Below are positions 1 through 64,000 of a stretch of DNA of 64,000 nucleotides, in pieces. Each line of letters begins with the position of its first letter. Position 1 is the first letter of the stretch. The stretch comes from Limnohabitans sp. Hippo3 (lineage in GTDB: Bacteria > Pseudomonadota > Gammaproteobacteria > Burkholderiales > Burkholderiaceae_C). Position numbers and translations under genes: made by a program. The notes under the pieces were generated by a model. It was not told where the DNA came from. It searched no databases and worked only from the letters and a program-made list of their open reading frames with translations. The stretch covers positions 62,001 to 126,000 of the forward strand of contig NZ_NESF01000009.1 in assembly GCF_003063665.1 (NCBI RefSeq). Reading direction: 5' to 3'.

Positions 1-591
1 TTGCTGGCCACATTGGCCAATTCAGCGCAGGGCCAGGTGACGCATTACCCCCATGTTTTGGTCGATCGGGTGCGTTCTGATGGTCAGAGTGATTCCAGCA
101 TCGAGATCATGATACGCGCAGCGTCATCACAAGGTCCTGAAGGTGTCGATTCTGTGGTGGCACGTCGGGTGCTGGGCGCCATGGAAAGAACCCTTCTGCC
201 CGGCGGAACAGCCCATGCCGCTTGTGTTCGTGCCTTCGGGGCGGCGGGTTGCCTGATCCCTCGGGGTGTAGCAGGAAAGACAGGCACCCCTGGCGATGCC
301 GATGAGCGAAGTCTGTCGCAGGTGGTACAAGACATGCGCTCACGCGCACAATGCTCAACGCGTTCATCAACAGACTGTGCCCGACAGTACCCTTTGCCCA
401 GACCGCGTTACCGTTGGTATGCCGCCGTTTTCAAGTCTCAGGGCTCGGACCGTTACGACAAAGCCATTGCGGTGCTGGTGCACAGCAATTGGCGTCGATC
501 TGACGGACGCTATGCGGACGATCATAATGCCGCTGCAGAAATAGCCATGCTGGCCATTCGGCAATTTCAGACAGCGCCTTTGAAACCATGA
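1..591 (+). CDS. Penicillin-binding transpeptidase, C-terminal part (5' end outside window)
   Basis: Only the last ~196 residues are present; the gene enters from the left edge. The KTGT box (about residues 93-96, in GVAGKTGTPGD) is the third conserved motif of serine penicillin-binding transpeptidases, which cross-link peptidoglycan in the periplasm. The catalytic SxxK and the SxN motif must lie upstream and are not visible. The stop overlaps the next start (ATGA at 588-591), so it is probably co-translated with the small protein and FHA gene that follow. The tail after KTGT contains extra cysteines (residues ~117-126), unusual for a classic FtsI. Family assignment is sound; subclass and substrate are unknown. 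Confidence 0.75.
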   Translation: MLATLANSAQGQVTHYPHVLVDRVRSDGQSDSSIEIMIRAASSQGPEGVDSVVARRVLGAMERTLLPGGTAHAACVRAFGAAGCLIPRGVAGKTGTPGDADERSLSQVVQDMRSRAQCSTRSSTDCARQYPLPRPRYRWYAAVFKSQGSDRYDKAIAVLVHSNWRRSDGRYADDHNAAAEIAMLAIRQFQTAPLKP

Positions 592-890
592 TTGCCAACG
601 TGCACCAAATGGAAGTTTTATTGCCCTGGGCACAGGCTTGGGTGCAAATGCAGTGGGAGATTGCCTTCTGGGTCGCAGAGCACGGTGATCGGGCTCGGAT
701 TCAGGTGGTTTGGAATGAGGAGCGTCTGAGCGCCGAGGTGGATGTTGCAGAATTTCAGGCGACCACGACACCCTTTTACAAAGCCTTGCAGCAACGCTTG
801 GCAGATGGTTGTCAGTGGCAATTCAAAAAACAGGAGGGATCGACCGGGCACCGGTTGGTCCTGGGTCTATCCGCTTCGCAAGGGGCATGA
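588..890 (+). CDS. Small hypothetical protein between PBP and FHA genes
   Basis: A 100-residue protein with no signal peptide, membrane segment or motif I recognise. It has several Trp residues in its N-terminal third and a mixed polar composition consistent with a small cytoplasmic domain. Its ATG overlaps the PBP stop (ATGA), and the FHA gene starts 13 bp after its end, so it sits inside a tight three-gene operon. Function unknown; it may be an accessory or adaptor of the transpeptidase/FHA module, but that is inference from position only. Confidence 0.6.
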   Translation: MIANVHQMEVLLPWAQAWVQMQWEIAFWVAEHGDRARIQVVWNEERLSAEVDVAEFQATTTPFYKALQQRLADGCQWQFKKQEGSTGHRLVLGLSASQGA

Positions 891-903
891 CTGAGCGCAG
901 ACG

Positions 904-2259
904 ATGAAACAATACTGGACGCCTTTGGCCAAATGGTTGGGCATGTCAAAAGCACACAGCGACAGCGAGTCGATAGTTGATACACCTGCTGAACCCATGG
1001 GTTTGTCCGCTGCTGATGTTGTGCACAGTCCTTGGCCGGATCTTTACAAAGCCCTGCGTGAACATGCACAGAGCGAGTGGGTGGTGCGCAGTCAGCGCCA
1101 TGCCGATATCAATCCAGATGAGCGATTGGCCGTGACGCGTTTGGAAATTCGTGCGACATCGCATGTGCTGGATACACAGCTACAGCAATGGTTTGCTGAA
1201 AGCGATGTGCCTCATTTGATCCAGTGGATGGCGCGTGGACCTTTGAAAACGGCCGCCATTGAGCGCTGGGTGGTGCTTGACACCTTGAGCAGTCTGGACG
1301 TGTTGCCTTTACCTCAGGCAGCAGGCCAACCCGTCAGTCCCTACGATGTTGCGGCTACGGCATCGAAATCGGAGACAGGCGGTTACGAATTTGTGGCTGA
1401 AACCCGATGGGTACCTAAGCCTGCAGGGGCAGACAATGCACAAACCTTGCCGCCTCTGGAGTTGCAGATTCATGATGCTTTGGGTGAACGGCGCGTTCAT
1501 GTGATGCAGACGCTGGTGGTGTTGGGCGCTGAAAAAACCCTGAAAGCACCCGATGGTCAAAAGATCCGTTTGATTGACCAAAGTCCTGTGCCATGGCAGG
1601 GCGAAACAGCCTGGTTTGTGGCCCTTGCTGCGCAGCATGTATCAGGCATGCACCTGGTTTTGCGCTTGCATGAACACGGTGTCGATTGCCTGGACGCTGG
1701 CTCGACCAACGGCAGCTATGTGAACGGAAAAAGGCTGAATCCCGGCAACTGGCATGAGGTCAAGCATTTGGAGACGGTGTTCCTGGGTGGGCCTGAAAGT
1801 GATCCCCGCAGTCACACCGCTTGTGTTCAATTGCGTGTCGGTCATCAAGCCGTGGCCTGGGTAACGGACAAAACGCCTTTGCGCACGGCAGCGTATGAGA
1901 ACATGCCACCCAAGCTGGTGCTACAGCCCTTGGAGGCTTCGGGCATGGCATCTGTGCCCGTGCATGCCCTGCCTTTCACCATTGGACGCGAGGCAGATTG
2001 TGACTGGGTCATCCCGGCCCGTTTTGAAATGGTTTCCCGTCAGCATCTGGTGATCGAAGCGGTGGACACAGCGCTGCAGCAAGTGAAGTTGCGTGACCTC
2101 AGCCGTCAGGGATTGACCGAGAGCCGTGAAGGTTGGCGTGGATCGGCTGCTCAAGGAGTCTGGGTGTCCTGCGCGGACACCATCACCTTGGGTAAAAGCT
2201 CTCGCCATCCAGGCTTGAGCTTTGGGTTTTCAGGACTTTTCCCAACTCAGACGAATTGA
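904..2259 (+). CDS. Protein with two FHA domains
   Basis: 451 residues. FHA domain 1 spans about residues 200-310 and shows the typical DAGSTNGSYVNG stretch (264-275). FHA domain 2 spans about 350-445 with the GRE (361-363) and SRQH (378-381) signatures. FHA domains bind phosphothreonine, so this protein probably reads Ser/Thr kinase output. The N-terminal ~190 residues are of unknown fold, with no signal peptide. It is the last gene of the operon with the PBP and the 100-aa protein. A PBP plus FHA arrangement recalls the actinobacterial clusters that tie kinases to cell-wall synthesis; no kinase is visible here, but the operon continues beyond the left edge. It ends 2 bp from the convergent GST gene. 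Confidence 0.8.
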   Translation: MKQYWTPLAKWLGMSKAHSDSESIVDTPAEPMGLSAADVVHSPWPDLYKALREHAQSEWVVRSQRHADINPDERLAVTRLEIRATSHVLDTQLQQWFAESDVPHLIQWMARGPLKTAAIERWVVLDTLSSLDVLPLPQAAGQPVSPYDVAATASKSETGGYEFVAETRWVPKPAGADNAQTLPPLELQIHDALGERRVHVMQTLVVLGAEKTLKAPDGQKIRLIDQSPVPWQGETAWFVALAAQHVSGMHLVLRLHEHGVDCLDAGSTNGSYVNGKRLNPGNWHEVKHLETVFLGGPESDPRSHTACVQLRVGHQAVAWVTDKTPLRTAAYENMPPKLVLQPLEASGMASVPVHALPFTIGREADCDWVIPARFEMVSRQHLVIEAVDTALQQVKLRDLSRQGLTESREGWRGSAAQGVWVSCADTITLGKSSRHPGLSFGFSGLFPTQTN

Positions 2260-2261
2260 GT

Positions 2262-2876
2262 TCAGCCCGGCAAGCTGTCCACAAAGCTGGGCCGTTGCGC
2301 CAGTTTGTCGTACAGCTTGTGCAGATTGGGATAAGGCGTGCGCCAATCGATCTGTGGGAAGCGGAAGTCCAGATAGCCCAGCGCACAGCCCAAGGCGATA
2401 TCGGACAGGCTCAGGTGGATGCCGGAGCAAAAGGCCTTGTCACCGAGACCGTGGCTCATGGCCCGCAGCGCGTGCTGGATTTTGTCCAGCTGGCGGTCGA
2501 TCCAGGCTTGGCTGCGCTGGTTGTCTGCGCGTTCGGTCCATACCGCTTCCATGCGAGCAAGCAAGGCGGCGTCCAGCAGACCATCGGCCAGGGCTTCCCA
2601 GGTTTTGACTTCAGCGCGTTCGCGCCCGGCCGAGGGGATGAGTTTGCCGACAGGCGACAAGGTGTCCAGGTACTCCACGATCACACGCGAGTCGAACACC
2701 GCTTCTCCACCTTCCATGATCAGGCAAGGCACCTTGCCCAGAGGGTTGGATTGGTGGATGGTGGTCTGCGCCGACCAGACATCTTCCGTCACGTGCTGGT
2801 AGTCCAGCTTCTTCTCGGCCATGACGATGCGCACTTTACGGACATAGGGACTGGTGTAGGAGCCGATGAGTTTCAT
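2262..2876 (-). CDS. Glutathione S-transferase family protein (YibF-like)
   Basis: 204 residues. The N-terminal thioredoxin-like domain (about 1-80) begins MKLIGSYTSPYVRKVRI and contains the glutathione-binding cis-proline segment GKVPCL and the D-S pair in AVFDSRVIVEYL. An all-helical C-terminal domain follows (about 90-200). Length and pattern match the YibF-like bacterial GST group. Likely a cytosolic glutathione-dependent transferase or reductase of unknown substrate. It is convergent with the FHA gene and divergent from purB (121 bp to the purB start). The ATG start agrees with the family N-terminus. Confidence 0.85.
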   Translation of the reverse strand: MKLIGSYTSPYVRKVRIVMAEKKLDYQHVTEDVWSAQTTIHQSNPLGKVPCLIMEGGEAVFDSRVIVEYLDTLSPVGKLIPSAGRERAEVKTWEALADGLLDAALLARMEAVWTERADNQRSQAWIDRQLDKIQHALRAMSHGLGDKAFCSGIHLSLSDIALGCALGYLDFRFPQIDWRTPYPNLHKLYDKLAQRPSFVDSLPG

Positions 2877-2940
2877 GGTGTGGAGAATGTCTGAACAGAA
2901 TGGCTGCTGATTCTAGAGCTTACAGGGTGCTCGATGCTGA

Positions 2941-4398
<1,458 letters not shown>

Positions 4399-4424
4399 AG
4401 TCGTCGTCTCAAATTTTTTTATCA

Positions 4425-4482
4425 CCCCCGTGAAAACGGGGGTTCATGCCTGCTTCCAAGATGGATCCCCGCATTCGCGGGG
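4425..4482. repeat. Pair of intergenic palindromes (REP-like)
   Basis: Two perfect hairpins follow purB: CCCCCGT/ACGGGGG around GAAA (4425-4442) and CCCCGC/GCGGGG around ATTC (4467-4482). There is no T-run after either on the plus strand, so they are poor intrinsic terminators. The second lies in a context (ATGGATCCCCGCATTCGCGG) resembling the palindrome at 16806-16838, suggesting a dispersed repeat family. Confidence 0.6.
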
Positions 4483-4525
4483 AAGACATCCAACAGGTTC
4501 TCACCGTGTTCTGGACGTCCTCACC

Positions 4526-5086
4526 ATGGCCCTCAAATCCACCATCTACAAAGCCAACCTGTCGATTGCCGACATCGACCACAGCTATTACGAAGACCAC
4601 CAGCTCACGCTGGCGCGGCACCCGAGCGAAACCGATGAACGCATGATGATCCGTCTGCTGGCGCTGGCCATCAATGCCTACAAGCTGCAAGCGGTGTGCA
4701 ACGGCGACGGTAAGCTGGCTTTTGGTGCGGGCTTGTCAGACCCGGACGACCCGGACGTCAGCCTGCGCGATTTCACGGGCCAGACTCGCATGTGGATCGA
4801 AGTCGGCCAGCCCGAAGACAAACCCATCATGAAAGCCTGCCAGAAGGCCGACGAGGTGCTGTTGTATTGCTTCAACCACGCCGCCGAAGTCTGGTGGAAA
4901 GGCATCGAGACCAAGCTGACGCGCCTGGACAAGTTGCAAGTCTGGCGCGTGCCTACCGAGCGCTCACAAGAGCTGGCCCAACTGGCTGAGCGCAGCATGC
5001 AGCTGCAAGCTACGGTGCAGGAAGGCGCCGTCACTTTCAGCAGCGACAAGGGTAGCGTGCACATCGAGTTGCAACGCTGGAAGTAA
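4526..5086 (+). CDS. yaeQ: YaeQ family protein
   Basis: 186 residues, matching the YaeQ family (E. coli about 181 aa) from MALKSTIYKANL onward, including the conserved SETDERMMIRLLALAINA and IEVGQPEDKPIMKAC segments. YaeQ has a PD-(D/E)xK nuclease-like fold; a clear enzymatic role is not established. I start at the ATG at 4526 because the upstream in-frame extension to 4430 runs through the intergenic palindromes. It is a single-gene unit between purB and the oppositely oriented DUF3717-DUF1289 gene. Confidence 0.85.
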   Translation: MALKSTIYKANLSIADIDHSYYEDHQLTLARHPSETDERMMIRLLALAINAYKLQAVCNGDGKLAFGAGLSDPDDPDVSLRDFTGQTRMWIEVGQPEDKPIMKACQKADEVLLYCFNHAAEVWWKGIETKLTRLDKLQVWRVPTERSQELAQLAERSMQLQATVQEGAVTFSSDKGSVHIELQRWK

Positions 5087-5138
5087 AGCAAACCCACAAG
5101 CGCTACAGCTCATTCCGGACTGGATCCGGGGGCATGGC

Positions 5139-5606
5139 TCAATCCGCAGCTTTCAGGTCCAGCTTGCTTTGCGCATCTGCCGCTGCTTTGGCCCATTGGC
5201 GATCTTCCGCGGCGCGTTCGGCATACCGGTTGAAGCGCCATGAGGTGCCGTCAACCGTGATGCGTCGCCAGACGGCCCGCTTTTCTCCGGCGCTCATCTC
5301 GGTCCACAACTGCACTTCCTCAAAGCTGCGGCCGCAACCTTTGCAGGTTTCATCGCCCTGGCTGGTCGAGCAAATGGCAATGCACGGCGTATCGGGGGTG
5401 CTGGCGTACCAGTCCTGCCAGGCTTCTGCCGCGGCCAAAGGCAGGGTGAACTCGTCGGCCAACTCTTGTTTGTAATAGACCATCAGGCCATACACCTCGG
5501 CCAGTGCACGCAATTCACGTGGCAAGGTGACCCCGTCGGGCGAGGGGTTCTTGAGGCGCCAATGGTTGATGGCGGCTTCGATGTCGGTGATGTGGATTCC
5601 GGCCAT
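5139..5606 (-). CDS. DUF3717-DUF1289 fusion protein
   Basis: 155 residues. The N-terminal part (about 1-55: HITDIEAAINHWR ... LRALAEVYGLMVYYK) matches DUF3717. Residues ~70-125 match DUF1289, with the cysteine cluster CIAICSTSQGDETCKGCG that probably binds a metal or Fe-S centre. The fused form occurs in Burkholderiales. No signal peptide. Biochemical function unknown. It lies between yaeQ (convergent) and the metalloprotease gene on the same strand, 49 bp from the latter's stop. Confidence 0.8.
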   Translation of the reverse strand: MAGIHITDIEAAINHWRLKNPSPDGVTLPRELRALAEVYGLMVYYKQELADEFTLPLAAAEAWQDWYASTPDTPCIAICSTSQGDETCKGCGRSFEEVQLWTEMSAGEKRAVWRRITVDGTSWRFNRYAERAAEDRQWAKAAADAQSKLDLKAAD

Positions 5607-5655
5607 GGTGTGTCTGCAGAAGGAGCGCGATCATAGCGCCTTCGGGGCGAGCGGC

Positions 5656-7170
5656 TCAGCGTTCGGCTTGCATGTCCCGTATTTGCGCTTGTGCCAGCCG
5701 CAAACGGGTGTCCACAATCGAGGCCTCGATGTGGTCGCCAGCTTGCAAGCGGTTGTTTTTGGCCCAGTCTTGTGCGGCCCGAAAGCGGTCGACCGCCCCG
5801 GTCCAATCCATCCGGGCCATTTGGGCTTCCCCTTCGGCTCGCAGTGAGGCCAGCGTCTGCCCCTGCAAGGCCAGCATGCTGGCCAGGGTGTTCCAGGCCT
5901 GCGCATCGTGTGGGGCTTGTGTGACTTGTTCACGCAGTTTTTGGGTGATGCTGGCGCGTGCCGGATGCGGTGGCAGGCGCAACAGGGCTTGTGCCGTGGC
6001 GATCAGTTCGGGTCGTGGCAATTGGGCCTGGTTCAAGCCCTCGAGCACTTGCAGTGCCAGGGCAAAACGCTCTTGCTTGGCGGCCACCTCGGCCTGCAGC
6101 AAAAGCGTCAGCCGTTTGGCTTCGGGTGTGGACGACGTCAACTGCGACAGCCGCTGCCAGCTGCGCTCAGCCGCTGCCATGTCCCGCAGCTGCAGGTGCG
6201 CCAGCGTGGCCGCATACAGGGCCCCCGCCTGGGCTTGTGGCGATGTGGCTTTGCCATCTTGGGTCCAGGCTTTCAAGGCTTCCACGCTGTTTTGCGACAT
6301 CACCCGGGCGCGAGCGGCCAGCATGGCTTGCACCATGTCACCGCTTGCACGTGGGCTGGCGCTGTTCAGCTGCAAGCGCGCCTGCATGTCGGCGATGCGT
6401 TCGGTGGTCAAAGGGTGGCTGCGCAGGTACGGAAAAGCGCCGTTGTCGTTCACGCCTGCAGCCTGCTGCAGCTTGGCAAACATGCCTACAAAGCCTTGTG
6501 GGTCATAACCCGCGTCGGCCAGGATGCCGTAGCCCACCCGATCGGCCTCACGCTCCATGTCGCGTGAATAGCTCAGTTGCGATTGGATAGCCGCCGCTTG
6601 TCCGCCCACGATCAGTCCTTGCGCGGCCTGCGGGTTCTTGCTGACTGCGATGGCGCCCAAAATCATCGAGCCGATCACCCAGGGCGTCATCTTGGCCTGT
6701 TCGTCGATCGAGCGGGCGATGTGGCGCTGGGTGACGTGGCTCAGTTCGTGCGCCAAGACCGAAGCCAGTTCGTCGTGGGAGGTGACCACCGCGATCAGGC
6801 CTAAATGCACCCCCAGATAACCACCGGGCAAGGCAAAAGCGTTCACCGAACGGTCGCGGCCGAGCAAGATGCGCCAGGCAAAGCGCTCTTGCAAATCGGT
6901 GGTCAGCTCTCCACGGGCAGCGGCCGCTTTGATCAGCGGGGCCCACAAGCGCTGGATGTATTCGTCCAGAACCGGGTCTTCAAGGTAATCCGGGTCGCGG
7001 TACAACTCCCGTGCAATCCGGTCGCCCAGTTTGCGTTCGGCCCCCAGGGAAATGCCCTCGCTGTTGCCCAAGGACGGCAAAGCCTTGGACTGGGCCCAAG
7101 CCGGCTGCAGGCCCAAAGCGCCCAGCAGCAAGAACAGCATCAGTTGGGAAGGTCGCAAGAGGTGTTTCAA
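5656..7170 (-). CDS. Periplasmic M48 metalloprotease with TPR-like tail (BepA-like)
   Basis: About 504 residues from a TTG start at 7170, preceded by an AGGA-type ribosome site. This start gives a clean signal peptide (KHLLRPSQLMLFLLLGALGL, ending before AWA-QS). The zinc-protease motif is HELSH in VLAHELSHVTQRH, and the GGYLGV and NAFALPGG segments match the M48 BepA/YfgC group, which controls outer-membrane protein and LptD quality in the periplasm. The C-terminal half is Ala/Leu/Gln-rich helical repeats consistent with TPRs. An upstream ATG at 7221 is possible but gives a less typical signal. It diverges from moaC with 91 bp between starts. A functional link with lptD and surA in this window is inference. 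Confidence 0.88.
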   Translation of the reverse strand: MKHLLRPSQLMLFLLLGALGLQPAWAQSKALPSLGNSEGISLGAERKLGDRIARELYRDPDYLEDPVLDEYIQRLWAPLIKAAAARGELTTDLQERFAWRILLGRDRSVNAFALPGGYLGVHLGLIAVVTSHDELASVLAHELSHVTQRHIARSIDEQAKMTPWVIGSMILGAIAVSKNPQAAQGLIVGGQAAAIQSQLSYSRDMEREADRVGYGILADAGYDPQGFVGMFAKLQQAAGVNDNGAFPYLRSHPLTTERIADMQARLQLNSASPRASGDMVQAMLAARARVMSQNSVEALKAWTQDGKATSPQAQAGALYAATLAHLQLRDMAAAERSWQRLSQLTSSTPEAKRLTLLLQAEVAAKQERFALALQVLEGLNQAQLPRPELIATAQALLRLPPHPARASITQKLREQVTQAPHDAQAWNTLASMLALQGQTLASLRAEGEAQMARMDWTGAVDRFRAAQDWAKNNRLQAGDHIEASIVDTRLRLAQAQIRDMQAER

Positions 7171-7261
7171 GGTGATCGATGTCCTGTGAATGGGTCGGTT
7201 GATGGCCGTATGATGCGCCATTCTTGTCAACCTTTTGTAAATGGTTTTAACCAGCACAGCC

Positions 7262-7747
7262 ATGACCCCCTCTACCGATGTCTTGACCCATTTTGACGCC
7301 CAAGGCCAAGCCCACATGGTGGACGTGGGGGGCAAATCCAGCACGCGGCGCATCGCGGTGGCTACCGGCCGCATCGAGATGCTGCCGGCCACGCTGGCAC
7401 TGATCGAGTCGGGCACCGCCAAAAAAGGCGATGTGCTGGGCATCGCCCGCATCGCCGGCATTCAGGGGGCCAAGAAAACTTCGGATTTGATCCCCTTGTG
7501 CCACCCGATTGGCCTGACCCGCGTGGCGGTCGAGTTTGAGGTCTTGAGCGCCCAATCGACCGTGGTCTGCACCGCCACCGCCGAAACCATCGGCCAGACG
7601 GGCGTCGAGATGGAAGCCCTCACGGCCGTGCAAGTGGCCTTGCTGACCATTTACGACATGTGCAAAGCCGTCGACCGCGGCATGACCATCAACGGCGTGA
7701 CCTTGCTGGAAAAGCATGGGGGTAAGTCGGGGAGCTGGACTGCGTGA
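7262..7747 (+). CDS. moaC: Cyclic pyranopterin monophosphate synthase, 3' end supplied by the island
   Basis: 161 residues, the same length as E. coli MoaC. Converts the GTP-derived intermediate to cPMP in molybdenum-cofactor synthesis. Conserved segments include [28 protein letters not shown] and [20 protein letters not shown]. The last 122 bp before the final two codons (7617-7738) are duplicated at 16610-16731, so the gene has been completed by the integrated element. The present C-terminus is SGSWTA, while the displaced chromosomal end reads SGSWVSET. The gene should remain functional because only the extreme tail changes. Confidence 0.95.
7617..7738. repeat. Left attachment repeat (attL), within moaC
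   Basis: 122-bp direct repeat partner of 16610-16731. The two differences are T7651 against C16644 and T7723 against C16716. The repeat ends one base before the sequences diverge (A7739 against G16732). The crossover must lie within this stretch; the exact core cannot be told from one sequence. Confidence 0.93.
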
Positions 7748-7794
7748 TAGTTGGCACTGACAAATCAATAGCTTAGGAGCACGGAAAACAGTCG

Positions 7795-7816
7795 TTTGTC
7801 CAAGTCCTGTCCAACT
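7795..7816 (+). promoter_or_regulatory. Paired TGTCCAA repeats near the left end, possible integrase arm sites
   Basis: TTTGTCCAA (7795-7803) and TGTCCAACT (7808-7816) lie 57 bp inside the left repeat. The same pair with the same 4-bp spacer length occurs at 16524-16545. Such short direct repeats near both ends resemble arm-type sites bound by tyrosine integrases. The second copy overlaps the leader of the integrase gene, which could give self-control. Confidence 0.5.
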
Positions 7817-7828
7817 GAGGAACAGGAA

Positions 7829-8812
7829 ATGGCTTCTTTTAGGCAACGTGGCGGCAAGTGGCAGGCGCGTGTCCTGCGTAACGGATATCCCGATCAGACC
7901 AAAACCTTTGAAACCAAGGCCGATGCAGAAAAATGGGCACGGTCGATTGAGTCCGAAATAGACAAAGGGCAGTTCGTCAACGTCAACGAGGCCCAGCGCA
8001 CAACCTTAGGTGATCTGATCAAGCGGTATCTGGCGGAGGTGACGCCCTCAATGAAGGGGGCAGCGGAAGACACGATTCGGCTCAAAGCCATCATGCGCAA
8101 ACCAATCGCACAGTGGAGCATGGCGAACCTGAGCGCAGCTCGCATTGCAGCGTATCGAGACGAGCGACTTAAAGAGGTCAGTGCGGGAACAGTTATCCGG
8201 GAACTGGCTTATCTGTCAGCCATCATCAATCACGCTCGGCGAGAATGGGGGATCAATGTGCTAAACCCTGTGCAGATGGTGCGAAAGCCTCAAAGCCCTC
8301 AAGCGCGGGCACGGGTGTTAACCGACGAGGAAGTTGAAAAGCTGTTGCTGGCACTTGAACCCGCAGGGCGCAGGAGTCACTGGACCAAACCTGCTGTGCA
8401 GCTTGCGCTGGCAACGGCAATGCGTCGAGGTGAACTGCTGTCTATTCGGTGGGAGCATGTTGACTTGCAAAATCGGACGGCGTTCCTGTCAGACACTAAA
8501 AACGGGGAGTCGCGGACAGTGCCCCTGTCCACTGCGGCGGTGCAAGTGTTGGCGGAGTTGCCAAGGCATATCAGTGGTGTTGTGATCCCGGTGAAGTTCT
8601 TCACGTTAGATGCTGCATTTAAACGAGCTCGAAAACGTGCTGGGCTTAATGATTTGCGGTTTCATGACTTGCGGCGCACCGCTATAACACGCATGGCGGA
8701 AAAGCTTCCGAACGTGATCGAGTTGGCTGCCGTCAGTGGGCACAAGAGCTTGATGGTCCTGAAGAGGTACTACCGTCCGACGGCGGCGGAGCTGGCGCAA
8801 AAACTGGGATAA
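7829..8812 (+). CDS. Tyrosine-recombinase integrase of the moaC island
   Basis: 327 residues from the ATG at 7829, preceded by GAGGAACAGGAA; the upstream extension is rejected because it reads through the TGTCCAA repeats. N-terminal arm-binding-like region (about 1-55), SAM-like core-binding domain (about 57-150), catalytic domain (165-320). Catalytic residues visible: Arg in AMRRGELLSIRW (~199), HDLRR (His279, Arg282), SGHKS (His305) and Tyr in KRYYRP (~314). It should integrate and excise the element at the moaC 3' end. Position next to attL and orientation into the element are typical. Confidence 0.95.
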   Translation: MASFRQRGGKWQARVLRNGYPDQTKTFETKADAEKWARSIESEIDKGQFVNVNEAQRTTLGDLIKRYLAEVTPSMKGAAEDTIRLKAIMRKPIAQWSMANLSAARIAAYRDERLKEVSAGTVIRELAYLSAIINHARREWGINVLNPVQMVRKPQSPQARARVLTDEEVEKLLLALEPAGRRSHWTKPAVQLALATAMRRGELLSIRWEHVDLQNRTAFLSDTKNGESRTVPLSTAAVQVLAELPRHISGVVIPVKFFTLDAAFKRARKRAGLNDLRFHDLRRTAITRMAEKLPNVIELAAVSGHKSLMVLKRYYRPTAAELAQKLG

Positions 8813-9114
8813 GCACGGAAAGGCCTTGCATTGCTTGTGCGGCTTCATTTATCATTGACATTGCCTTGCGACGATTAGCGAGCTGGACCGTGATGTGCCG
8901 CACACGGAGACCATAGCCAAAATCGTTGGTTCTTAAGGCCAATACCGACCGTACCTTCACCACTAGCGGCAAGTGGTGTCCTTAAGGTAGCTGGAGTCTT
9001 GACTGTAGCGTGTAAGAACGCTGGGTCGAGGCTCGCAAATTCTTCCCGGTAATTTCCTTCTCATACTGAGGGGGTGCTCTTGCACGTTGGCTTCCATGAA
9101 TTTTGGAGATAACG
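8813..9114. other. Non-coding 302-bp stretch upstream of the primase-helicase gene
   Basis: No credible gene. It contains a dyad CCGTG...CACGG (8888-8907), two near-identical CTTAAGG boxes (about 8931 and 8979) and a TTGACT hexamer at 8999 without a convincing -10 partner. Because it precedes the replication gene of the island, it could hold the element's replication origin or promoter; this is inference. Confidence 0.35.
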
Positions 9115-11292
9115 ATGCTTACAACCGAAAAAACCGACTCAGATGGGCAGTCTAGGAGGTGGCAGGCCCACTTCGCGAGTTACGAAAATTTGGTGGCTGG
9201 TCTGAGGGCGTTTGCTGGGAAGACGCAATTTTCAACTTGGAAATTGATTCAACAGACTGGCAAGGCCAAGCCCAGTAAGGTGCCTTTCACGCGGGATGGG
9301 AAACGTTTAACTGGCAGCTTCAGTGATCCTATGTTGCCTGCGAATCTGATGAACCTTGAGGAAGCAATCGCAGCTGTGCAGCATCGAGGGCACCATGGAG
9401 TTGGTCTTGTTTTTACGCCGAACTGCGGGATCGTTGGACTTGACCTTGATGCTTGCATTGTCGCTGGGCAGTTTATTGGAACGCCCACACAGCAGGAAGC
9501 CCTAGCTGTTTTTGAAGCGCACTCATTTGTGGAGCATTCACAGTCAGGCAACGGATTGCATGCTGTTGCACTTGGCAACGCTGCTACCAACAAACATGAC
9601 GGTGAACTGGAGTTGTTTGGGGATAAGAACTTTCTTGCTTTAACAGGCTTGAATGGGCGTGGCATGGCAAGTGAAATACCTGCTTCCACTATCGACTTAG
9701 TGAACTCGTTGGTTTGCCATTTGAAAGGTAATAAACAGCGAAATCGTGTTCTAGATGCGAACTTGAATTCGGATTTGACAGCCCACCTAAAGGGTTCGGA
9801 GGGGCAGGCGTCCATTGACACTGTTATGTCAGCGCTGCACCACCTCGACCCCGGGATGCCTCGAGATCAGTGGCTTATTATGGTTTGGGCTGTTCGGCAT
9901 GGATTGGGTGACACCGATGAAGGTGTGGACTTGGTCGACCGCTGGTCACAGGGCGATTTTTCGGCTGAGGGCAAGATGCCTGATAACTACTCAGGCCGTC
10001 CAGATGTCGAGCAGGTGTGGAATTCATACGACCCCAACCACCTAGATCGGGTTACGGTGGGCTCCTTGTTCAAGATGGCGACTGACAATGGGTGGGTCGG
10101 ACCGGGCCATACAAAGGAAGACTGCAGTGACCGTTCCCAACATCAGTCAGAGTCTGCAACTGAATGCTCGGGCGCTTTTAAGTTGACAGACGGGGATGTC
10201 CAAATCTCGCAAACGCCTCCGGCCAAGCGTAGTTATGTTTTTGCTGACACCGTGACAGCAGGTACTTACAACGTATTAGCTGGATCAGGCGGCACCCTTA
10301 AAACGATGCTCATGCTGATTTCCGCAGCTTCTATGGCAGTGGGTGATGACTTCGGTGATGTGCGAATCGCACAAGGTGCTGCAATGCTTTTTCTCGGTGA
10401 AGAGGATCGTCCCGAAATCAGCCGTCGCCTCAGCGCAGCAAGCATGCACTATGGATTTGACCCTGCTGTGGTTAGTCGACTTGTGAAAGCATTTCCTGCT
10501 GCTGGAGTTGATCTACGCCTTACCCGGGAGGTGAGCGGATCGATTGATGAAAGTGCGCTTGTACAAAATGTGATCAGTTTGGCTCAACAGCACGCACAAA
10601 CTTGTGGTTGCCCCGTACGCTTGATTGTGTTTGATCACGCGAGGTTGGTTATGGACGGCGACCCTGATGCTGCTGCAAATGTAACGCAACTGACTAGGGT
10701 TCTAACGCAGATAGCGGTCACAACAAAGGCTGCAGTCTTTCTGCTGGCACACAGCCCAAAAACAGTTTTGAGGCAGCAGGCAAAAGAGATGAGCATCGCA
10801 GACGTGGCGGGTTCCAGTGCTTTTTCGGACAATGCCCGAGCGGGTTTCATCATGTACGGGATGCGGGACGATGATGCAAAAGCACTTCAAATACCTGACG
10901 CTGAACGCAAAAAGTACATCAAGCTCGAATGCGCTAAAGCCAACTATGGCCCACAAGGCACGGAATGGTGGTTTGAGAAGGTCACGTTGGATGACTGGCA
11001 AGTACAAGTTCTCAAGCCTGTGTCTTTGATCAAGCCGATGTTCAAGCCAGGACAGGCTAAGCAGCAACTGCGTCAGCGGATTTTGGATTTGCTCACTAGT
11101 GCACCTCTATCGGCCAGAGCCATACGCGACCGTGCAGGTCAACGCAGGTCACTTGGTGCGTCAGAAAAAGAGGTGCTATCTGCGGTTACCGCCTTGCTGG
11201 AGGATGGCCGTATTGAGCGGCGTAAGCCTGTGCCAGCTGAAGTGCAGCAGTACCGGTTGCAAAAAGGGCGAGAGTTTTTATTCATCGCCTGA
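9115..11292 (+). CDS. Primase-polymerase / RepA-like helicase fusion
   Basis: 725 residues. The ATG at 9115 follows GGAG with 6-bp spacing. Domain order as I read it: an archaeo-eukaryotic primase-like N-terminus (about 20-205) with the acidic motif GIVGLDLDAC (~106-115) and HSQSGNGLHAVAL; a PriCT-2-like segment (~230-325); a RecA-fold RepA-type ATPase (~375-590) with Walker A GSGGTLKT (~390-397) and Walker B LIVFDH (~503-508); and a C-terminal winged-helix-like region (~640-725). Such fusions start replication of phages, satellites and integrative elements. It implies the island can replicate after excision. The Walker A is a variant (SGGTLKT) shared with AAA_25/RepA relatives. Exact polymerase activity is not predictable. 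Confidence 0.85.
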   Translation: MLTTEKTDSDGQSRRWQAHFASYENLVAGLRAFAGKTQFSTWKLIQQTGKAKPSKVPFTRDGKRLTGSFSDPMLPANLMNLEEAIAAVQHRGHHGVGLVFTPNCGIVGLDLDACIVAGQFIGTPTQQEALAVFEAHSFVEHSQSGNGLHAVALGNAATNKHDGELELFGDKNFLALTGLNGRGMASEIPASTIDLVNSLVCHLKGNKQRNRVLDANLNSDLTAHLKGSEGQASIDTVMSALHHLDPGMPRDQWLIMVWAVRHGLGDTDEGVDLVDRWSQGDFSAEGKMPDNYSGRPDVEQVWNSYDPNHLDRVTVGSLFKMATDNGWVGPGHTKEDCSDRSQHQSESATECSGAFKLTDGDVQISQTPPAKRSYVFADTVTAGTYNVLAGSGGTLKTMLMLISAASMAVGDDFGDVRIAQGAAMLFLGEEDRPEISRRLSAASMHYGFDPAVVSRLVKAFPAAGVDLRLTREVSGSIDESALVQNVISLAQQHAQTCGCPVRLIVFDHARLVMDGDPDAAANVTQLTRVLTQIAVTTKAAVFLLAHSPKTVLRQQAKEMSIADVAGSSAFSDNARAGFIMYGMRDDDAKALQIPDAERKKYIKLECAKANYGPQGTEWWFEKVTLDDWQVQVLKPVSLIKPMFKPGQAKQQLRQRILDLLTSAPLSARAIRDRAGQRRSLGASEKEVLSAVTALLEDGRIERRKPVPAEVQQYRLQKGREFLFIA

Positions 11293-11306
11293 CCTACCTT
11301 GAAACA

Positions 11307-11330
11307 GTGGTGTGGGGAAATCCACACCAC
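11307..11330. terminator. Hairpin after the primase-helicase gene
   Basis: Perfect 9-bp stem GTGGTGTGG/CCACACCAC with a 6-nt loop, 15 bp past the stop. No T-run follows, so it may act as a weak or factor-dependent terminator, or stabilise the mRNA. Confidence 0.4.
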
Positions 11331-11420
11331 ACCGAGCACCGGAAAAGTCTATGTAAATCAACAAGTTACGCACTTTGATGTGGCGTCGAATTTTGACGTT
11401 AAAAAACAAGGAATTCTTCA

Positions 11421-11870
11421 ATGAAATCAGCAACTTACGTGGAGTTTTACTCCCCCCCGTCCCTATCGGGACCTTTGGGTGTCCCGAAGGATAGTGACAC
11501 CACAGTAGCTGTCAAATCAAAAAAGATCTTGCCGCCACCAACCTCAGGGCATGTACCGTTGCGTGTGCAGCTTGAACAATTAAGGCGAAATACAGAACGG
11601 GGTATTCATACCAAGCAAGTTCGGTATGCAGATCGTTTGCGTGAGCAGATCAAAACATGGGCTGAATCCATGACGCCAGATCAACTCACTCGCCGGTTTT
11701 CGACAGAAGAGATCGAACGTTTAGCTGGACTTGTTGGCAAGCACGGCGGTCGTGCTGCTCACCATCACATGGCGCAGGCCCTAAGGGCTATTGGTTTTAT
11801 CTCATGCCGTGACTGGACCGTTGCCGGTCGAAACAAACGTTTTTGGAAATTTTCAGGAGAAATGAAATGA
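11421..11870 (+). CDS. Hypothetical island protein (149 aa)
   Basis: 149 residues, starting after CAAGGAATTCTTCA. The N-terminal third is Pro/Ser/Lys-rich and likely disordered. The C-terminal half (about 80-149: TPDQLTRRFSTEEIERLAGLV ... RAIGF) looks helical with a basic end (GRNKRFWKF) and could be a small DNA-binding domain. I do not recognise the family. Its stop overlaps the next start (ATGA), so the two genes form a translationally coupled pair downstream of the replication gene. A role in replication or its control is inferred only from position. Confidence 0.65.
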   Translation: MKSATYVEFYSPPSLSGPLGVPKDSDTTVAVKSKKILPPPTSGHVPLRVQLEQLRRNTERGIHTKQVRYADRLREQIKTWAESMTPDQLTRRFSTEEIERLAGLVGKHGGRAAHHHMAQALRAIGFISCRDWTVAGRNKRFWKFSGEMK

Positions 11871-12121
11871 CCGCTCCCTTGTCAACTCAAATGTGCGTTC
11901 TTATCGACGAAGCCATACAACTTGAAATCGCTTGCGATTGGTACGATGACCTTGATCTCCAGTATGGGGGGCCACCGAATAAAGACCAATTATCGACAAT
12001 GGCCTCGCGCCTTAGGACTGCATACATGAACATGGCGCTCCTCACAGGGGTAGACCCGTGCGAACAACTACCGTCAACGAAGGATCGACTGAAGCGAATA
12101 AGAAGTGCCAAGGGTGCTTAG
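11867..12121 (+). CDS. Small hypothetical island protein (84 aa)
   Basis: 84 residues, predicted mostly helical and acidic, with no motif recognised. Its ATG overlaps the previous stop (11867-11870) and is preceded by AGGAGA inside the upstream gene, supporting this start over an ATG 24 bp earlier. It is the last gene of the replication-side operon; 160 bp without a gene follow before the XRE regulator on the other strand. Confidence 0.65.
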   Translation: MTAPLSTQMCVLIDEAIQLEIACDWYDDLDLQYGGPPNKDQLSTMASRLRTAYMNMALLTGVDPCEQLPSTKDRLKRIRSAKGA

Positions 12122-12281
12122 TGATGAGCAAGCAGGGCTAATGCTCCAACGTTAGCCCGCTCAAACTCAACAAGGGTACCCTGGTGCAACTCGCTCAAAA
12201 TCAGGGTCATGCACGAACGTATTTTCATGGCATCCATCTGCCAAAGATTTTGAATCGAGTAGGTGTATGTAGGCTGCGCAG

Positions 12282-12512
12282 CTAGGCCGCGCAATCGCTA
12301 AGTAAGTCGATCAGCGTCAAGTCTAATGCGTCGGCAACCTTGCAAAGAACTGTAAGTGAGGGGTTTGCTATGGCGCGCTCCAATTGACTTGCATATGTGC
12401 GGTCAATTCCGGCACGGTCAGCTAGCTCTTCTTGCGTGATGCCCATGGCTTTGCGCTGCACCTTGATGGCGCGGGCTATGTTTTGAGCGATGTGGGCTGC
12501 TGTTGAAGACAC
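12282..12512 (-). CDS. XRE-family transcriptional regulator (controller-like, 76 aa)
   Basis: Nearly the whole 76-residue protein is one HTH_3 domain: GITQEELADRAGIDRTYASQ is the helix-turn-helix, followed by LERAIANPSL and a LIDLLSD end. Size and sequence resemble phage-type repressors and restriction-modification controller proteins. It faces away from the membrane-protein gene at 12632, sharing a 119-bp region, so it probably represses itself and that gene. No restriction-modification genes are present. Operator sequence not resolved. Confidence 0.88.
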   Translation of the reverse strand: MSSTAAHIAQNIARAIKVQRKAMGITQEELADRAGIDRTYASQLERAIANPSLTVLCKVADALDLTLIDLLSDCAA

Positions 12513-12631
12513 CCAGTGAGAGTGCTAGGATTGAGACCACTAATCCACCGACTATTTTCTACAAAAAGTATTGTTTGCGCATCACCGTGATTTGGGAGCG
12601 GTCCACTGTGTGATCAAAGGAGCAATGTTCT

Positions 12632-13117
12632 ATGAAGATCAATGAAGAGCAAATTAAGAATAAGTACAAATATTACAAAACCGATATGCTTCTATCTGTT
12701 TTGAAAGAAAATAAAAAACTTTTATCAGAAGAGGTGGCAATAATTCAGGGAATAATTAATGAGAAAAACCTCCAAATCAATTCTGACAGAGAAAATAAAG
12801 ACAGAATAATTTACGGCGTCTTAAAAGATAAAATAATAATAGCCACGTGCTGGCATATATTGATATTTGCAGTCAGCATTTTCGTCTCCTTTTTATACAG
12901 GCAGAGAGATTATCCATGGCACTGGATTGAGGCATTTGTTGCATGCCTTACAGTTCTAGTTTTTGGTCTCTTTAGTGCATTCATGATGTTGATTTTTTTC
13001 ACAGAGAGATCCAAAGGCTTGTTCTACAAAAACTACATTAGATTCTCATTGATTGGTGTCGTAGTTCTTTGGATCACCTATTGGAATCATTGCAGAATTA
13101 GTTACACATGCAATTAA
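12632..13117 (+). CDS. Membrane protein of the island with coiled-coil N-terminus
   Basis: 161 residues, strongly AT-rich and Lys/Asn/Ile-rich, unlike the surrounding GC-rich host genes. Residues 1-65 are charged and helical (coiled-coil-like), followed by three hydrophobic segments (about 72-90, 102-125, 135-152). The start follows AAAGGAG. I do not recognise the family. It is divergent from the XRE regulator. Regulator plus membrane protein pairs in islands may be toxin-like, superinfection-exclusion or defence effectors; none of these is shown by the sequence. Confidence 0.75.
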   Translation: MKINEEQIKNKYKYYKTDMLLSVLKENKKLLSEEVAIIQGIINEKNLQINSDRENKDRIIYGVLKDKIIIATCWHILIFAVSIFVSFLYRQRDYPWHWIEAFVACLTVLVFGLFSAFMMLIFFTERSKGLFYKNYIRFSLIGVVVLWITYWNHCRISYTCN

Positions 13118-13303
13118 AAACGTACTTGAACCTCTAAAGAAGTGCTCCTGATTTAAGTAAATTTCTTTTTAGAAAGGCGCTCCACTCAACCCATAGGGCC
13201 CCACGACTCTTCTGTCGTTATCGGCATTAGTCCCTATCGGTCAGGCATGTCTAGCTGTAGCCTGATTACGGTTGATCAAAGACGAAAATGAAACATCTCT
13301 ATA
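13118..13303. other. Non-coding stretch between island modules
   Basis: 186 bp with no gene I can support, mixed base composition. It separates the membrane-protein gene from the convergent HTH gene. No clear terminator hairpin with a T-run is seen. Confidence 0.3.
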
Positions 13304-13552
13304 TCAAAGAGGCCCTGAAATTGCTGGCTTGTGATACACGGCAGACCGATAGCTACGTGCGCCATAAAGGGGGTGTAGTTCAGTCTTAATCACAAAGAGT
13401 TCCCAAATACCAGCAGGCATATTGCGATCGCCTGCCTCCCATAATTGCCAAGCGCGCAGACTGCAATGGACCATCTCTGCAGATTCTTTCTGAGTGAAGC
13501 CCAGAGCCTTGCGCGTTACTTTGACTTGATCCGGTTGTGGCGATTTGAGCAT
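13304..13552 (-). CDS. Small helix-turn-helix regulator (82 aa)
   Basis: 82 residues from the ATG at 13552. Pattern DQVKVTRKALGFTQKESAEM then SLRAWQLWEAGDRNMPAGIWELF is that of a common family of phage/plasmid HTH regulators. The start is preceded, not by a ribosome-binding site, but by TATAAT only 9 bp before the ATG, suggesting a leaderless or nearly leaderless transcript. A 17-bp perfect palindrome overlaps that promoter, consistent with autorepression. It is divergent from the four-gene cargo operon and probably controls it. Confidence 0.8.
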   Translation of the reverse strand: MLKSPQPDQVKVTRKALGFTQKESAEMVHCSLRAWQLWEAGDRNMPAGIWELFVIKTELHPLYGARSYRSAVYHKPAISGPL

Positions 13553-13565
13553 ACGCGGTAAATTA

Positions 13566-13582
13566 TACGAACACTGTTCGTA
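13566..13582. promoter_or_regulatory. 17-bp perfect palindrome, likely operator
   Basis: TACGAACA-C-TGTTCGTA, perfectly symmetric. It lies in the divergent region between the HTH gene and the zinc-ribbon gene and overlaps the last bases upstream of TATAAT on the minus strand. Best read as the operator of the 82-aa HTH regulator. It is not the CTGT-N8-ACAG LexA box of betaproteobacteria. Confidence 0.65.
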
Positions 13583-13718
13583 AAGTAGCGGAGCAACCAG
13601 TATGGTGAAGTCATAGGTGACCTCGATTACCAAGGTTGCCTAGACGGAAACCCCTTGTTTTGCCATTCATTCCGAGAGCCGGAAATTTGGCTGATTGCAC
13701 ACTACAAAAGGAAAATTT

Positions 13719-14822
13719 ATGCTGCCAGGCCCGTCCTACGTCTATCAATGCGAGTCATGTGAAGGTCTCTTTGAACGCCGGAGCATTTCATCTGGAAACA
13801 CCAGTCGGGCCAAGTTCCGATCTGATGGACAAATGAGTGCTCCAATGTTGCCAACAACGCCGCTACTGGCAGCTTGTCCTCATTGCAAATCTTCAATTTT
13901 CTGGCCCACTGCAAAAGAAGTTGATTCGTACGAAACGTATGACATGACGGGTTTTTTCGACGTGGGCCTGATAAGCCCTGAGAATCTGGCAATTAGGGCC
14001 GAGAAGAAAACGAAAAAGCTCAAGTACAAAGATGTGGCCAGGTATGAGCAGGCTTCTCCCGAGCAGATTGTTGAGGTCATTCAAGGAGGTCGTTTTGACA
14101 GTTCGTACGAATTGCCATTGCGCTTGCTGTTTTGGCAGCGTTGCAACGATGAACGCTTAGAGGTTGGACGTGTTGGATTGAAGTTCGATGAGCGGGAGAA
14201 CTTGCAAAAATTGTTGCTGTTAATCGATCAGAACACTGATTCGCATCTGTTGCTTAAGGCTGAAATTTTCAGACAGCTTGAGCAGTTCGATGAAGCTCGC
14301 TTCATGTTGGATCATGACTTTGATGAAGAGATGGCCCCCCGTGCTGAGCAATTAATGCTCGCCATTGAGAGGAAAGACACTTTGCCTTTCCAGTTCGTCG
14401 GACGCGATGATGAATATGACTATGAGACAGCTTGGCTAGCTCGAAGGTATGCGCCTGAAGACCCCACAAAGTTCAATTTTGCGGAACTGACTCCACCAGT
14501 TTTTAAGATCAGCAACCGTGATTGGTGGGTCAAGGTACTTGGTATGTTGCGCCATAACTGGGCGCTGATCGAGAGAAATGATGACGACACTGCAACCGTT
14601 TACTTTTTCCAAGATCAAGGTGGCAAAGACCGTCCGGCCATCATCGATTCACTCAGCTTCGCGGATGTCAGGGAAGCCAGGCAGGGGCTGAAAGAAAATG
14701 GGTTTGAATTATTGAAGACTTATCCGGGGCCATGGATGGGTTGCGAACCCAAGGGCTTCATCTATGATAACCGTGGCGCTGGTAATTTTGTTTATTCACA
14801 ACGTGGATTTTGGGTCAAATAA
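13719..14822 (+). CDS. Zinc-ribbon protein of unknown function, first gene of the cargo operon
   Basis: 367 residues from the ATG at 13719 (AAAGGAAAATTT upstream). The N-terminus carries two CxxC knuckles (Cys11/14 and Cys53/56) that should bind one zinc ion. A region around 90-125 is basic and helical; the middle (about 125-225) is Leu/Glu-rich helices (LRLLFWQRCNDER, LLLIDQNTDSHLLLKAEIFRQLEQFDEA) that look TPR-like. The C-terminal 130 residues (from about 240: TPPVFKISNRDWWVKVLGMLRHNWALIE) form a separate mixed domain ending in Trp/Gly-rich strands. No family recognised; no signal peptide. Gene 2 of the operon begins 12 bp downstream. Confidence 0.8.
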   Translation: MLPGPSYVYQCESCEGLFERRSISSGNTSRAKFRSDGQMSAPMLPTTPLLAACPHCKSSIFWPTAKEVDSYETYDMTGFFDVGLISPENLAIRAEKKTKKLKYKDVARYEQASPEQIVEVIQGGRFDSSYELPLRLLFWQRCNDERLEVGRVGLKFDERENLQKLLLLIDQNTDSHLLLKAEIFRQLEQFDEARFMLDHDFDEEMAPRAEQLMLAIERKDTLPFQFVGRDDEYDYETAWLARRYAPEDPTKFNFAELTPPVFKISNRDWWVKVLGMLRHNWALIERNDDDTATVYFFQDQGGKDRPAIIDSLSFADVREARQGLKENGFELLKTYPGPWMGCEPKGFIYDNRGAGNFVYSQRGFWVK

Positions 14823-14834
14823 AAGGAGCTGATC

Positions 14835-15152
14835 ATGCGAGTTGGTAGTGCAATTTTTGCAGGGATAGTTGGAGCCCTTGTTGGATTTTTCGCTTCCCTA
14901 ATTGGTTCTGGCGTGGCTACAGGTGTCCTTGTTGGTGCTATTGCAGGGGCAATAATTGGATTTTTATATTCAATCCCACCTCGAGATTTTGATGCTCCAA
15001 GTATTGCGATTGAGTCACTGTCGCCTGCAGGATTTGTGGCTGGTATTGCTGCGTCCGCTGCATGTGGTACGGGTTTATTTTGGGGGGCATTTTTTGCTGC
15101 TATGGGATGGATTTTTGGAATAATTATTATTGCAATTATTCAAAATTTATAA
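14835..15152 (+). CDS. Small glycine-rich membrane protein
   Basis: 105 residues after the ribosome site AAAGGAG. Two long Gly/Ala-rich hydrophobic stretches (about 5-45 and 66-103) with GxxxG patterns, e.g. GALVGFFASLIGSGVATGVL and AGAIIG, resembling glycine-zipper membrane proteins that pack tightly or oligomerise. A short polar loop (PPRDFDAPSIAIES) separates them. Family not recognised. Second gene of the cargo operon. Glycine-zipper proteins in defence and toxin systems can form pores, but no activity can be assigned here. Confidence 0.75.
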   Translation: MRVGSAIFAGIVGALVGFFASLIGSGVATGVLVGAIAGAIIGFLYSIPPRDFDAPSIAIESLSPAGFVAGIAASAACGTGLFWGAFFAAMGWIFGIIIIAIIQNL

Positions 15153-15166
15153 TTAAAGGAAAATAA

Positions 15167-15196
15167 ATGATTGATTTTTCTAAATTTTTTAATTAA
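15167..15196 (+). CDS. Possible 9-codon open reading frame between cargo genes
   Basis: ATG followed by nine codons (MIDFSKFFN) with its own AAAGGA ribosome site 6 bp upstream; its stop overlaps the AAAGGA of the next gene. The two sites share AATTAAAGGA. It may be a coupling or leader peptide, or a remnant of duplication of the spacer. Weak evidence. Confidence 0.25.
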   Translation: MIDFSKFFN

Positions 15197-15205
15197 AGGA
15201 TTAAG

Positions 15206-15595
15206 ATGTCGATGTTCGGTTTTTTAAAAGAATGGGGTTCTGGAGCTGCGCGAATAAATAACTCCGATAGAATTATTGAAAATCTTGTCGGGGTTAACCC
15301 AAAGTCATATCATCCCGATATATACAAGGGGATATTGCAAGAGGCTCTCAATTATGAAAGTTCGGAGATTAGTGATGAGAAGCTCAATGCTGTGGAATTT
15401 TCTGCTGTCAGGATGGGTTTGTTTGCGTTGATCGCGGAAAATGCAGAAGATTACGAGGTGGTGAAAATATATGCAAAGGCCCTTGGAAGGCTTTCCAGAA
15501 CTTGTTCGAATGAAATCAGTTCAAAAGTCCGTGTAAAAATATTGAAATTTACAGATGATTTGAGTTTTGGAAATTATTTTTTCGATGAAAATTAA
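15206..15595 (+). CDS. Hypothetical soluble protein of the cargo operon
   Basis: 129 residues preceded by AAAGGATTAAG. AT-rich, acidic and predicted helical, with no signal peptide or membrane segment. No motif recognised. Third main gene of the operon; its last 11 bp overlap the start of the next gene. Size and acidity could suit an immunity or partner protein for the membrane genes on either side, but this is speculation. Confidence 0.7.
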   Translation: MSMFGFLKEWGSGAARINNSDRIIENLVGVNPKSYHPDIYKGILQEALNYESSEISDEKLNAVEFSAVRMGLFALIAENAEDYEVVKIYAKALGRLSRTCSNEISSKVRVKILKFTDDLSFGNYFFDEN

Positions 15596-15845
15596 TAAAT
15601 TACAAAAGAAAATCATCGCCATTGCCGCTTTGATTATTACCTTGATGCTAATATTTCCGCCTTACAGAATCTATGGGTTTGGAGCTAGTAGTCAAGCCGT
15701 ACTCGAAACAGGCTATTCATTAATATTTGAACTCCCGATGAGAGCATCTATTGATGGAGTGACATTAATTGTTCAGTGGCTAGGAGTATGTTTAGTCGGA
15801 GGGCTAATTTACAAAGTTTTTGATGGTGATGAAAGCAGTAGGTGA
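15585..15845 (+). CDS. Small membrane protein, last gene of the cargo operon
   Basis: 86 residues. The ATG at 15585 lies within the end of the previous gene (overlap to 15595), implying translational coupling. N-terminal Lys-rich segment (KINKLQKK) followed by a hydrophobic helix (about 10-30, IIAIAALIITLMLIFPP) and a second one (about 60-76, VTLIVQWLGVCLVGGLIY); short charged end. Possibly a two-pass inner-membrane protein. Family unknown. Confidence 0.65.
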   Translation: MKINKLQKKIIAIAALIITLMLIFPPYRIYGFGASSQAVLETGYSLIFELPMRASIDGVTLIVQWLGVCLVGGLIYKVFDGDESSR

Positions 15846-15899
15846 CATACACACGTCTTGAAAAATTGCTCACTCACTGAGAGGCACTGGTCCAATGTG

Positions 15900-15940
15900 C
15901 CCCCACCCCCCCACCCCCGTGGGGGGCCTCCCCGGGGGGT
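15900..15940 (-). other. C/G-run tract with G-quadruplex potential upstream of the RadC-like gene
   Basis: Plus strand is a chain of C-runs (4, 7 and 5 Cs separated by single As) then G-runs. On the minus strand this gives G5-T-G7-T-G4/5, a strong G-quadruplex pattern; the tract can also fold as a hairpin (CCCCC...GGGGG). It lies about 40 bp before the RadC-like start. Confidence 0.55.
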
Positions 15941-15978
15941 AGCAAGCCAGCCATATGTACAACCTCAAAGGAGTACGA

Positions 15979-16425
15979 ATGGCCAATTACGCGGAGCACC
16001 CCATCATCCGGCAAGCCCTGGAATTGCTTGCTTGTGAAATTCAACATACCGACACACTTCAGTCACCAGATGCCGTCAAAGACTATTTGAGATTGAAGTT
16101 GGGCGACCGACCTCATGAAGTCTTCGCCGTTGTGTTTATGGACTCACAAAACCGAGTCATTGCATACGAAGAGCTTTTCAGGGGTACTTTGACTCAAACC
16201 TCTGTCTATCCGAGAGAGGTAGTGCTGGAGTCGTTGAAGCGGAACGCTGCCGCAGTCATCTTGTGTCACAACCATCCAAGTGGTTCACCTCAACCATCAA
16301 GGGCAGATGAAACACTCACACTGACTCTGAAAAGTGCGCTTGCGTTGGTGGATGTGCGTGTACTTGATCACATGATCGTCACACGTTCTAAGGTCCTGAG
16401 CTTTGCAGAGGAGGGTTTAATCTGA
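15979..16425 (+). CDS. RadC-like JAB/MPN-domain protein of the island
   Basis: 148 residues, starting at the ATG after AAAGGAG. The whole protein is the RadC/JAB1-MPN domain: [17 protein letters not shown] contains the HxHPSG-S-x2-D metal-site motif. Full-length chromosomal RadC has an extra N-terminal helix-hairpin-helix part that is absent here, as in many short RadC copies in genomic islands. Despite the name, a repair role is doubtful; the fold is a metal-dependent peptidase/isopeptidase-like domain. It sits at the right end of the island, 184 bp before the attachment repeat. Confidence 0.88.
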
Positions 16426-16523
16426 ACGTACGAACCGATTTTGAGCTTTATAGCCTCACTTGGCCTATACCGCATCATAAATGCGTGCGGCAACATCGAG
16501 GTAAACTGAAGTGGGCAAGAATT

Positions 16524-16545
16524 TTTGTCCAAATTTTGTCCAACT
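16524..16545 (+). promoter_or_regulatory. Paired TGTCCAA repeats near the right end, possible integrase arm sites
   Basis: TTTGTCCAA (16524-16532) and TGTCCAACT (16537-16545), in the same orientation and spacing as 7795-7816; 18 of 22 positions are shared, with all differences in the 4-bp spacer. It is 64 bp inside the right repeat, mirroring the 56 bp on the left. Confidence 0.5.
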
Positions 16546-16608
16546 AAACACACAGGATCAGGCTAAACGATGGCATGCCGTGTGCTGTAACTTGTTGATT
16601 TGTATGAC

Positions 16609-16746
16609 TCCCTCACGGCCGTGCAAGTGGCCTTGCTGACCATCTACGACATGTGCAAAGCCGTCGACCGCGGCATGACCATCAACGGCGTGACCTTGCT
16701 GGAAAAGCATGGGGGCAAGTCGGGGAGCTGGGTCAGCGAAACCTGA
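16609..16746 (+). pseudogene. moaC: Displaced 3' end of moaC
   Basis: Reading frame continuous with moaC codons: [14 protein letters not shown] ... [11 protein letters not shown] and a TGA at 16744-16746. It has no start or promoter and is the stranded tail left by integration. Joining 7262-7616 to 16610-16746 would recreate a 163-residue MoaC. Confidence 0.92.
16610..16731. repeat. Right attachment repeat (attR)
   Basis: Partner of 7617-7738 (120 of 122 identical). Beyond it the sequence continues into the displaced native end of moaC. Confidence 0.93.
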
Positions 16747-16805
16747 AGCCTTACTTGGCTGTTCCCCCCTGTGTCGTCATGGCCTGACTTGATCGAGTCT
16801 GGGGA

Positions 16806-16838
16806 AATGGATCCTCGGGTCAAGCCCGAGGATGACAA
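16806..16838. repeat. Intergenic palindrome (REP-like)
   Basis: TCCTCGGG-TCAAG-CCCGAGGA (16812-16832) in the context ATGGATCC...ATGACA. The same framing occurs at 4461-4490 with a different stem. Lies between the moaC remnant and uraA, which converge. Confidence 0.6.
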
Positions 16839-16874
16839 ATCACAAGCGCCTGAGATGACCACAGGGCGTGAATC

Positions 16875-18170
16875 TCAGCGTGAAGAGCGGCCGCGAGAGA
16901 GCAAGGCGTACAGCAGGATCGCCCCAAAGGTGGCGGTACCGATGCCGCCCAGCGCAAACGGGCCGAACTTGAGGGTGAAGTCCCCTGTGCCCAGCACCAG
17001 TGTGATGGCGGCGACCAGCAGGTTTTTGTTGTCTGAAAAATCCACCTTGTTGTCCACCCAGATCTTGGCACCGGCCACAGCGATCAGGCCGAACACCACG
17101 ATGGACACGCCGCCCATCACGGGCAGCGGAATGGCTTGGATGAGTGCACCGAATTTGGGCGAGAAGCCCAGCAGGACGGCCATCAGCGCTGCGACCAGAA
17201 AGATCGCGGTGGAGTAGATGCGTGTGGCGGCCATCACGCCGATGTTTTCGGCATAGGTCGTCACGCCAGTGCCACCGGATGCGCCGCTGACCATCGTGGC
17301 CACGCCGTCGCCGATGAAGGCACGGCCCATGTAAGCGTCCAGGTTTTTGCCCGTCATGGCGGTCACCGCTTTGATGTGGCCCAGGTTTTCGGCCACCAAG
17401 ATGATGGCCACAGGCGCGATCAGCAGCATGGCGCGGCCGTCGAACACCGGTGCGGCGAACGTGGGCAGGCCGAACCAGGCGGCGTTCGCCACACCCGAGA
17501 GGTCCAGTGGTTTGCCCAGGCCCAGGCCATTGGTCAGGACGGCGTAGATGATGCTGGCAAGAATCAATCCCACCAGCATCAGCAGGCGCTGCACCATGCC
17601 GCGTGAATACACCGCAACCAGGCCCACGCTGACAAAGGTGACCAGCTGCATCCAGGCATCAAAGTCGCCCGCAGCCATGTTCTTGATCGGTATGCCTGCC
17701 AGATTCAGGCCGATCACGGCCACCACCGCACCAGTGACCACTGGGGGCATCATCCGCTCGATCCAGCCGGTGCCAACCGCCTGCACGACCAGGCCGATCA
17801 GTGTGTAGAGCGCGCCACAGGCGATGATGCCGCCCAACGCTACGCCCATGTTGGCGTTTGGCCCTTTACCTGCGTACGCGGTGGCCGCAATGACCACGCC
17901 GATGAAGGCAAAGCTCGAACCCAAGTAGCTGGGCACCTTGCCGCCGGTGATGACAAAGAAGATCAGCGTGCCGATGCCGCTCATCAAAATGGCGATGTTG
18001 GGGTCAAAGCCCATCAGGATGGGGGCCAGTACGGTGGCACCGAACATGGCAATGACGTGTTGCACGCCCATGGCGGCGGTGTGCGGCCAAGGCAGGCGCT
18101 CGTCGGGGCCGATGGTGCCGCCTTGCAGCAGCACATCGGGGCTTTGCGTTTTCCATTGAAACATCGACAT
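16875..18170 (-). CDS. uraA: Uracil/nucleobase permease (NCS2 family)
   Basis: 431 residues with 12 or more hydrophobic segments. Conserved NCS2 features: QHVIAMFGATVLAPIL in the first helix, the substrate-site loop VAENLGHIKAVTAMTG, and GASGGTGVTTYAENIGVMAATR. Proton-linked uptake of uracil through the inner membrane. GGAGATTGGT precedes the ATG. Divergent from upp with 132 bp between starts; together they make a uracil salvage pair. RutG-type permeases are close relatives, but the upp neighbour favours UraA. Confidence 0.92.
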   Translation of the reverse strand: MSMFQWKTQSPDVLLQGGTIGPDERLPWPHTAAMGVQHVIAMFGATVLAPILMGFDPNIAILMSGIGTLIFFVITGGKVPSYLGSSFAFIGVVIAATAYAGKGPNANMGVALGGIIACGALYTLIGLVVQAVGTGWIERMMPPVVTGAVVAVIGLNLAGIPIKNMAAGDFDAWMQLVTFVSVGLVAVYSRGMVQRLLMLVGLILASIIYAVLTNGLGLGKPLDLSGVANAAWFGLPTFAAPVFDGRAMLLIAPVAIILVAENLGHIKAVTAMTGKNLDAYMGRAFIGDGVATMVSGASGGTGVTTYAENIGVMAATRIYSTAIFLVAALMAVLLGFSPKFGALIQAIPLPVMGGVSIVVFGLIAVAGAKIWVDNKVDFSDNKNLLVAAITLVLGTGDFTLKFGPFALGGIGTATFGAILLYALLSRGRSSR

Positions 18171-18302
18171 ACCAATCTCCCTGAGTGAAATGTGGGGGCC
18201 ATGCTAACGCAGTTTGGCGCCTCATTCCGATGCCTTGGTGACCCGGTGCTGCAGGCACAATCGTGCCTGTCTGTTTCCCATATTGCGAAGAAGGAACCCG
18301 GA

Positions 18303-18956
18303 ATGACCGCCATCAACCCCGCCGAACGCGGCCAAGTGCACCTGATTGATCACCCGCTGGTGCAGCACAAGCTCACGCTCATGCGCAAGAAGGACGCCAG
18401 CACCAGCAGCTTTCGACGCTTGCTCAATGAATTGGCCAGTCTGATGATTTACGAAGTTTGCCGCGACATGCCCTTGCAGGACGTGCAGATCGAAACCCCA
18501 CTGGAGACCATGACCGGACGCGTGATCGACGGCAAGAAGCTGGTGTTCGCCAGCATCCTGCGCGCTGGCAACGGCATTCTGGACGGGGTGTTGTCGGTGG
18601 TGCCTGGCGCACGTGTCGGTCACATCGGCTTGTACCGAGACCCGAAAACGCTGCAGGCGGTGGAGTACTACTTCAAAATGCCCAAGTCCATGAGCGAGCG
18701 TGATGTGGTCGTGGTCGACCCCATGCTGGCCACTGGCAATTCGGCAGCTGCCGCGATTGCGCGGCTCAAGCAGTGTCAGCCGCGTTCAATCAAGTTCCTG
18801 TGCCTGTTGACCTGTCCCGAGGGCATCAAGACCTTGCACCGCGAGCACCCCGATGTGCCGATTTACACCGCCGCCATCGACCGCGAACTCAATGACCACG
18901 GCTACATCTTGCCCGGCTTGGGTGATGCGGGGGACCGTATTTTCGGGACGCAGTGA
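18303..18956 (+). CDS. upp: Uracil phosphoribosyltransferase
   Basis: 217 residues from the ATG at 18303 (AAGAAGGAACCCGG upstream). Makes UMP from uracil and PRPP. The PRPP-binding motif is [18 protein letters not shown]; the uracil-binding end [16 protein letters not shown] is intact. Divergent from the uracil permease, consistent with coordinated uracil use. The longer in-frame upstream extension to 18192 runs into the uraA promoter and is not needed. Confidence 0.96.
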
Positions 18957-18968
18957 GCGCGTCGACCT

Positions 18969-18997
18969 GCGGGCATCTGTTCATGCCAGGTGCCCGC
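18969..18997. terminator. Hairpin between convergent upp and O-glycosyl ligase genes
   Basis: GCGGGCATCTG/CAGGTGCCCGC (one non-Watson-Crick position) with a 7-nt loop, just after upp. No T-run on either side, so termination is plausible but not certain. Confidence 0.4.
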
Positions 18998-19005
18998 TGA
19001 GCGCT

Positions 19006-20484
19006 TTAAAGGGTCGGCAGGGGTGCTGAAGGGAAAGCCGCCCGCCACCTTGCCGAGTGAAGCGCCACCAAATCCTGCCTGCCCAGCATGTGGGCGCTCA
19101 AGATCAGCTGCCTCACCACTTGGGGCTCGGGTGAGTAGTGCAGCATCTCCAGGCTGGTGGCCAGCACCCATGGGGCGTTGTCCGGGGTCACGCGGGTCAG
19201 CGTCAACTCGGCAAAGGTGGCCGATCGCTGAAAAAACCAGCTGCTGCGTGCCGCGCCCAGTGGGTCGTCACGCCACACAGGCCAGCGTTGTGCAGCGGGC
19301 ATGTAAATTTGCCGCACGCGGGCATAGTCTGCGCCCACCAGGCAGACGGTAGCCAGCAGCAAGCCGCCGATCAGCGGCAAGCTGCGCGATGAACGAGCTT
19401 GCCAGCCTGTGCTTGGCATCCGCAGCAACACGCCGCACAAAAGCACAGCCATCTGAAACGGACCGTACCAAAGCGGAAACTCCAGCAGGCTGTGCAGGCC
19501 GATCACCGCCAGCACCGACCAGGCCAGCTGATGGGTTGGTGATGCACTGGTCCAGGGCTGCGCCCAAGCCAGTGCGGCCAGCAAGGCCAAACCCAAAGCG
19601 GCGGTGACCGGGAGGCCCAGCGTCACGGCCAGGTGCAAGGGCAAGTTGTGGGCATTGCCCAGAATCTCGCAGAACCTTTTCTCGGGACCACCCTCGTATG
19701 CGGTGATGTAGTGGGCGTATTTAAGCTCGCCCCAGCCCCAGCCCGTCCAGGGCTTTTGACCGATCAGCTCGACCACGTTGGCCCACAGCACACGGCGGCT
19801 GCCACAGCCTTCGTTGTGACCCATGCGGGTCAGGGCGTCGATGACGTCTTGCCCGGTCAGCAGGCCCAAGCACCAGGGCAAGCCCCAGTTGGCCAACAGG
19901 TACATCGCCAGGGTCCAACATGCCAGACGCGGGGACAGCCTTGGCATGGGCGAACGGCTGCGCCAGGCCCAGAACATGACCAGACCGCAGACCAGCAGCA
20001 TGTGCAGCAAACCGGTGCGTGATGTTGTGGCCGCATTGCCGATGGCCAGCAAGGCGAGCATCCACAGCGCGTGCCGGGTCCGCAGCCCGTGGGCTTGCCA
20101 CCACAGCACCGCCAGCATCCCGATGGCGAGCAAAGTGGCAAGCTGGTTGCGTTGGCGCAAGTTGGCGTTCGCTTCGCCCAGTGCCGCCACATGCAGCCAA
20201 GGATTGAAGGCTTCGGCGGCCCCAAAGTATTGGATGAGCCCCATGACGCTGCTGACCAAGGCTGCCACAGCCCACGCCCGGGCCACGTCCAAGGCTTGCA
20301 GGCGCGGACTCCACAACAGCAGCAAGCCGATGCAGGCCCAACTGACCAGCAAGGGCACCGTGTTGGGTTGCGGCGAAGGCGACCAGGGTGCAAGCCAAGG
20401 CAACACCAGCAGGACACCCAGCGTGAGCTCGGGTCCCCACGCAGGCGTGCTGACGGGGCGGCGTCCGGTGGTGTTCAAACCCAT
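19006..20484 (-). CDS. Pilin O-oligosaccharyltransferase (PglL/TfpO type)
   Basis: 492 residues with about 11-12 membrane segments. The large periplasmic loop with NAHNLPLHLAVTLGLP is the Wzy_C/PglL signature, and the C-terminal soluble-like part (about 385-492) matches the PglL C-terminal extension. Enzymes of this type move a lipid-linked sugar onto type IV pilin in the periplasm. It follows pilA on the same strand, as TfpO follows pilA in Pseudomonas group I. A terminator lies between the two genes, so expression probably depends on read-through or a weak internal promoter. An O-antigen ligase role is the alternative. Confidence 0.82.
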   Translation of the reverse strand: MGLNTTGRRPVSTPAWGPELTLGVLLVLPWLAPWSPSPQPNTVPLLVSWACIGLLLLWSPRLQALDVARAWAVAALVSSVMGLIQYFGAAEAFNPWLHVAALGEANANLRQRNQLATLLAIGMLAVLWWQAHGLRTRHALWMLALLAIGNAATTSRTGLLHMLLVCGLVMFWAWRSRSPMPRLSPRLACWTLAMYLLANWGLPWCLGLLTGQDVIDALTRMGHNEGCGSRRVLWANVVELIGQKPWTGWGWGELKYAHYITAYEGGPEKRFCEILGNAHNLPLHLAVTLGLPVTAALGLALLAALAWAQPWTSASPTHQLAWSVLAVIGLHSLLEFPLWYGPFQMAVLLCGVLLRMPSTGWQARSSRSLPLIGGLLLATVCLVGADYARVRQIYMPAAQRWPVWRDDPLGAARSSWFFQRSATFAELTLTRVTPDNAPWVLATSLEMLHYSPEPQVVRQLILSAHMLGRQDLVALHSARWRAAFPSAPLPTL

Positions 20485-20499
20485 GTAACTGCCACCAAG

Positions 20500-20526
20500 A
20501 AAAACGCCCTGGGTTCAGCAGGGCGT
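20500..20526 (-). terminator. Intrinsic terminator after pilA
   Basis: On the minus strand ACGCCCTG-CTGAACC-CAGGGCGT is followed by TTTTCTTGG. It lies 19 bp after the pilA stop and 16 bp before the ligase start. Confidence 0.85.
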
Positions 20527-20545
20527 CGGGGTGTGCGAAAGACGT

Positions 20546-21028
20546 TCAGGACGCTTTGCATGAAGCGGGCAGATACTTGACCGGCAAGCCGTTGCTGCTG
20601 GCCGGACCGCAGCGCCAGCCGGAGATGGTCTTGCCGCCGTCGGTGCTGCCGTTGACCGGGGTGTCGCCGGTTTGCAGCGGGGTCAGGGCAATGGCATTGG
20701 CCGATGCGCTGGTGCTGCCGCGCAGTGCTTCATGCTTGCCGACCACAGTGATCACGCCATTGCCATCCACGGCCACGCTGGCGACGTATTTGCTGGTCTG
20801 GCTCTCACAGACTTTGGGCAAAGCCGCCGACACATTGGCATCCGACGATGAGCTGAGCGCCTCGTTGACCGCGGTCTTGCAGCCATTGGCCGCCAACAGC
20901 ATTTCGGACACTTTGGCCCGGATGGTGTAGTCCTGGTAAGCCGGCAAGGCCAGCGCACCCAAAATGCCGATGACCGCGATCACGATCATCAGCTCGATCA
21001 ATGTCAAACCTTGTTGGTTTTTTGGCAT
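20546..21028 (-). CDS. pilA: Type IV pilin major subunit
   Basis: 160 residues. Short prepilin leader MPKNQQG cut before [20 protein letters not shown], with Glu5 of the mature form and the hydrophobic N-terminal helix. Four cysteines follow; the last two (WRCG ... PASC) form the typical C-terminal disulfide loop. The protein ends CKAS, a C-terminal serine as in Pseudomonas pilins glycosylated by TfpO, and the ligase gene is next. The ATG at 21028 is chosen because an upstream ATG would put 13 extra residues on the leader. Expected to be processed by PilD and assembled into pili for twitching, adhesion or DNA uptake. Confidence 0.93.
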
Positions 21029-21093
21029 GGTTTTCCCCCTGGTGAATGGCCCTCGATGGTAAATCATTCACCCACCAAAGGCCTGTTTTCAGC

Positions 21094-21810
21094 TCAAGAG
21101 GCAGCGTTGTCGCTGTGTGCAGGACGGCGGGACATGATGAATTTGCCCAGTGCCAGCACCAGCAAAGCGCCTGCAATGCCCAAACCGTAGCCCCAGGCCT
21201 TGTCTTGCGGCAGGTAAGCCACTAGGCCAGGATCGGTCTGGATCATGGTGCCTGCGATCCAGCCCAGCAGCATGCCACCAGCAGTGATGATGATCGGGAA
21301 GCGGTCCATGAGTTTGAGCACCAGCTGACTGCCCCAAACGATGATCGGGATGCTGACCAGCAGGCCGAAGATGACCAAAGGCATCTGGTGGTCGGCGTTG
21401 CCCGAAGTCTGGGCGGCACCGGCGATGGCGATCACGTTGTCCACGCTCATGACCAAGTCAGCAATGATGACGGTTTTGACCGCGCCCCAGAGCTTGTCGC
21501 TGCCCTGGATGTTGCTGTGGTCGTCTTCCTCATCGGGGGTCAGCAGTTTCACGCCAATCCAGATGAGCAAGACCGCTCCCACAAACTTGAGGAAGGGGAT
21601 GGCCAGCAAAGTGAGCGCAAAAAAGATCAGGATGACGCGCAACACGATGGCACCAGCGGTGCCCCAGATGATGCCTTTGGTGCGTTGGTGGTCCGGCAGC
21701 TGGCGGCAAGCTAGCGCAATCACCACGGCGTTGTCACCGCCCAGCAAGATGTCGATCATGATGATCTGGCCGACGGCGAACCAGAAAGCAGGGGTCAGAA
21801 ATTCTTCCAC
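21094..21810 (-). CDS. TerC/YjbE-family membrane protein (putative metal exporter)
   Basis: 238 residues from a GTG at 21810 preceded by AAAGGAATACC; the longer reading frame to 21903 runs through the sucD terminator and is rejected. About seven membrane helices with the TerC hallmarks DILLGGDNAVVIAL and DLVMSVDNVIAIAG (acidic metal-binding pairs). Family members are linked to manganese efflux or metal loading of exported enzymes. Alone between pilA and sucD. Confidence 0.85.
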   Translation of the reverse strand: MEEFLTPAFWFAVGQIIMIDILLGGDNAVVIALACRQLPDHQRTKGIIWGTAGAIVLRVILIFFALTLLAIPFLKFVGAVLLIWIGVKLLTPDEEDDHSNIQGSDKLWGAVKTVIIADLVMSVDNVIAIAGAAQTSGNADHQMPLVIFGLLVSIPIIVWGSQLVLKLMDRFPIIITAGGMLLGWIAGTMIQTDPGLVAYLPQDKAWGYGLGIAGALLVLALGKFIMSRRPAHSDNAAS

Positions 21811-21854
21811 GGTATTCCTTTGGTCACAGGCATGAAGCCGGTGAAGCATGAGTT

Positions 21855-21898
21855 CAAAAAAACGGAAAGCCGGATTGTCCCGCAGGACATCCGGCTTT
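21855..21898 (-). terminator. Intrinsic terminator of sucCD
   Basis: On the minus strand AAAGCCGGAT-GTCC ... GGAC-AATCCGGCTTT then CCGTTTTTTTG. Strong stem (over 10 bp) with a T-run, 43 bp after the sucD stop. Confidence 0.9.
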
Positions 21899-21940
21899 GG
21901 CATTGTGGCTAACCACAGCCGCCCGTAAGCGGCCTGAAGT

Positions 21941-22837
21941 TTACTTCAGCTGGGCTTTGAGCAGTTTGCCCAGCTCAGACGGGTTGCGTGTCACCACGAA
22001 ACCGCACTCTTCCATGATGGCCAGCTTGGCGTCGGCTGTGTCGGCGCCGCCGCTGATCAGCGCACCGGCGTGGCCCATGCGCTTGCCGGGAGGAGCCGTC
22101 ACACCGGCGATGAAGCCGACAACGGGCTTCTTCATGTTGGCCTTGCACCACTGAGCGGCTTCGGCTTCGTCCGGGCCACCGATTTCACCGATCATGATGA
22201 CGGCGTCGGTGTCTGGATCGTCGTTGAAAGCTTTCATCACGTCGATGTGCTTCAAACCGTTGATCGGGTCGCCACCGATACCGACGGCGCTGGACTGGCC
22301 CAGACCCACTTCGGTCAACATCGCCACGGCTTCATAGGTCAAAGTGCCCGAACGGGACACCACGCCGATGCGGCCTTTGCGGTGGATGTGACCGGGCATG
22401 ATGCCGATCTTGATTTCGTCAGGGGTGATGAGACCTGGGCAGTTGGGGCCCAGCAGCAGGGTGCGCTTGCCGCCTTTGGCTTCCTTGGCCTTCATCTTGT
22501 TGCGCACTTCGAGCATGTCACGCACGGGAATGCCTTCGGTGATGCAGATCGCCAGGTCCAGATCGGCTTCCACAGCTTCCCAGATCGCATCGGCTGCGCC
22601 TGCTGGGGGCACGTAGATCACGGACACGGTCGCGCCGGTTTGCTGGGCGGCTTCCTTGACGGTGGAATAGATCGGGATGTTGAAGATGGACTCGCCCGCC
22701 TTCTTGGGGTTCACACCCGCGACGAAGCAGTTCTTGCCGTTCGCGTATTCCTGGCACTTCTCAGTGTGGAATTGACCGGTTTTGCCGGTGATGCCTTGGG
22801 TGATGACTTTGGTGTCTTTGTTGATATAGATCGACAT
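21941..22837 (-). CDS. sucD: Succinyl-CoA synthetase, alpha subunit
   Basis: 298 residues. CoA-binding Rossmann-like N-terminus (VITQGITGKTGQFHTEKC) and the phosphohistidine site in GKRMGHAGALISGG. With SucC it interconverts succinyl-CoA and succinate with ATP or GTP formation in the TCA cycle. 14 bp downstream of sucC, same strand; followed by a strong terminator. Confidence 0.97.
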   Translation of the reverse strand: MSIYINKDTKVITQGITGKTGQFHTEKCQEYANGKNCFVAGVNPKKAGESIFNIPIYSTVKEAAQQTGATVSVIYVPPAGAADAIWEAVEADLDLAICITEGIPVRDMLEVRNKMKAKEAKGGKRTLLLGPNCPGLITPDEIKIGIMPGHIHRKGRIGVVSRSGTLTYEAVAMLTEVGLGQSSAVGIGGDPINGLKHIDVMKAFNDDPDTDAVIMIGEIGGPDEAEAAQWCKANMKKPVVGFIAGVTAPPGKRMGHAGALISGGADTADAKLAIMEECGFVVTRNPSELGKLLKAQLK

Positions 22838-22851
22838 GTGGTTCTCCTGGC

Positions 22852-24012
<1,161 letters not shown>

Positions 24013-24198
24013 GAGGTCTTCTCTCAGAGGGGTGGTAATTCGACCGGTCTGCCGGGGTGCCTGAATCAAGCCGGGCACGTCAGCAGGCTCTGGACACTGC
24101 AGCCTGCGACTGTATCATGCTGCAATGCACCAATCCTGAGCCTTGCGTCTTACATTGACTTGACGTGCAGGCCCGGAATTCTTCAGAAAGTAATACCC

Positions 24199-25122
24199 AT
24201 GGCCAAAATATTCATCGATGGCGAAGCCGGAACGACCGGTCTGCAGATCCGCGAGCGGCTGGCATTGATGCCCCAGATCGAGGTGCTCAGCATCGACCCG
24301 GCCCGTCGCAAGGACCCCGAGGCCAAACGCGAGTTGATGGCCGCGGCCGATCTGGTGGTGCTGTGCCTGCACGACGATGCGGCCATCGAATCGGTGGCCA
24401 TGATCGACAGCCTGCCGGGTAAAAAACCGCGCATTGTGGATGCCTCGACCGCGCACCGCTGCCATCCCGACTGGGTCTTTGGCTTTTCTGAACTGGCCGC
24501 CGACCAACTGGCCGCCGTGCAGAAGGCCGAGCGGGTGGCCAACCCCGGCTGCTACGCCACGGGCGCGATCGCCATCTTGCGGCCTTTGGTCGACGCCGGG
24601 CTGCTGCCCCATGATTTTCCGGTGTGTCTGCCTTCAGTGAGTGGTTACTCCGGTGGCGGCCGCAGCATGATCGAGGACTACGAAGCCGGACGCGCACCCT
24701 TGTTTGAGGCCTACGCCCTGGGCCTCAAGCACAAGCACATCCCGGAAATCATGCGCTACACCGGGCTGACTTGCCGCCCCTTGTTTGTGCCGGCGGTGGG
24801 CAATTTCCGCCAGGGCATGCTGGTGCAACTGCCCCTGCACCTGGACAGCTTGCCGGGCAAGCCCGCAGCGGCTGACCTGCACGCGGCCTTGCAGGCGCAC
24901 TACGCGGCCAGCCAGGCTTCAGGCGGCTGGGTGAGCGTGTTGCCGCCCACGGACAACCTGAAACTGGACGCCACGGCCCTGAATGACACCAACCAGCTGG
25001 AGATCCGGGTGTTTGCGAATGAAGAGGCTCGCCATGCCGTGGTGATCGCTCGCCTGGACAACCTGGGCAAGGGTGCCAGCGGCGCGGCGGTGCAAAACAT
25101 CGCGTTGATGCTGGGCTTGTGA
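24199..25122 (+). CDS. argC: N-acetyl-gamma-glutamyl-phosphate reductase, type 2
   Basis: 307 residues, starting at the ATG with [17 protein letters not shown]; a much longer in-frame upstream extension is antisense to sucC and is rejected. The catalytic cysteine is in [11 protein letters not shown] and the type 2 pattern [17 protein letters not shown] is intact. NADPH-dependent third step of arginine synthesis. Length (~310) fits the short type 2 class. Single gene, 204 bp before recX, which is convergent. Confidence 0.94.
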
Positions 25123-25326
25123 CGGGTGAGATGCAGGCTGTGTGACACAACACACCGTCACGCCCCGAATTCTTCAAGATACTGAAGCCATCGACAGAGC
25201 CCTCTGGCGGCTCTCTCCAGCTTGAAGTGCCCCTTCGGGAGCAAGAGAAAGCAAGGTGGTTTCCCTGGTATCAGGGAGGTTCATTGGGGGGAGCCCTCAG
25301 AGGGCTTTGTGGGCTGTGCCTTCAAT

Positions 25327-25782
25327 TCAGTCTTCGTCGGCGCCTTGCACGATCTTGCGCACCACCTCGGCGTTGAACCCGCGGGTCATCAAAAAGCGAA
25401 TTTGTCTGGCCCGCTCGTTCGGGTCGACGGCTGGGCGGTCAAACTTTTTACGCCAAACGGCCAAGGCGCGGCTGAACTCGGTTTCGCGTAGGCCCTCCAT
25501 CGCGGCGCTCACGGCCTCACCCGACAAACCTTTTGCAGCCAGCTCTTGCTTGACCCGCGCCGCACCCAGTTTGCCCGCACGGCGGTGGACCACCGACTCG
25601 ATGGCGCGGCTGTCGTTGATGAAGTCCCGCGCCTGCAACTCATCGAGGGCTTTGGCCAGCTCGCCGGGCACTTCTTCGTGCTGTGCCAGCTTGCGCTCCA
25701 GCTCGGCACGCGAGTGTTCCCGCTGGCTCAAAAGCCGCAGGGCGCGGCCTTTGAGCGAGGGCTGAAAGCCGGGCTTGTTCAA
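25327..25782 (-). CDS. recX: Regulatory protein RecX
   Basis: 151 residues with the repeated three-helix modules of RecX (LKGRALRLLSQREHSRAELERKL, DFINDSRAIESVVHRRAGKLG, RFLMTRGFNAEVVRKIV). RecX inhibits RecA filament activity. Located 24 bp after recA on the same strand and probably cotranscribed, the usual arrangement. Confidence 0.92.
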   Translation of the reverse strand: MNKPGFQPSLKGRALRLLSQREHSRAELERKLAQHEEVPGELAKALDELQARDFINDSRAIESVVHRRAGKLGAARVKQELAAKGLSGEAVSAAMEGLRETEFSRALAVWRKKFDRPAVDPNERARQIRFLMTRGFNAEVVRKIVQGADED

Positions 25783-25806
25783 GGCTTGTCTCCGCGCAAT
25801 GGCCTT

Positions 25807-26844
<1,038 letters not shown>

Positions 26845-26911
26845 GGGAATCTCCTTGAATATCAATGGGTTGGGGCACCGGTTTCAGCGAGAAGCTGTGC
26901 TTACTGGATGC

Positions 26912-26950
26912 GTAAACAGTACTGTAAACGAGCTGTATAAATATGTAAAC
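26912..26950. promoter_or_regulatory. Three GTAAAC repeats in the recA/marR divergent region
   Basis: GTAAAC at 26912, 26924 and 26945 (plus strand), with the palindrome ACAGTACTGT at 26916-26925 overlapping the first two. Spacing between the first two is 12 bp and to the third 21 bp. Could bind the MarR protein or another regulator; not an established box I can name. Confidence 0.35.
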
Positions 26951-26984
26951 ACTATTTTTGGTCAGTTTGCCTTATCATTTGAGC

Positions 26985-27488
26985 ATGTCAGAAAACACCC
27001 ATTCAACCGCCTTGAGCAGCCCGGCGCTGCAGGATGACCGCTGGCGGCAGACGCATCTGGGCCGTTTGCTGGGCCATGCGATGCGGCGTTTTGACGAGCG
27101 CGTGCTGCATCTGATGGCGGGCAACGAGGGGGTGCCTTTGGCTTTGGCCAATCTGGCCTCGCGTGACCAGATCAGTGCCGCGCATGTGCACATCACGCGC
27201 CACCTGGCGCTGGACGGCTCTCGGCTGACCGATCTGGCCCGCGCTGCCGGCATGAGCAAGCAGGCCATGGGCGATCTGGTGGACCAGTGCGCCGCCTGGG
27301 GTTTGGTGCAGCGCGAAGCCGACCCGCTGGACGCGCGGGCCCGGCGCGTGGTGTTCACGCCCGTGGGGCTGGCTTGGCTGCAAGCCTTCAAGGACGCGGT
27401 GGCCCAAGCCGAGACCGAGTTTCGCGAGGCGGTGGGCAAGGACGTGGCCACGGTGGTGGCCCTGGGGCTGGAGGCCTATGCGCATTGA
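26985..27488 (+). CDS. MarR-family transcriptional regulator
   Basis: 167 residues from the ATG at 26985. Winged-helix core about 60-125: HITRHLALDGSRLTDLARAA then GMSKQAMGDLVDQCAAWGLV (recognition helix region) and the wing DPLDARARRVVFT. MarR proteins sense small aromatics or oxidants and repress nearby genes. Divergent from recA and 103 bp upstream of the response regulator gene. Target unknown. Confidence 0.88.
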   Translation: MSENTHSTALSSPALQDDRWRQTHLGRLLGHAMRRFDERVLHLMAGNEGVPLALANLASRDQISAAHVHITRHLALDGSRLTDLARAAGMSKQAMGDLVDQCAAWGLVQREADPLDARARRVVFTPVGLAWLQAFKDAVAQAETEFREAVGKDVATVVALGLEAYAH

Positions 27489-27591
27489 GCGGTTGTGCTG
27501 GCGAATGGGCTGGCCAAGCGCAAACCTGACACTAGAATCACAAAGCCGGGACAGAGCGCCCGCGCTGCAGCCACAACAACAGGAGACAGAC

Positions 27592-28266
27592 ATGCGCATT
27601 CTGATAGCCGAAGACGACCAGGTGCTTGCCGATGGTTTGTTGCGCACATTGCGCAGCGCGGGGGCGGCGGTCGACCATGTGGCCAGCGGCAGCGAGGCCG
27701 ATGCGGCCTTGATGACCAACAACGAATTCGATCTGCTGATCCTCGATCTGGGCTTGCCCAAAATGCACGGTCTGGAAGTGCTCAAGCGATTGCGCGCCCG
27801 GGGCTCCACCCTACCCGTGCTCATCCTCACCGCGGCCGACAGCGTGGAAGAACGCGTCAAGGGCCTGGACTACGGCGCCGACGACTACATGGCCAAGCCC
27901 TTCAGCCTGCAGGAACTCGAAGCCCGCGTGCGCGCCCTCACCCGTCGGGGCATGGGGGGTGCCACCTCGCAGATCAAGCACGGCCCGCTGATCTATGACC
28001 AGTCCGGCCGCGTGGCCACAATCGACGGCAAGATGGTCGAGCTGTCGGCGCGGGAGCTGGGTCTGCTCGAAGTGCTGCTGCAACGCGCGGGCCGTCTGGT
28101 GAGCAAGGATCAGTTGGTCGAGCGCCTGTGCGAATGGGGCGAAGAGGTCAGCAACAACGCGATCGAGGTGTACATCCACCGCCTGCGCAAGAAGATCGAG
28201 AAGGGCCCGATCCGCATCGCCACCGTGCGCGGTCTGGGCTATTGCCTGGAAAAGATCCCGGGCTGA
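27592..28266 (+). CDS. OmpR-family response regulator (TctD/QseB-like)
   Basis: 224 residues. Receiver domain (1-115) with acidic pocket EDD, phosphorylated Asp in LLILDLGLPKMHG and the Lys in MAKPF; C-terminal winged-helix DNA-binding domain (about 130-220) ending RIATVRGLGYCLE. ATG preceded by CAGGAGACAGAC. Forms a pair with the histidine kinase 50 bp downstream. Confidence 0.93.
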   Translation: MRILIAEDDQVLADGLLRTLRSAGAAVDHVASGSEADAALMTNNEFDLLILDLGLPKMHGLEVLKRLRARGSTLPVLILTAADSVEERVKGLDYGADDYMAKPFSLQELEARVRALTRRGMGGATSQIKHGPLIYDQSGRVATIDGKMVELSARELGLLEVLLQRAGRLVSKDQLVERLCEWGEEVSNNAIEVYIHRLRKKIEKGPIRIATVRGLGYCLEKIPG

Positions 28267-28316
28267 TCAGCTGACGGCTTGAAGCTCGAGCAGCCTGAAC
28301 GCCGCACCATCAACCC

Positions 28317-29780
28317 ATGAAATCCCAAGGCTGGAACGTGCGCATTTTCAAGCGCGAGCAACGTTCATTGTTCGGGGAAATCCTGGACTGGATGCTCACC
28401 CCGCTGCTGCTGCTCTGGCCCATCAGCCTGGCCCTGACCTGGCTGGTGGCGCAGGGCCTGGCCAACAAGCCATTTGACCGGGCACTGGTCTATAACGTGC
28501 AAGCCCTGGCGCAACAAGTGCGTCTGGGCGTGGACAACCGAGTGCAGTTCAGCCTGCCCCAGCCTGCCAGCGAATTGCTGCGGGCCGACGAGACCGATCT
28601 GGTTTACTACCAGGTGCGCGGTGGGCGTGGCGAGCACCTCAGCGGTGAACGCGATCTGCCCATGCCCCCGCTCGATGAAGACAAGGGCAGCAGCTATGAA
28701 GTGCACATCCGCGATGACGAGATGCGTGGGTTGGAAGTGCGCGTGGCTTACACCTGGATCCGGCTGGATGCCGAGGGCAAAAACCCGGCCCTGGTGCAGG
28801 TGGCCGAGACACGAGAAAAGCGCTCGGTGCTGGCCGCCGAGATCATCAAAGGCGTGATGTTGCCCCAGTTCGCCCTTTTGCCTTTGGCTGTGCTGTTGGT
28901 CTGGCTGGCGCTGGTGCGCGGCATCAAGCCGCTGTCTGAACTGGAAGAGCGCATCCGTGCCCGCAAGCCCGACGACCTGAGCCCCTTGGACGACAAAGCC
29001 GTCCCCATGGAAGTGGCGCCGCTGGTGGTGTCGGTGAACGATTTGCTGGACCGCTTGAAGGACTCCATCGTCACGCAAAAACGCTTTTTGGCCGATGCCG
29101 CGCACCAGCTCAAAACGCCTCTGGCAGGTTTGCGCATGCAGGCCGATCTGGCGCAGCGCTCTGGCTCCAGCGAAGAGGAGCTGAAAAAATCGCTGCAGCA
29201 AATTGGCCGTGCCAGCGTGCAGGCCACACACACCGTGAACCAACTCTTGTCGCTCGCCCGTGCGGAAGGTGGCGGGGTGCACTTGACGCAACAAAGCTGC
29301 GACATGGTGGTGCTGGCCCAGGAAGTGTTGCAAGACTGCCTGCCCCGTGCCATGGACAAGGGCCTGGACATGGGCTACGAAGGGGTCGATCCCGACACAG
29401 CGGGCGCACAAGTGCAGGGCAACCCGACTTTGCTCAAGGAAATGCTGCGCAACCTGGTCGAAAACGCGGTGCATTACACCCCCAGCACGCCAGAGCGCCA
29501 AGGCGTGGTCACCGTGCGCGTGTTGGTGGACCCGTACAGCAAAGCCCTGGTCATCCAGGTTGAAGACAACGGCCTGGGCATTCCGGTGGCCGAGCGCGAT
29601 CTGGTGTTTCAGCCTTTTTACCGGGCGCTGGGTACCAACGTGGACGGCTCAGGCCTGGGTTTGCCGATCGTCAAGGAAATCGCCCAGCAGCACGGGGCAT
29701 CGATCACGGTGGATGCCGCCCACCCCGGACAGACCCCACCGGGGGCTTGCTTCACGCTGCGGTTCAACGCAACTGCTTGA
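28317..29780 (+). CDS. Sensor histidine kinase (TctE-like)
   Basis: 487 residues. N-terminal membrane segment (about 24-48), periplasmic sensor of the 2CSK_N type (about 50-175), second membrane segment (about 178-200), HAMP-like linker, HisKA with phosphorylated His in RFLADAAHQLKTPLAGL, and the HATPase domain with N box NLVENAVHYTP, G1 VEDNGLGIP and G2 GSGLGLPIV. Partner of the response regulator just upstream. TctE relatives sense tricarboxylates, QseC relatives other signals; no transporter genes nearby decide this. Confidence 0.92.
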   Translation: MKSQGWNVRIFKREQRSLFGEILDWMLTPLLLLWPISLALTWLVAQGLANKPFDRALVYNVQALAQQVRLGVDNRVQFSLPQPASELLRADETDLVYYQVRGGRGEHLSGERDLPMPPLDEDKGSSYEVHIRDDEMRGLEVRVAYTWIRLDAEGKNPALVQVAETREKRSVLAAEIIKGVMLPQFALLPLAVLLVWLALVRGIKPLSELEERIRARKPDDLSPLDDKAVPMEVAPLVVSVNDLLDRLKDSIVTQKRFLADAAHQLKTPLAGLRMQADLAQRSGSSEEELKKSLQQIGRASVQATHTVNQLLSLARAEGGGVHLTQQSCDMVVLAQEVLQDCLPRAMDKGLDMGYEGVDPDTAGAQVQGNPTLLKEMLRNLVENAVHYTPSTPERQGVVTVRVLVDPYSKALVIQVEDNGLGIPVAERDLVFQPFYRALGTNVDGSGLGLPIVKEIAQQHGASITVDAAHPGQTPPGACFTLRFNATA

Positions 29781-29803
29781 GCACCCGCGCTGCCCAAGAC
29801 TTT

Positions 29804-29829
29804 GTGGGAGGCTGCCCCTGCGGCCGAAT
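29804..29829 (+). repeat. REP half element
   Basis: GTGGGAGGCTGCCCCTGCGG then CCGAAT. Same unit as in 31681-31711 and 44459-44491, here without its partner unit. Confidence 0.6.
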
Positions 29830-29851
29830 GCCTGAAGGGGCGTTGTGCGCC

Positions 29852-30511
29852 TTAAGCGGGCTTGCCCATGTTCAGCTGCAAACGTTCGCGCTCCATCACG
29901 CGTGCCACGGCAGGTTCAGCGGCCACTTTTTGCACAAAGACCCACAACTCGGGGTGTTCTTCGGGCGCGATACCGGCAATCGTGCCCCAGCGGGTGAGCG
30001 TGAGGCTGTAGGCGTCCAGAGGGCCGAAGCGTTCGCCGCTCAACCAGGGCTGGCCCTTGGCAGCAGCGGCTTTCACCAAAGCTTGCAACTCGCCGAGCAT
30101 GCCCCGGAACAATTGGGTGTTGTAGGGCTTGAGCGCCGCTTGCACTTCGGGTTGATCCGAAAACTTCTGCGGCATGAAGATGTGCGTGAACGTCGGGTGC
30201 ACCGTGTTGTTCATCCAGGCCAGCGTCGAGAGGGCTTGTGCGCGGGCCAAAGCTTCTGTGGGCAAAAAGCCCATCTGCGGGAAGAGCTGGTCCAGGTGCA
30301 GGACGATGGCCACAATTTGCGTGATGGGCTGGCCGTTGTTCACCAGCACGGGCACCTGACCGCGTGGGTTGATGGCTTTGTAGTCGTCGCTGTTTTGCTC
30401 GCCTTTATGCAGCTTGACCATGCTGGGTTCAAATTCGGCACCGCTCATTTCCAGCAGCACGTGCGGCACAAAAGAACAGGCGCCGGGGGCAAAGTAAAGT
30501 TTCAGGCTCAT
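29852..30511 (-). CDS. Glutathione S-transferase family protein
   Basis: 219 residues from the ATG at 30511 (MSLKLYFAPGACSFVPHVLLE, typical of the beta-class GST N-terminus, with the NPRGQVPVL glutathione site). Helical C-terminal domain includes WLSGERFGPLDAYSL (N-capping region). Detoxification or maleylacetoacetate-like isomerase activity is possible; the substrate is unknown. The longer upstream start overlaps the neighbouring gene and is not favoured. Confidence 0.88.
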   Translation of the reverse strand: MSLKLYFAPGACSFVPHVLLEMSGAEFEPSMVKLHKGEQNSDDYKAINPRGQVPVLVNNGQPITQIVAIVLHLDQLFPQMGFLPTEALARAQALSTLAWMNNTVHPTFTHIFMPQKFSDQPEVQAALKPYNTQLFRGMLGELQALVKAAAAKGQPWLSGERFGPLDAYSLTLTRWGTIAGIAPEEHPELWVFVQKVAAEPAVARVMERERLQLNMGKPA

Positions 30512-30557
30512 GGGTGGGGTCTCCAGAAAAAAATCAAGGGTGAGCGGTTTTCGGCGT

Positions 30558-30836
30558 TTAGCCTGCGTCAGGGACAGCAGCACCACTGACCGGGGCAGTC
30601 GGCTCAGCGGCTGCAGGGGGCGTCGCTGCAGAGGGGCTGGCTGCAGACGAGGCTTCAGCTGGCAAGGGTGCCGGTGGGATCTCTATTTTCAGGGCTTCGG
30701 GCCGTATCTGTTTGCGCAGGCGTTCAGGTTCCTGCTGGGTGTGCGGGCCCCAACCCCAGCGGGCAAAGGCGTCCCATTGCCAGGCGAGTGTGGCCAGGTT
30801 CAGAACCAGCAGCAAGGCGATCAGCCAACGCATCAT
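30558..30836 (-). CDS. Small membrane-anchored Ala/Pro-rich protein downstream of birA
   Basis: 92 residues: one N-terminal membrane helix (MRWLIALLLVLNLATLAWQW), a conserved-looking segment EPERLRKQIRPEALKI, then a disordered Ala/Pro/Ser tail. It resembles the N-terminal part of SPOR-domain proteins encoded after birA in relatives, but no SPOR domain is present. Its start overlaps the birA stop (ATGATG over TGA), so it is translationally coupled to birA. Probably an inner-membrane anchor of unknown role. Confidence 0.65.
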   Translation of the reverse strand: MMRWLIALLLVLNLATLAWQWDAFARWGWGPHTQQEPERLRKQIRPEALKIEIPPAPLPAEASSAASPSAATPPAAAEPTAPVSGAAVPDAG

Positions 30837-31612
30837 CGGGACGTCTCCTGCACCCCAAACGGGCGAACGCTGATTTCGGCGCTGTGGATGTCCTGCACGC
30901 CTGCATCGGTTTGCAGACGCAAAGCCCCCTGTGGGCTCACGTCCAGCGCTATGCCTTGTTGGCCGTCGCTGGTGTGCACGCGTCGGCCTTTGAGCGCATC
31001 GCGTGCTTCAAAGCGGGCTTGCAGCGGTGCGAAGCCTTCGCGCTCAAAGGTCAGCAAGGTCTGGACCAGTGGCAAGGCCACGCGAAGCAGGGCTGCCGGG
31101 GCGGTCAAGTCGGGCAACAGCTCGGTCAGGGCTGCTGGCGCTGTGTTCAGACCTTCTGCAGGACGTGCCCGGATGTTGAGGCCCACACCCACCACCACCT
31201 GGCTGCGGCAGCCCATGCTGGCCGCCTCAACCAGGATGCCGCCGAGCTTGCGGTCCTGGAACCACAAATCATTCGGCCACTTCAGGCCCACATCGGGGTG
31301 CAGGCTTTCGGCCAGGCTCAGGCCCACGGCCAGCGACAGGCCGGACCAATCCTTGGGCTGGAGGGACAAGCTGAGAGAAAAAGTGAGCGAGTCGCCAGGC
31401 TGGCTTTGCCAGACGCGCCCCATGCGGCCCCGTCCTGCGGTCTGGCGCTCGGCCACGAGCAGCGTGGCTTCGTGCTGGCCTGCGCGCGCCCGGCGCATGA
31501 GCTCGCTGTTGCTCGAATCGATCTCGGGCAACACCTCGACTGTGAATTCGGGCAGCAGCGGGCACACCTGCTCCCAAACAGCTTCAGCAGGCCAAGCGGT
31601 GGGCGTGATCAT
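30833..31612 (-). CDS. birA: Biotin-[acetyl-CoA-carboxylase] ligase
   Basis: 259 residues. Biotin/ATP-site motif GRGRMGRVWQS and the conserved KWPNDLW ... GGILVE are intact; the C-terminal small domain follows (about 215-255). It attaches biotin to the carboxyl-carrier protein of acetyl-CoA carboxylase. The N-terminal helix-turn-helix of the E. coli protein is missing, so it is a catalytic-only (type I) enzyme without repressor function. Confidence 0.94.
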   Translation of the reverse strand: MITPTAWPAEAVWEQVCPLLPEFTVEVLPEIDSSNSELMRRARAGQHEATLLVAERQTAGRGRMGRVWQSQPGDSLTFSLSLSLQPKDWSGLSLAVGLSLAESLHPDVGLKWPNDLWFQDRKLGGILVEAASMGCRSQVVVGVGLNIRARPAEGLNTAPAALTELLPDLTAPAALLRVALPLVQTLLTFEREGFAPLQARFEARDALKGRRVHTSDGQQGIALDVSPQGALRLQTDAGVQDIHSAEISVRPFGVQETSR

Positions 31613-31636
31613 GGTGGCGGTGGCTCAACGGGCTTG

Positions 31637-31711
31637 TTGTGGGGGCGAGCCCCTGCTCGCGAATGACTGCCGGAGCCATTTCCACATTCGGCCGCAGGGG
31701 TGGCCTCTTAC
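31637..31711 (-). repeat. Composite REP element (two-unit)
   Basis: GGGGGCGAGCCCCTGCTCGC-GAAT followed by ATTCGGCCGCAGGGGTGGCC. It is the reverse complement layout of the element at 44459-44530. Lies between birA and the SET gene. Confidence 0.65.
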
Positions 31712-31738
31712 AGGGGTAACGCTGCAGGCCAGCATGCG

Positions 31739-32425
31739 TCAGCCTTTTGGGGTGCCCGCCTTCTTGGGCTTGCTTGCCTTTTTGGCTTTCTCCGCTTTCA
31801 CGGGCTTGGCCGCCTTGGGCGCTTTGCCCTTGGCTTTCACCTTGGCATCGGCCTTGGCCTTGTCTTTGGCGGACTTGTCCTTCGATTTGGCCTTGGCATT
31901 TTTCTGGCTTGGAATCTTGGGCGTGTCCTTGCGCTCTTTGGGCGACAACAGGGTCCCGCGGCAATTGGCGCTGCCGCACCAGCAAGGGTATTCGGCCTTG
32001 AGTTTCTTGGTGTAGGGTTCGTCGATGATCAGGCCGTAGTCGTAGCTCAGTTCTTCGCCCGCCTTGATGTTGCGGATGGCCTTGATGAAAATTCGGTCGT
32101 TTTCTTCGTCGGCTTCGCAGTTGGGGTCGCAGCTGTGGTTGATCCAGCGCGAAGAGTTGCCGCCGTGCAGAGCGTCGATCACCCGGTCTTCGTTCACATG
32201 GAAGTAGAAGGTGTGGTTCGGGTCGTTCGGGTCGTGTGGGTGGCGGTCCTGTGCTTCGTCCCAGCTGATGATTTCGCCCACGTACTCGATGACGGTCTCG
32301 CCTTCGGCCAGGTCTTGCAGGGCAAAGACGCCCTTGCCGTGCACGCCGGAGCGGCGGACCTGGATGCGTTTGCCGGAAGCGCTCGGTGCGGTGCGGCTGG
32401 GTGAAGAAACAGGGGTTTTGGCCAC
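31739..32425 (-). CDS. SET-domain protein methyltransferase with histone H1-like tail
   Basis: 228 residues from a GTG at 32425 with no clear ribosome site. SET domain about 20-150: RRSGVHGKGVFA, RWINHSCDPNCE (the NHSC motif that binds S-adenosylmethionine) and ELSYDYG (catalytic Tyr region); a post-SET Cys cluster CWCGSANCRG probably binds zinc with the NHSC cysteine. The last ~70 residues are a Lys/Ala-rich low-complexity tail like bacterial histone H1 proteins, suited to DNA or nucleoid binding. It should methylate lysine on a protein, possibly a nucleoid protein. Divergent from topB. Confidence 0.88.
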   Translation of the reverse strand: MAKTPVSSPSRTAPSASGKRIQVRRSGVHGKGVFALQDLAEGETVIEYVGEIISWDEAQDRHPHDPNDPNHTFYFHVNEDRVIDALHGGNSSRWINHSCDPNCEADEENDRIFIKAIRNIKAGEELSYDYGLIIDEPYTKKLKAEYPCWCGSANCRGTLLSPKERKDTPKIPSQKNAKAKSKDKSAKDKAKADAKVKAKGKAPKAAKPVKAEKAKKASKPKKAGTPKG

Positions 32426-32460
32426 GGCGTTAAAAATTTGTTATGGTGAATTCATGTGGG

Positions 32461-32500
32461 CGTGCGCGTGAGCGCGTGCCCGGGCGCGTGCGCACACGCG
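32461..32500. other. Alternating purine-pyrimidine tract upstream of topB
   Basis: A nearly unbroken run of GC/GT/AC steps (e.g. CGTGCGCGTGAGCGCGTGCC then CGGGCGCGTGCGCACACGCG) 22 bp before the topB start. Such tracts flip to Z-DNA under negative supercoiling. Confidence 0.5.
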
Positions 32501-32521
32501 AGACAACGGGATTGTAATGAC

Positions 32522-35446
32522 ATGAAGACATTGGTAATTGCAGAGAAGCCTTCGGTGGCTCAAGACATCGTCAAAGCCTTGACGCCGACCTCGGGCAAGT
32601 TCGAAAAACACGACGACCATTTCGAGAACGACCGCTATGTGGTCACCAGCGCCGTGGGCCACCTGGTGGAGATCCAAGCCCCCGAGCAGTACGACGTCAA
32701 GCGCGGCAAGTGGAGCTTTGCCAACCTCCCCGTCATTCCGCCCCACTTTGACTTGAAGCCGGTGGACAAGACCAAGAGCCGGCTGAGTGCCGTGGTCAAG
32801 CAGGCCAAGCGCAAAGACGTGGACGCCCTCATCAACGCCTGTGACGCGGGCCGCGAGGGTGAGCTGATCTTCCGCCTGATCGAGCAGTACGCCGGGGGCA
32901 GCAAACCGCTGAACAAGCCCGTCAAGCGCCTGTGGCTGCAGTCCATGACACCGCAGGCCATCCGCGACGGCTTTGACAGCCTGCGCAGCGAGCAGCAAAT
33001 GCAGGGTTTGGCCGACGCCGCCCGCAGCCGCTCCGAGGCCGACTGGTTGGTGGGCATCAACGGCACCCGCGCCATGACCGCATTCAACTCGCGCGACGGC
33101 GGCTTTTTCTTGACCACCGTGGGCCGGGTGCAAACGCCCACGCTCGCCGTGGTGGTCGAACGCGAAGAGCAAATCCGCAAGTTCGTGAGCCGCGACTATT
33201 GGGAAATCCACGCCGAGTTCGCCGCCGCTGCCGGGACGTATCCGGGCAAGTGGTTCGACCCGGCCTGGAAAAAAGAAGAAGACGCCGAGAAGAAAGCTGA
33301 CCGCAAATGGACCGCCGCCGAGGCACAAGCCATCGTCGACGCGGTGCGCGGCCAGACGGCCAGCGTGACCGAAGAGGCCACGCCCACCACGCAAGCCAGC
33401 CCCGGCCTGTTTGACCTGACCAGCCTGCAGCGCGAGGCCAACGGCAAATTTGGTTTCTCGGCCAAGACCACGCTGGCGCTGGCTCAGAGCCTGTACGAAC
33501 GTCACAAGGCCCTGACCTACCCGCGTACCGACTCGCGCCACCTGCCCGAAGACTATGTGCCCGTGGCCAAACAAACCTTCGAGATGCTGGCCGACAGCGG
33601 CATGCGCCACCTGGCCCCGCACGCGCTCACGGCGCTGAACAACAACTATGTGCGCAAGATCCCGCGCGTGTTCGACAACAAAAAGGTGTCGGACCACTTC
33701 GCCATCATCCCCACGCTGCAAGCGCCGAGTGGCTTGTCTGAGGCGGAACAAAAGCTGTACGACCTGGTGGTGCGCCGCTTCATGGCGGTGTTCTTCCCCA
33801 GCGCCGAATACCAGGTGACCACCCGCATCAGCGTGGCCGCAGGCCACAGCTTCAAGACCGTGGGCAAGGTGCTGGTCAAACCCGGCTGGCTCGCCATTTA
33901 CGGCAAGGAAGCGGCCAACGAAGTGGAAGACGCCAAAGACGGTGACAAGGGCCAAAACCTGGTGCCGGTGCAACCGGGTGAGCAGGTGGGTGTCGAGTCG
34001 GTCGAAGCCAAGGGCCTGAAAACCCGCCCCCCCGCACGCTATTCAGAGGCCACGCTGTTGGGCGCCATGGAAGGCGCAGGCAAGCTGGTGGACGATGACG
34101 AGCTGCGCGAAGCCATGCAGGAAAAAGGCCTGGGCACGCCAGCCACCCGCGCCGCGATCATCGAAGGCCTGCTGAATGAAAAATACATGCTGCGCGAAGG
34201 CCGCGAGATCATCCCCACAGCCAAGGCCTTCCAGCTCATGACGCTGCTGCGCGGCCTGCAGGTGGAAGAACTCTCGCGCCCCGAACTCACGGGCGAGTGG
34301 GAGTACAAGCTCGCGCAAATGGAGCAAGGCAAATTGAGCCGCGCCACCTTCATGGCCGAAATCGCGGCCATGACCGAGCACATCGTCAAGAAAGCCAAAG
34401 AATACGACCGCGACACCGTGCCCGGTGACTACGCCACCCTCTCCACGCCCTGCCCCAACTGCGGCGGCGTGGTGAAAGAAAACTACCGCAGGTATACCTG
34501 CACGGGCGCCGACGGCGCGAGCGAAGGTTGCGGCTTCTCGTTTGGTAAGTCGCCTGCGGGCCGCACCTTTGAGCAAGCCGAGGTCGAGCAGTTCATGCGC
34601 GACAAGAAGATCGGTCCGCTCGACGGCTTCCGCTCCAAGGCGGGTTGGCCCTTTGTGGCCGAAATGGCGCTCAAGTACAACGAAGAAGAAAAGAACTGGA
34701 AGCTCGAATTTGACTTCGGTGACGACAAGAAAAACGAAGACAGCGGCGAGATCGTCGAGTTCAGCGACGAGGCCTTGGGCGCTTGCCCCAAGTGCGGCAG
34801 CCCGGTGCACGAGCACGGCAGCAACTACGTGTGCAGCAAAGCTGTGCCGACCCACTCACAGCCCACCCCGAGTTGTGACTTCAAGACCGGCAAGCTGATC
34901 TTGCAGCAGCCGATCGAGCGTGATCAGGTCGTCAAACTTCTGGCCAGCGGCAAAACCGATGTGCTCGACAAGTTCGTCAGCAACCGTACCCGCCGCAGCT
35001 TCAAGGCCATGCTGGCCTGGAACCCTGAAGAGGGCAAAGTGACGTTTGAGTTCGAGCAGCGCGAAGGCGGCAAGAAATACCCGCCGCGCAAGACGGCGGC
35101 CACCAAGACGCCGTTTGGCAAAGTCGCCGCCAAAAAGACGACCGCCAAAACGGCCAAAGCCCCTGCGGCCAAAAAAGCCGCCAAGACCGCCGCTCCCAAA
35201 GCGCCTCGCAAAGCCGCTGTGGGCACTTTGAAGCCTAGCGCCGCATTGGCCGCGGTGATCGGTGACGGCACCTACGCCCGCACCGAGGTGGTCAAGAAAA
35301 TCTGGGACTACATCAAGGCCCAGGGCTTGCAAGACCCGGCTGACAAGCGCTCGATCAAGGCCGACGGCAAGTTGCAGGCCGTGTTCGGTAAAGACAGCGC
35401 CACCATGTTCGAGCTGGCTGGCATCATTGGCAAGCACCTGAGCTGA
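32522..35446 (+). CDS. topB: DNA topoisomerase III with C-terminal SWIB domain
   Basis: 974 residues. Toprim domain at the N-terminus (MKTLVIAEKPSVAQDIV; NACDAGREGELIFR acidic triad), catalytic Tyr in LTYPRTDSRHLP, and two C-terminal zinc-ribbon-like repeats (CPNCGGVVKENYRRYTC and CPKCGSPVHEHGSNYVC). After a Lys/Ala-rich linker (about 865-920) comes a SWIB/MDM2-like domain (about 890-970: SAALAAVIGDGTYARTEVVK ... LQAVFGKDSATMFELAGIIG). Relaxes and decatenates single-stranded DNA junctions. E. coli TopB is about 650 residues; the extra length is the tail. ATG at 32522 is used because the upstream extension is the GC-alternating tract. Confidence 0.95.
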   Translation: MKTLVIAEKPSVAQDIVKALTPTSGKFEKHDDHFENDRYVVTSAVGHLVEIQAPEQYDVKRGKWSFANLPVIPPHFDLKPVDKTKSRLSAVVKQAKRKDVDALINACDAGREGELIFRLIEQYAGGSKPLNKPVKRLWLQSMTPQAIRDGFDSLRSEQQMQGLADAARSRSEADWLVGINGTRAMTAFNSRDGGFFLTTVGRVQTPTLAVVVEREEQIRKFVSRDYWEIHAEFAAAAGTYPGKWFDPAWKKEEDAEKKADRKWTAAEAQAIVDAVRGQTASVTEEATPTTQASPGLFDLTSLQREANGKFGFSAKTTLALAQSLYERHKALTYPRTDSRHLPEDYVPVAKQTFEMLADSGMRHLAPHALTALNNNYVRKIPRVFDNKKVSDHFAIIPTLQAPSGLSEAEQKLYDLVVRRFMAVFFPSAEYQVTTRISVAAGHSFKTVGKVLVKPGWLAIYGKEAANEVEDAKDGDKGQNLVPVQPGEQVGVESVEAKGLKTRPPARYSEATLLGAMEGAGKLVDDDELREAMQEKGLGTPATRAAIIEGLLNEKYMLREGREIIPTAKAFQLMTLLRGLQVEELSRPELTGEWEYKLAQMEQGKLSRATFMAEIAAMTEHIVKKAKEYDRDTVPGDYATLSTPCPNCGGVVKENYRRYTCTGADGASEGCGFSFGKSPAGRTFEQAEVEQFMRDKKIGPLDGFRSKAGWPFVAEMALKYNEEEKNWKLEFDFGDDKKNEDSGEIVEFSDEALGACPKCGSPVHEHGSNYVCSKAVPTHSQPTPSCDFKTGKLILQQPIERDQVVKLLASGKTDVLDKFVSNRTRRSFKAMLAWNPEEGKVTFEFEQREGGKKYPPRKTAATKTPFGKVAAKKTTAKTAKAPAAKKAAKTAAPKAPRKAAVGTLKPSAALAAVIGDGTYARTEVVKKIWDYIKAQGLQDPADKRSIKADGKLQAVFGKDSATMFELAGIIGKHLS

Positions 35447-35451
35447 GCCTA

Positions 35452-35467
35452 CCAGCCCAAAGGCTGG
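35452..35467. terminator. Short hairpin between convergent topB and putA
   Basis: CCAGCC-CAAA-GGCTGG in the 25-bp gap. Compact and without T-run; may act in both directions. Confidence 0.4.
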
Positions 35468-35471
35468 CTGA

Positions 35472-38400
35472 TCACAAGCTCAGTGTCATCAGGCTGGCGT
35501 TGCCGCCTGCGGCGGCTGTGTTGGTGCTGATGCTGCGCTCGCTCACCAAGCGGGCCAGCGGCACGGCTGTGTCGCCCGGGCGCATGGCCGTGAGCGTGAC
35601 GATAGCCCCGGGGCGCTGCGCCAGTTGCTTTTGCCAGTGCAGGGCAGTGGCTTCGTCGGCGTGCAGCAGTGCCGCGTCCACCGCTTCGCCTTGCGCAAGG
35701 TCTTGCAGCGTCACCTGGCTTTGCACCCCAGCAGGCAGCTGCGCATGCAGCGCCTGTGCAGACAGCGGCCATACCGCGTGGCTGCCCACGGCCAGCACGG
35801 CGGCCAGCTGGGTCAGGCGGTCGGCATCGGCGCTGGGCTGATCGCCCGTGAGACACAGCACCTGCGCACGGGCCTGCACGCGGTAGACATTGCGCTCGCC
35901 CGTTGGGCCTCTCAGGGTGGCTTGCAGGCCTGCCGGGCTGGCCGCCGCGAACTGCGCACAGGCATGCGCCAGGGGCAAACGGCCTTGCGCCACCGCCCAG
36001 TCGTGCAGGGCTTGCAGCGCAGGGGTGGGCTGCGGCAATGCCGCTGCACCGCTGGCCTGCACACTGCGTAAAGCCGCATCGGGCGGGCAGTGCGCCAGCA
36101 GGCGCAACAGGTAAAGCGGCCCACCTGCCTTGGGGCCGGTGCCTGAGAGGCCTTCGCCACCAAAGGGCTGCACGGCCACCACCGCGCCGACCATGTTGCG
36201 GTTCACATAGACATTGCCCGCGTGGGTGTGGCCCACGACTTGCGCGATGGTTTCTTCGATGCGCGAGTGCACACCCAGCGTGAGCGCGTAGCCGGTGTCG
36301 TGGATGCTTTGCAGCAACTGAGGCAATTCACTGCGGGCATAGCGCACGATGTGCAGCACCGGGCCAAACACTTCGCGCTTCAGTTGGGTGATGCGGTCGA
36401 TCTCGATCAGCGTGGGTTGCACATAGGTGCCTGCGGGCAAGGTGTCCGGCGCTTTGGCGCGGTGGATTTGGCAGCTGCGTTGCGCCATGGCGCTCACATG
36501 CGCTTCGATGCCCTCACGGGCCCGTTCGTCGATCACCGGACCCACGTCCACCGCCAGTTGCGCGGGCGCACCCAGCGTGATTTCGGCCATCGCGCCTTGC
36601 AGCATCTCGACCAAGCGGTCCGCCACATCGTCCTGCACGCACAGCACACGCAGGGCCGAGCAACGCTGGCCTGCGGCTTCAAAGGCCGAGGCCACGGCAT
36701 CCTGCACGACCTGTTCCAGCAGGGCCGACGAATCCACCACCATGCAGTTTTGGCCACCCGTCTCCGCGATCAGGGGCACCACCTGGCCATGCGCGTTCAG
36801 GCGCTCGGCCAGCGCCGCTTGCAGCACGCGGGCGGTCTCGGTGGAGCCGGTGAATAGAACGCCTTGCACGCGGGCATCGCGCACCAGCTGCAGGCCCACC
36901 TCACGGCCCTCACCCGGCAGCAGTTGCACAGCGGCCCGGGGCACGCCCGCTTGCCACAAGGCCTGCACCGCCAGCGCGGCCACGGCGGGTGTGGCCTCGG
37001 CGGGCTTGGCCAGCACCGGGTTGCCTGCGGCCAATGCAGCGGACACCTGCCCCACAAAAATCGCCAGCGGAAAATTCCACGGGCTGATGCAGGCCACCGG
37101 GCCCAGCGGCCTGTGGGTGCTAGGGTCAAAGTCGCGGCGCACCTGCGCGGCGTAGTAGCGCAAGAAGTCCACCGCCTCGCGCAGCTCGGCCACGGCATGG
37201 GCCCAGGTCTTGCCTGCTTCGCGCACCAGCAAAGCCATCACGCGGGGCTCGTCCGCTTGCAGCACATCGGCGGCACGCTCCAGCATTGCAGCGCGTTGCG
37301 CGGGGGGCGTGGCGGCCCATGCGGGGGCGAAATCGGCGGCGGCTTGCAGCGCGGCATCCACATCGCTGGCGCTGGCGTATTGCACTGTTCCCAGCACATC
37401 GCTGTGGTCGGCGGGGTTGCGCAGGGTGATGCGCTCAACGCCTGCAAAAGGGGCCGCCATCAGTGGGGTCACCGTCACAGCTTGCACATGCGTCTGCATA
37501 TCCAGCGCCAACTGGCGCAGTGTGGGTTCGTGCGCCAAATCCGGCCCGCTGGAGTTGCGTCGCGCCGCGCCATACAGCTGCGCGGGCAGCGCGATTTGCG
37601 GGTGAGGCTGGCCTGGGGGGCTGTCTTCGCGCTGGGCATCTTCTTCGGTGCGCGCCACCGGGTCTTGCACCAGGTCGCCAATGGACACGCTGGCGTCGGC
37701 CATGCGGTTCACAAAAGAGCTGTTGGCCCCGTTTTCGAGCAGGCGGCGCACCAGATAAGCCAGCAGGGTTTCGTGTGTGCCCACGGGCGCGTAAATGCGG
37801 CAAGGCCGCTGAAACGGTGTACCCCCACGCAGGCTCACTTCGTGTAGCCCGCTGCCCCCCGAGGGGGTGCTCGCGCCTTGGGACGGCCCGGCGGCGCTCG
37901 CTCGCCCCACCACCTGCCGGTAAAGCGGCTCGCCCATGCCGTGCAGGCACTGGAACTCATACTGGCCTGGCGCATAGTCGCCGTGCAGGTCTTGCGCCAA
38001 TTGCACGACGGCCGCCAGCGTGTGCGCGTTGTGCGTCGCAAATTGCGGGTACACCGCATCCGGCGCGGCCAGCAGCTTTTGCGCGCAGGCCAGGTAAGAC
38101 ACATCGGTGTGGTGCTTGCGCGTGTAGACCGGGTAGTCGCTTTGCCCATCGAGCTGGGCGCGTTTGATCTCGCTGTCCCAATACGCGCCTTTGACCAAAC
38201 GGACCATCAAGCGGTGCTGGGTGCGACGCGCCAGATCAACCACGAAATCGATCACGAAGGGGCAACGCTTTTGGTAAGCCTGGATCACAAAGCCGATGCC
38301 GTGCCAGCCCTGCAAGCTGGGCGCGTGGCACAGCGCTTCGAGCAGGTCGAGCGAGATGTCCAGCCGGTCCACTTCTTCGGCATCGATGTTCAGGCCAATG

Positions 38401-39302
38401 TCGTAGTGCCGGGCCAGCTCGGTCAGCTTCAACACGCGGGGCAGCAACTCGCCCATCACACGCTGGTGCTGGGCACGGCTGTAGCGCGGGTGCAGTGCCG
38501 ACAGCTTGATCGAGATGCCCGGGCCGTGGATGACGCCCTGCCCGTTCGATGCCTTGCCTATCGCGTGGATGGCGTTTTCATACGAGCGGAAATAGCGCTG
38601 CGCATCGGCTTCGGTCAGCGCCGCTTCGCCCAGCATGTCGTAGGAGTAGCAAAAGCCTTGCGCTTCCATGTCGCGAGCGCGGTGCAGCGCCTCGTCAATC
38701 GTCTCGCCCGTGACGAACTGCTCGCCCAGCATCTGCATGGCCAGTTGCACGCCCTGGCGGATCAGCGGTTCGCCGCTCTTGCCGATCAAGCGGGTGAGCG
38801 AGGCCAGCATCGCGCCCTCGCTGTGCGTGGCCACCAGCTTGCCTGTGAGCAGCAGGCCCCACGATGCGGCGTTCACAAACAGCGAGGGGCTGCGGCCCAC
38901 ATGCTGGTGCCAGTCGCCCTGGCCAATCTTGTCGCGGATCAGCGCGTCACGGGTTGCGGCGTCGGGGATGCGCAGCAGCGCCTCGGCCAGACACATCAGC
39001 GCCACGCCTTCTTCGCTGGACAGCGCGTATTCCTGCATCAGGCTTTGCACGCGGCCGGCACGGCCGGCCTGCTGTGGACCCTCGCGCATGCCTTGCACCA
39101 GTTGGCGGGCCAGCGCGTCGGTGCGTTCGGCTTGCGCGGGGCGCATGCGGGCGGCGGCCAGCAAGGGGGCCAGGGCCTGCGCTTCGGGCAGCCGGGTGGC
39201 GCGGGCGATGGCTTCGCGCAGGGCGCTGCGCTCGGGCAAGGGGCCGCCGGGGGTGAAATGGGCACCTGTGGGCGAGGTGTTTGGGGTCATGCGTGCGTTC
39301 AT
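35472..39302 (-). CDS. putA: Bifunctional proline dehydrogenase / P5C dehydrogenase
   Basis: 1276 residues. Oxidises proline to glutamate. Proline dehydrogenase barrel about 150-560 (SIKLSALHPRY, VRLVKGAYWDSEIK, RRLLENGANSSFVNRM). Aldehyde dehydrogenase domain about 620-1080 with PWNFPLAIFVGQ, Glu in IAETGGQN and catalytic Cys in AAGQRCSALRVL. A further C-terminal domain makes it the long type B form. The N-terminal ribbon-helix-helix repressor domain of E. coli PutA is absent, so control probably comes from the divergent Lrp-type gene. Residues ~466-496 are an in-frame insertion encoded by an intergenic-type repeat (see 37812-37905). Confidence 0.95.
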   Translation of the reverse strand: MNARMTPNTSPTGAHFTPGGPLPERSALREAIARATRLPEAQALAPLLAAARMRPAQAERTDALARQLVQGMREGPQQAGRAGRVQSLMQEYALSSEEGVALMCLAEALLRIPDAATRDALIRDKIGQGDWHQHVGRSPSLFVNAASWGLLLTGKLVATHSEGAMLASLTRLIGKSGEPLIRQGVQLAMQMLGEQFVTGETIDEALHRARDMEAQGFCYSYDMLGEAALTEADAQRYFRSYENAIHAIGKASNGQGVIHGPGISIKLSALHPRYSRAQHQRVMGELLPRVLKLTELARHYDIGLNIDAEEVDRLDISLDLLEALCHAPSLQGWHGIGFVIQAYQKRCPFVIDFVVDLARRTQHRLMVRLVKGAYWDSEIKRAQLDGQSDYPVYTRKHHTDVSYLACAQKLLAAPDAVYPQFATHNAHTLAAVVQLAQDLHGDYAPGQYEFQCLHGMGEPLYRQVVGRASAAGPSQGASTPSGGSGLHEVSLRGGTPFQRPCRIYAPVGTHETLLAYLVRRLLENGANSSFVNRMADASVSIGDLVQDPVARTEEDAQREDSPPGQPHPQIALPAQLYGAARRNSSGPDLAHEPTLRQLALDMQTHVQAVTVTPLMAAPFAGVERITLRNPADHSDVLGTVQYASASDVDAALQAAADFAPAWAATPPAQRAAMLERAADVLQADEPRVMALLVREAGKTWAHAVAELREAVDFLRYYAAQVRRDFDPSTHRPLGPVACISPWNFPLAIFVGQVSAALAAGNPVLAKPAEATPAVAALAVQALWQAGVPRAAVQLLPGEGREVGLQLVRDARVQGVLFTGSTETARVLQAALAERLNAHGQVVPLIAETGGQNCMVVDSSALLEQVVQDAVASAFEAAGQRCSALRVLCVQDDVADRLVEMLQGAMAEITLGAPAQLAVDVGPVIDERAREGIEAHVSAMAQRSCQIHRAKAPDTLPAGTYVQPTLIEIDRITQLKREVFGPVLHIVRYARSELPQLLQSIHDTGYALTLGVHSRIEETIAQVVGHTHAGNVYVNRNMVGAVVAVQPFGGEGLSGTGPKAGGPLYLLRLLAHCPPDAALRSVQASGAAALPQPTPALQALHDWAVAQGRLPLAHACAQFAAASPAGLQATLRGPTGERNVYRVQARAQVLCLTGDQPSADADRLTQLAAVLAVGSHAVWPLSAQALHAQLPAGVQSQVTLQDLAQGEAVDAALLHADEATALHWQKQLAQRPGAIVTLTAMRPGDTAVPLARLVSERSISTNTAAAGGNASLMTLSL
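37812..37905 (-). repeat. Intergenic-type repeat inserted in frame within putA
   Basis: About 93 bp between the codons for PLYRQVVGR and RPCRIYAPVG, encoding a Gly/Ser/Pro-rich run (GPSQGASTPSGGSGLHEVSL). The DNA core on the plus strand, CCCCCCGAGGGGGTGCTCGC then CTTGGGACGGCCCGGCGGCG, looks like a common intergenic repeat of Comamonadaceae. Other PutA proteins have a short loop here. Confidence 0.65.
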
Positions 39303-39343
39303 GGGGGTGGCCTTGCGGATTCAATCGGGGTGGTGCAGCGGTC

Positions 39344-39411
39344 ATGTCGGGGCTGAAGCCGCCGACCTATGGAGACAGGTTCTTGTAGGTCGGTGGCTTC
39401 AGCCCCGACAT
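39344..39411. repeat. 26-bp inverted repeat between putA and its regulator
   Basis: Arms 39344-39369 and 39386-39411 pair at 25 of 26 positions around a 16-nt loop (core GTCGGGGCTGAAGCC ... GGCTTCAGCCCCGAC). Because putA and the Lrp gene diverge, it cannot be a terminator for either; it is probably an inserted REP/BIME-type element. Confidence 0.75.
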
Positions 39412-39499
39412 CTTTCCGGAACTACATGAATCGCTATCATCCGGATATGAGACTGAATATTTCGCCAAAATAGAATCAATCGACCGGATAAAAATCAAT

Positions 39500-39973
39500 A
39501 TGACCACCGAAACCCCGGACATTGACCGAACTGACCGACGCATCCTGGATGTGCTGCAACGCGACGGCCGCATTAGCAATCTGAAGTTGGCCGAAAGCGT
39601 GGCGCTGTCCCCCACGGCGGTGCTGGCGCGGGTGCAGCGCCTCACGCGTGAGGGCTTCATCCTGGGCTACGAGGCGCGCCTGAACCCGCTCAAACTGGGC
39701 GCAGGGATGATGGTGTTTGTGGAAATCCTGCTCGACCGCACCAGCCCCAATGTGTTCGAGCAGTTCAAGGCGGCGGTGCAGGTGCGCCCCGAGATCATGG
39801 AGTGCCACATGGTGGCCGGGGGTTTTGACTACCTGCTCAAGACCCGCGCCGCCGATATGAACGCCTACCGCGAATTTGCGGGCACTGTGCTGTGGCAACT
39901 GCCCGGCGTGCGCGAGACGCGCACTTATGCGGTGATGGAAGAAGTCAAGAACACAACGGCGTTGGCGCTGTGA
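39500..39973 (+). CDS. Lrp/AsnC-family regulator, likely of putA
   Basis: 157 residues. N-terminal HTH (about 10-58: DRRILDVLQRDGRISNLKLAESVALSPTAVLARVQRL, given here as family pattern) and the C-terminal RAM ligand domain (about 75-150: VFVEILLDR, GGFDYLLKTRA). Divergent from putA, the arrangement of PutR, a proline-sensing activator of putA. Starts 89 bp after the large inverted repeat. The next gene overlaps or nearly abuts its stop. Confidence 0.9.
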   Translation: MTTETPDIDRTDRRILDVLQRDGRISNLKLAESVALSPTAVLARVQRLTREGFILGYEARLNPLKLGAGMMVFVEILLDRTSPNVFEQFKAAVQVRPEIMECHMVAGGFDYLLKTRAADMNAYREFAGTVLWQLPGVRETRTYAVMEEVKNTTALAL

Positions 39974-39975
39974 AC

Positions 39976-40386
39976 ATGCCCGCTTCAACCCCCAGTTTGA
40001 TCGTGGTGTTTGACGGGCAGTGCCTGCTGTGCAACGCCTGGGTGCGGTTTTTGCTCAGGCACGACCAGCGCGGTGTGTTTCGCTTCGCTGCCATTCAGGG
40101 CCGCACGGGTCAGGCCTTGCTGCAGCAAGCGGGTTTGCAGCTCGAGGGGCTGCAAACCCTGTTGCTGGTCGATGGCGCCAAGAGCTGGCAACACACGGCC
40201 GCGATCTTGCGCATCCTGCACCACCTGGGCTGGCCTTGGCGTGCCGCTTGGCTGGGCTGGCTGGTCCCCGCCGTGCTGCGCGATGCGCTGTACCGCTGGG
40301 TGGCCCGTCACCGTTACCGGATTTTTGGCTGGTCAGACCGTTGCATGGTCCCGTCACCCGATGTGGCCACCCGATTTCTGGACTGA
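39976..40386 (+). CDS. DCC-family thiol-disulfide protein (DUF393)
   Basis: 136 residues. The hallmark DGQCLLCNAWVRFLL holds the DxxCxxC motif of the DUF393 group, a thioredoxin-fold family predicted to act in thiol-disulfide exchange. Hydrophobic middle (HHLGWPWRAAWLGWLVPAVL) and the conserved RHRYRIFGWSDRC end. It follows the Lrp gene with a GTG/ATG start at its stop, so it may be cotranscribed. Function not established. Confidence 0.85.
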   Translation: MPASTPSLIVVFDGQCLLCNAWVRFLLRHDQRGVFRFAAIQGRTGQALLQQAGLQLEGLQTLLLVDGAKSWQHTAAILRILHHLGWPWRAAWLGWLVPAVLRDALYRWVARHRYRIFGWSDRCMVPSPDVATRFLD

Positions 40387-40396
40387 GCGCAGCGAC

Positions 40397-41704
40397 TCAA
40401 GCTGCCAAGCCATCGGCCAGCGACTGGCACTGCGCGGCCACGGTGGCCATGTCAGGTCGGTCGCTGGGCATGGGCAACAGGCAGTTCTGCGCCACTGCAT
40501 GGAGCGCTTGGCTGGCGGGCGCTGAGGTGTGTGCGGCCAGCTCCTCCAGCAAACAACCCATGGCCCGCACTTCGAGTGCCAACAAACGGCGGCGCATTTC
40601 GGGCGGATGGTCAGGCAGTCGGGTGGCCGCGCCCAAGTCGCCCAGCTGCGCCTGGCCGTGCACCGGGTCGATCAGGATGTTGTGCGCATACAGATCGCCG
40701 TGCATCACGCCACGCTGGTGCAAATGCGCCACCGCATTGGCCACATCACGGGCGATGCCCAGCGCCAGAGCTGCAGGCAAACTGAATTCGGGTGGGTACA
40801 CATCGCGGGTGCAGGTCTGCAAACTCGGGGGCTCCGCCAGATTCGCATGCCCGGGCGGAATGAGGGGCATCAACAAACCTTGCGCTTGCCCGGGGTGGCC
40901 GGTCAGCCGGGCCACGGGCGTGGTTAGGTTCGGGTGTTCACCCGCGGCCAGGCACGCGGCCAGTTCGTCTTCGGGCAAGCCATCGCTGGTCACTTCGCCT
41001 TTGAACAGCTTGAGTGCCAACGCTTGCGGCCAGCCAGCAGCCTGCACCCGGTGGATATGACCCGAAGCGCCCTCCCCCAGCAGCTGGCCCAGGGTGATGG
41101 AAGCCCAGGACACTTCGGGCAAGGCTGGTTCATGGGCCAAAGTCCAGCCCATGGCATTGCCCGCCAGTGCCAGCCAGGACAAGCGGGGCAATTCGGTCAA
41201 CCAGACAGGCACTTCGGTCAGGCGGTTGGCCGAAATGCGCAGCAATTCCAATTGCAGTGCGCTTTGCAGGCTGTCAGGCAAAGCCTGCAGCTGGTTGCCT
41301 GCCAGCATCAGTTTTTGCAGGGCGTGGCATTGGCCCAGTTCGGCAGGCAAATGGCCAATCGCGTTGTCGGTCAGCGTCAACCAGCGCAAAGCACGCGGCA
41401 GCGAGGCAGCGGGCACATCCGCAATGCGGTTGGCCTTGAAGCCGATCATCTGCAAAGCCGGGCAGTCGCCCAGCACTTCGGGCAGCACTTCAAAGTCGTT
41501 GTCCGAGGCAAACAGCACCCGCAGCTTGTGCAAACGGCTCAGTTGGTGCGGCAAGTGGCGCAGCCGGTTGCCACTGAGGTTGAGCACTTCCAGTGTGTCG
41601 GCCAAGGTAAAAATTTCGGCGGGCAGCTCGGTCAGGCCATAAGCCAGGTCCAGGCGGCGCGTGCCCGCCAAGGTGCCGCTGCGCAGTTGTTCAAGGGTGT
41701 GCAT
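40397..41704 (-). CDS. Leucine-rich-repeat protein fused to a protein-kinase-like domain
   Basis: 435 residues from the ATG at 41704 (MHTLEQLRSGTLAGTRRLDL). About seven LRRs occupy residues 15-200 (e.g. LEVLNLSGNRLRHLP, LQKLMLAGNQLQALP). A eukaryotic-like kinase fold follows (about 215-430): Gly loop LGEGASGHIHRV, Lys in ALALKLFKG, catalytic loop HGDLYAHNIL and a DLG in place of DFG (LGDLGAA). The key Asp, Asn and Lys are present, so activity is likely. No membrane segment, so it is cytosolic. Its target is unknown. It begins 113 bp after the end of gap (41817), from which a terminator separates it. Confidence 0.87.
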   Translation of the reverse strand: MHTLEQLRSGTLAGTRRLDLAYGLTELPAEIFTLADTLEVLNLSGNRLRHLPHQLSRLHKLRVLFASDNDFEVLPEVLGDCPALQMIGFKANRIADVPAASLPRALRWLTLTDNAIGHLPAELGQCHALQKLMLAGNQLQALPDSLQSALQLELLRISANRLTEVPVWLTELPRLSWLALAGNAMGWTLAHEPALPEVSWASITLGQLLGEGASGHIHRVQAAGWPQALALKLFKGEVTSDGLPEDELAACLAAGEHPNLTTPVARLTGHPGQAQGLLMPLIPPGHANLAEPPSLQTCTRDVYPPEFSLPAALALGIARDVANAVAHLHQRGVMHGDLYAHNILIDPVHGQAQLGDLGAATRLPDHPPEMRRRLLALEVRAMGCLLEELAAHTSAPASQALHAVAQNCLLPMPSDRPDMATVAAQCQSLADGLAA

Positions 41705-41725
41705 GGGGGTCTCAATCAGCCAATG

Positions 41726-41752
41726 AAAACGCCCATGAAAAGCATGGGCGTT
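41726..41752 (-). terminator. Intrinsic terminator after the first gap gene
   Basis: Minus strand AACGCCCATG-CTTTT-CATGGGCGTT followed by TTCATTGG. 10-bp stem. Confidence 0.8.
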
Positions 41753-41816
41753 GTCTGCAGATTGTCGGGCATGCACGGAGCGGAGAACCAGCCCCCTTCA
41801 GCACGCGTGCGCGGGC

Positions 41817-42818
<1,002 letters not shown>

Positions 42819-43156
42819 GTCTGTCTCACTTTCGTTGAGGGTTTAGGCCGCAGTCCATCTGTGAATGATGAACCGCAGATGTAACCATCGTATGCCAAAC
42901 ATTGAAATTTTGTTACAAAACCCCGGCCGACTATCGGTTTGTTCCGGTTTTGTAACCCGATGTTTGTTCCGTGTGCGGGCGGACAGAGCGTCCGTTGACG
43001 TCTGGGAAGAATGGGTTGGTAAATCAGGTGCACATGGTTGACAGGTCTTTTCATTCATCATTTCCAAAATGGGTACACACATGACACGCGACACCAAAGC
43101 CGCTGAGCATCTGAATCTGGCATGTCCGCGTATCGAGTTGGGTGGACAATCCCGTC
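42819..43156. other. 338-bp divergent region of gap copy 1 and the ATP-grasp-like gene
   Basis: No gene. Contains the 11-bp inverted repeat GTTACAAAACC/GGTTTTGTAAC described separately. Further toward the ATP-grasp gene I see no clear promoter hexamers. Confidence 0.5.
42912..42956. promoter_or_regulatory. Inverted repeat GTTACAAAACC / GGTTTTGTAAC upstream of gap copy 1
   Basis: Perfect 11-bp arms (42912-42922 and 42946-42956) with 23 bp between, 94 bp from the gap start. The same word with one change, GTTACTAAACC, occurs upstream of gap copy 2 at 45730-45740, so it is a likely operator. Confidence 0.6.
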
Positions 43157-44452
43157 ATGCCCTTTGTCAAAAGCCATCTTGTGAACACCACACACATCAA
43201 CGCCGACAACTTCAACCGCGAATGTTTTTGCATCAGCCTGGACGAAGCCGCCTTGCGCCGCAGCATGGCGGCAGACATTGGCGACCCGGCTCTGTTCGAG
43301 CTGGTGCAGGACCGTTTGCCTTCCTTGTTTTCGGCACGGCCCGTGGTGCTGTCACAGGCCCAGGTGCGGGGCATGGCGCAGCTGATTTCGGCGCTGGAGT
43401 CGGTGGTGGCTTTGCCCGCTTACCGCGAGGAGGTTTTGTCACGTTCAACGCCGATTGCGCGTCACCCGACGAGCGCCAAAAGTGTCTTCATGGGCTATGA
43501 CTTCCATGTCAACGCCACGGGTCTTGGCCTGATCGAAGTGAACACGAATGCGGGCGGTGCATTGCTCAATGCCTTGTTGGCCCGGGCGCAGCGCGCTTGC
43601 TGCGACGAAATCGAAACGCTGGTGCCCACCAACGCCCAGGTGGACGCCCTGGAGGCCGTTTGGGTGGCGATGTTCGAGCGTGAGTGGCGGCTCTGTCAGC
43701 CGGGTCGTCCTTTGCGCACGGTGGCCATTGTGGACGCCTCACCCGAGCAGCAATACCTGTACCCGGAGTTCTTGCTGTTCCAGACCTTGTTCAGGCGCCA
43801 CGGCATTCAAGCTTTCATCGCAGACCCGGCGCAACTGGACTGGCGCGATCAGCGGCTTTGGTGCGACGGTGTGGCCATCGATCTGGTTTACAACCGCCTG
43901 ACCGACTTTGCCCTGAGCGAGCCCCAGCACGCCCATTTGCATGAAGCCCATGTGCAGGACGCAGTGGTGTTGACACCCCATCCGCAAGCCCATGCGCTGT
44001 GGGCCGACAAGCGCAACCTGGCGCTGCTGTGCAACCCGAGCATGCTCCAGGCCATGGGCGTGTCCGAAGCCACGCAAGCGGTGTTGCTGGCGGGCATTCC
44101 GCACACCGAGGTGGTGACGCCCGCCAATGCCGAACGCTTGTGGACTGAGCGCAAACATTTCTTTTTCAAACCTTTTGCAGGCTACGGTGGCAAGGCCGCT
44201 TACCGGGGTGACAAATTGACGCACCGCGTCTGGGCCGAGATCGCGGCGGGCGGCTACATCGCCCAGGCTTGGGTGGCCCCGGGTGAACGCACCATCTCGG
44301 GTGGCGACTCGGCGCAAGTGCTCAAGTTCGATGTGCGCAACTATGTGTATGACGGCCAAGTGCAGTCTCTTGCCGCCCGTTTGTACCAAGGGCAAACCAC
44401 CAACTTCAGGACACCGGGTGGCGGGTTCTCTCCGGTTTACATTGCGCCTTGA
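43157..44452 (+). CDS. ATP-grasp-like protein of unknown function
   Basis: 431 residues from the ATG at 43157. The C-terminal half has ATP-grasp-like segments: KHFFFKPFAGYGGKAAYRGD and PGERTISGGDSAQVLKFDVR, then RTPGGGFSPVY. The N-terminal region (about 65-140) includes the conserved-looking FMGYDFHVNATGLGLIEVNT. It may ligate an amino acid, peptide or polyamine, but the substrate is unknown. No signal peptide. It is divergent from gap copy 1 and convergent with gap copy 2; a metabolic link is only positional. Confidence 0.7.
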   Translation: MPFVKSHLVNTTHINADNFNRECFCISLDEAALRRSMAADIGDPALFELVQDRLPSLFSARPVVLSQAQVRGMAQLISALESVVALPAYREEVLSRSTPIARHPTSAKSVFMGYDFHVNATGLGLIEVNTNAGGALLNALLARAQRACCDEIETLVPTNAQVDALEAVWVAMFEREWRLCQPGRPLRTVAIVDASPEQQYLYPEFLLFQTLFRRHGIQAFIADPAQLDWRDQRLWCDGVAIDLVYNRLTDFALSEPQHAHLHEAHVQDAVVLTPHPQAHALWADKRNLALLCNPSMLQAMGVSEATQAVLLAGIPHTEVVTPANAERLWTERKHFFFKPFAGYGGKAAYRGDKLTHRVWAEIAAGGYIAQAWVAPGERTISGGDSAQVLKFDVRNYVYDGQVQSLAARLYQGQTTNFRTPGGGFSPVYIAP

Positions 44453-44458
44453 GGCACT

Positions 44459-44530
44459 TGTGAGAGGCTGCCCCTGCGGCCGAATCTCAGTGGGCCAGTC
44501 AGCCCATTCGCGAGCAGGGGCTCGCTCCCA
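44459..44530 (+). repeat. Composite REP element (two-unit)
   Basis: GAGAGGCTGCCCCTGCGGCC then GAAT, a spacer, and ATTCGCGAGCAGGGGCTCGC. Same two units as 31637-31711, opposite orientation. Confidence 0.65.
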
Positions 44531-44546
44531 CTTGGTTTTGTGCCTA

Positions 44547-44573
44547 TGAAAAAAGCGCCCTAAGGCGCTTTTG
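44547..44573 (+). terminator. Intrinsic terminator after the ATP-grasp-like gene
   Basis: AAAAAAGCGCC-CTAA-GGCGCTTTTGT; can work in both directions. Confidence 0.8.
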
Positions 44574-44589
44574 TGTGAATACCATGACT

Positions 44590-44663
44590 CAGATGCCAGT
44601 GCCCCGTCGGGGCGATGTGGCAAAGCGAAGCGCCTCTGAGCCCTGGCGGGGCACTGGCATCTG
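44590..44663. repeat. 17-bp inverted repeat
   Basis: CAGATGCCAGTGCCCCG (44590-44606) and its exact complement CGGGGCACTGGCATCTG (44647-44663), loop 40 nt. Lies between convergent genes, after the terminator. Perhaps another BIME or a bidirectional termination aid. Confidence 0.7.
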
Positions 44664-44701
44664 CGTCTGCCGCAGGCACCTGACGCCCCATTAGAGGCAG
44701 C

Positions 44702-45709
44702 TCACTTCTTCTTGGCTACCACCCGCACCATCTCCAGGCACTGCTTGGCATAACCCCATTCGTTGTCGTACCAGGCCACGATTTTGACGAAACTCTTGTC
44801 AAGGGCAATGCCGGCCGTCGCGTCGAACACGCTGGCGCAGGGCTCACCCCGGAAGTCGGTAGAGACCACTTTTTCGTCGGTGTAACCCAGCACGCCTTTG
44901 AGGGCGCCTTCGCTTTGCGCTTTCATTTCGGCGCAGATATCGGCGTAGCTGGCATCGCTGTTCAGCTCCACGGTCAGGTCGACCACCGACACGTCAGAGG
45001 TGGGCACGCGGAAGGCCATGCCGGTGATCTTGCCCTTGATTTCGGGGATGACCACGCCCACGGCCTTGGCCGCGCCTGTGCTGCTGGGGATGATGTTTTC
45101 CAGAATGCCGCGTCCGCCGCGCCAGTCTTTGCGCGACGAGCCGTCCACCGTCATTTGGCTGGCGGTGGCGGCGTGCACCGTGGTCATCAAACCGCGCTTG
45201 ATGCCCCATTTGTCGTTGAGCACCTTGACCACGGGGGCCAGGCAGTTGGTGGTGCACGAAGCGTTCGAGATGATGGCTTCGCCTGCGTATTTTTTGTGAT
45301 TCACGCCGTAGACGAACATGGGGATGCTGTCTTTGGACGGGGCCGAGATCACGACTTTTTTGGCGCCCGCGGCCAGGTGCATCTGGCTGGTGGGCTCGGT
45401 CAGGTAGTGGCCGGTGCATTCGAGCACGATGTCCACACCCATCTGGCCCCAGCGCAGGTTGTGCGCGTCGCGCTCGTGCGAGAGTTTGATCTTCTTGCCG
45501 TTGACGATCAGGCTGTCTTCGGTGAAGTCCACCGTGCCATCAAAGCGGCCGTGCACGCTGTCGTACTTGAGCATGTAGGCCAGGTAGTCCGACGGCTTGG
45601 GGTCGTTGATGCCGACGATCTGGATGTCGTTGAAGCCGTGTTTGAGTGCAGCGCGCAGGGCTAGGCGGCCAATGCGCCCGAATCCGTTGATACCCAACTT
45701 GATGGTCAT
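44702..45709 (-). CDS. gap: Glyceraldehyde-3-phosphate dehydrogenase, copy 2
   Basis: 335 residues. [20 protein letters not shown], catalytic Cys in [12 protein letters not shown], His in [10 protein letters not shown]. Sits 139 bp downstream of transketolase on the same strand, an order seen in Calvin-cycle or pentose-phosphate gene groups. Two paralogues suggest separate catabolic and anabolic use or distinct regulation. The GTTACNAAACC motif lies 20 bp before its start. Confidence 0.96.
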
Positions 45710-45729
45710 GGTGAAAGCCTCGGGATAAA

Positions 45730-45750
45730 GTTACTAAACCGTTACGTAAC
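45730..45750. promoter_or_regulatory. GTTAC-type repeats upstream of gap copy 2
   Basis: GTTACTAAACC (45730-45740) followed at once by the palindrome GTTACGTAAC (45741-45750). First word differs by one base from the operator-like arm upstream of gap copy 1. Overlap with the gap promoter is expected. Confidence 0.5.
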
Positions 45751-45796
45751 CGGATTGGAAATCAAAACCCTTGCATGGGCCTGATCACCTGAACCT

Positions 45797-45823
45797 GGTT
45801 TCAGCGCAGCCCGCGCTGAAACC
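45797..45823. terminator. Perfect 11-bp hairpin between tkt and gap copy 2
   Basis: GGTTTCAGCGC-AGCCC-GCGCTGAAACC, no T-run. May be a processing site or partial terminator that sets gap expression below tkt. Confidence 0.45.
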
Positions 45824-45848
45824 GTTCAGTGCCGGTCAATGGCCTGAA

Positions 45849-47900
45849 TTAGGCCTTGAGCAGCGCAGCGTGGACCGCGTCGGCCACGTTTTCGGCGGTG
45901 AAGCCGAAGTGTTTGAACAGCACAGGTGCGGGGGCCGATTCGCCGTAAGTGTCGATGCCCACCACGGCGGCGCAGCCGTATTTCCACCAGCCGTCGGTGG
46001 AGCCCATCTCGACCGCCACGCGGGGCAGGCCTTTGGGCAACACGCTTTGCTTGTATTCGGTGTCCTGGCGGTCAAACACGTTGGTGCTGGGCATGGAGAC
46101 CACGCGCACACCGATCTTGCGCTCGGCCAGCAGCTTTTGCGCGGCCAGGGCCAGCTGCACTTCAGAGCCGGTGGCGATGATCACGCCGTGGGTCTTCTTG
46201 ATGCCGACGTTTTCGGGCTCGGACAGCACATACGCGCCACGGCTGATGTCGCCCAGATCGCTCTTGGGCGAGTAGGCCAGGTTCTGGCGGCTGAGCAGCA
46301 GGGCCGAAGGACGGTTGGCGTTTTGCAGGGCCACGGCCCAGGCCACGGCGGTCTCGGCCGTGTCAGCGGGACGCCACACGTCCAGACCGGGGATCAGGCG
46401 CAGGCTGGCGGCGTGCTCGATCGACTGGTGGGTCGGGCCGTCTTCGCCCAGGCCAATGGAGTCGTGGGTGAAGACATGGATCACGCGCTGCTTCATCAGC
46501 GCGGCCATGCGGATGGCGTTGCGTGAATAGTCTGAGAAGGTCAGGAAAGTGCCGCCGTAAGGGATGTAGCCACCGTGCAGGGCCACGCCGTTCATGATGG
46601 CGGCCATGCCGAATTCGCGCACGCCGTAGTTGATGTGGCGACCAATCTTGGAGGCCCCTTCGGTAGCCGAGCCTTCAGCTGTCTTGACCACATCACCAGC
46701 CAAGTCCACGCGGAAGGCGGCGGTGCTCTTGGTGTTGGTCAGGTTGGAGCCGGTCAGGTCGGCCGAGCCGCCCAGCATTTCGGGCAGGGCGGCGGTGAAG
46801 GCTTCCAGCGCGATCTGGCTGGCCTTGCGGCTGGCCACGGTCTCGGCCTTGGTGTGGGCGGCGACCACGGCGTCGAACGCCACCTGGTTGAAGTTCTTCG
46901 GCAAGTCGCCCTTCATGCGGCGCACGAACTCTTTGGCTTCGGCCGGGAAGGCGGCTTTGTAAGCGGCAAAGGCGGTGTTCCAGGCGGCTTCACGGGCTTT
47001 GCCTGCGGCTTTGGCGTCCCAATCGGCATAGACCTCTTTGGGGATCTTGAAGGGCTCGTGGCCCCAGCCCAAGGCTTCGCGGGTGAGCTTGATTTCTTCA
47101 GCGCCCAGCGGTTCGCCGTGGGCCTTGGAGGTGCCCGCGCGGTTGGGCGAGCCTTTGCCAATTGCCGTCTTGCAGACGATCAGGGTGGGCTTGTCGGCGC
47201 TGTGCTTGGCCGAGGCAATCGCTTTGGAGATGGCAGCAGCGTCGTGGCCATCCACGGCGTCGATCACGTTCCAGCCGCAGGCGGCAAAGCGCTGGGGCGT
47301 GTTGTCGATGAACCAAGGGGCCACTTGGCCGTCGATGGAGATGCCGTTGTCGTCGTACAAGGCAATCAGCTTGTTCAGCTTCCAGGCGCCGGCCAAGGCC
47401 ACGGCTTCGTGGCTGATACCTTCCATCAGGCAGCCATCACCCAAGAACACATAGGTGTGATGGTTGACGATCTTGTGGCCATCCTTGTTGAATTCGGCGG
47501 CCAGCATTTTTTCGGCCAGCGCCATGCCCACGGCGTTGGTGATGCCCTGACCCAGCGGGCCGGTGGTGGTTTCCACGCCGGGGGTCACGCCCACTTCGGG
47601 GTGACCGGCGGTTTTGCTGTGCAGTTGGCGGAAATTCTTGATTTCTTCGATCGGCAGTTTGTAGCCGGTCAGGTGCAGCACCGAATAGATCAGCATCGAA
47701 GCGTGGCCGTTGGACAGCACAAAGCGGTCGCGGTTGGCCCAATGCGGGTTGGCAGGGTTGTGTTGCAGGTGATCGCCCCACAGCGCCACAGCCATGTCGG
47801 CCATGCCCATGGGGGCACCGGGGTGACCGGAGTTGGCTTGTTGGACGGCGTCCATTGCGAGGGCGCGGATGGCGTTCGCCATTTGCTGTGTATTGGCCAT
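45849..47900 (-). CDS. tkt: Transketolase
   Basis: 683 residues. Thiamine-diphosphate motif [13 protein letters not shown] and the C-terminal domains (pyrimidine-binding [20 protein letters not shown]) are intact. Transfers two-carbon ketol groups in the pentose-phosphate (or Calvin) pathway. Same strand as gap copy 2, 139 bp upstream, with a hairpin and operator-like repeats between. Upstream region to the Rieske gene is 92 bp. Confidence 0.96.
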
Positions 47901-47992
47901 GAGGGGACAACTCCGGTGATGAATTCGGGAAAACCCGTGATTTTAGCGGTTGTCCATCGTGTGGCGCTGCGCTTGCAGCGCGTTCGCCGGTC

Positions 47993-49087
47993 TCAGGGTT
48001 GGGCCTCGCTTTGTTGCCGCGCCAGCACGTAGCGGCGCATGGCCACAGCGGGAGCATCAGCGGCCACTGAAAATTCGTACAAATCCTCAGCCGGTGTGTT
48101 GGCCAAGGCAAGTTCCTGCAAGGCCAGGCCGTCCACGTCTTCTTGAAAAGCCATAAACAGCTGATCGTGCATGAAGCGTGTGGTGGCCGTGTCCTCCAAA
48201 GCAAAATCACGTCCGTGCACGATGAAGTAATGGGTGCTGGTGGCGGTTTCGGGCGTGGGCATGTGTGCGGTGCGGATGCGAAATTGCGGGCGTTCGGTTT
48301 CGGGCAAATGACAGTCGTAGAAGGTCACCGAGACTTCATGCAACCCGAGGCTGCGGAACTCTGAGCGCACGATGCGGGCAGCCTGGCCCTGTCCGGTCAA
48401 GCCTGTGGGAATGGCCCATACCGGGGGCAAGGTGGTGGGCACCACGTTGCGCAACAAGGCAAATTGACCATCACCGATGACGCTTTCAAAGGTCGCTTTG
48501 GCGTAATCGGGCGTCCCAAAACTTTTGGCGTGCAAAAAGCTCAAATGTGTCAGGTCCAGCAGGTTTTCGTGCAAGCGCACATAACTGCCTTGAAGGCTCA
48601 GATAGCCTTGTGAGCGCTCCCACTCGGCACTTTCCATCCAGTCTTGTGGCGGCAGCTTGGACAGGTCGGCATGCTCGGCCTCGCCCATCCAAACCCAGAC
48701 CACTGTACCGCGCTCGTGGGTGCGGTAGGACCGGATCCCCACGTTTTTGGGGCAGTTGGCTTGTGACGGGACTTCGATGCAATCGCCTTCGGCGTTGAAG
48801 CGCAGTCCGTGGTAGCCGCACACGATGGCGTCTTGGTCCAGCGTACCGGCCGACAATGGCATGGAGCGGTGCGGGCAGCGGTCTTCGAGCGCCACCACGC
48901 GGCCGTCGCTCGCGCGGAAAAAAACCAAACGTCGGCCCAGCAGGGTGCGGGCAAGCAGCTGGTCTTTGATCTCCTCCCCAAAGGCGGCCACGTACCAGTC
49001 GTTCATGACAAATGGTGTGTGCCGATCGGCCAGGCGCTGTGAGGCGTTTTGTACGGCGGTGATGACGTTGATGTGGGGGCGTGTCAT
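47993..49087 (-). CDS. Rieske non-haem iron oxygenase
   Basis: 364 residues. Start at 49087 has a good ribosome site (CAGGAGACAAACCCC). N-terminal Rieske [2Fe-2S] domain: CPHRSMPLSAGTLDQDAIVC then GYHG, i.e. CxH-x17-CxxH. C-terminal catalytic domain with the iron site ENLLDLTHLSFLH (D/HxxxH-type). Relatives are vanillate O-demethylase-type oxygenases acting on aromatics. No reductase gene is beside it, so electron transfer must come from elsewhere. Substrate unknown. Confidence 0.88.
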   Translation of the reverse strand: MTRPHINVITAVQNASQRLADRHTPFVMNDWYVAAFGEEIKDQLLARTLLGRRLVFFRASDGRVVALEDRCPHRSMPLSAGTLDQDAIVCGYHGLRFNAEGDCIEVPSQANCPKNVGIRSYRTHERGTVVWVWMGEAEHADLSKLPPQDWMESAEWERSQGYLSLQGSYVRLHENLLDLTHLSFLHAKSFGTPDYAKATFESVIGDGQFALLRNVVPTTLPPVWAIPTGLTGQGQAARIVRSEFRSLGLHEVSVTFYDCHLPETERPQFRIRTAHMPTPETATSTHYFIVHGRDFALEDTATTRFMHDQLFMAFQEDVDGLALQELALANTPAEDLYEFSVAADAPAVAMRRYVLARQQSEAQP

Positions 49088-49210
49088 GGGGTTTGTCTCC
49101 TGGAGGCGGCCTGGCGCATCCGCTGCGACCGGCCTGCATGTTGAAGTTTAGATCGTGGTATCTGACTTGGGCTGTCCCGGGAGCGCCCGCTGCCGTGGCA
49201 ACATCCGGGG

Positions 49211-49990
49211 ATGTCGTCCTCATTTGCCTCCCCGCCGCCAGCCCCCTCGCTCAGCGCCAAACCACCCGCCCAGGCCATGGTCCTGGCCGCAGGCCGGGGC
49301 GAGCGCATGCGTCCCCTAACCGACGCCACCCCCAAACCCATGCTGCCCTTGCGCGGCCAGCCGCTCATGCAGTGGCCCATGCAAGGCCTGGCGCGTGGCG
49401 GCTTCACCCGCCAGCTGGTCAATACCGCCTGGCTGGGCGAGCAGATCCCGGCGTACTTTGGCGACCGTGTCACCTGGCCCGGCTTGCCCGAGGTGCAGAT
49501 CAGCTACTCCCATGAAGGCCAGGACTTTGGCCAGGCGCTGGAGACCGCAGGCGGCATCGTGCGTGCCCTGCCCCTGCTGGATGAGGTGTTTTGGGTGGTG
49601 GCGGGGGATGTGTTCGCACCCGACTTTGTGTTCACGGCGCAGGCGGTGCAGCGTTTTGCCGCCAGTCCGGCGCTGGCCCATCTGTGGCTGGTGCCCAATC
49701 CGACGCACAACCCGGGCGGCGACTTTGGCCTGTCGGCCACGGGTCAGGTGTTTAACCTGCCCAAAGGGGCGGCGGGCCGTGACCACACCTTCAGCACCAT
49801 CGCACTCTACAAACGGGCCTTTTTTGACGATTGCGGCCTGCCTGCGGGCAACCCCCAAGGCGTCGCGCTGGCGCTGGCGCCCTTGCTGCGTGAGGCCATG
49901 GACCGGGGGCAGGTGACGGGCGAGGTGTATGCGGGCGACTGGACCGATGTGGGCACGCCGGAGCGGTTGGCGCAGCTCAACCAGAGCTAG
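49211..49990 (+). CDS. murU: N-acetylmuramate alpha-1-phosphate uridylyltransferase
   Basis: 259 residues. The nucleotidyltransferase signature MVLAAGRGERMRPLT with the Lys in TPKPMLPL, and the metal-binding Asp in VVAGDVF. MurU makes UDP-MurNAc from MurNAc-1-phosphate in the cell-wall recycling shortcut with AmgK, whose gene is here at 60486. A 22-residue Pro/Ser-rich N-terminal extension is present; a start at the internal ATG 49277 is possible. Divergent from the Rieske gene and followed by pepP. Confidence 0.85.
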   Translation: MSSSFASPPPAPSLSAKPPAQAMVLAAGRGERMRPLTDATPKPMLPLRGQPLMQWPMQGLARGGFTRQLVNTAWLGEQIPAYFGDRVTWPGLPEVQISYSHEGQDFGQALETAGGIVRALPLLDEVFWVVAGDVFAPDFVFTAQAVQRFAASPALAHLWLVPNPTHNPGGDFGLSATGQVFNLPKGAAGRDHTFSTIALYKRAFFDDCGLPAGNPQGVALALAPLLREAMDRGQVTGEVYAGDWTDVGTPERLAQLNQS

Positions 49991-50053
49991 GTCAGCCTCC
50001 CACGCGACACATGCGGGTGTCTCCTGTTGTGGGCGGCCTCCTACAATGTTCTG

Positions 50054-51442
50054 ATGACCTCCAACACGATCTACTCTCAACGCCGTGCCCGCCTCGCTGC
50101 CCAATTGGGCGCAGGCGGTATCGCCATCATCCCCACCGCGCCCGAGCGTCAGCGCAACCGCGACAGCGATTACCTGTACCGGCACGACAGCTACTTTTAT
50201 TACCTGACCGGTTTCACCGAGCCGCACGCGACTTTGGTGATCACGGCCGAGGGCGAGTGCACGCTGTTTTGCCAGCCCAAAGATCTGGAGCGCGAAATCT
50301 GGGACGGCATACGCTTGGGGCCAGACGCGGCACCCGCTGCTTTGGGCGTGAACCGGGCCTTGCCCATTGGCGAGATGGCCGCGCAGATGTCCAAACTGCT
50401 GGAAAACCGCAGCACCGTTTGGTACCCCTTTGCCATCCACACCGGGCTGGAAAGCTTGGTGAACGGCTGGCTGCAGTCGGTGCGTGCGCGGGTGCGTTAC
50501 GGCGCTTTGTGCCCCGAGCAGCAACGTGACCTGTGCAGCCTGCTCGACGAGATGCGCATGGTGAAAGACGCGCACGAGCAGGACATCATGCGCCGCGCCA
50601 GCGCCATCAGCGCCCGCGCCCACATACGCGCCATGCAGCGCAGCGCCGCCATGCTGCGTGCGGGGCAAGAGGTGCGCGAATACCACCTGGACGCCGAGTT
50701 GCTGCACGAGTTCCGCCAAAGCGGCTCGCAGTACCCGGCTTATGGCTCCATCGTGGCGGGCGGTGCCAATGCCTGCGTGCTGCACTACCGTGCCGACACG
50801 GCTTTGATCCAAAACGGCGACCTGGTGTTGATCGACGCCGGTTGTGAACTGGATGGTTACGCCAGCGATATCACCCGCACCTTCCCGGCCAACGGCACAT
50901 TCACCGGGCCGCAGCGCGCTTTGTACGACCTGGTGCTGGCCTCGCAAGACGCGGCCGTGGCCGCCACCCAAGCGGGCGCCCGTTTTGTCGATCCGCACGA
51001 GGCCACCGTGGCCGTGCTGGCGCAGGGACTGCTCGATGTCGGCCTGCTCGACAAGAACAAGGTCGGCAACGCGCAAGATGTCATCGCCAACCGCAGCTAC
51101 TTCCAGTTTTACATGCACCGCACCGGCCACTGGTTGGGCATGGATGTGCACGATTGCGGCAGCTATGTGGAGCCCTCGCAGGTGGGCCAGATCAACGAAC
51201 GCCAAGACCCGCTGAGCGGCGAGATCATCAAGGACCGCCCCAGCCGCATTCTGCAGCCGGGCATGGTGCTGACCATCGAGCCGGGCTTGTATGTGCGCCC
51301 GGCACCCGGCGTGCCCGAAAAGTTCCACAACATCGGCATCCGCATCGAAGACGACGCCATCGTGACCGCCACGGGCTGCGAGTTGATCACGCGCGGTGTG
51401 CCGGTCAAGGCAGACGAGATCGAAGCCTTGATGCGGGGCTGA
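50054..51442 (+). CDS. pepP: Xaa-Pro aminopeptidase (aminopeptidase P)
   Basis: 462 residues from the ATG at 50054. N-terminal domain starts RRARLAAQLG and YLYRHDSYFYYLTGF; the pita-bread catalytic domain has the metal ligands in LVLIDAGCELDGYASDITRTF (two Asp), HRTGHWLGMDVHDCG (His) and TIEPGLY, IRIEDD (Glu). Removes N-terminal residues before proline in the cytosol. 63 bp after murU, followed 7 bp later by the MOSC gene, so these may be one operon. Confidence 0.95.
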   Translation: MTSNTIYSQRRARLAAQLGAGGIAIIPTAPERQRNRDSDYLYRHDSYFYYLTGFTEPHATLVITAEGECTLFCQPKDLEREIWDGIRLGPDAAPAALGVNRALPIGEMAAQMSKLLENRSTVWYPFAIHTGLESLVNGWLQSVRARVRYGALCPEQQRDLCSLLDEMRMVKDAHEQDIMRRASAISARAHIRAMQRSAAMLRAGQEVREYHLDAELLHEFRQSGSQYPAYGSIVAGGANACVLHYRADTALIQNGDLVLIDAGCELDGYASDITRTFPANGTFTGPQRALYDLVLASQDAAVAATQAGARFVDPHEATVAVLAQGLLDVGLLDKNKVGNAQDVIANRSYFQFYMHRTGHWLGMDVHDCGSYVEPSQVGQINERQDPLSGEIIKDRPSRILQPGMVLTIEPGLYVRPAPGVPEKFHNIGIRIEDDAIVTATGCELITRGVPVKADEIEALMRG

Positions 51443-51449
51443 GCGGCCC

Positions 51450-52055
51450 ATGCCGCCGAGTTCGCCGCCGGGTTTTTCAGGCACGCTGCTTGCCATCCAG
51501 ACCGGCCGGGTGCGCCCGCTGGTGGTGGGCGGGCGCAAGCTGATGTCGGCCATTGGCAAAACCACCGTCGCAGGCCCCATCGAGGTCGGGGTGCTGGGCT
51601 TGGCCGGTGACGAGCAAGCCGACTTGTCGGTGCATGGGGGCCTCGGCAAAGCGGTGTACGCCTTGCCGTCGGAACACCTGCCCTGGTGGCAGGCGCAGCG
51701 GCAGGCCCAGGGTGTGACGATGTTCGATGAAGCCTTGGCACCGGGCTTTTTGGGTGAAAACCTGAGCCTGCAAGGCGTGCTCGAACAAGACCTTTTTGTG
51801 GGTGATTGTTTGGACTTTGGTGATGTGGTTTTGCGCGTGACCCAGCCACGCGAGCCCTGCGGCAAATTCAATGCCGTCATGGGCTACGCCCAGGCCGCCA
51901 AGGACATGGTTCAAAGCGGGCGCTGCGGCTTTTATTTGGCGGTGGACCAGCCGGGTCGTTTGCAAGCCGGTGCGTCTTTTCAGATCATTCCAGGGCAACG
52001 CTCGGTCAGCGTGGCGCAGGCCTTGCAGCACAAAGCCTGGAAGCATTTGCGCTGA
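51450..52055 (+). CDS. MOSC-domain protein (YiiM-like)
   Basis: 201 residues. MOSC domain about 40-175, with DLSVHGGLGKAVYALP and the Cys in TQPREPCGKFN that in this superfamily binds sulfur or molybdenum cofactor. Members such as YiiM reduce N-hydroxylated bases. Gene order pepP then MOSC with 7 bp spacing suggests cotranscription. Substrate not predictable from sequence. Confidence 0.85.
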   Translation: MPPSSPPGFSGTLLAIQTGRVRPLVVGGRKLMSAIGKTTVAGPIEVGVLGLAGDEQADLSVHGGLGKAVYALPSEHLPWWQAQRQAQGVTMFDEALAPGFLGENLSLQGVLEQDLFVGDCLDFGDVVLRVTQPREPCGKFNAVMGYAQAAKDMVQSGRCGFYLAVDQPGRLQAGASFQIIPGQRSVSVAQALQHKAWKHLR

Positions 52056-52267
52056 ACAGTCGCCATTTCGCCCTTCATTTGTGCGCAAAAGTCAAAAGCC
52101 AACTCACTGGCGAAGGGCATTACCCAGGCCTTGCGCGTTGAATGCGGGGTCTACAATGAAAATACCGCCTGACTATCGCCCTGGATGTTGACAAATTCTT
52201 TGCCATCCAGATCCGTTGTCGAACCCCGGCAACCCCGACAGCACATCCCTACAACGGAGCCAAAACA

Positions 52268-54571
52268 ATGACCAACAAGGTCCAAGCCGAAGAAAAACGC
52301 GCCCAGCTGCGCAAAGCCGCACTCGAATACCACGAGTTCCCCACCCCCGGCAAGATCGCCATCGCCCCGACCAAGCAACTGGTCAACCAGCACGACCTGG
52401 CGCTGGCCTATTCGCCCGGCGTGGCAGCCCCTTGCGAAGAAATCGTCAAGGACCCCGGCAACGCCTTCAAGTACACCAGCCGGGGCAACCTGGTGGGCGT
52501 GGTGACCAACGGCACCGCCGTGCTGGGCCTGGGCGACATCGGCCCGCTGGCCAGCAAGCCGGTCATGGAAGGCAAGGGGGTGCTGTTCAAGAAGTTTTCG
52601 GGCATCGACGTGTTCGACATCGAGATCAACGAAAAAGACCCGGACAAACTGGTCGAGATCATCGCCTCGCTGGAGCCGACCTTTGGCGGCATCAACCTCG
52701 AAGACATCAAGGCCCCGGACTGCTTCTACATCGAGCGCAAGTTGCGCGAGCGCATGAAGATCCCGGTCTTCCACGACGACCAGCACGGCACCGCCATCGT
52801 GGTGGGCGCGGCCATCCTGAACGGCCTGAAGATCGTGGGCAAAGACCCCAAAAAGATCAAACTGGTCACCTCGGGCGCGGGCGCAGCGGCCCTGGCTTGC
52901 CTGGGTTTGCTGGTCAAGCTGGGCATCCCGCGCGAAAACATCTGGGTCACCGACCTGGCGGGTGTGGTCTACGAAGGCCGCACCGAGTTGATGGACGAAG
53001 ACAAGATCCAGTTCGTGCAAAAGACCGATCTGCGCACGCTGCGCGAAGTGATCGCCGGAGCCGACGTGTTCCTGGGCCTGTCGGCCGGGGGCGTGCTCAA
53101 GCAGGACATGGTCCAGTCCATGGCCGCCAAGCCGCTGATTTTTGCGTTGGCCAACCCCAACCCCGAAATCGACCCGGCCGATGTGAAGGCCGTACGCGAC
53201 GACGCCATCATGGCCACGGGCCGCACCGATTACCCCAATCAGGTCAACAACGTCCTGTGCTTCCCCTACATCTTCCGGGGCGCACTGGACTCGGGCGCGA
53301 CCACCATCACGCTGGAAATGGAAATCGCGGCCGTGCACGCCATTGCCGAGCTGGCGCAGGCCGAACAAAGCGAAGTGGTGGCCGCGGCCTATGTGGGCGA
53401 GCCCCTGGCCTTTGGCCCCGAATACCTCATCCCCAAGCCGTTCGACCCGCGCCTGATGATGAAGATCGCGCCCGCCGTGGCGAAAGCCGCTGCTGAAAGC
53501 GGCGTGGCCCTGCGTCCGATCAAAGACCTGGACGCTTACCGCGAAAAACTGCAAGGCTTTGTCTACGCCTCGGGCACCATGATGAAGCCGATTTTCACGG
53601 CCGCCAAACGCGCCCTGAAAAAACGCATCGCCTACAGCGAGGGCGAGGAAGAGCGCGTGTTGCGTGCCGCGCAGATCGTGGTGGACGAGGGCATTGCCCG
53701 CCCCACGCTGATCGGCCGACCCGCCGTGATCGCCGAGCGCATCGAGAAATTCGGCCTGCGCCTGAAGGAAGAGCTGGACTACGACGTGGTCAACGTCGAA
53801 ATGGACCACCGCTACCGCGATTTCTGGCAGACCTACCACCGCATGACCGAGCGCAAAGGCATCACCCAGCAGATCGCCAAGATCGAGATGCGCCGTCGTT
53901 TGTCGCTGATTGGCGCCATGTTGCTGCACAAAGGCGACGTGGACGGCATGATTTGCGGCACTTGGGGCACCAACCCCATGCACCTGAACTACATCGACCA
54001 GGTGGTGGGCAAGCGCAAAGGCGTCAACACCTTCGCCTGCATGAATGGCTTGATGTTGCCGGGCCGTCAGGTGTTCATGGTCGACACCCATGTGAATTAC
54101 GACCCCACGGCCGAGCAGTTGGCGGAGTTCACCATTTTGGCGGCCGAAGAAATGCGCCGTTTTGGCATCCAGCCCAAGGCGGCTTTGTTGTCGCACTCCA
54201 ACTTTGGCTCGTCGAACCAGCCCAGCGCCGTCAAGATGCGGCAGGTTTTGGACTTGTTGCGCCAGAACGCGCCTTGGCTGGAAGTGGACGGTGAAATGCA
54301 CGGTGACGTGGCCCTGGACGCCGCAGCACGCCAGGCCCTCATGCCCAACAGCAGCCTGATCGGCGACGCGAATTTGTTGGTTTTGCCAAACATTGATGCT
54401 GCCAACATCGCCTACAACCTGCTCAAGACCGCAGCCGGTGGCAACATCGCTGTGGGGCCTGTTTTGCTGGGTGCGGCCAAACCGGTCCACATCCTCACGC
54501 CGAGCACCACAGTTAGACGGATCGTGAACATGACCGCCCTGACGGTGGCCGATGCCAACGCAGCGCGTTAA
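52268..54571 (+). CDS. maeB: NADP-dependent malic enzyme with phosphotransacetylase-like domain
   Basis: 767 residues. Malic-enzyme part about 1-430: [12 protein letters not shown], the catalytic-Lys region [27 protein letters not shown] and the NADP site [17 protein letters not shown]-terminal half (about 440-767: [20 protein letters not shown] ... [16 protein letters not shown]) is a phosphotransacetylase-like, usually regulatory domain. Converts malate to pyruvate plus CO2 with NADPH. Start after ACGGAGCCAAAACA. Single gene. Confidence 0.96.
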
Positions 54572-54604
54572 GGCATAAAACAAGAGTCTGTGCTCACTTA
54601 AAGC

Positions 54605-54656
54605 GCGAATGTCCGGACAGATTTTGCCTGTTTATTGGGCATTCGCTTGCTTTTTT
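54605..54656 (+). terminator. Possible terminator after maeB
   Basis: GCGAATG ... CATTCGC (28-nt loop) followed by TTGCTTTTTT. Long loop makes it moderate. Confidence 0.5.
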
Positions 54657-54725
54657 ATGTCGTTTGCCTCACACTAGCGCCTTCGAGTGTTCGGGTTAAC
54701 CCGGGGACTTCTGAAAGGTGTTTTC

Positions 54726-55139
54726 ATGAAGGTGGCGCGACAATTCGCCTCCCTGCAGCGCTGGTTACTGGTGCTTTTGGGGTTGATGTGTTCAATTTGC
54801 ACTGTTTTGGTGCAAGCCCGTCCAGCCACCGATGCCCAAACTTTACCCGTTGTGCGGGTGACAGATTTGCCGCGAGAAGGCCAAGAAACGTACCAACTCA
54901 TCCGCAAGGGCGGTCCTTTTCCCTATGAAAAGGACGGGACGGTTTTTGGCAATCGCGAGCGACTTCTGCCCCGCGAAGCGCGGGGGTTTTACCGTGAATA
55001 CACCGTCAGAACACCCGGGTTGAAGCACCGGGGAGCGCGGCGCATCGTTTGCGGTGGCCAAATTCCTCGTGATCCACAGACCTGTTACTACACACAAGAC
55101 CATTACGCGAGTTTTCGCATGATTGTCGACAAGCCTTGA
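54726..55139 (+). CDS. Secreted guanyl-type ribonuclease (barnase/RNase Sa family)
   Basis: 137 residues from the ATG at 54726. Signal peptide RWLLVLLGLMCSICTVLVQA; mature domain has the microbial RNase pattern GGPFPYEKDGTVFGNRE (guanine-binding), the Glu/Arg region FYREYTVRTPG and the His in YYTQDHYASFRM. Cuts single-stranded RNA 3' of guanosine, probably outside the cell or in the periplasm. Its partner, a barstar-type inhibitor, starts 29 bp downstream, so the pair is a toxin with cytoplasmic self-protection. Confidence 0.85.
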   Translation: MKVARQFASLQRWLLVLLGLMCSICTVLVQARPATDAQTLPVVRVTDLPREGQETYQLIRKGGPFPYEKDGTVFGNRERLLPREARGFYREYTVRTPGLKHRGARRIVCGGQIPRDPQTCYYTQDHYASFRMIVDKP

Positions 55140-55168
55140 TTTTTTGACTCTAGAGAAAGACCACGGAG

Positions 55169-55594
55169 ATGGACACGCCGATTCGTCATGACCAAGAGAC
55201 GCCCCTGAAGGGCGTGCGGTCTAACATCGTGCAGTCGATCCGCGCTTACCGCGTGAGCGACTTGCAAGATGCCGCCCAAGGCCTGGGCCACCACTTTTTG
55301 TATGCCAACCTGGCCGAAGCCCAGAGCAAGCAAGACGTGCTGGACCTGATTGGTGCGCAATTCACATTGCCCTCGCACTTTGGCAAGAACTTCGATGCCT
55401 TGTACGACTGCATGACCGATCCATTGCACAAGTCGGGCCCACAGCCTGGCTTCATCGTGGTGCTGGAGCAGATTCCCGCACACGCCAAGTTCGACAAGGA
55501 AGCTCGCGAGCAGTTGCTGGACATCTTCCGCGACACCGCCGATTACTGGGGAGACCGGAAGATACCCTTCCGATGCTTCTATTCTTTTCGGTAG
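55169..55594 (+). CDS. Barstar-type ribonuclease inhibitor
   Basis: 141 residues. Barstar fold with the conserved QFTLPSHFGKNFDALYDCMTD (helix that blocks the RNase site) and FIVVLEQIPAHAKFD. Expected to bind the upstream RNase inside the cell. It stops early at RCFYSFR; a coding-like stretch continues in the -1 frame (55573-55776), with the stop (TAG) just past a TTTT run. Spacing of 29 bp from the RNase gene favours one mRNA. Confidence 0.87.
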   Translation: MDTPIRHDQETPLKGVRSNIVQSIRAYRVSDLQDAAQGLGHHFLYANLAEAQSKQDVLDLIGAQFTLPSHFGKNFDALYDCMTDPLHKSGPQPGFIVVLEQIPAHAKFDKEAREQLLDIFRDTADYWGDRKIPFRCFYSFR

Positions 55595-55776
55595 CCCGTT
55601 CTGCACAAAACAGCCAAGCAGGACGGGCCAATGAGGCACAAAACGAAGACGCCGCCATGGCCGATTCGATCGAAGAAGGCGAAAAAATGCCCACCGACAA
55701 ACTGGTGGACGTCTCGCCCCTGGCGCTGCGCATGAGCAGCCCATTCAACGCAGGTTACTGGCTCGCAGCTGCCTGA
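55573..55776 (+). pseudogene. Coding-like tail in the -1 frame of barstar
   Basis: Up to 67 codons (VARSAQNSQAG ... VDVSPLALRMSSPFNAGYW) in the -1 frame relative to barstar, beginning where barstar stops. GC-rich third positions and a structured end (SSPFNAGYWLAAA) suggest real coding. It may be the lost C-terminus of a longer barstar protein after a frameshift at the T-run, the product of programmed slippage, or an independent small gene starting at MADSIEEGEKM. Confidence 0.45.
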
Positions 55777-55808
55777 TGCCGCGTTGAGCCGTACCAGCGG
55801 CAAGCCGT

Positions 55809-55836
55809 AAAAAAGCCCGTCTTCGACGGGCTTTTT
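55809..55836. terminator. Bidirectional intrinsic terminator
   Basis: AAAAAAGCCCGTC-TTC-GACGGGCTTTTTC: strong stem with A-run before and T-run after, between the barstar tail and the convergent rsmA. Confidence 0.92.
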
Positions 55837-55861
55837 CTTTGGCGCGGCGTCCCCCGACGGG

Positions 55862-56641
55862 TCAGACAGCTTGAGCCAAAGCCACAAACTCGGCCACGGG
55901 CACCTCTTCGGCCCGGCGCTGCAAGTCGAAATGGCCTGCAAAGCCTTTTTCGTCGAGCCATTTGCCCAGGGTGTTGCGCAAAATCTTGCGGCGCTGGCTG
56001 AATGCCACCTGCACCAGGGTCTCCAGGGTATTGACGTTGACCTGCGGCGGCTCGGCCAGCGGCACCATGCGCACCACCGCGCTGTCCACCCGTGGCGGTG
56101 GGTCAAAGCTTTCGGGCGGCACAAACAGCACGTTGGCCATGTCGTAGCGCCACTGCAGCATCACCGACAGGCGGCTGTAATCCGAGGTGGCGGGTTGGGC
56201 CACCATGCGGTCGATCACCTCTTTTTGCAGCATGAAGTGCTGGTCTTCGATCACATCGACCTGGTCCAGCAAATGGAACAGGATGGGGGTGGAGATGTTG
56301 TAAGGCAGGTTGCCGACGACGCGGATTTTGGCGGTGGCTGGCGTTTGGGCGCTGGCCAGCATTTGCGATGCCAGCGCTCTGAAATCGACCTTTAATACGT
56401 CCGACTCGACCACCGACAAATGAGGGTGCTCGCGCAAGCGCACGGCCAGATCGCGGTCGAGCTCGATCACTGTGAGGTGGCCCAGGCGCTCCACCAGGGG
56501 TTGGGTCAAAGCGGCCAGGCCGGGGCCGATTTCGACCATGGGCTGGCCGGGCTCGGGATGGATCGCGTCGACGATGGCATCGATGATGCCGCCGTCGGTC
56601 AGGAAATGCTGGCCAAACCGTTTGCGCGCGATGTGCTTCAT
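55862..56641 (-). CDS. rsmA: 16S rRNA dimethyladenosine transferase
   Basis: 259 residues. RKRFGQHFL start region, AdoMet motif [14 protein letters not shown], and the catalytic NLPYNIS. Dimethylates A1518 and A1519 of 16S rRNA during small-subunit maturation. Start overlaps the surA stop (ATGA), so lptD-surA-rsmA are translationally linked; pdxA, often between surA and rsmA, is absent here. Confidence 0.96.
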
Positions 56642-57981
56642 TGCGGCGGCTCGCGCATCTCGACGTAAGCCCGGCCGCGAATGTCTTCGACCCAGGCGGC
56701 ATAAGCTTCGTCAAGCTTTTTTTCACGCAAGGCGTTGCGTGCCATGGTGCGCTGCTCCTGATCGCTCATGGGTGCGTTGCGGCGGTCGGTGACTTCGATC
56801 AGGTGCACGCCAAAGCGGGAGACCAAAGGCTCTGCCACCTGGCCTGGGCGCAGGCGGTTCATGACCTGTTCAAACTCGGGCACAAACATGCCAGGGTTGG
56901 CCCAGCCCAGATCGCCGCCTTGTTGGGCGCTGCCGTCTTGTGACATCTGGCGGGCCACGGCGGCGAAATCGGCCTTGCCGGAGACCACGGCCTGACGAAC
57001 TTCAGTCAGTTTGGCCACGGCCTGGGCCTGGGACATTTGTGCGCTTGGCCGCAGCAAGATGTGGCGTGCCCGTGTTTGCGTGACGAGCAAGGTGTTGGCC
57101 TGGCGGCGCTCCAGCACCTTCAGGATGTGAAAGCCCGCCGCGGAACGCACAGGCGCAGACACTTCACCCGTTTTCAGATTGCGCGTGGCGTCCAGGAAGA
57201 GTTCGGGGTAGCGGTCGGCGGGGCGCAAACCCATTTCGCCGCCATTGGCACCTCGGTCGGCGGCCTGAGAAGTTGCTTTGGCCAATTCGGCAAAGTTTTC
57301 ACCCACCCGTGCGCGCCGGGCCACGTCGGCGGCACGTTCACCCAAAGCCTGAACGGTTGCTTCGCTGCTGTTTTCGGGCACCGCAATCAAGATCATGCCC
57401 AAATTCAATTGGGCGGGCACTTGGGCGGCTTGCGCCTTCAGTTGTTCGCGCAGGAATTGCTCGACCTCTAGGTCGCTCACACGCACGCGTCCTTCGATCT
57501 CCCGCTCGCGCAGGCGGCTGAGTGTCAGCTGGGTGCGCAATTGCTCACGAAAGCTGCTCAGCGCGATGCCGTCTTGGGCCAGGCGTTTGTGCATTTCCTC
57601 GCGCGTCAACTGGTTGCTGGCCGCCACATTCAGCTCGGCTTGGTCGATGGCCTCGGTGTCGATCTTGATGCCTGCCTCGCGGGCCTGCTGCATCTGCGCT
57701 TTTTCATTGATCAACTGCTCCAGGGCCAGGCGCGTGAGCTCATTGGCATCGGGCCGGTTGCCTGCGCGTGCGGCTTCGTTGGCCAGGCGTTGGCGCAGCA
57801 CCTGAACATCCCGGTTGGTGATGGGCTCGGAATTGACCACTGCCACAATGAAGTCGGCCTGCCGGTTGCTGACGGCTGGGGCTGCCGTTTGCGCCCAAGC
57901 GCCAGTGCTGGCGAGCAAACCCATGACGCCCCAGACGGACGCCACAAATGCAGATCGGGCAGGAGAAAACAGTTTATTCAT
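56638..57981 (-). CDS. surA: Periplasmic chaperone / peptidyl-prolyl isomerase SurA
   Basis: 447 residues from the ATG at 57981. Signal peptide [20 protein letters not shown]; SurA N domain about 45-190 and two parvulin domains (about 195-300 and 310-410: [46 protein letters not shown]). Escorts outer-membrane proteins, including LptD, across the periplasm. Its start lies within the last codons of lptD. Confidence 0.95.
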
Positions 57982-60361
57982 AGTGCTGGAACCGACTGGG
58001 TTGAACCGTGCTGTCGCGCAGGTATTGGTAGCGGGGAATGTTGTCACTGAGGCTCTTGAGGGGGCTCACACCCACGCGTGCGAAACCGATGAATTCAAGC
58101 TGGAAAAGGATGCGGCTGGTGGCGCTGGTGGCGCTGACAGCAGAGATGTTGGTCTGCAGCCGTTGAAAAGCCAGACGCCCCAACCAGCAGCCCGCATCGT
58201 ATTCCAGGCCCAGCAAGGTGTCGACCAGGCTGCGCTCTTTCAGGCTGTAGTTCAGACGGCCTACGGTGTACCAGCGGTCTGGCCCCAGGCCTTGACCGGG
58301 TGTGCGCGACCAGGCCGTTTCGGCTTGCCGGTCGGTGTTGCCCACCAGGTCGCTCAAAGGCCATTGCCAACCCACATCCACAAACTCGGAGTTGGGAGTG
58401 AGCTGGTTGTTGGCACGGTAAGCCGCATTGATGACCCGGTAAGGGCTGTGGCTGTAACGGGCCTGCATGGTGGTGCGGGCGATGTCGTGCGTCTGGTTGT
58501 TGGCCTGCAGGGTCGCGTCAAAGGACCAGCGGTCGTCCCAGCGGATGCCGGCACCGAACAAAATATCGCTCAAACCGGCTTTGGCTGCGGGGGAGGTGTT
58601 TGAAAGTCCGACAAGTTGGTCTGAAAACCGGATGCGCTGCGCCACACCGACCCGAAGCATTTCTGCACCGCTGGTTGCGTCAAAAAAGCGGCTGCTCAAA
58701 CCGAGCGTCAGCGCATCGTTGTCGGCCAACCGGTCATGGCCCACATAGGTGTTTTCGCTGAATATGGTGGACAGGTTGAAGTCGGTGGCGCCGCTGTCAT
58801 AAAGCGGTAGCATGCGTTGGTCTTTGTACGGCGTGCGGGCGTAAAAGGCCCGGGGCTCCAGGGTCTGCAGCACGTCGCGACCGAACCAGCGGGTTTCGCG
58901 TTCAAACACCAGCCCCGAATCCAGGCTGAAGGTCGGCAAGACCCGGTTCACCGCCGTGGCCCCGTTGTCGAGGGCCCGGTCCATCTGGTAGCGCGTGGCG
59001 TGCAGTTGCAGCTTGGGCGTCACGAAGCCCCATGGGCGAATCCACGGGCGGCTGACCTGGGCCTGCACAAAGCTCCGCTCGCCGTTGCGCGGCAAAATCC
59101 CGGCGCTCACCAAGCTCGCCACACGCGAGTAGTCGGCCTCAAAACGCGTGGTGTCGCCCACCACCGACCAATCCAGTCCCTCGGCATTCCATTGCCCATA
59201 GCGCATGGTGATCTGGGGTGCCCTGTCGTAAGGCGGCGCGGCTTCTTGCAGGTTTTGCCAGCGCTGCACCTGTGCGCTCATGCTGAAGTCGCCCCGACCC
59301 CAGGACAGCACACCCGTGGAGGGCAGCACGCGTTGTGTCAGCACCAGGCCCGAGCGTGGAAAGTCCCGCCAGTAGTTGTTGTCGCTCACGCGGTTCAGGG
59401 TCAGGCCCAGGCCAATGCGGCCCACGCTGTCCAGCCCGGTGTCGATGCCGCCGTTGTGTTGGCTGGTCAAGCCCCAGCGTGTTTGCGAGCGCAGTTTGTC
59501 GCCGGGCATCAGGTTCAAGCGAACCTGTCCGTTGTAGTCGCGTTCCAGATAACGGAATTCGGAGTCGACCGCGACGCCCCGTTGGCTCATGACGTGGGTG
59601 GTCACCGTCGCATCGCGGTTGGGCGCGATGTCGAAGTAGTAGGGCTGCGCCACTTCGACGCCGTTGACCGTGTCGATGCTCAGCAGGGGCGGCAACAGGC
59701 CGGACTTGCGTTCGTTGGTCAACGGCAGGCTGATCGAGGGGGCTGCAAAAACGGGCACGTCCTGGAATCGGAACTGCACGCCTTCGGCTTGGATGGTCGA
59801 TTCTTCTTCGTCTACCGTCAGTTTGGCGGCTTTCAGCAACCAGGCGGGTAGCCATTCCGGGCCGGGTGTGCGGCGGCATGTCGTGTAGTTGGCCTGGCGA
59901 AGGATGGTCCGCTCGTTGTTGACAAACTCGACTTGGGCGGCCTGGCCATAGCCGCCACTGCTGTACAACTCGAAGTCGGGCTTTTCAAAGGTGCCCTGAA
60001 AGCTGTCGACCTTGAGCCGGAGTTGCGGGCCGGTGAAGACGCTGGTCTCGGTGCTCACGCGCACCTGGCCTTTGGCATCCACGACGTCCTGTGTCTGGTC
60101 GTAGTCCACCCGGTCAGCGCTCAAGGCCAGTCCGGGCCGCCGCACGCTGGCCTGGCCTTCGACTACCAGGTCCATGTCGGGCCGGGCGGTGATTTGGTCG
60201 CCTTTGACAAACACCGCCCCTTCGGACTTTTGGCGATCCGTGACGGTTTCTTCCAGCAAAGGGCTGCTGCGCAGTGGCAAACCGGCAGGTTGGGCCTGCA
60301 CCCAGCTGCTCCCCAGGGCCCACAGCAGCGCCACAGCCACCGAGCTGGGGGCCAAGGCCAT
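57974..60361 (-). CDS. lptD: LPS-assembly outer-membrane protein LptD
   Basis: About 795 residues from the ATG at 60361, which gives the signal peptide MALAPSSVAVALLWALGSSW. LptD N-terminal OstA-like domain (about 60-190: VEGQASVRRPGLALSADRVDYDQTQDVV), then a large beta-barrel. Cysteines typical of the LptD disulfides are visible (TTCRRTPG; GCWLG). Inserts LPS in the outer leaflet with LptE. The reading frame extends to 60511, but that would overlap the amgK start; the shorter form leaves 124 bp for divergent promoters. Overlaps surA by 8 bp. Confidence 0.93.
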   Translation of the reverse strand: MALAPSSVAVALLWALGSSWVQAQPAGLPLRSSPLLEETVTDRQKSEGAVFVKGDQITARPDMDLVVEGQASVRRPGLALSADRVDYDQTQDVVDAKGQVRVSTETSVFTGPQLRLKVDSFQGTFEKPDFELYSSGGYGQAAQVEFVNNERTILRQANYTTCRRTPGPEWLPAWLLKAAKLTVDEEESTIQAEGVQFRFQDVPVFAAPSISLPLTNERKSGLLPPLLSIDTVNGVEVAQPYYFDIAPNRDATVTTHVMSQRGVAVDSEFRYLERDYNGQVRLNLMPGDKLRSQTRWGLTSQHNGGIDTGLDSVGRIGLGLTLNRVSDNNYWRDFPRSGLVLTQRVLPSTGVLSWGRGDFSMSAQVQRWQNLQEAAPPYDRAPQITMRYGQWNAEGLDWSVVGDTTRFEADYSRVASLVSAGILPRNGERSFVQAQVSRPWIRPWGFVTPKLQLHATRYQMDRALDNGATAVNRVLPTFSLDSGLVFERETRWFGRDVLQTLEPRAFYARTPYKDQRMLPLYDSGATDFNLSTIFSENTYVGHDRLADNDALTLGLSSRFFDATSGAEMLRVGVAQRIRFSDQLVGLSNTSPAAKAGLSDILFGAGIRWDDRWSFDATLQANNQTHDIARTTMQARYSHSPYRVINAAYRANNQLTPNSEFVDVGWQWPLSDLVGNTDRQAETAWSRTPGQGLGPDRWYTVGRLNYSLKERSLVDTLLGLEYDAGCWLGRLAFQRLQTNISAVSATSATSRILFQLEFIGFARVGVSPLKSLSDNIPRYQYLRDSTVQPSRFQHYE

Positions 60362-60485
60362 TGGGGGAATCAGCGGCAAGGAAGGCAAAGCGGAATGGGT
60401 GGCCACAAATAGCGAAAGTGATGAAAAAGACAGGCTGTCATCGCCCCTTGGGGGCACGGGCAGGCTTTGTAGAATGGGATTATCC

Positions 60486-61595
60486 ATGAGCCACCCCTCT
60501 CTATCTTCCATGCCCTCGCCAGCGCCTGTTTCTGTGGTCCATTGGACCGACCCCCTTCGTCAGGATCTGTTCCAGCAATGGCTGGCAGGCATCGCACCCA
60601 CCCAGGGTCTTTTGCCGGATACCTTGCGGGTGGCATCGGCCGACGCCAGCTTTCGCCGCTACCTGCGGGTGGACACGATTCAGGGCGGCAGCCGCATCGT
60701 CATGGACGCGCCGCCCGACAAGGAAAACTCCGAGCCCTTTGTGCGCATCGCCGCCTTGATGAAACAAGCGGGCCTGAATGCCCCCGAGGTGCTGGATTGG
60801 CACGAAGCCCACGGCTTCATGCTGCTGAGCGATCTGGGCGATGCCACCATGATGTTGGCCATCGACCCCGAACGCCCGCAAGCCAACCACGGCCTGTACA
60901 TGCAGGCCGTGGACACGCTGGTGCAGTGGCAGTTGGCCTCGCGCCCTGGCGTGCTGCCGCCCTATGACGCCGCGCTGTTGAACAGAGAGCTGAGCCTGTT
61001 CCCCGATTGGTATTTGGCCCAGCACCGGGGCGTGCAATTGCAAGGCGCGCAGCGCGAGGTGTTCGACAAGGCTTTTGCCCTGATCGTGCAGCGCAACCTG
61101 GCCGCACCCAGCGTGTACGTGCACCGCGACTTCATGCCACGGAATTTGATGATGCCGTTTGGCGTGAATCCTCAACTCGGCGTTTTGGACTTCCAGGACG
61201 CGGTCTACGGCCCCATCACCTACGACATCGCCAGCCTGATGCGCGACGCCTTCCTCACCTGGGAGGAAGACTTTGTGCTCGACATCACCATCCGCTATTG
61301 GGAAAAAGCCCGCAAGGCGGGGCTGATGGACTTTGAAGACTGGCACAGTGACTTTGGTGCGTTTTACCGCGCGGTCGAGTGGATGGGCCTGCAGCGCCAC
61401 CTGAAAGTGGCGGGCATCTTTGCCCGCCTGACCCTGCGCGACGGCAAGCCCAAGTACCTGGCCGATGCGCCGCGTTTCATCGACTACATCCGCAAGGCCT
61501 GCGACCGTTACCGCGAGCTGGGTCCTTTGCTCAAGCTCATCGACGAGATCGAAGGCACCACACCTCAAGTCGGCTTCGCCTACGGGCGCATGTGA
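60486..61595 (+). CDS. amgK: N-acetylmuramate/N-acetylglucosamine kinase
   Basis: 369 residues from the ATG at 60486 (alternative ATG at 60510 gives 361). APH-like kinase fold: catalytic loop VHRDFMPRNLM and metal-binding LDFQDAVYGPITYD. Phosphorylates MurNAc and GlcNAc at the anomeric position, feeding MurU (49211). In Pseudomonas amgK and murU are adjacent; here about 10 kb separates them. Divergent from lptD, as in many relatives. rsmE follows 2 bp after its stop. Confidence 0.9.
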   Translation: MSHPSLSSMPSPAPVSVVHWTDPLRQDLFQQWLAGIAPTQGLLPDTLRVASADASFRRYLRVDTIQGGSRIVMDAPPDKENSEPFVRIAALMKQAGLNAPEVLDWHEAHGFMLLSDLGDATMMLAIDPERPQANHGLYMQAVDTLVQWQLASRPGVLPPYDAALLNRELSLFPDWYLAQHRGVQLQGAQREVFDKAFALIVQRNLAAPSVYVHRDFMPRNLMMPFGVNPQLGVLDFQDAVYGPITYDIASLMRDAFLTWEEDFVLDITIRYWEKARKAGLMDFEDWHSDFGAFYRAVEWMGLQRHLKVAGIFARLTLRDGKPKYLADAPRFIDYIRKACDRYRELGPLLKLIDEIEGTTPQVGFAYGRM

Positions 61596-61597
61596 GC

Positions 61598-62299
61598 ATG
61601 CCGCGCTTTTTTTGCCCTGCCCCTTTGGTCACTGGCTTGGCCTTGAGCCTGCCTGCGGGCGCGGCCCGCCATGTGCAGGTGCTGCGCCTGCAGCCGGGCG
61701 ATGTGATCACCTTGTTCAACGGCGAAGGCGGCGAGTTTGACGCCACGGTGACCCGCATGGGCCGCAGCGATGTCGAGGTCGAAGTCGGCGTGCACCGCGC
61801 AGTCGAGCGCGAAGCCAGCCGTGCCGTGCACCTGCTGGCAGGTATCACCGCCAACGAGCGCATGGACTGGCTGGTCGAAAAAGCCACCGAGTTGGGTGTG
61901 GCCAGCATCACGCCGCTGGTGGCCGAGCGCAGCGTGCTCAAGCTCAAGGGTGAGCGGGCCGAAAAAAAATTAGCGCACTGGCAAGGCGTGGCCGTGGCTG
62001 CAGCCGAGCAGTGCGGCCGCAACCGCGTGCCGGTCATTCACCCGGCTGTGACGCTGAGCGAATGGCTCAAAAAAGCCGAAGCAGGCGAGCGCTGGGTCTT
62101 GTCGCTGTCCGAAGGCACCCGGCCGCTGTCAGAGATGGCGGGCACCGACGCCGTGACGGTGCTCAGCGGCCCCGAAGGCGGGCTGAGTCCCGCAGAAGAG
62201 GCTGCCGCGCTGGTCGCAGGCTTTGCACCCGTGACCCTGGGCCCCCGCGTGCTGCGTGCCGAGACCGCGCCTTTGGCCGTGTTGGCCGTTTGTGCCTGA
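61598..62299 (+). CDS. rsmE: 16S rRNA m3U1498 methyltransferase
   Basis: 233 residues. PUA-like N-terminus (MPRFFCPAPL, HVQVLRLQPGDVITLFNG) and SPOUT knot C-terminus with SGPEGGLSPAEEAAA and LGPRVLRAETAPLAVLA. Methylates U1498 of 16S rRNA. Start 2 bp after the amgK stop, so cotranscribed. Confidence 0.95.
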   Translation: MPRFFCPAPLVTGLALSLPAGAARHVQVLRLQPGDVITLFNGEGGEFDATVTRMGRSDVEVEVGVHRAVEREASRAVHLLAGITANERMDWLVEKATELGVASITPLVAERSVLKLKGERAEKKLAHWQGVAVAAAEQCGRNRVPVIHPAVTLSEWLKKAEAGERWVLSLSEGTRPLSEMAGTDAVTVLSGPEGGLSPAEEAAALVAGFAPVTLGPRVLRAETAPLAVLAVCA

Positions 62300-62368
62300 T
62301 CCGGGCCAAGCGCCGGGTGTCGCTTTGGGCGACTCCCTTCATAAGTCGCAGGCGATACACTGGCCCAC

Positions 62369-63559
62369 ATGAACGCTAACCTCATCCTCCTCACGCTCTG
62401 CCAGGGCCTGTTCTTCACCAACAACGTCACTTTCATCGCCATCAACGGTCTGGTGGGTTTGTCCATGGCGCCGCTGGGCTGGATGGCGACCTTGCCCGTC
62501 ATGGGCTATGTGGTGGGTGGTGCGCTGTCGACCGGGCTGGTGGCCAAGAGCCAGTCGCGCTGGGGGCGCAAGGTGTCGTTTCAGCTGGGTCTGGGCGTGG
62601 CCTTGTTCTCGGCGTTGCTGGCCGCTTACGCCGCCTGGAGCCACAACTTCTGGCTGCTGGTGGCGGCCACGGTGATTGCCGGTTACTACAGCGCCAACGG
62701 CCAGTTGTACCGGTTTGCAGCCGCCGAATTGGCGGCGGACGGCTTCAAGGAAAAAGCGGTTTCACTCGTGTTGGCTGGGGGGTTGATCGGCGCCATCGTG
62801 GGGCCCAACCTCGCCTCGCGCACCCGTACTTTGTACGAGGTGCCGTTTTTGGGCGCTTACATGGCGCTGGGCATCGTGGCCATCTTGGCCATGGTGTGCA
62901 TGGCCTTCATTCGCTTCCCGGCGGTGCCTGCCAAAAAGCCGGGCGACAGCGCGGGCAGGCCCCTGTCCGAGATCATGCGCCAGCCCGTGTTCATTGTGGC
63001 GGCGGCTGCGGCAGCGCTCAGCTACGGTGTGATGAACCTGCTGATGGCGGCCACACCGCTGGCCATGCAGGTGTGCGGGTTCAGTTTTGACGACGCGGCG
63101 CTGGTGCTGGAGTGGCATGTGATCGGTATGTTTGCGCCGGGCTTTTTCACGGGGCACCTGATCAAAAAATTCGGCACTCTGCAGATCATGGGTGCGGGCG
63201 TGCTGATCAATTTCGCCTGCATCGCCATCGCGCTCACGGGCGTGAACCTGCACCAGTTCCTGATCGCGCTGTTTCTGCTGGGCCTGGGTTGGAACTTTCT
63301 GTTCACCGGCAGCACCACCTTGGCGATGAAAGCCTGGACCCCCGCCGAAAAAGACCGGGGTCAGGCGGCCATCAACTTCTTTGTGTTCACCACCATGGCG
63401 GTGACTTCGTTCGCTTCCGGTGCTTTGGTCACCACCCAGGGCTGGATGTGGCTGAACATCGGCTCGCTGTTCCCGGTGGCCCTGACCGGGGTGGCGCTGG
63501 TCTGGATGGTGCTCAAGCAGAAGGCTGCGCAGAAAACCGCGCCAGCAGCCAGCGCTTGA
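62369..63559 (+). CDS. MFS transporter
   Basis: 396 residues with 12 hydrophobic segments. The MFS loop between helices 2 and 3 (AKSQSRWGRKVSF) and the second-half counterpart (GHLIKKFGTLQIMG) are seen. Substrate unknown. ATG near 62369 with no strong ribosome site. Its last 47 bp overlap the convergent hydrolase gene. Confidence 0.88.
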   Translation: MNANLILLTLCQGLFFTNNVTFIAINGLVGLSMAPLGWMATLPVMGYVVGGALSTGLVAKSQSRWGRKVSFQLGLGVALFSALLAAYAAWSHNFWLLVAATVIAGYYSANGQLYRFAAAELAADGFKEKAVSLVLAGGLIGAIVGPNLASRTRTLYEVPFLGAYMALGIVAILAMVCMAFIRFPAVPAKKPGDSAGRPLSEIMRQPVFIVAAAAAALSYGVMNLLMAATPLAMQVCGFSFDDAALVLEWHVIGMFAPGFFTGHLIKKFGTLQIMGAGVLINFACIAIALTGVNLHQFLIALFLLGLGWNFLFTGSTTLAMKAWTPAEKDRGQAAINFFVFTTMAVTSFASGALVTTQGWMWLNIGSLFPVALTGVALVWMVLKQKAAQKTAPAASA

Positions 63560-64000
63560 GCGCGGTGAACACCTGAGCGCGGTAGAGGTCGTTGAAGACC
63601 TCGTGGTACATGGCCTCAAAGCATTGGGCTTGCACCACGGCCTGGGGTGCCGCATCGGCAAAGTCTGCGGTGGCCTGCGCATTGACCAGCTTGTCTTGCC
63701 CTGCGTAGAGCAGCAGGGTCGGCACCTGCCACTGCGGGGCATCGCGCAGGGTTTGCTCGCCTTGCGACAGAATCCAGGCGGCCAGTCCTGTGGCGATGCG
63801 GCGGTGCACCAGTGGATCGGCTTGGTAGGCCTTCACCACATCCGGGTCGCGTGACACGAATTCGGTTTTCATGCCGTTGTCGACCCGCACATGGGGCACC
63901 ACGCGGGGCAAAGTGGCCAGCAGCATGCGCTGAAAAAAGGTCGGGAACGCGCCCAGTGCCGGAGACGACAAGACCGCCGCATCCACCGGGCGCAATTGTT
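63513..64000 (-). CDS. Alpha/beta hydrolase (lysophospholipase-like), C-terminal part
   Basis: Only the C-terminal ~160 residues lie in the window; the N-terminus and nucleophile region are beyond the right edge. Visible: the acid region PTLLLYAGQDKLVNAQAT (Asp of the triad) and the His in AMYHEVFNDLYRAQV, matching serine aminopeptidase S33/monoglyceride-lipase-like enzymes (HEVFND). Likely a cytosolic or inner-membrane-associated lipid esterase. Convergent with the MFS gene and overlapping its 3' end by 47 bp. Confidence 0.85.
   Translation of the reverse strand, partial: QLRPVDAAVLSSPALGAFPTFFQRMLLATLPRVVPHVRVDNGMKTEFVSRDPDVVKAYQADPLVHRRIATGLAAWILSQGEQTLRDAPQWQVPTLLLYAGQDKLVNAQATADFADAAPQAVVQAQCFEAMYHEVFNDLYRAQVFTALKRWLLARFSAQPSA

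Follow-up and report, generated by a model that had tools for sequence, protein, structure and literature searches.

Genomic islands in protein-coding targets are common as a class: among the islands called by TIGER/Islander, 43.4% lie in such targets and 33.8% in tRNA or tmRNA genes (PMC12424338). In the elements that integrate at icd, identity blocks of up to ~250 bp are reported in the available text of the source (PMC10111431). As for moaC, this gene (Rmet_4428) appears as a boundary gene in the table describing CMGI-A, an 87-kb island of Cupriavidus metallidurans (PMC7019866). In the texts available, our literature searches, including those combining moaC with integrase, found no published statement of moaC as an attachment site. 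The original prediction for the locus described here had called moaC an uncommon site and tRNA and tmRNA genes the usual ones; the first part is in line with these searches, but protein-coding targets are common, as the proportions above show.

The locus lies in a 64-kb stretch of DNA (the whole stretch analysed, hereafter the window). From the repeat, the empty sites in relatives, the integrase clade, the crossover bounds in relatives and the matched boxes at the two ends, all of them sequence comparisons, we conclude with a probability of about 0.92 that it contains an integrative genomic island, whose tyrosine integrase would recombine a copy of the moaC 3' end in attP with the same stretch of chromosomal moaC (attB). 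moaC would thus join the chromosomal targets of islands, and with it comes a set of small elements (about 2-12 kb) from freshwater bacteria whose ends are mapped and whose core is predicted.

Repeat, boundaries and gene content

The repeat search identified a 122-nt direct repeat (98% identical, with 2 mismatches in the alignment) whose copies start 8993 nt apart, delimiting an island of ~8,993 bp with the tyrosine integrase gene directly inside the left copy (Table 1). The repeat is not a product of chance, because no other direct repeat reported within 5000-19500 exceeds 28 nt. The G+C content is 0.39-0.56 within the island versus 0.58-0.65 beyond it. The left moaC matches all 136/136 positions of Pfam MoaC (192.8 bits), and the second MoaC match in the genome, at the stranded end, covers positions 100-136 only. 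The left moaC ends in SGSW-TA-stop; between the common SGSW and the stop there are two codons in this copy and four in the native end. The repeat with its two mismatches, the integrase inside the left copy and the readable native tail of moaC were all part of the original prediction and were recovered here by repeat search and alignment, by Pfam, and by the sequence together with the partial MoaC match, respectively. No tRNA or tmRNA gene was found within the window, and such a target was rejected for this island.

Table 1. Positions of the island features in the window.
Feature	Position	Strand	Basis
moaC, chimeric; host codons to about 7655-7665, then a predicted element-supplied 3' end	7262..7747	+	ORF, Pfam MoaC, crossover bounds from relatives
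attL identity block, 122 bp	7617..7738	+	repeat search, alignment
Putative crossover motif GACATGTGCAA in attL	7655..7665	+	14 attL/attR pairs
IHF-like site AATCAATAGCTTA	7763..7775	+	sequence; relatives compared
Left doubled box TGTCCAA-N4-TGTCCAA, putative integrase arm sites	7797..7814	+	sequence pattern
Tyrosine integrase, 327 aa from ATG 7829; ORF open from TTG 7796	7829..8812	+	Phage_integrase E 7e-29
Replication protein, primase/helicase-like (PriCT_2 + AAA_25)	9103..11292	+	Pfam; PHROGs primase/helicase
Protein of no matched family, 149 aa; one weak PADLOC match, E 0.016	11421..11870	+	Pfam, PHROGs, NCBIfam negative
Protein of no matched family, 92 aa	11843..12121	+	Pfam, PHROGs, PADLOC negative
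Small Cro/CI-type HTH regulator	12282..12512	-	HTH_3 E 4e-16
Protein of no matched family, 161 aa	12632..13117	+	Pfam, PHROGs, PADLOC, NCBIfam negative
HTH protein; VC1465 Xer-activation-factor family match below cutoff (37 bits, cutoff 70)	13304..13633	-	
Cargo protein, 375 aa, weak zinc-ribbon match	13695..14822	+	profile search
Small protein of no matched family, 105 aa	14835..15152	+	PADLOC, Pfam, NCBIfam negative
Small protein of no matched family, 129 aa	15206..15595	+	Pfam, PHROGs, PADLOC, NCBIfam negative
Small protein of no matched family, 92 aa	15567..15845	+	Pfam, NCBIfam negative, scanned from 15597
RadC-like JAB protein	15955..16425	+	E 3e-46
Right doubled box TGTCCAA-N4-TGTCCAA	16526..16543	+	sequence pattern
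IHF-like site AATCAACAAGTTA	16588..16600	-	sequence; relatives compared
Stranded native 3' end of moaC	16609..16746	+	sequence; MoaC match there
attR identity block, 122 bp	16610..16731	+	repeat search, alignment
Putative crossover motif GACATGTGCAA in attR	16648..16658	+	14 attL/attR pairs

Ten of the 12 listed window ORFs were scanned with Pfam and PHROGs and the remaining two with Pfam, and NCBIfam returned only integrase-superfamily, RadC and weak HTH matches on the island ORFs. No excisionase, relaxase, packaging or structural gene was recognised in the ORFs scanned with these three collections. As the mark of a prophage, a structural PHROG was looked for and not found among the 10 of 12 ORFs scanned; as that of an integrative mobilisable element, a relaxase was not found in the island ORFs; and of the genes expected in a Gram-negative PICI, the integrase and the primase/helicase are present and no AlpA family was matched in the ORFs scanned. 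The 375-aa cargo protein has a second copy elsewhere in the genome (88% identical). Three further candidates were rejected: known defence cargo (from ten ORFs, PADLOC returned HTH-type matches, a single weak match to PDC-M02B and weak JAB matches), plasmid origin (megablast of the island DNA against plasmid records gave no match) and close viral relatives (no IMG/VR match to peptide patterns of the integrase). A scan of 7600-9150 yielded 0 promoters and 0 terminators, which says little because shuffled sequences give just 0.7 and 1.8, respectively.

A PICI- or P4-like phage satellite, packaged by a helper phage, is a possible but doubtful reading: the integrase, primase/helicase module and HTH regulators would suit it, as would the size of the elements and an attP layout like that of helper-embedded PICIs, as far as the available text describes it (PMC10111431), but Pfam and PHROGs recognised neither AlpA nor a capsid, terminase or other packaging family in the ORFs scanned, IMG/VR gave no match as stated above, and every best phage-record match of the integrase is below 60% identity. 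Slightly less probable still is a mobilisable element moved by conjugation, to which the Mob_Pre relaxase (E 2e-24) carried by the family member L011 points; the scans of the 12 ORFs described above gave no relaxase match, and the megablast result for plasmid records also argues against it.

Empty sites and the family of moaC elements

In the genus relatives L060 and L062, moaC is followed about 100 bp on by the convergent uraA, and each genome contains one MoaC match; therefore, empty sites exist without a second moaC fragment. The original prediction had proposed a search for this uninterrupted moaC-uraA locus, and neither of the two findings that it named as contrary to an island, i.e. a second fragment in island-free relatives and the lack of any empty site, was encountered in these genomes. 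It had also proposed a search for other elements with such an integrase at moaC, and many relatives contain one, with a close integrase and other cargo. Among the 23 loci with an integrase at least 50% identical by tblastn (including the window's own locus), moaC lies directly upstream in 22, all except L013. Integrases with at least 56% tblastn identity lie directly downstream of moaC in all examined loci but one, and those adjoining moaC occur in the window's family and two other families; in L161, L163 and L190, which belong to three other family codes, moaC is also located directly upstream of the integrase gene. Several of the nearest non-moaC integrases adjoin tRNA genes (Val, Pro and others).

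The integrase tree, built from 52 sequences, has a branch (support 98/91.9) that separates the 23 moaC rows together with L013 from the rest, and a clade of the 23 moaC rows that excludes L013 is rejected (p-AU 0.011). As judged from this tree, one integrase clade shares one target, moaC, with L013 (at pntB) as the one exception, and the island appears to belong to a family whose integrases form a moaC-specific clade and whose cargo is exchangeable. Where both ends of an element were located, its length is about 2.4-12.2 kb. An ordinary duplication of the moaC end, with the integrase beside it by accident, is very improbable: repeats beside genes can arise in this way and the two copies are nearly identical, but relatives have this arrangement too, with a closely related integrase at that position and interiors that differ, empty sites exist, and the exact doubled box described below is found solely at the two ends.

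Several relatives are decayed, with truncated, broken or missing integrases (L084, L061, L090, L086 and L153). This, together with the absence of a recognised excisionase among the island ORFs (Pfam, PHROGs and NCBIfam), would suit an immobile remnant, i.e. an element whose integrase once acted and which now moves no more. We consider this unlikely for the window, where the integrase gene is open, its product aligns end to end with close relatives and keeps segments resembling the catalytic motifs, and the boxes and att blocks are intact at both ends. Moreover, only 2 of the 122 bases differ between the att copies, which suggests a recent event or exchange between them.

Crossover site, flanking boxes and a probable change of target

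The comparison of 14 attL/attR pairs suggests that the crossover occurs in or adjoining GACATGTGCAA, which codes for Asp-Met-Cys-Lys. Twelve of the 14 pairs are identical across this motif and all 14 across GACATGTG; mismatches start directly 5' of the motif in L005, L010 and L011, and directly 3' of it in L007. The motif differs by one base between the element ends in L084 and L046, and decay or a wrong partner may explain these differences: the integrase of L084 is truncated, and the moaC fragment of L046 is just 57% like MoaC. In the window, about 70 bp of identical sequence follow the first of the two mismatches; the placement of the motif rests on the relatives, because the window's own mismatches bound its crossover only loosely. 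With 65 unoccupied genus sites as the reference, the stretch 3' of the motif in L090 shows a best identity of 0.99 in attR versus 0.89 in attL, i.e. the attR tail is native-like and the attL tail less so, as predicted; this comparison is clear for L090 alone, slight for the window (0.95 vs 0.92) and uninformative for most others, and the part 5' of the motif in L090 is unusable because its right copy begins just 24 bp before the motif.

A crossover at or beside GACATGTGCAA implies that the element would supply the final ~30 codons of moaC in place of the native ones, and that the host would retain an intact, chimeric moaC, with the native end displaced and stranded ~9 kb away. Should the island excise, its replication protein may copy the circular form, and transfer would probably rely on something external to the element. 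Each insertion would overwrite the last ~30 codons of an enzyme of the molybdenum cofactor pathway, so that part of the host MoaC would be element-derived. As a candidate tool, the integrase might also serve to insert DNA at moaC and leave the gene intact.

In the 2.99-Mb genome, the two copies at the island ends are the only exact matches to the doubled box (reversed control, 0). A loose pattern detected the right box in 14/14 elements and the left box in 13/14 (not in L015), and in all 13 elements with both boxes, the two ends have the same sixth box base (A or C). None of the 70 genus genomes not counted as occupied has a box in the examined stretch. G430 shows no box, which, like the missing left box of L015, counts against the proposed layout. 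The boxes lie 106-118 bp upstream and 146 bp downstream of the crossover in 9/14 elements each. The right-box distances in 12 elements (96, 106-107, 118, 129 and 141-142) recur about every 11.5 bp, with a concentration of 0.95 on 7 distinct values that was reached by 0 of 3000 random draws; L015 (-60) and L084 (a repeated -118) were excluded from the test, the elements are related to each other, and L013 (about -183) falls outside the spacing, and we regard the periodicity as a hint only. The doubled boxes, one on each side of the crossover, are probably bound by the N-terminal arm domain of the integrase. The IHF-like sites AATCAATAGCTTA and AATCAACAAGTTA are located between the boxes and the core and may bend the DNA.

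L013 is nested in the moaC integrase clade, and its site is the 3' end of pntB: it is bounded by a 67-bp perfect repeat that codes for the C-terminal end of PntB (E 9e-12), and boxes are present on either side. The pntB core reads GACATGGTCAAAGC, similar to the moaC core, and the L163 host has GACATGGTGAAAGC in its moaC. We somewhat favour the view that this integrase lineage uses the DNA for Asp-Met-x-Lys-Ala of MoaC and that a descendant jumped to the near-matching 3' core of pntB (Asp-Met-Val-Lys-Ala), with the L163 moaC sequence bridging the two, because the short core would govern the choice of target and the arm boxes would be retained along with the integrase. The switch probably ran from moaC to pntB. 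If true, this case would be a concrete example of an integrase changing its target, with the core replaced and the arm sites kept.

Comparison with known elements

Like islands in tRNA genes (Islander, PMC4383910), as presented in the available text, the moaC island has a regenerated target and a displaced fragment at its ends, but its target is a protein gene. CMGI-A is far larger than the moaC island, and the available passages of its source do not term moaC an attachment site (PMC7019866). The icd islands and prophages, in the accessible part of their description (PMC10111431), also combine a tyrosine integrase, a protein-gene target and a long attP replacement end that keeps the gene functional. 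Their target gene and hosts are different, the core here being placed on the Asp-Met-Cys-Lys codons of MoaC.

The same source, in the sections available, describes helper-embedded and fis PICIs with a likewise doubled motif, two co-oriented copies of which flank the crossover (PMC10111431). That motif differs in sequence from the box of the moaC elements and lies 81 bp upstream and 132 bp downstream, compared with 106-118 and 146 bp (9/14 each) here. Unlike PICIs, the moaC island contains no recognised AlpA or capsid gene, and helper-embedded PICIs disrupt late genes without a replacement end, whereas the moaC elements would restore their gene. The PICI integrases form a clade with subclades following the target, as in the moaC family. 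In the dusA-integrase family, as far as its source text was available (PMC4482086), one integrase family is likewise tied to one housekeeping gene in many bacteria; integration there is at the 5' end of the gene, in contrast to the 3' end in moaC.

Structure and gene content of the moaC island

The 122-bp repeat of the moaC end that had been noted at both ends of the island was confirmed (98% identity, 2 mismatches; start-to-start distance of 8993 in a repeat search of the window), and the left-most island gene is a tyrosine integrase located just inside the left copy, as proposed. The left moaC covers the whole of the Pfam MoaC family, and the right fragment, described as the stranded native tail, covers positions 100-136 only. 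After the common SGSW, the left copy contains two codons until the stop and the native end four. The G+C content is 0.39-0.56 within the island versus 0.58-0.65 outside, and no tRNA gene was found within the 64-kb window. An integrative island with the 3' end of moaC as its attachment site is the best explanation (probability of about 0.92), and this central claim of the original prediction was borne out by empty sites in relatives and by an integrase clade tied to moaC, both described below.

The integrase (Pfam Phage_integrase, E 7e-29; PHROG integrase match) is followed by a primase/helicase-like protein (Pfam PriCT_2 and AAA_25), and the remaining genes encode two HTH proteins, several unknown proteins, and, at the right end, a RadC-like protein. 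Pfam and PHROGs scans of 10 of the 12 listed ORFs gave no match to structural, packaging, or relaxase families. Because the integrase gene lies 82 bp after moaC in the same direction, it may be transcribed from the moaC promoter. One HTH protein matched VC1465, a family of Xer recombination activation factors, below the cutoff (37 bits; cutoff, 70). The same genome contains a second copy of island cargo genes (locus L204), in which a 1476-bp stretch with a 375-aa gene (90.6% identical to the island) adjoins a 560-bp stretch with radC (91%) in different surroundings; no moaC-clade integrase was found in the 19.9 kb examined there.

Coordinates of the island, its ends, and related loci (positions in the window unless a locus is named)
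Feature	Coordinates	Remark
Island	7617-16731	about 9 kb
attL	7617-7738	left moaC-end repeat
attR	16610-16731	right moaC-end repeat
HTH protein	13304-13633	sub-cutoff VC1465 match
Second cargo copy	L204:8359-10612	G000 (own genome) contig C1, about 443,358-445,611
L086 element	L086:2017-3946	about 1.7 kb
L088 element	L088:1-2200	moaC ends 2 kb apart
L046 element	L046:5965-18129	about 12 kb

Empty sites, occupancy, and the integrase clade

The uninterrupted moaC-uraA locus anticipated in relatives was found in L060 and L062, where uraA is convergent with moaC across a gap of about 100 bp and the arrangement is that of the window minus the island; each of these genomes has one MoaC match, and neither carries the second moaC fragment. 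A genus search identified MoaC in 84 of 90 genomes. The region downstream of moaC was surveyed in all 84 (nine genomes counted as unoccupied were covered for 1.5 kb only, and in 11 further genomes a contig end lies within 1.5 kb), and 14 were occupied by a clade integrase, its remnant, or doubled boxes: G000, G401, G402, G409, G413, G430, G442, G451, G454, G459, G460, G464, G469, and G473. G087, G444, and G453, each with a doubtful second fragment, are not included in this count. The box pattern was found in 13 of the 14 occupied genomes and was absent from the remaining 70. Some elements lack an integrase, e.g. L086, which retains a moaC fragment and a doubled box at either end and in which only the first 19 integrase codons precede a stop; it can be read as either a remnant or a non-autonomous element. 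In L088, two moaC ends surround a broken integrase start, and this locus is another decayed element of the family.

Among the 23 loci (window included) whose integrases are at least 50% identical by tblastn, moaC lies directly upstream in 22, the exception being L013. L026, L031-L033, and L041 reach 50% over other alignments, yet 44-46% by tblastn, and none is at moaC. Wider sampling added three loci at moaC from three other family codes, namely L161 (58%), L190 (56%), and L163 (49%); L164, L165, L169, L175, and L191-L193 (50-53%; L164 up to 55%) are away from it, and the integrases of L165, L169, L192, and L193 adjoin tRNA genes. In the careful tree, a chosen subset of 52 integrases (outside which stand L015 and L028, both fragments; L031, L032, L034, L036, L039, L041, and L044, seven rows at 44-46% identity; L179-L193; most genus loci; and L043, removed for its long branch), 23 moaC rows and L013 form one side of a branch with support of 98/91.9. 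The 23 moaC rows without L013 are rejected as a clade (p-AU 0.011).

Elements of this clade have the integrase and the ends in common, and the remainder is exchanged. The window and L007 have a replication gene of the PriCT_2/AAA_25 type; this gene is VapE-like in L005 and L010, D5-like in L047, AAA_25 alone in L093, and DUF5906 in L052. For the large L048 protein, there was no match to any Pfam family. The L011 element carries a Mob_Pre relaxase. In L046, 2.5 kb of sequence interrupts the helicase match, possibly as a nested insertion.

Probable crossover motif and the element at pntB

The crossover was placed on the premise that attL passes from host to element sequence and attR from element to host, so that it should be flanked by positions at which the two copies differ. 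The two ends are identical over GACATGTGCAA in 12 of 14 pairs and over GACATGTG in all 14, and mismatches start immediately before the motif in L005, L010, and L011 and immediately after it in L007. A single C/T difference between the ends falls within the motif in L084, whose integrase is truncated, and in L046, whose right moaC fragment matches poorly (57% like MoaC). In L090, native-like identity after the motif is 0.99 in attR versus 0.89 in attL, in agreement with the prediction for a crossover at the motif; sequence ahead of the motif is of no use for this comparison in L090, whose right copy begins just 24 bp before it. The motif codes for Asp-Met-Cys-Lys, residues located at the MoaC active site.

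The most interesting part of the finding is a probable switch to pntB. The L013 integrase, found on one contig of a Polynucleobacter MAG that starts 228 bp before the integrase match, is nested in the moaC clade, but the gene at whose 3' end it stands is pntB (match to Pfam PNTB, E 9e-12). Its element is about 7.6 kb long, is bounded by a 67-bp perfect repeat, and has boxes at both its left and right ends. Two adjacent bases separate the pntB core, GACATGGTCAAAGC, from the core usual in moaC, GACATGTGCAAAGC; a single base separates it from the moaC core (GACATGGTGAAAGC) next to L163, the tree neighbour of L013. On the evidence of this one contig, the simplest account would be a jump between genes with a common core, although moaC may instead have been gained as a target twice.

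Doubled boxes and comparison with known systems

A doubled box, TGTCC(A or C)A-N4-TGTCC(A or C)A or something close to it, is present at both ends and points the same way at each; these boxes are putative arm sites of the integrase. By a loose pattern, the right box was found in 14/14 elements and the left in 13/14, the one not found being that of L015, whose integrase is broken. The sixth base matches between ends in all 13 elements with both boxes, i.e. A in the window, L005, L007, L052, and L084 and C in L010, L011, L046, L047, L048, L051, L090, and L093; the L206 box is TGCTCCA at both ends. The exact doubled box occurs twice in the own genome, both times at the island ends (reversed control, 0), and a one-mismatch search of window shuffles gave a mean of 0.09, with two reached in 1 of 100. 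In 9 of 14 elements, the distance from the left box to the motif centre is 146 bp, and IHF-like sites are located between the boxes and the core. By eye, related integrases with other targets have differently sequenced doubled boxes ahead of int.

Protein genes are common as a class of island target, accounting for 43.4% of 1,757,053 mapped islands (PMC12424338). No statement of moaC as an attachment site was found in the literature searched, and mapped-island databases may list it. The nearest trace in print is a table for the 87-kb island CMGI-A of Cupriavidus metallidurans, in which moaC is tabulated at the edge as a boundary gene (PMC7019866). The layout of the boxes is the same as that of a doubled motif described for helper-embedded PICIs, for which binding by integrase arm domains is among the readings offered in that description (PMC10111431).
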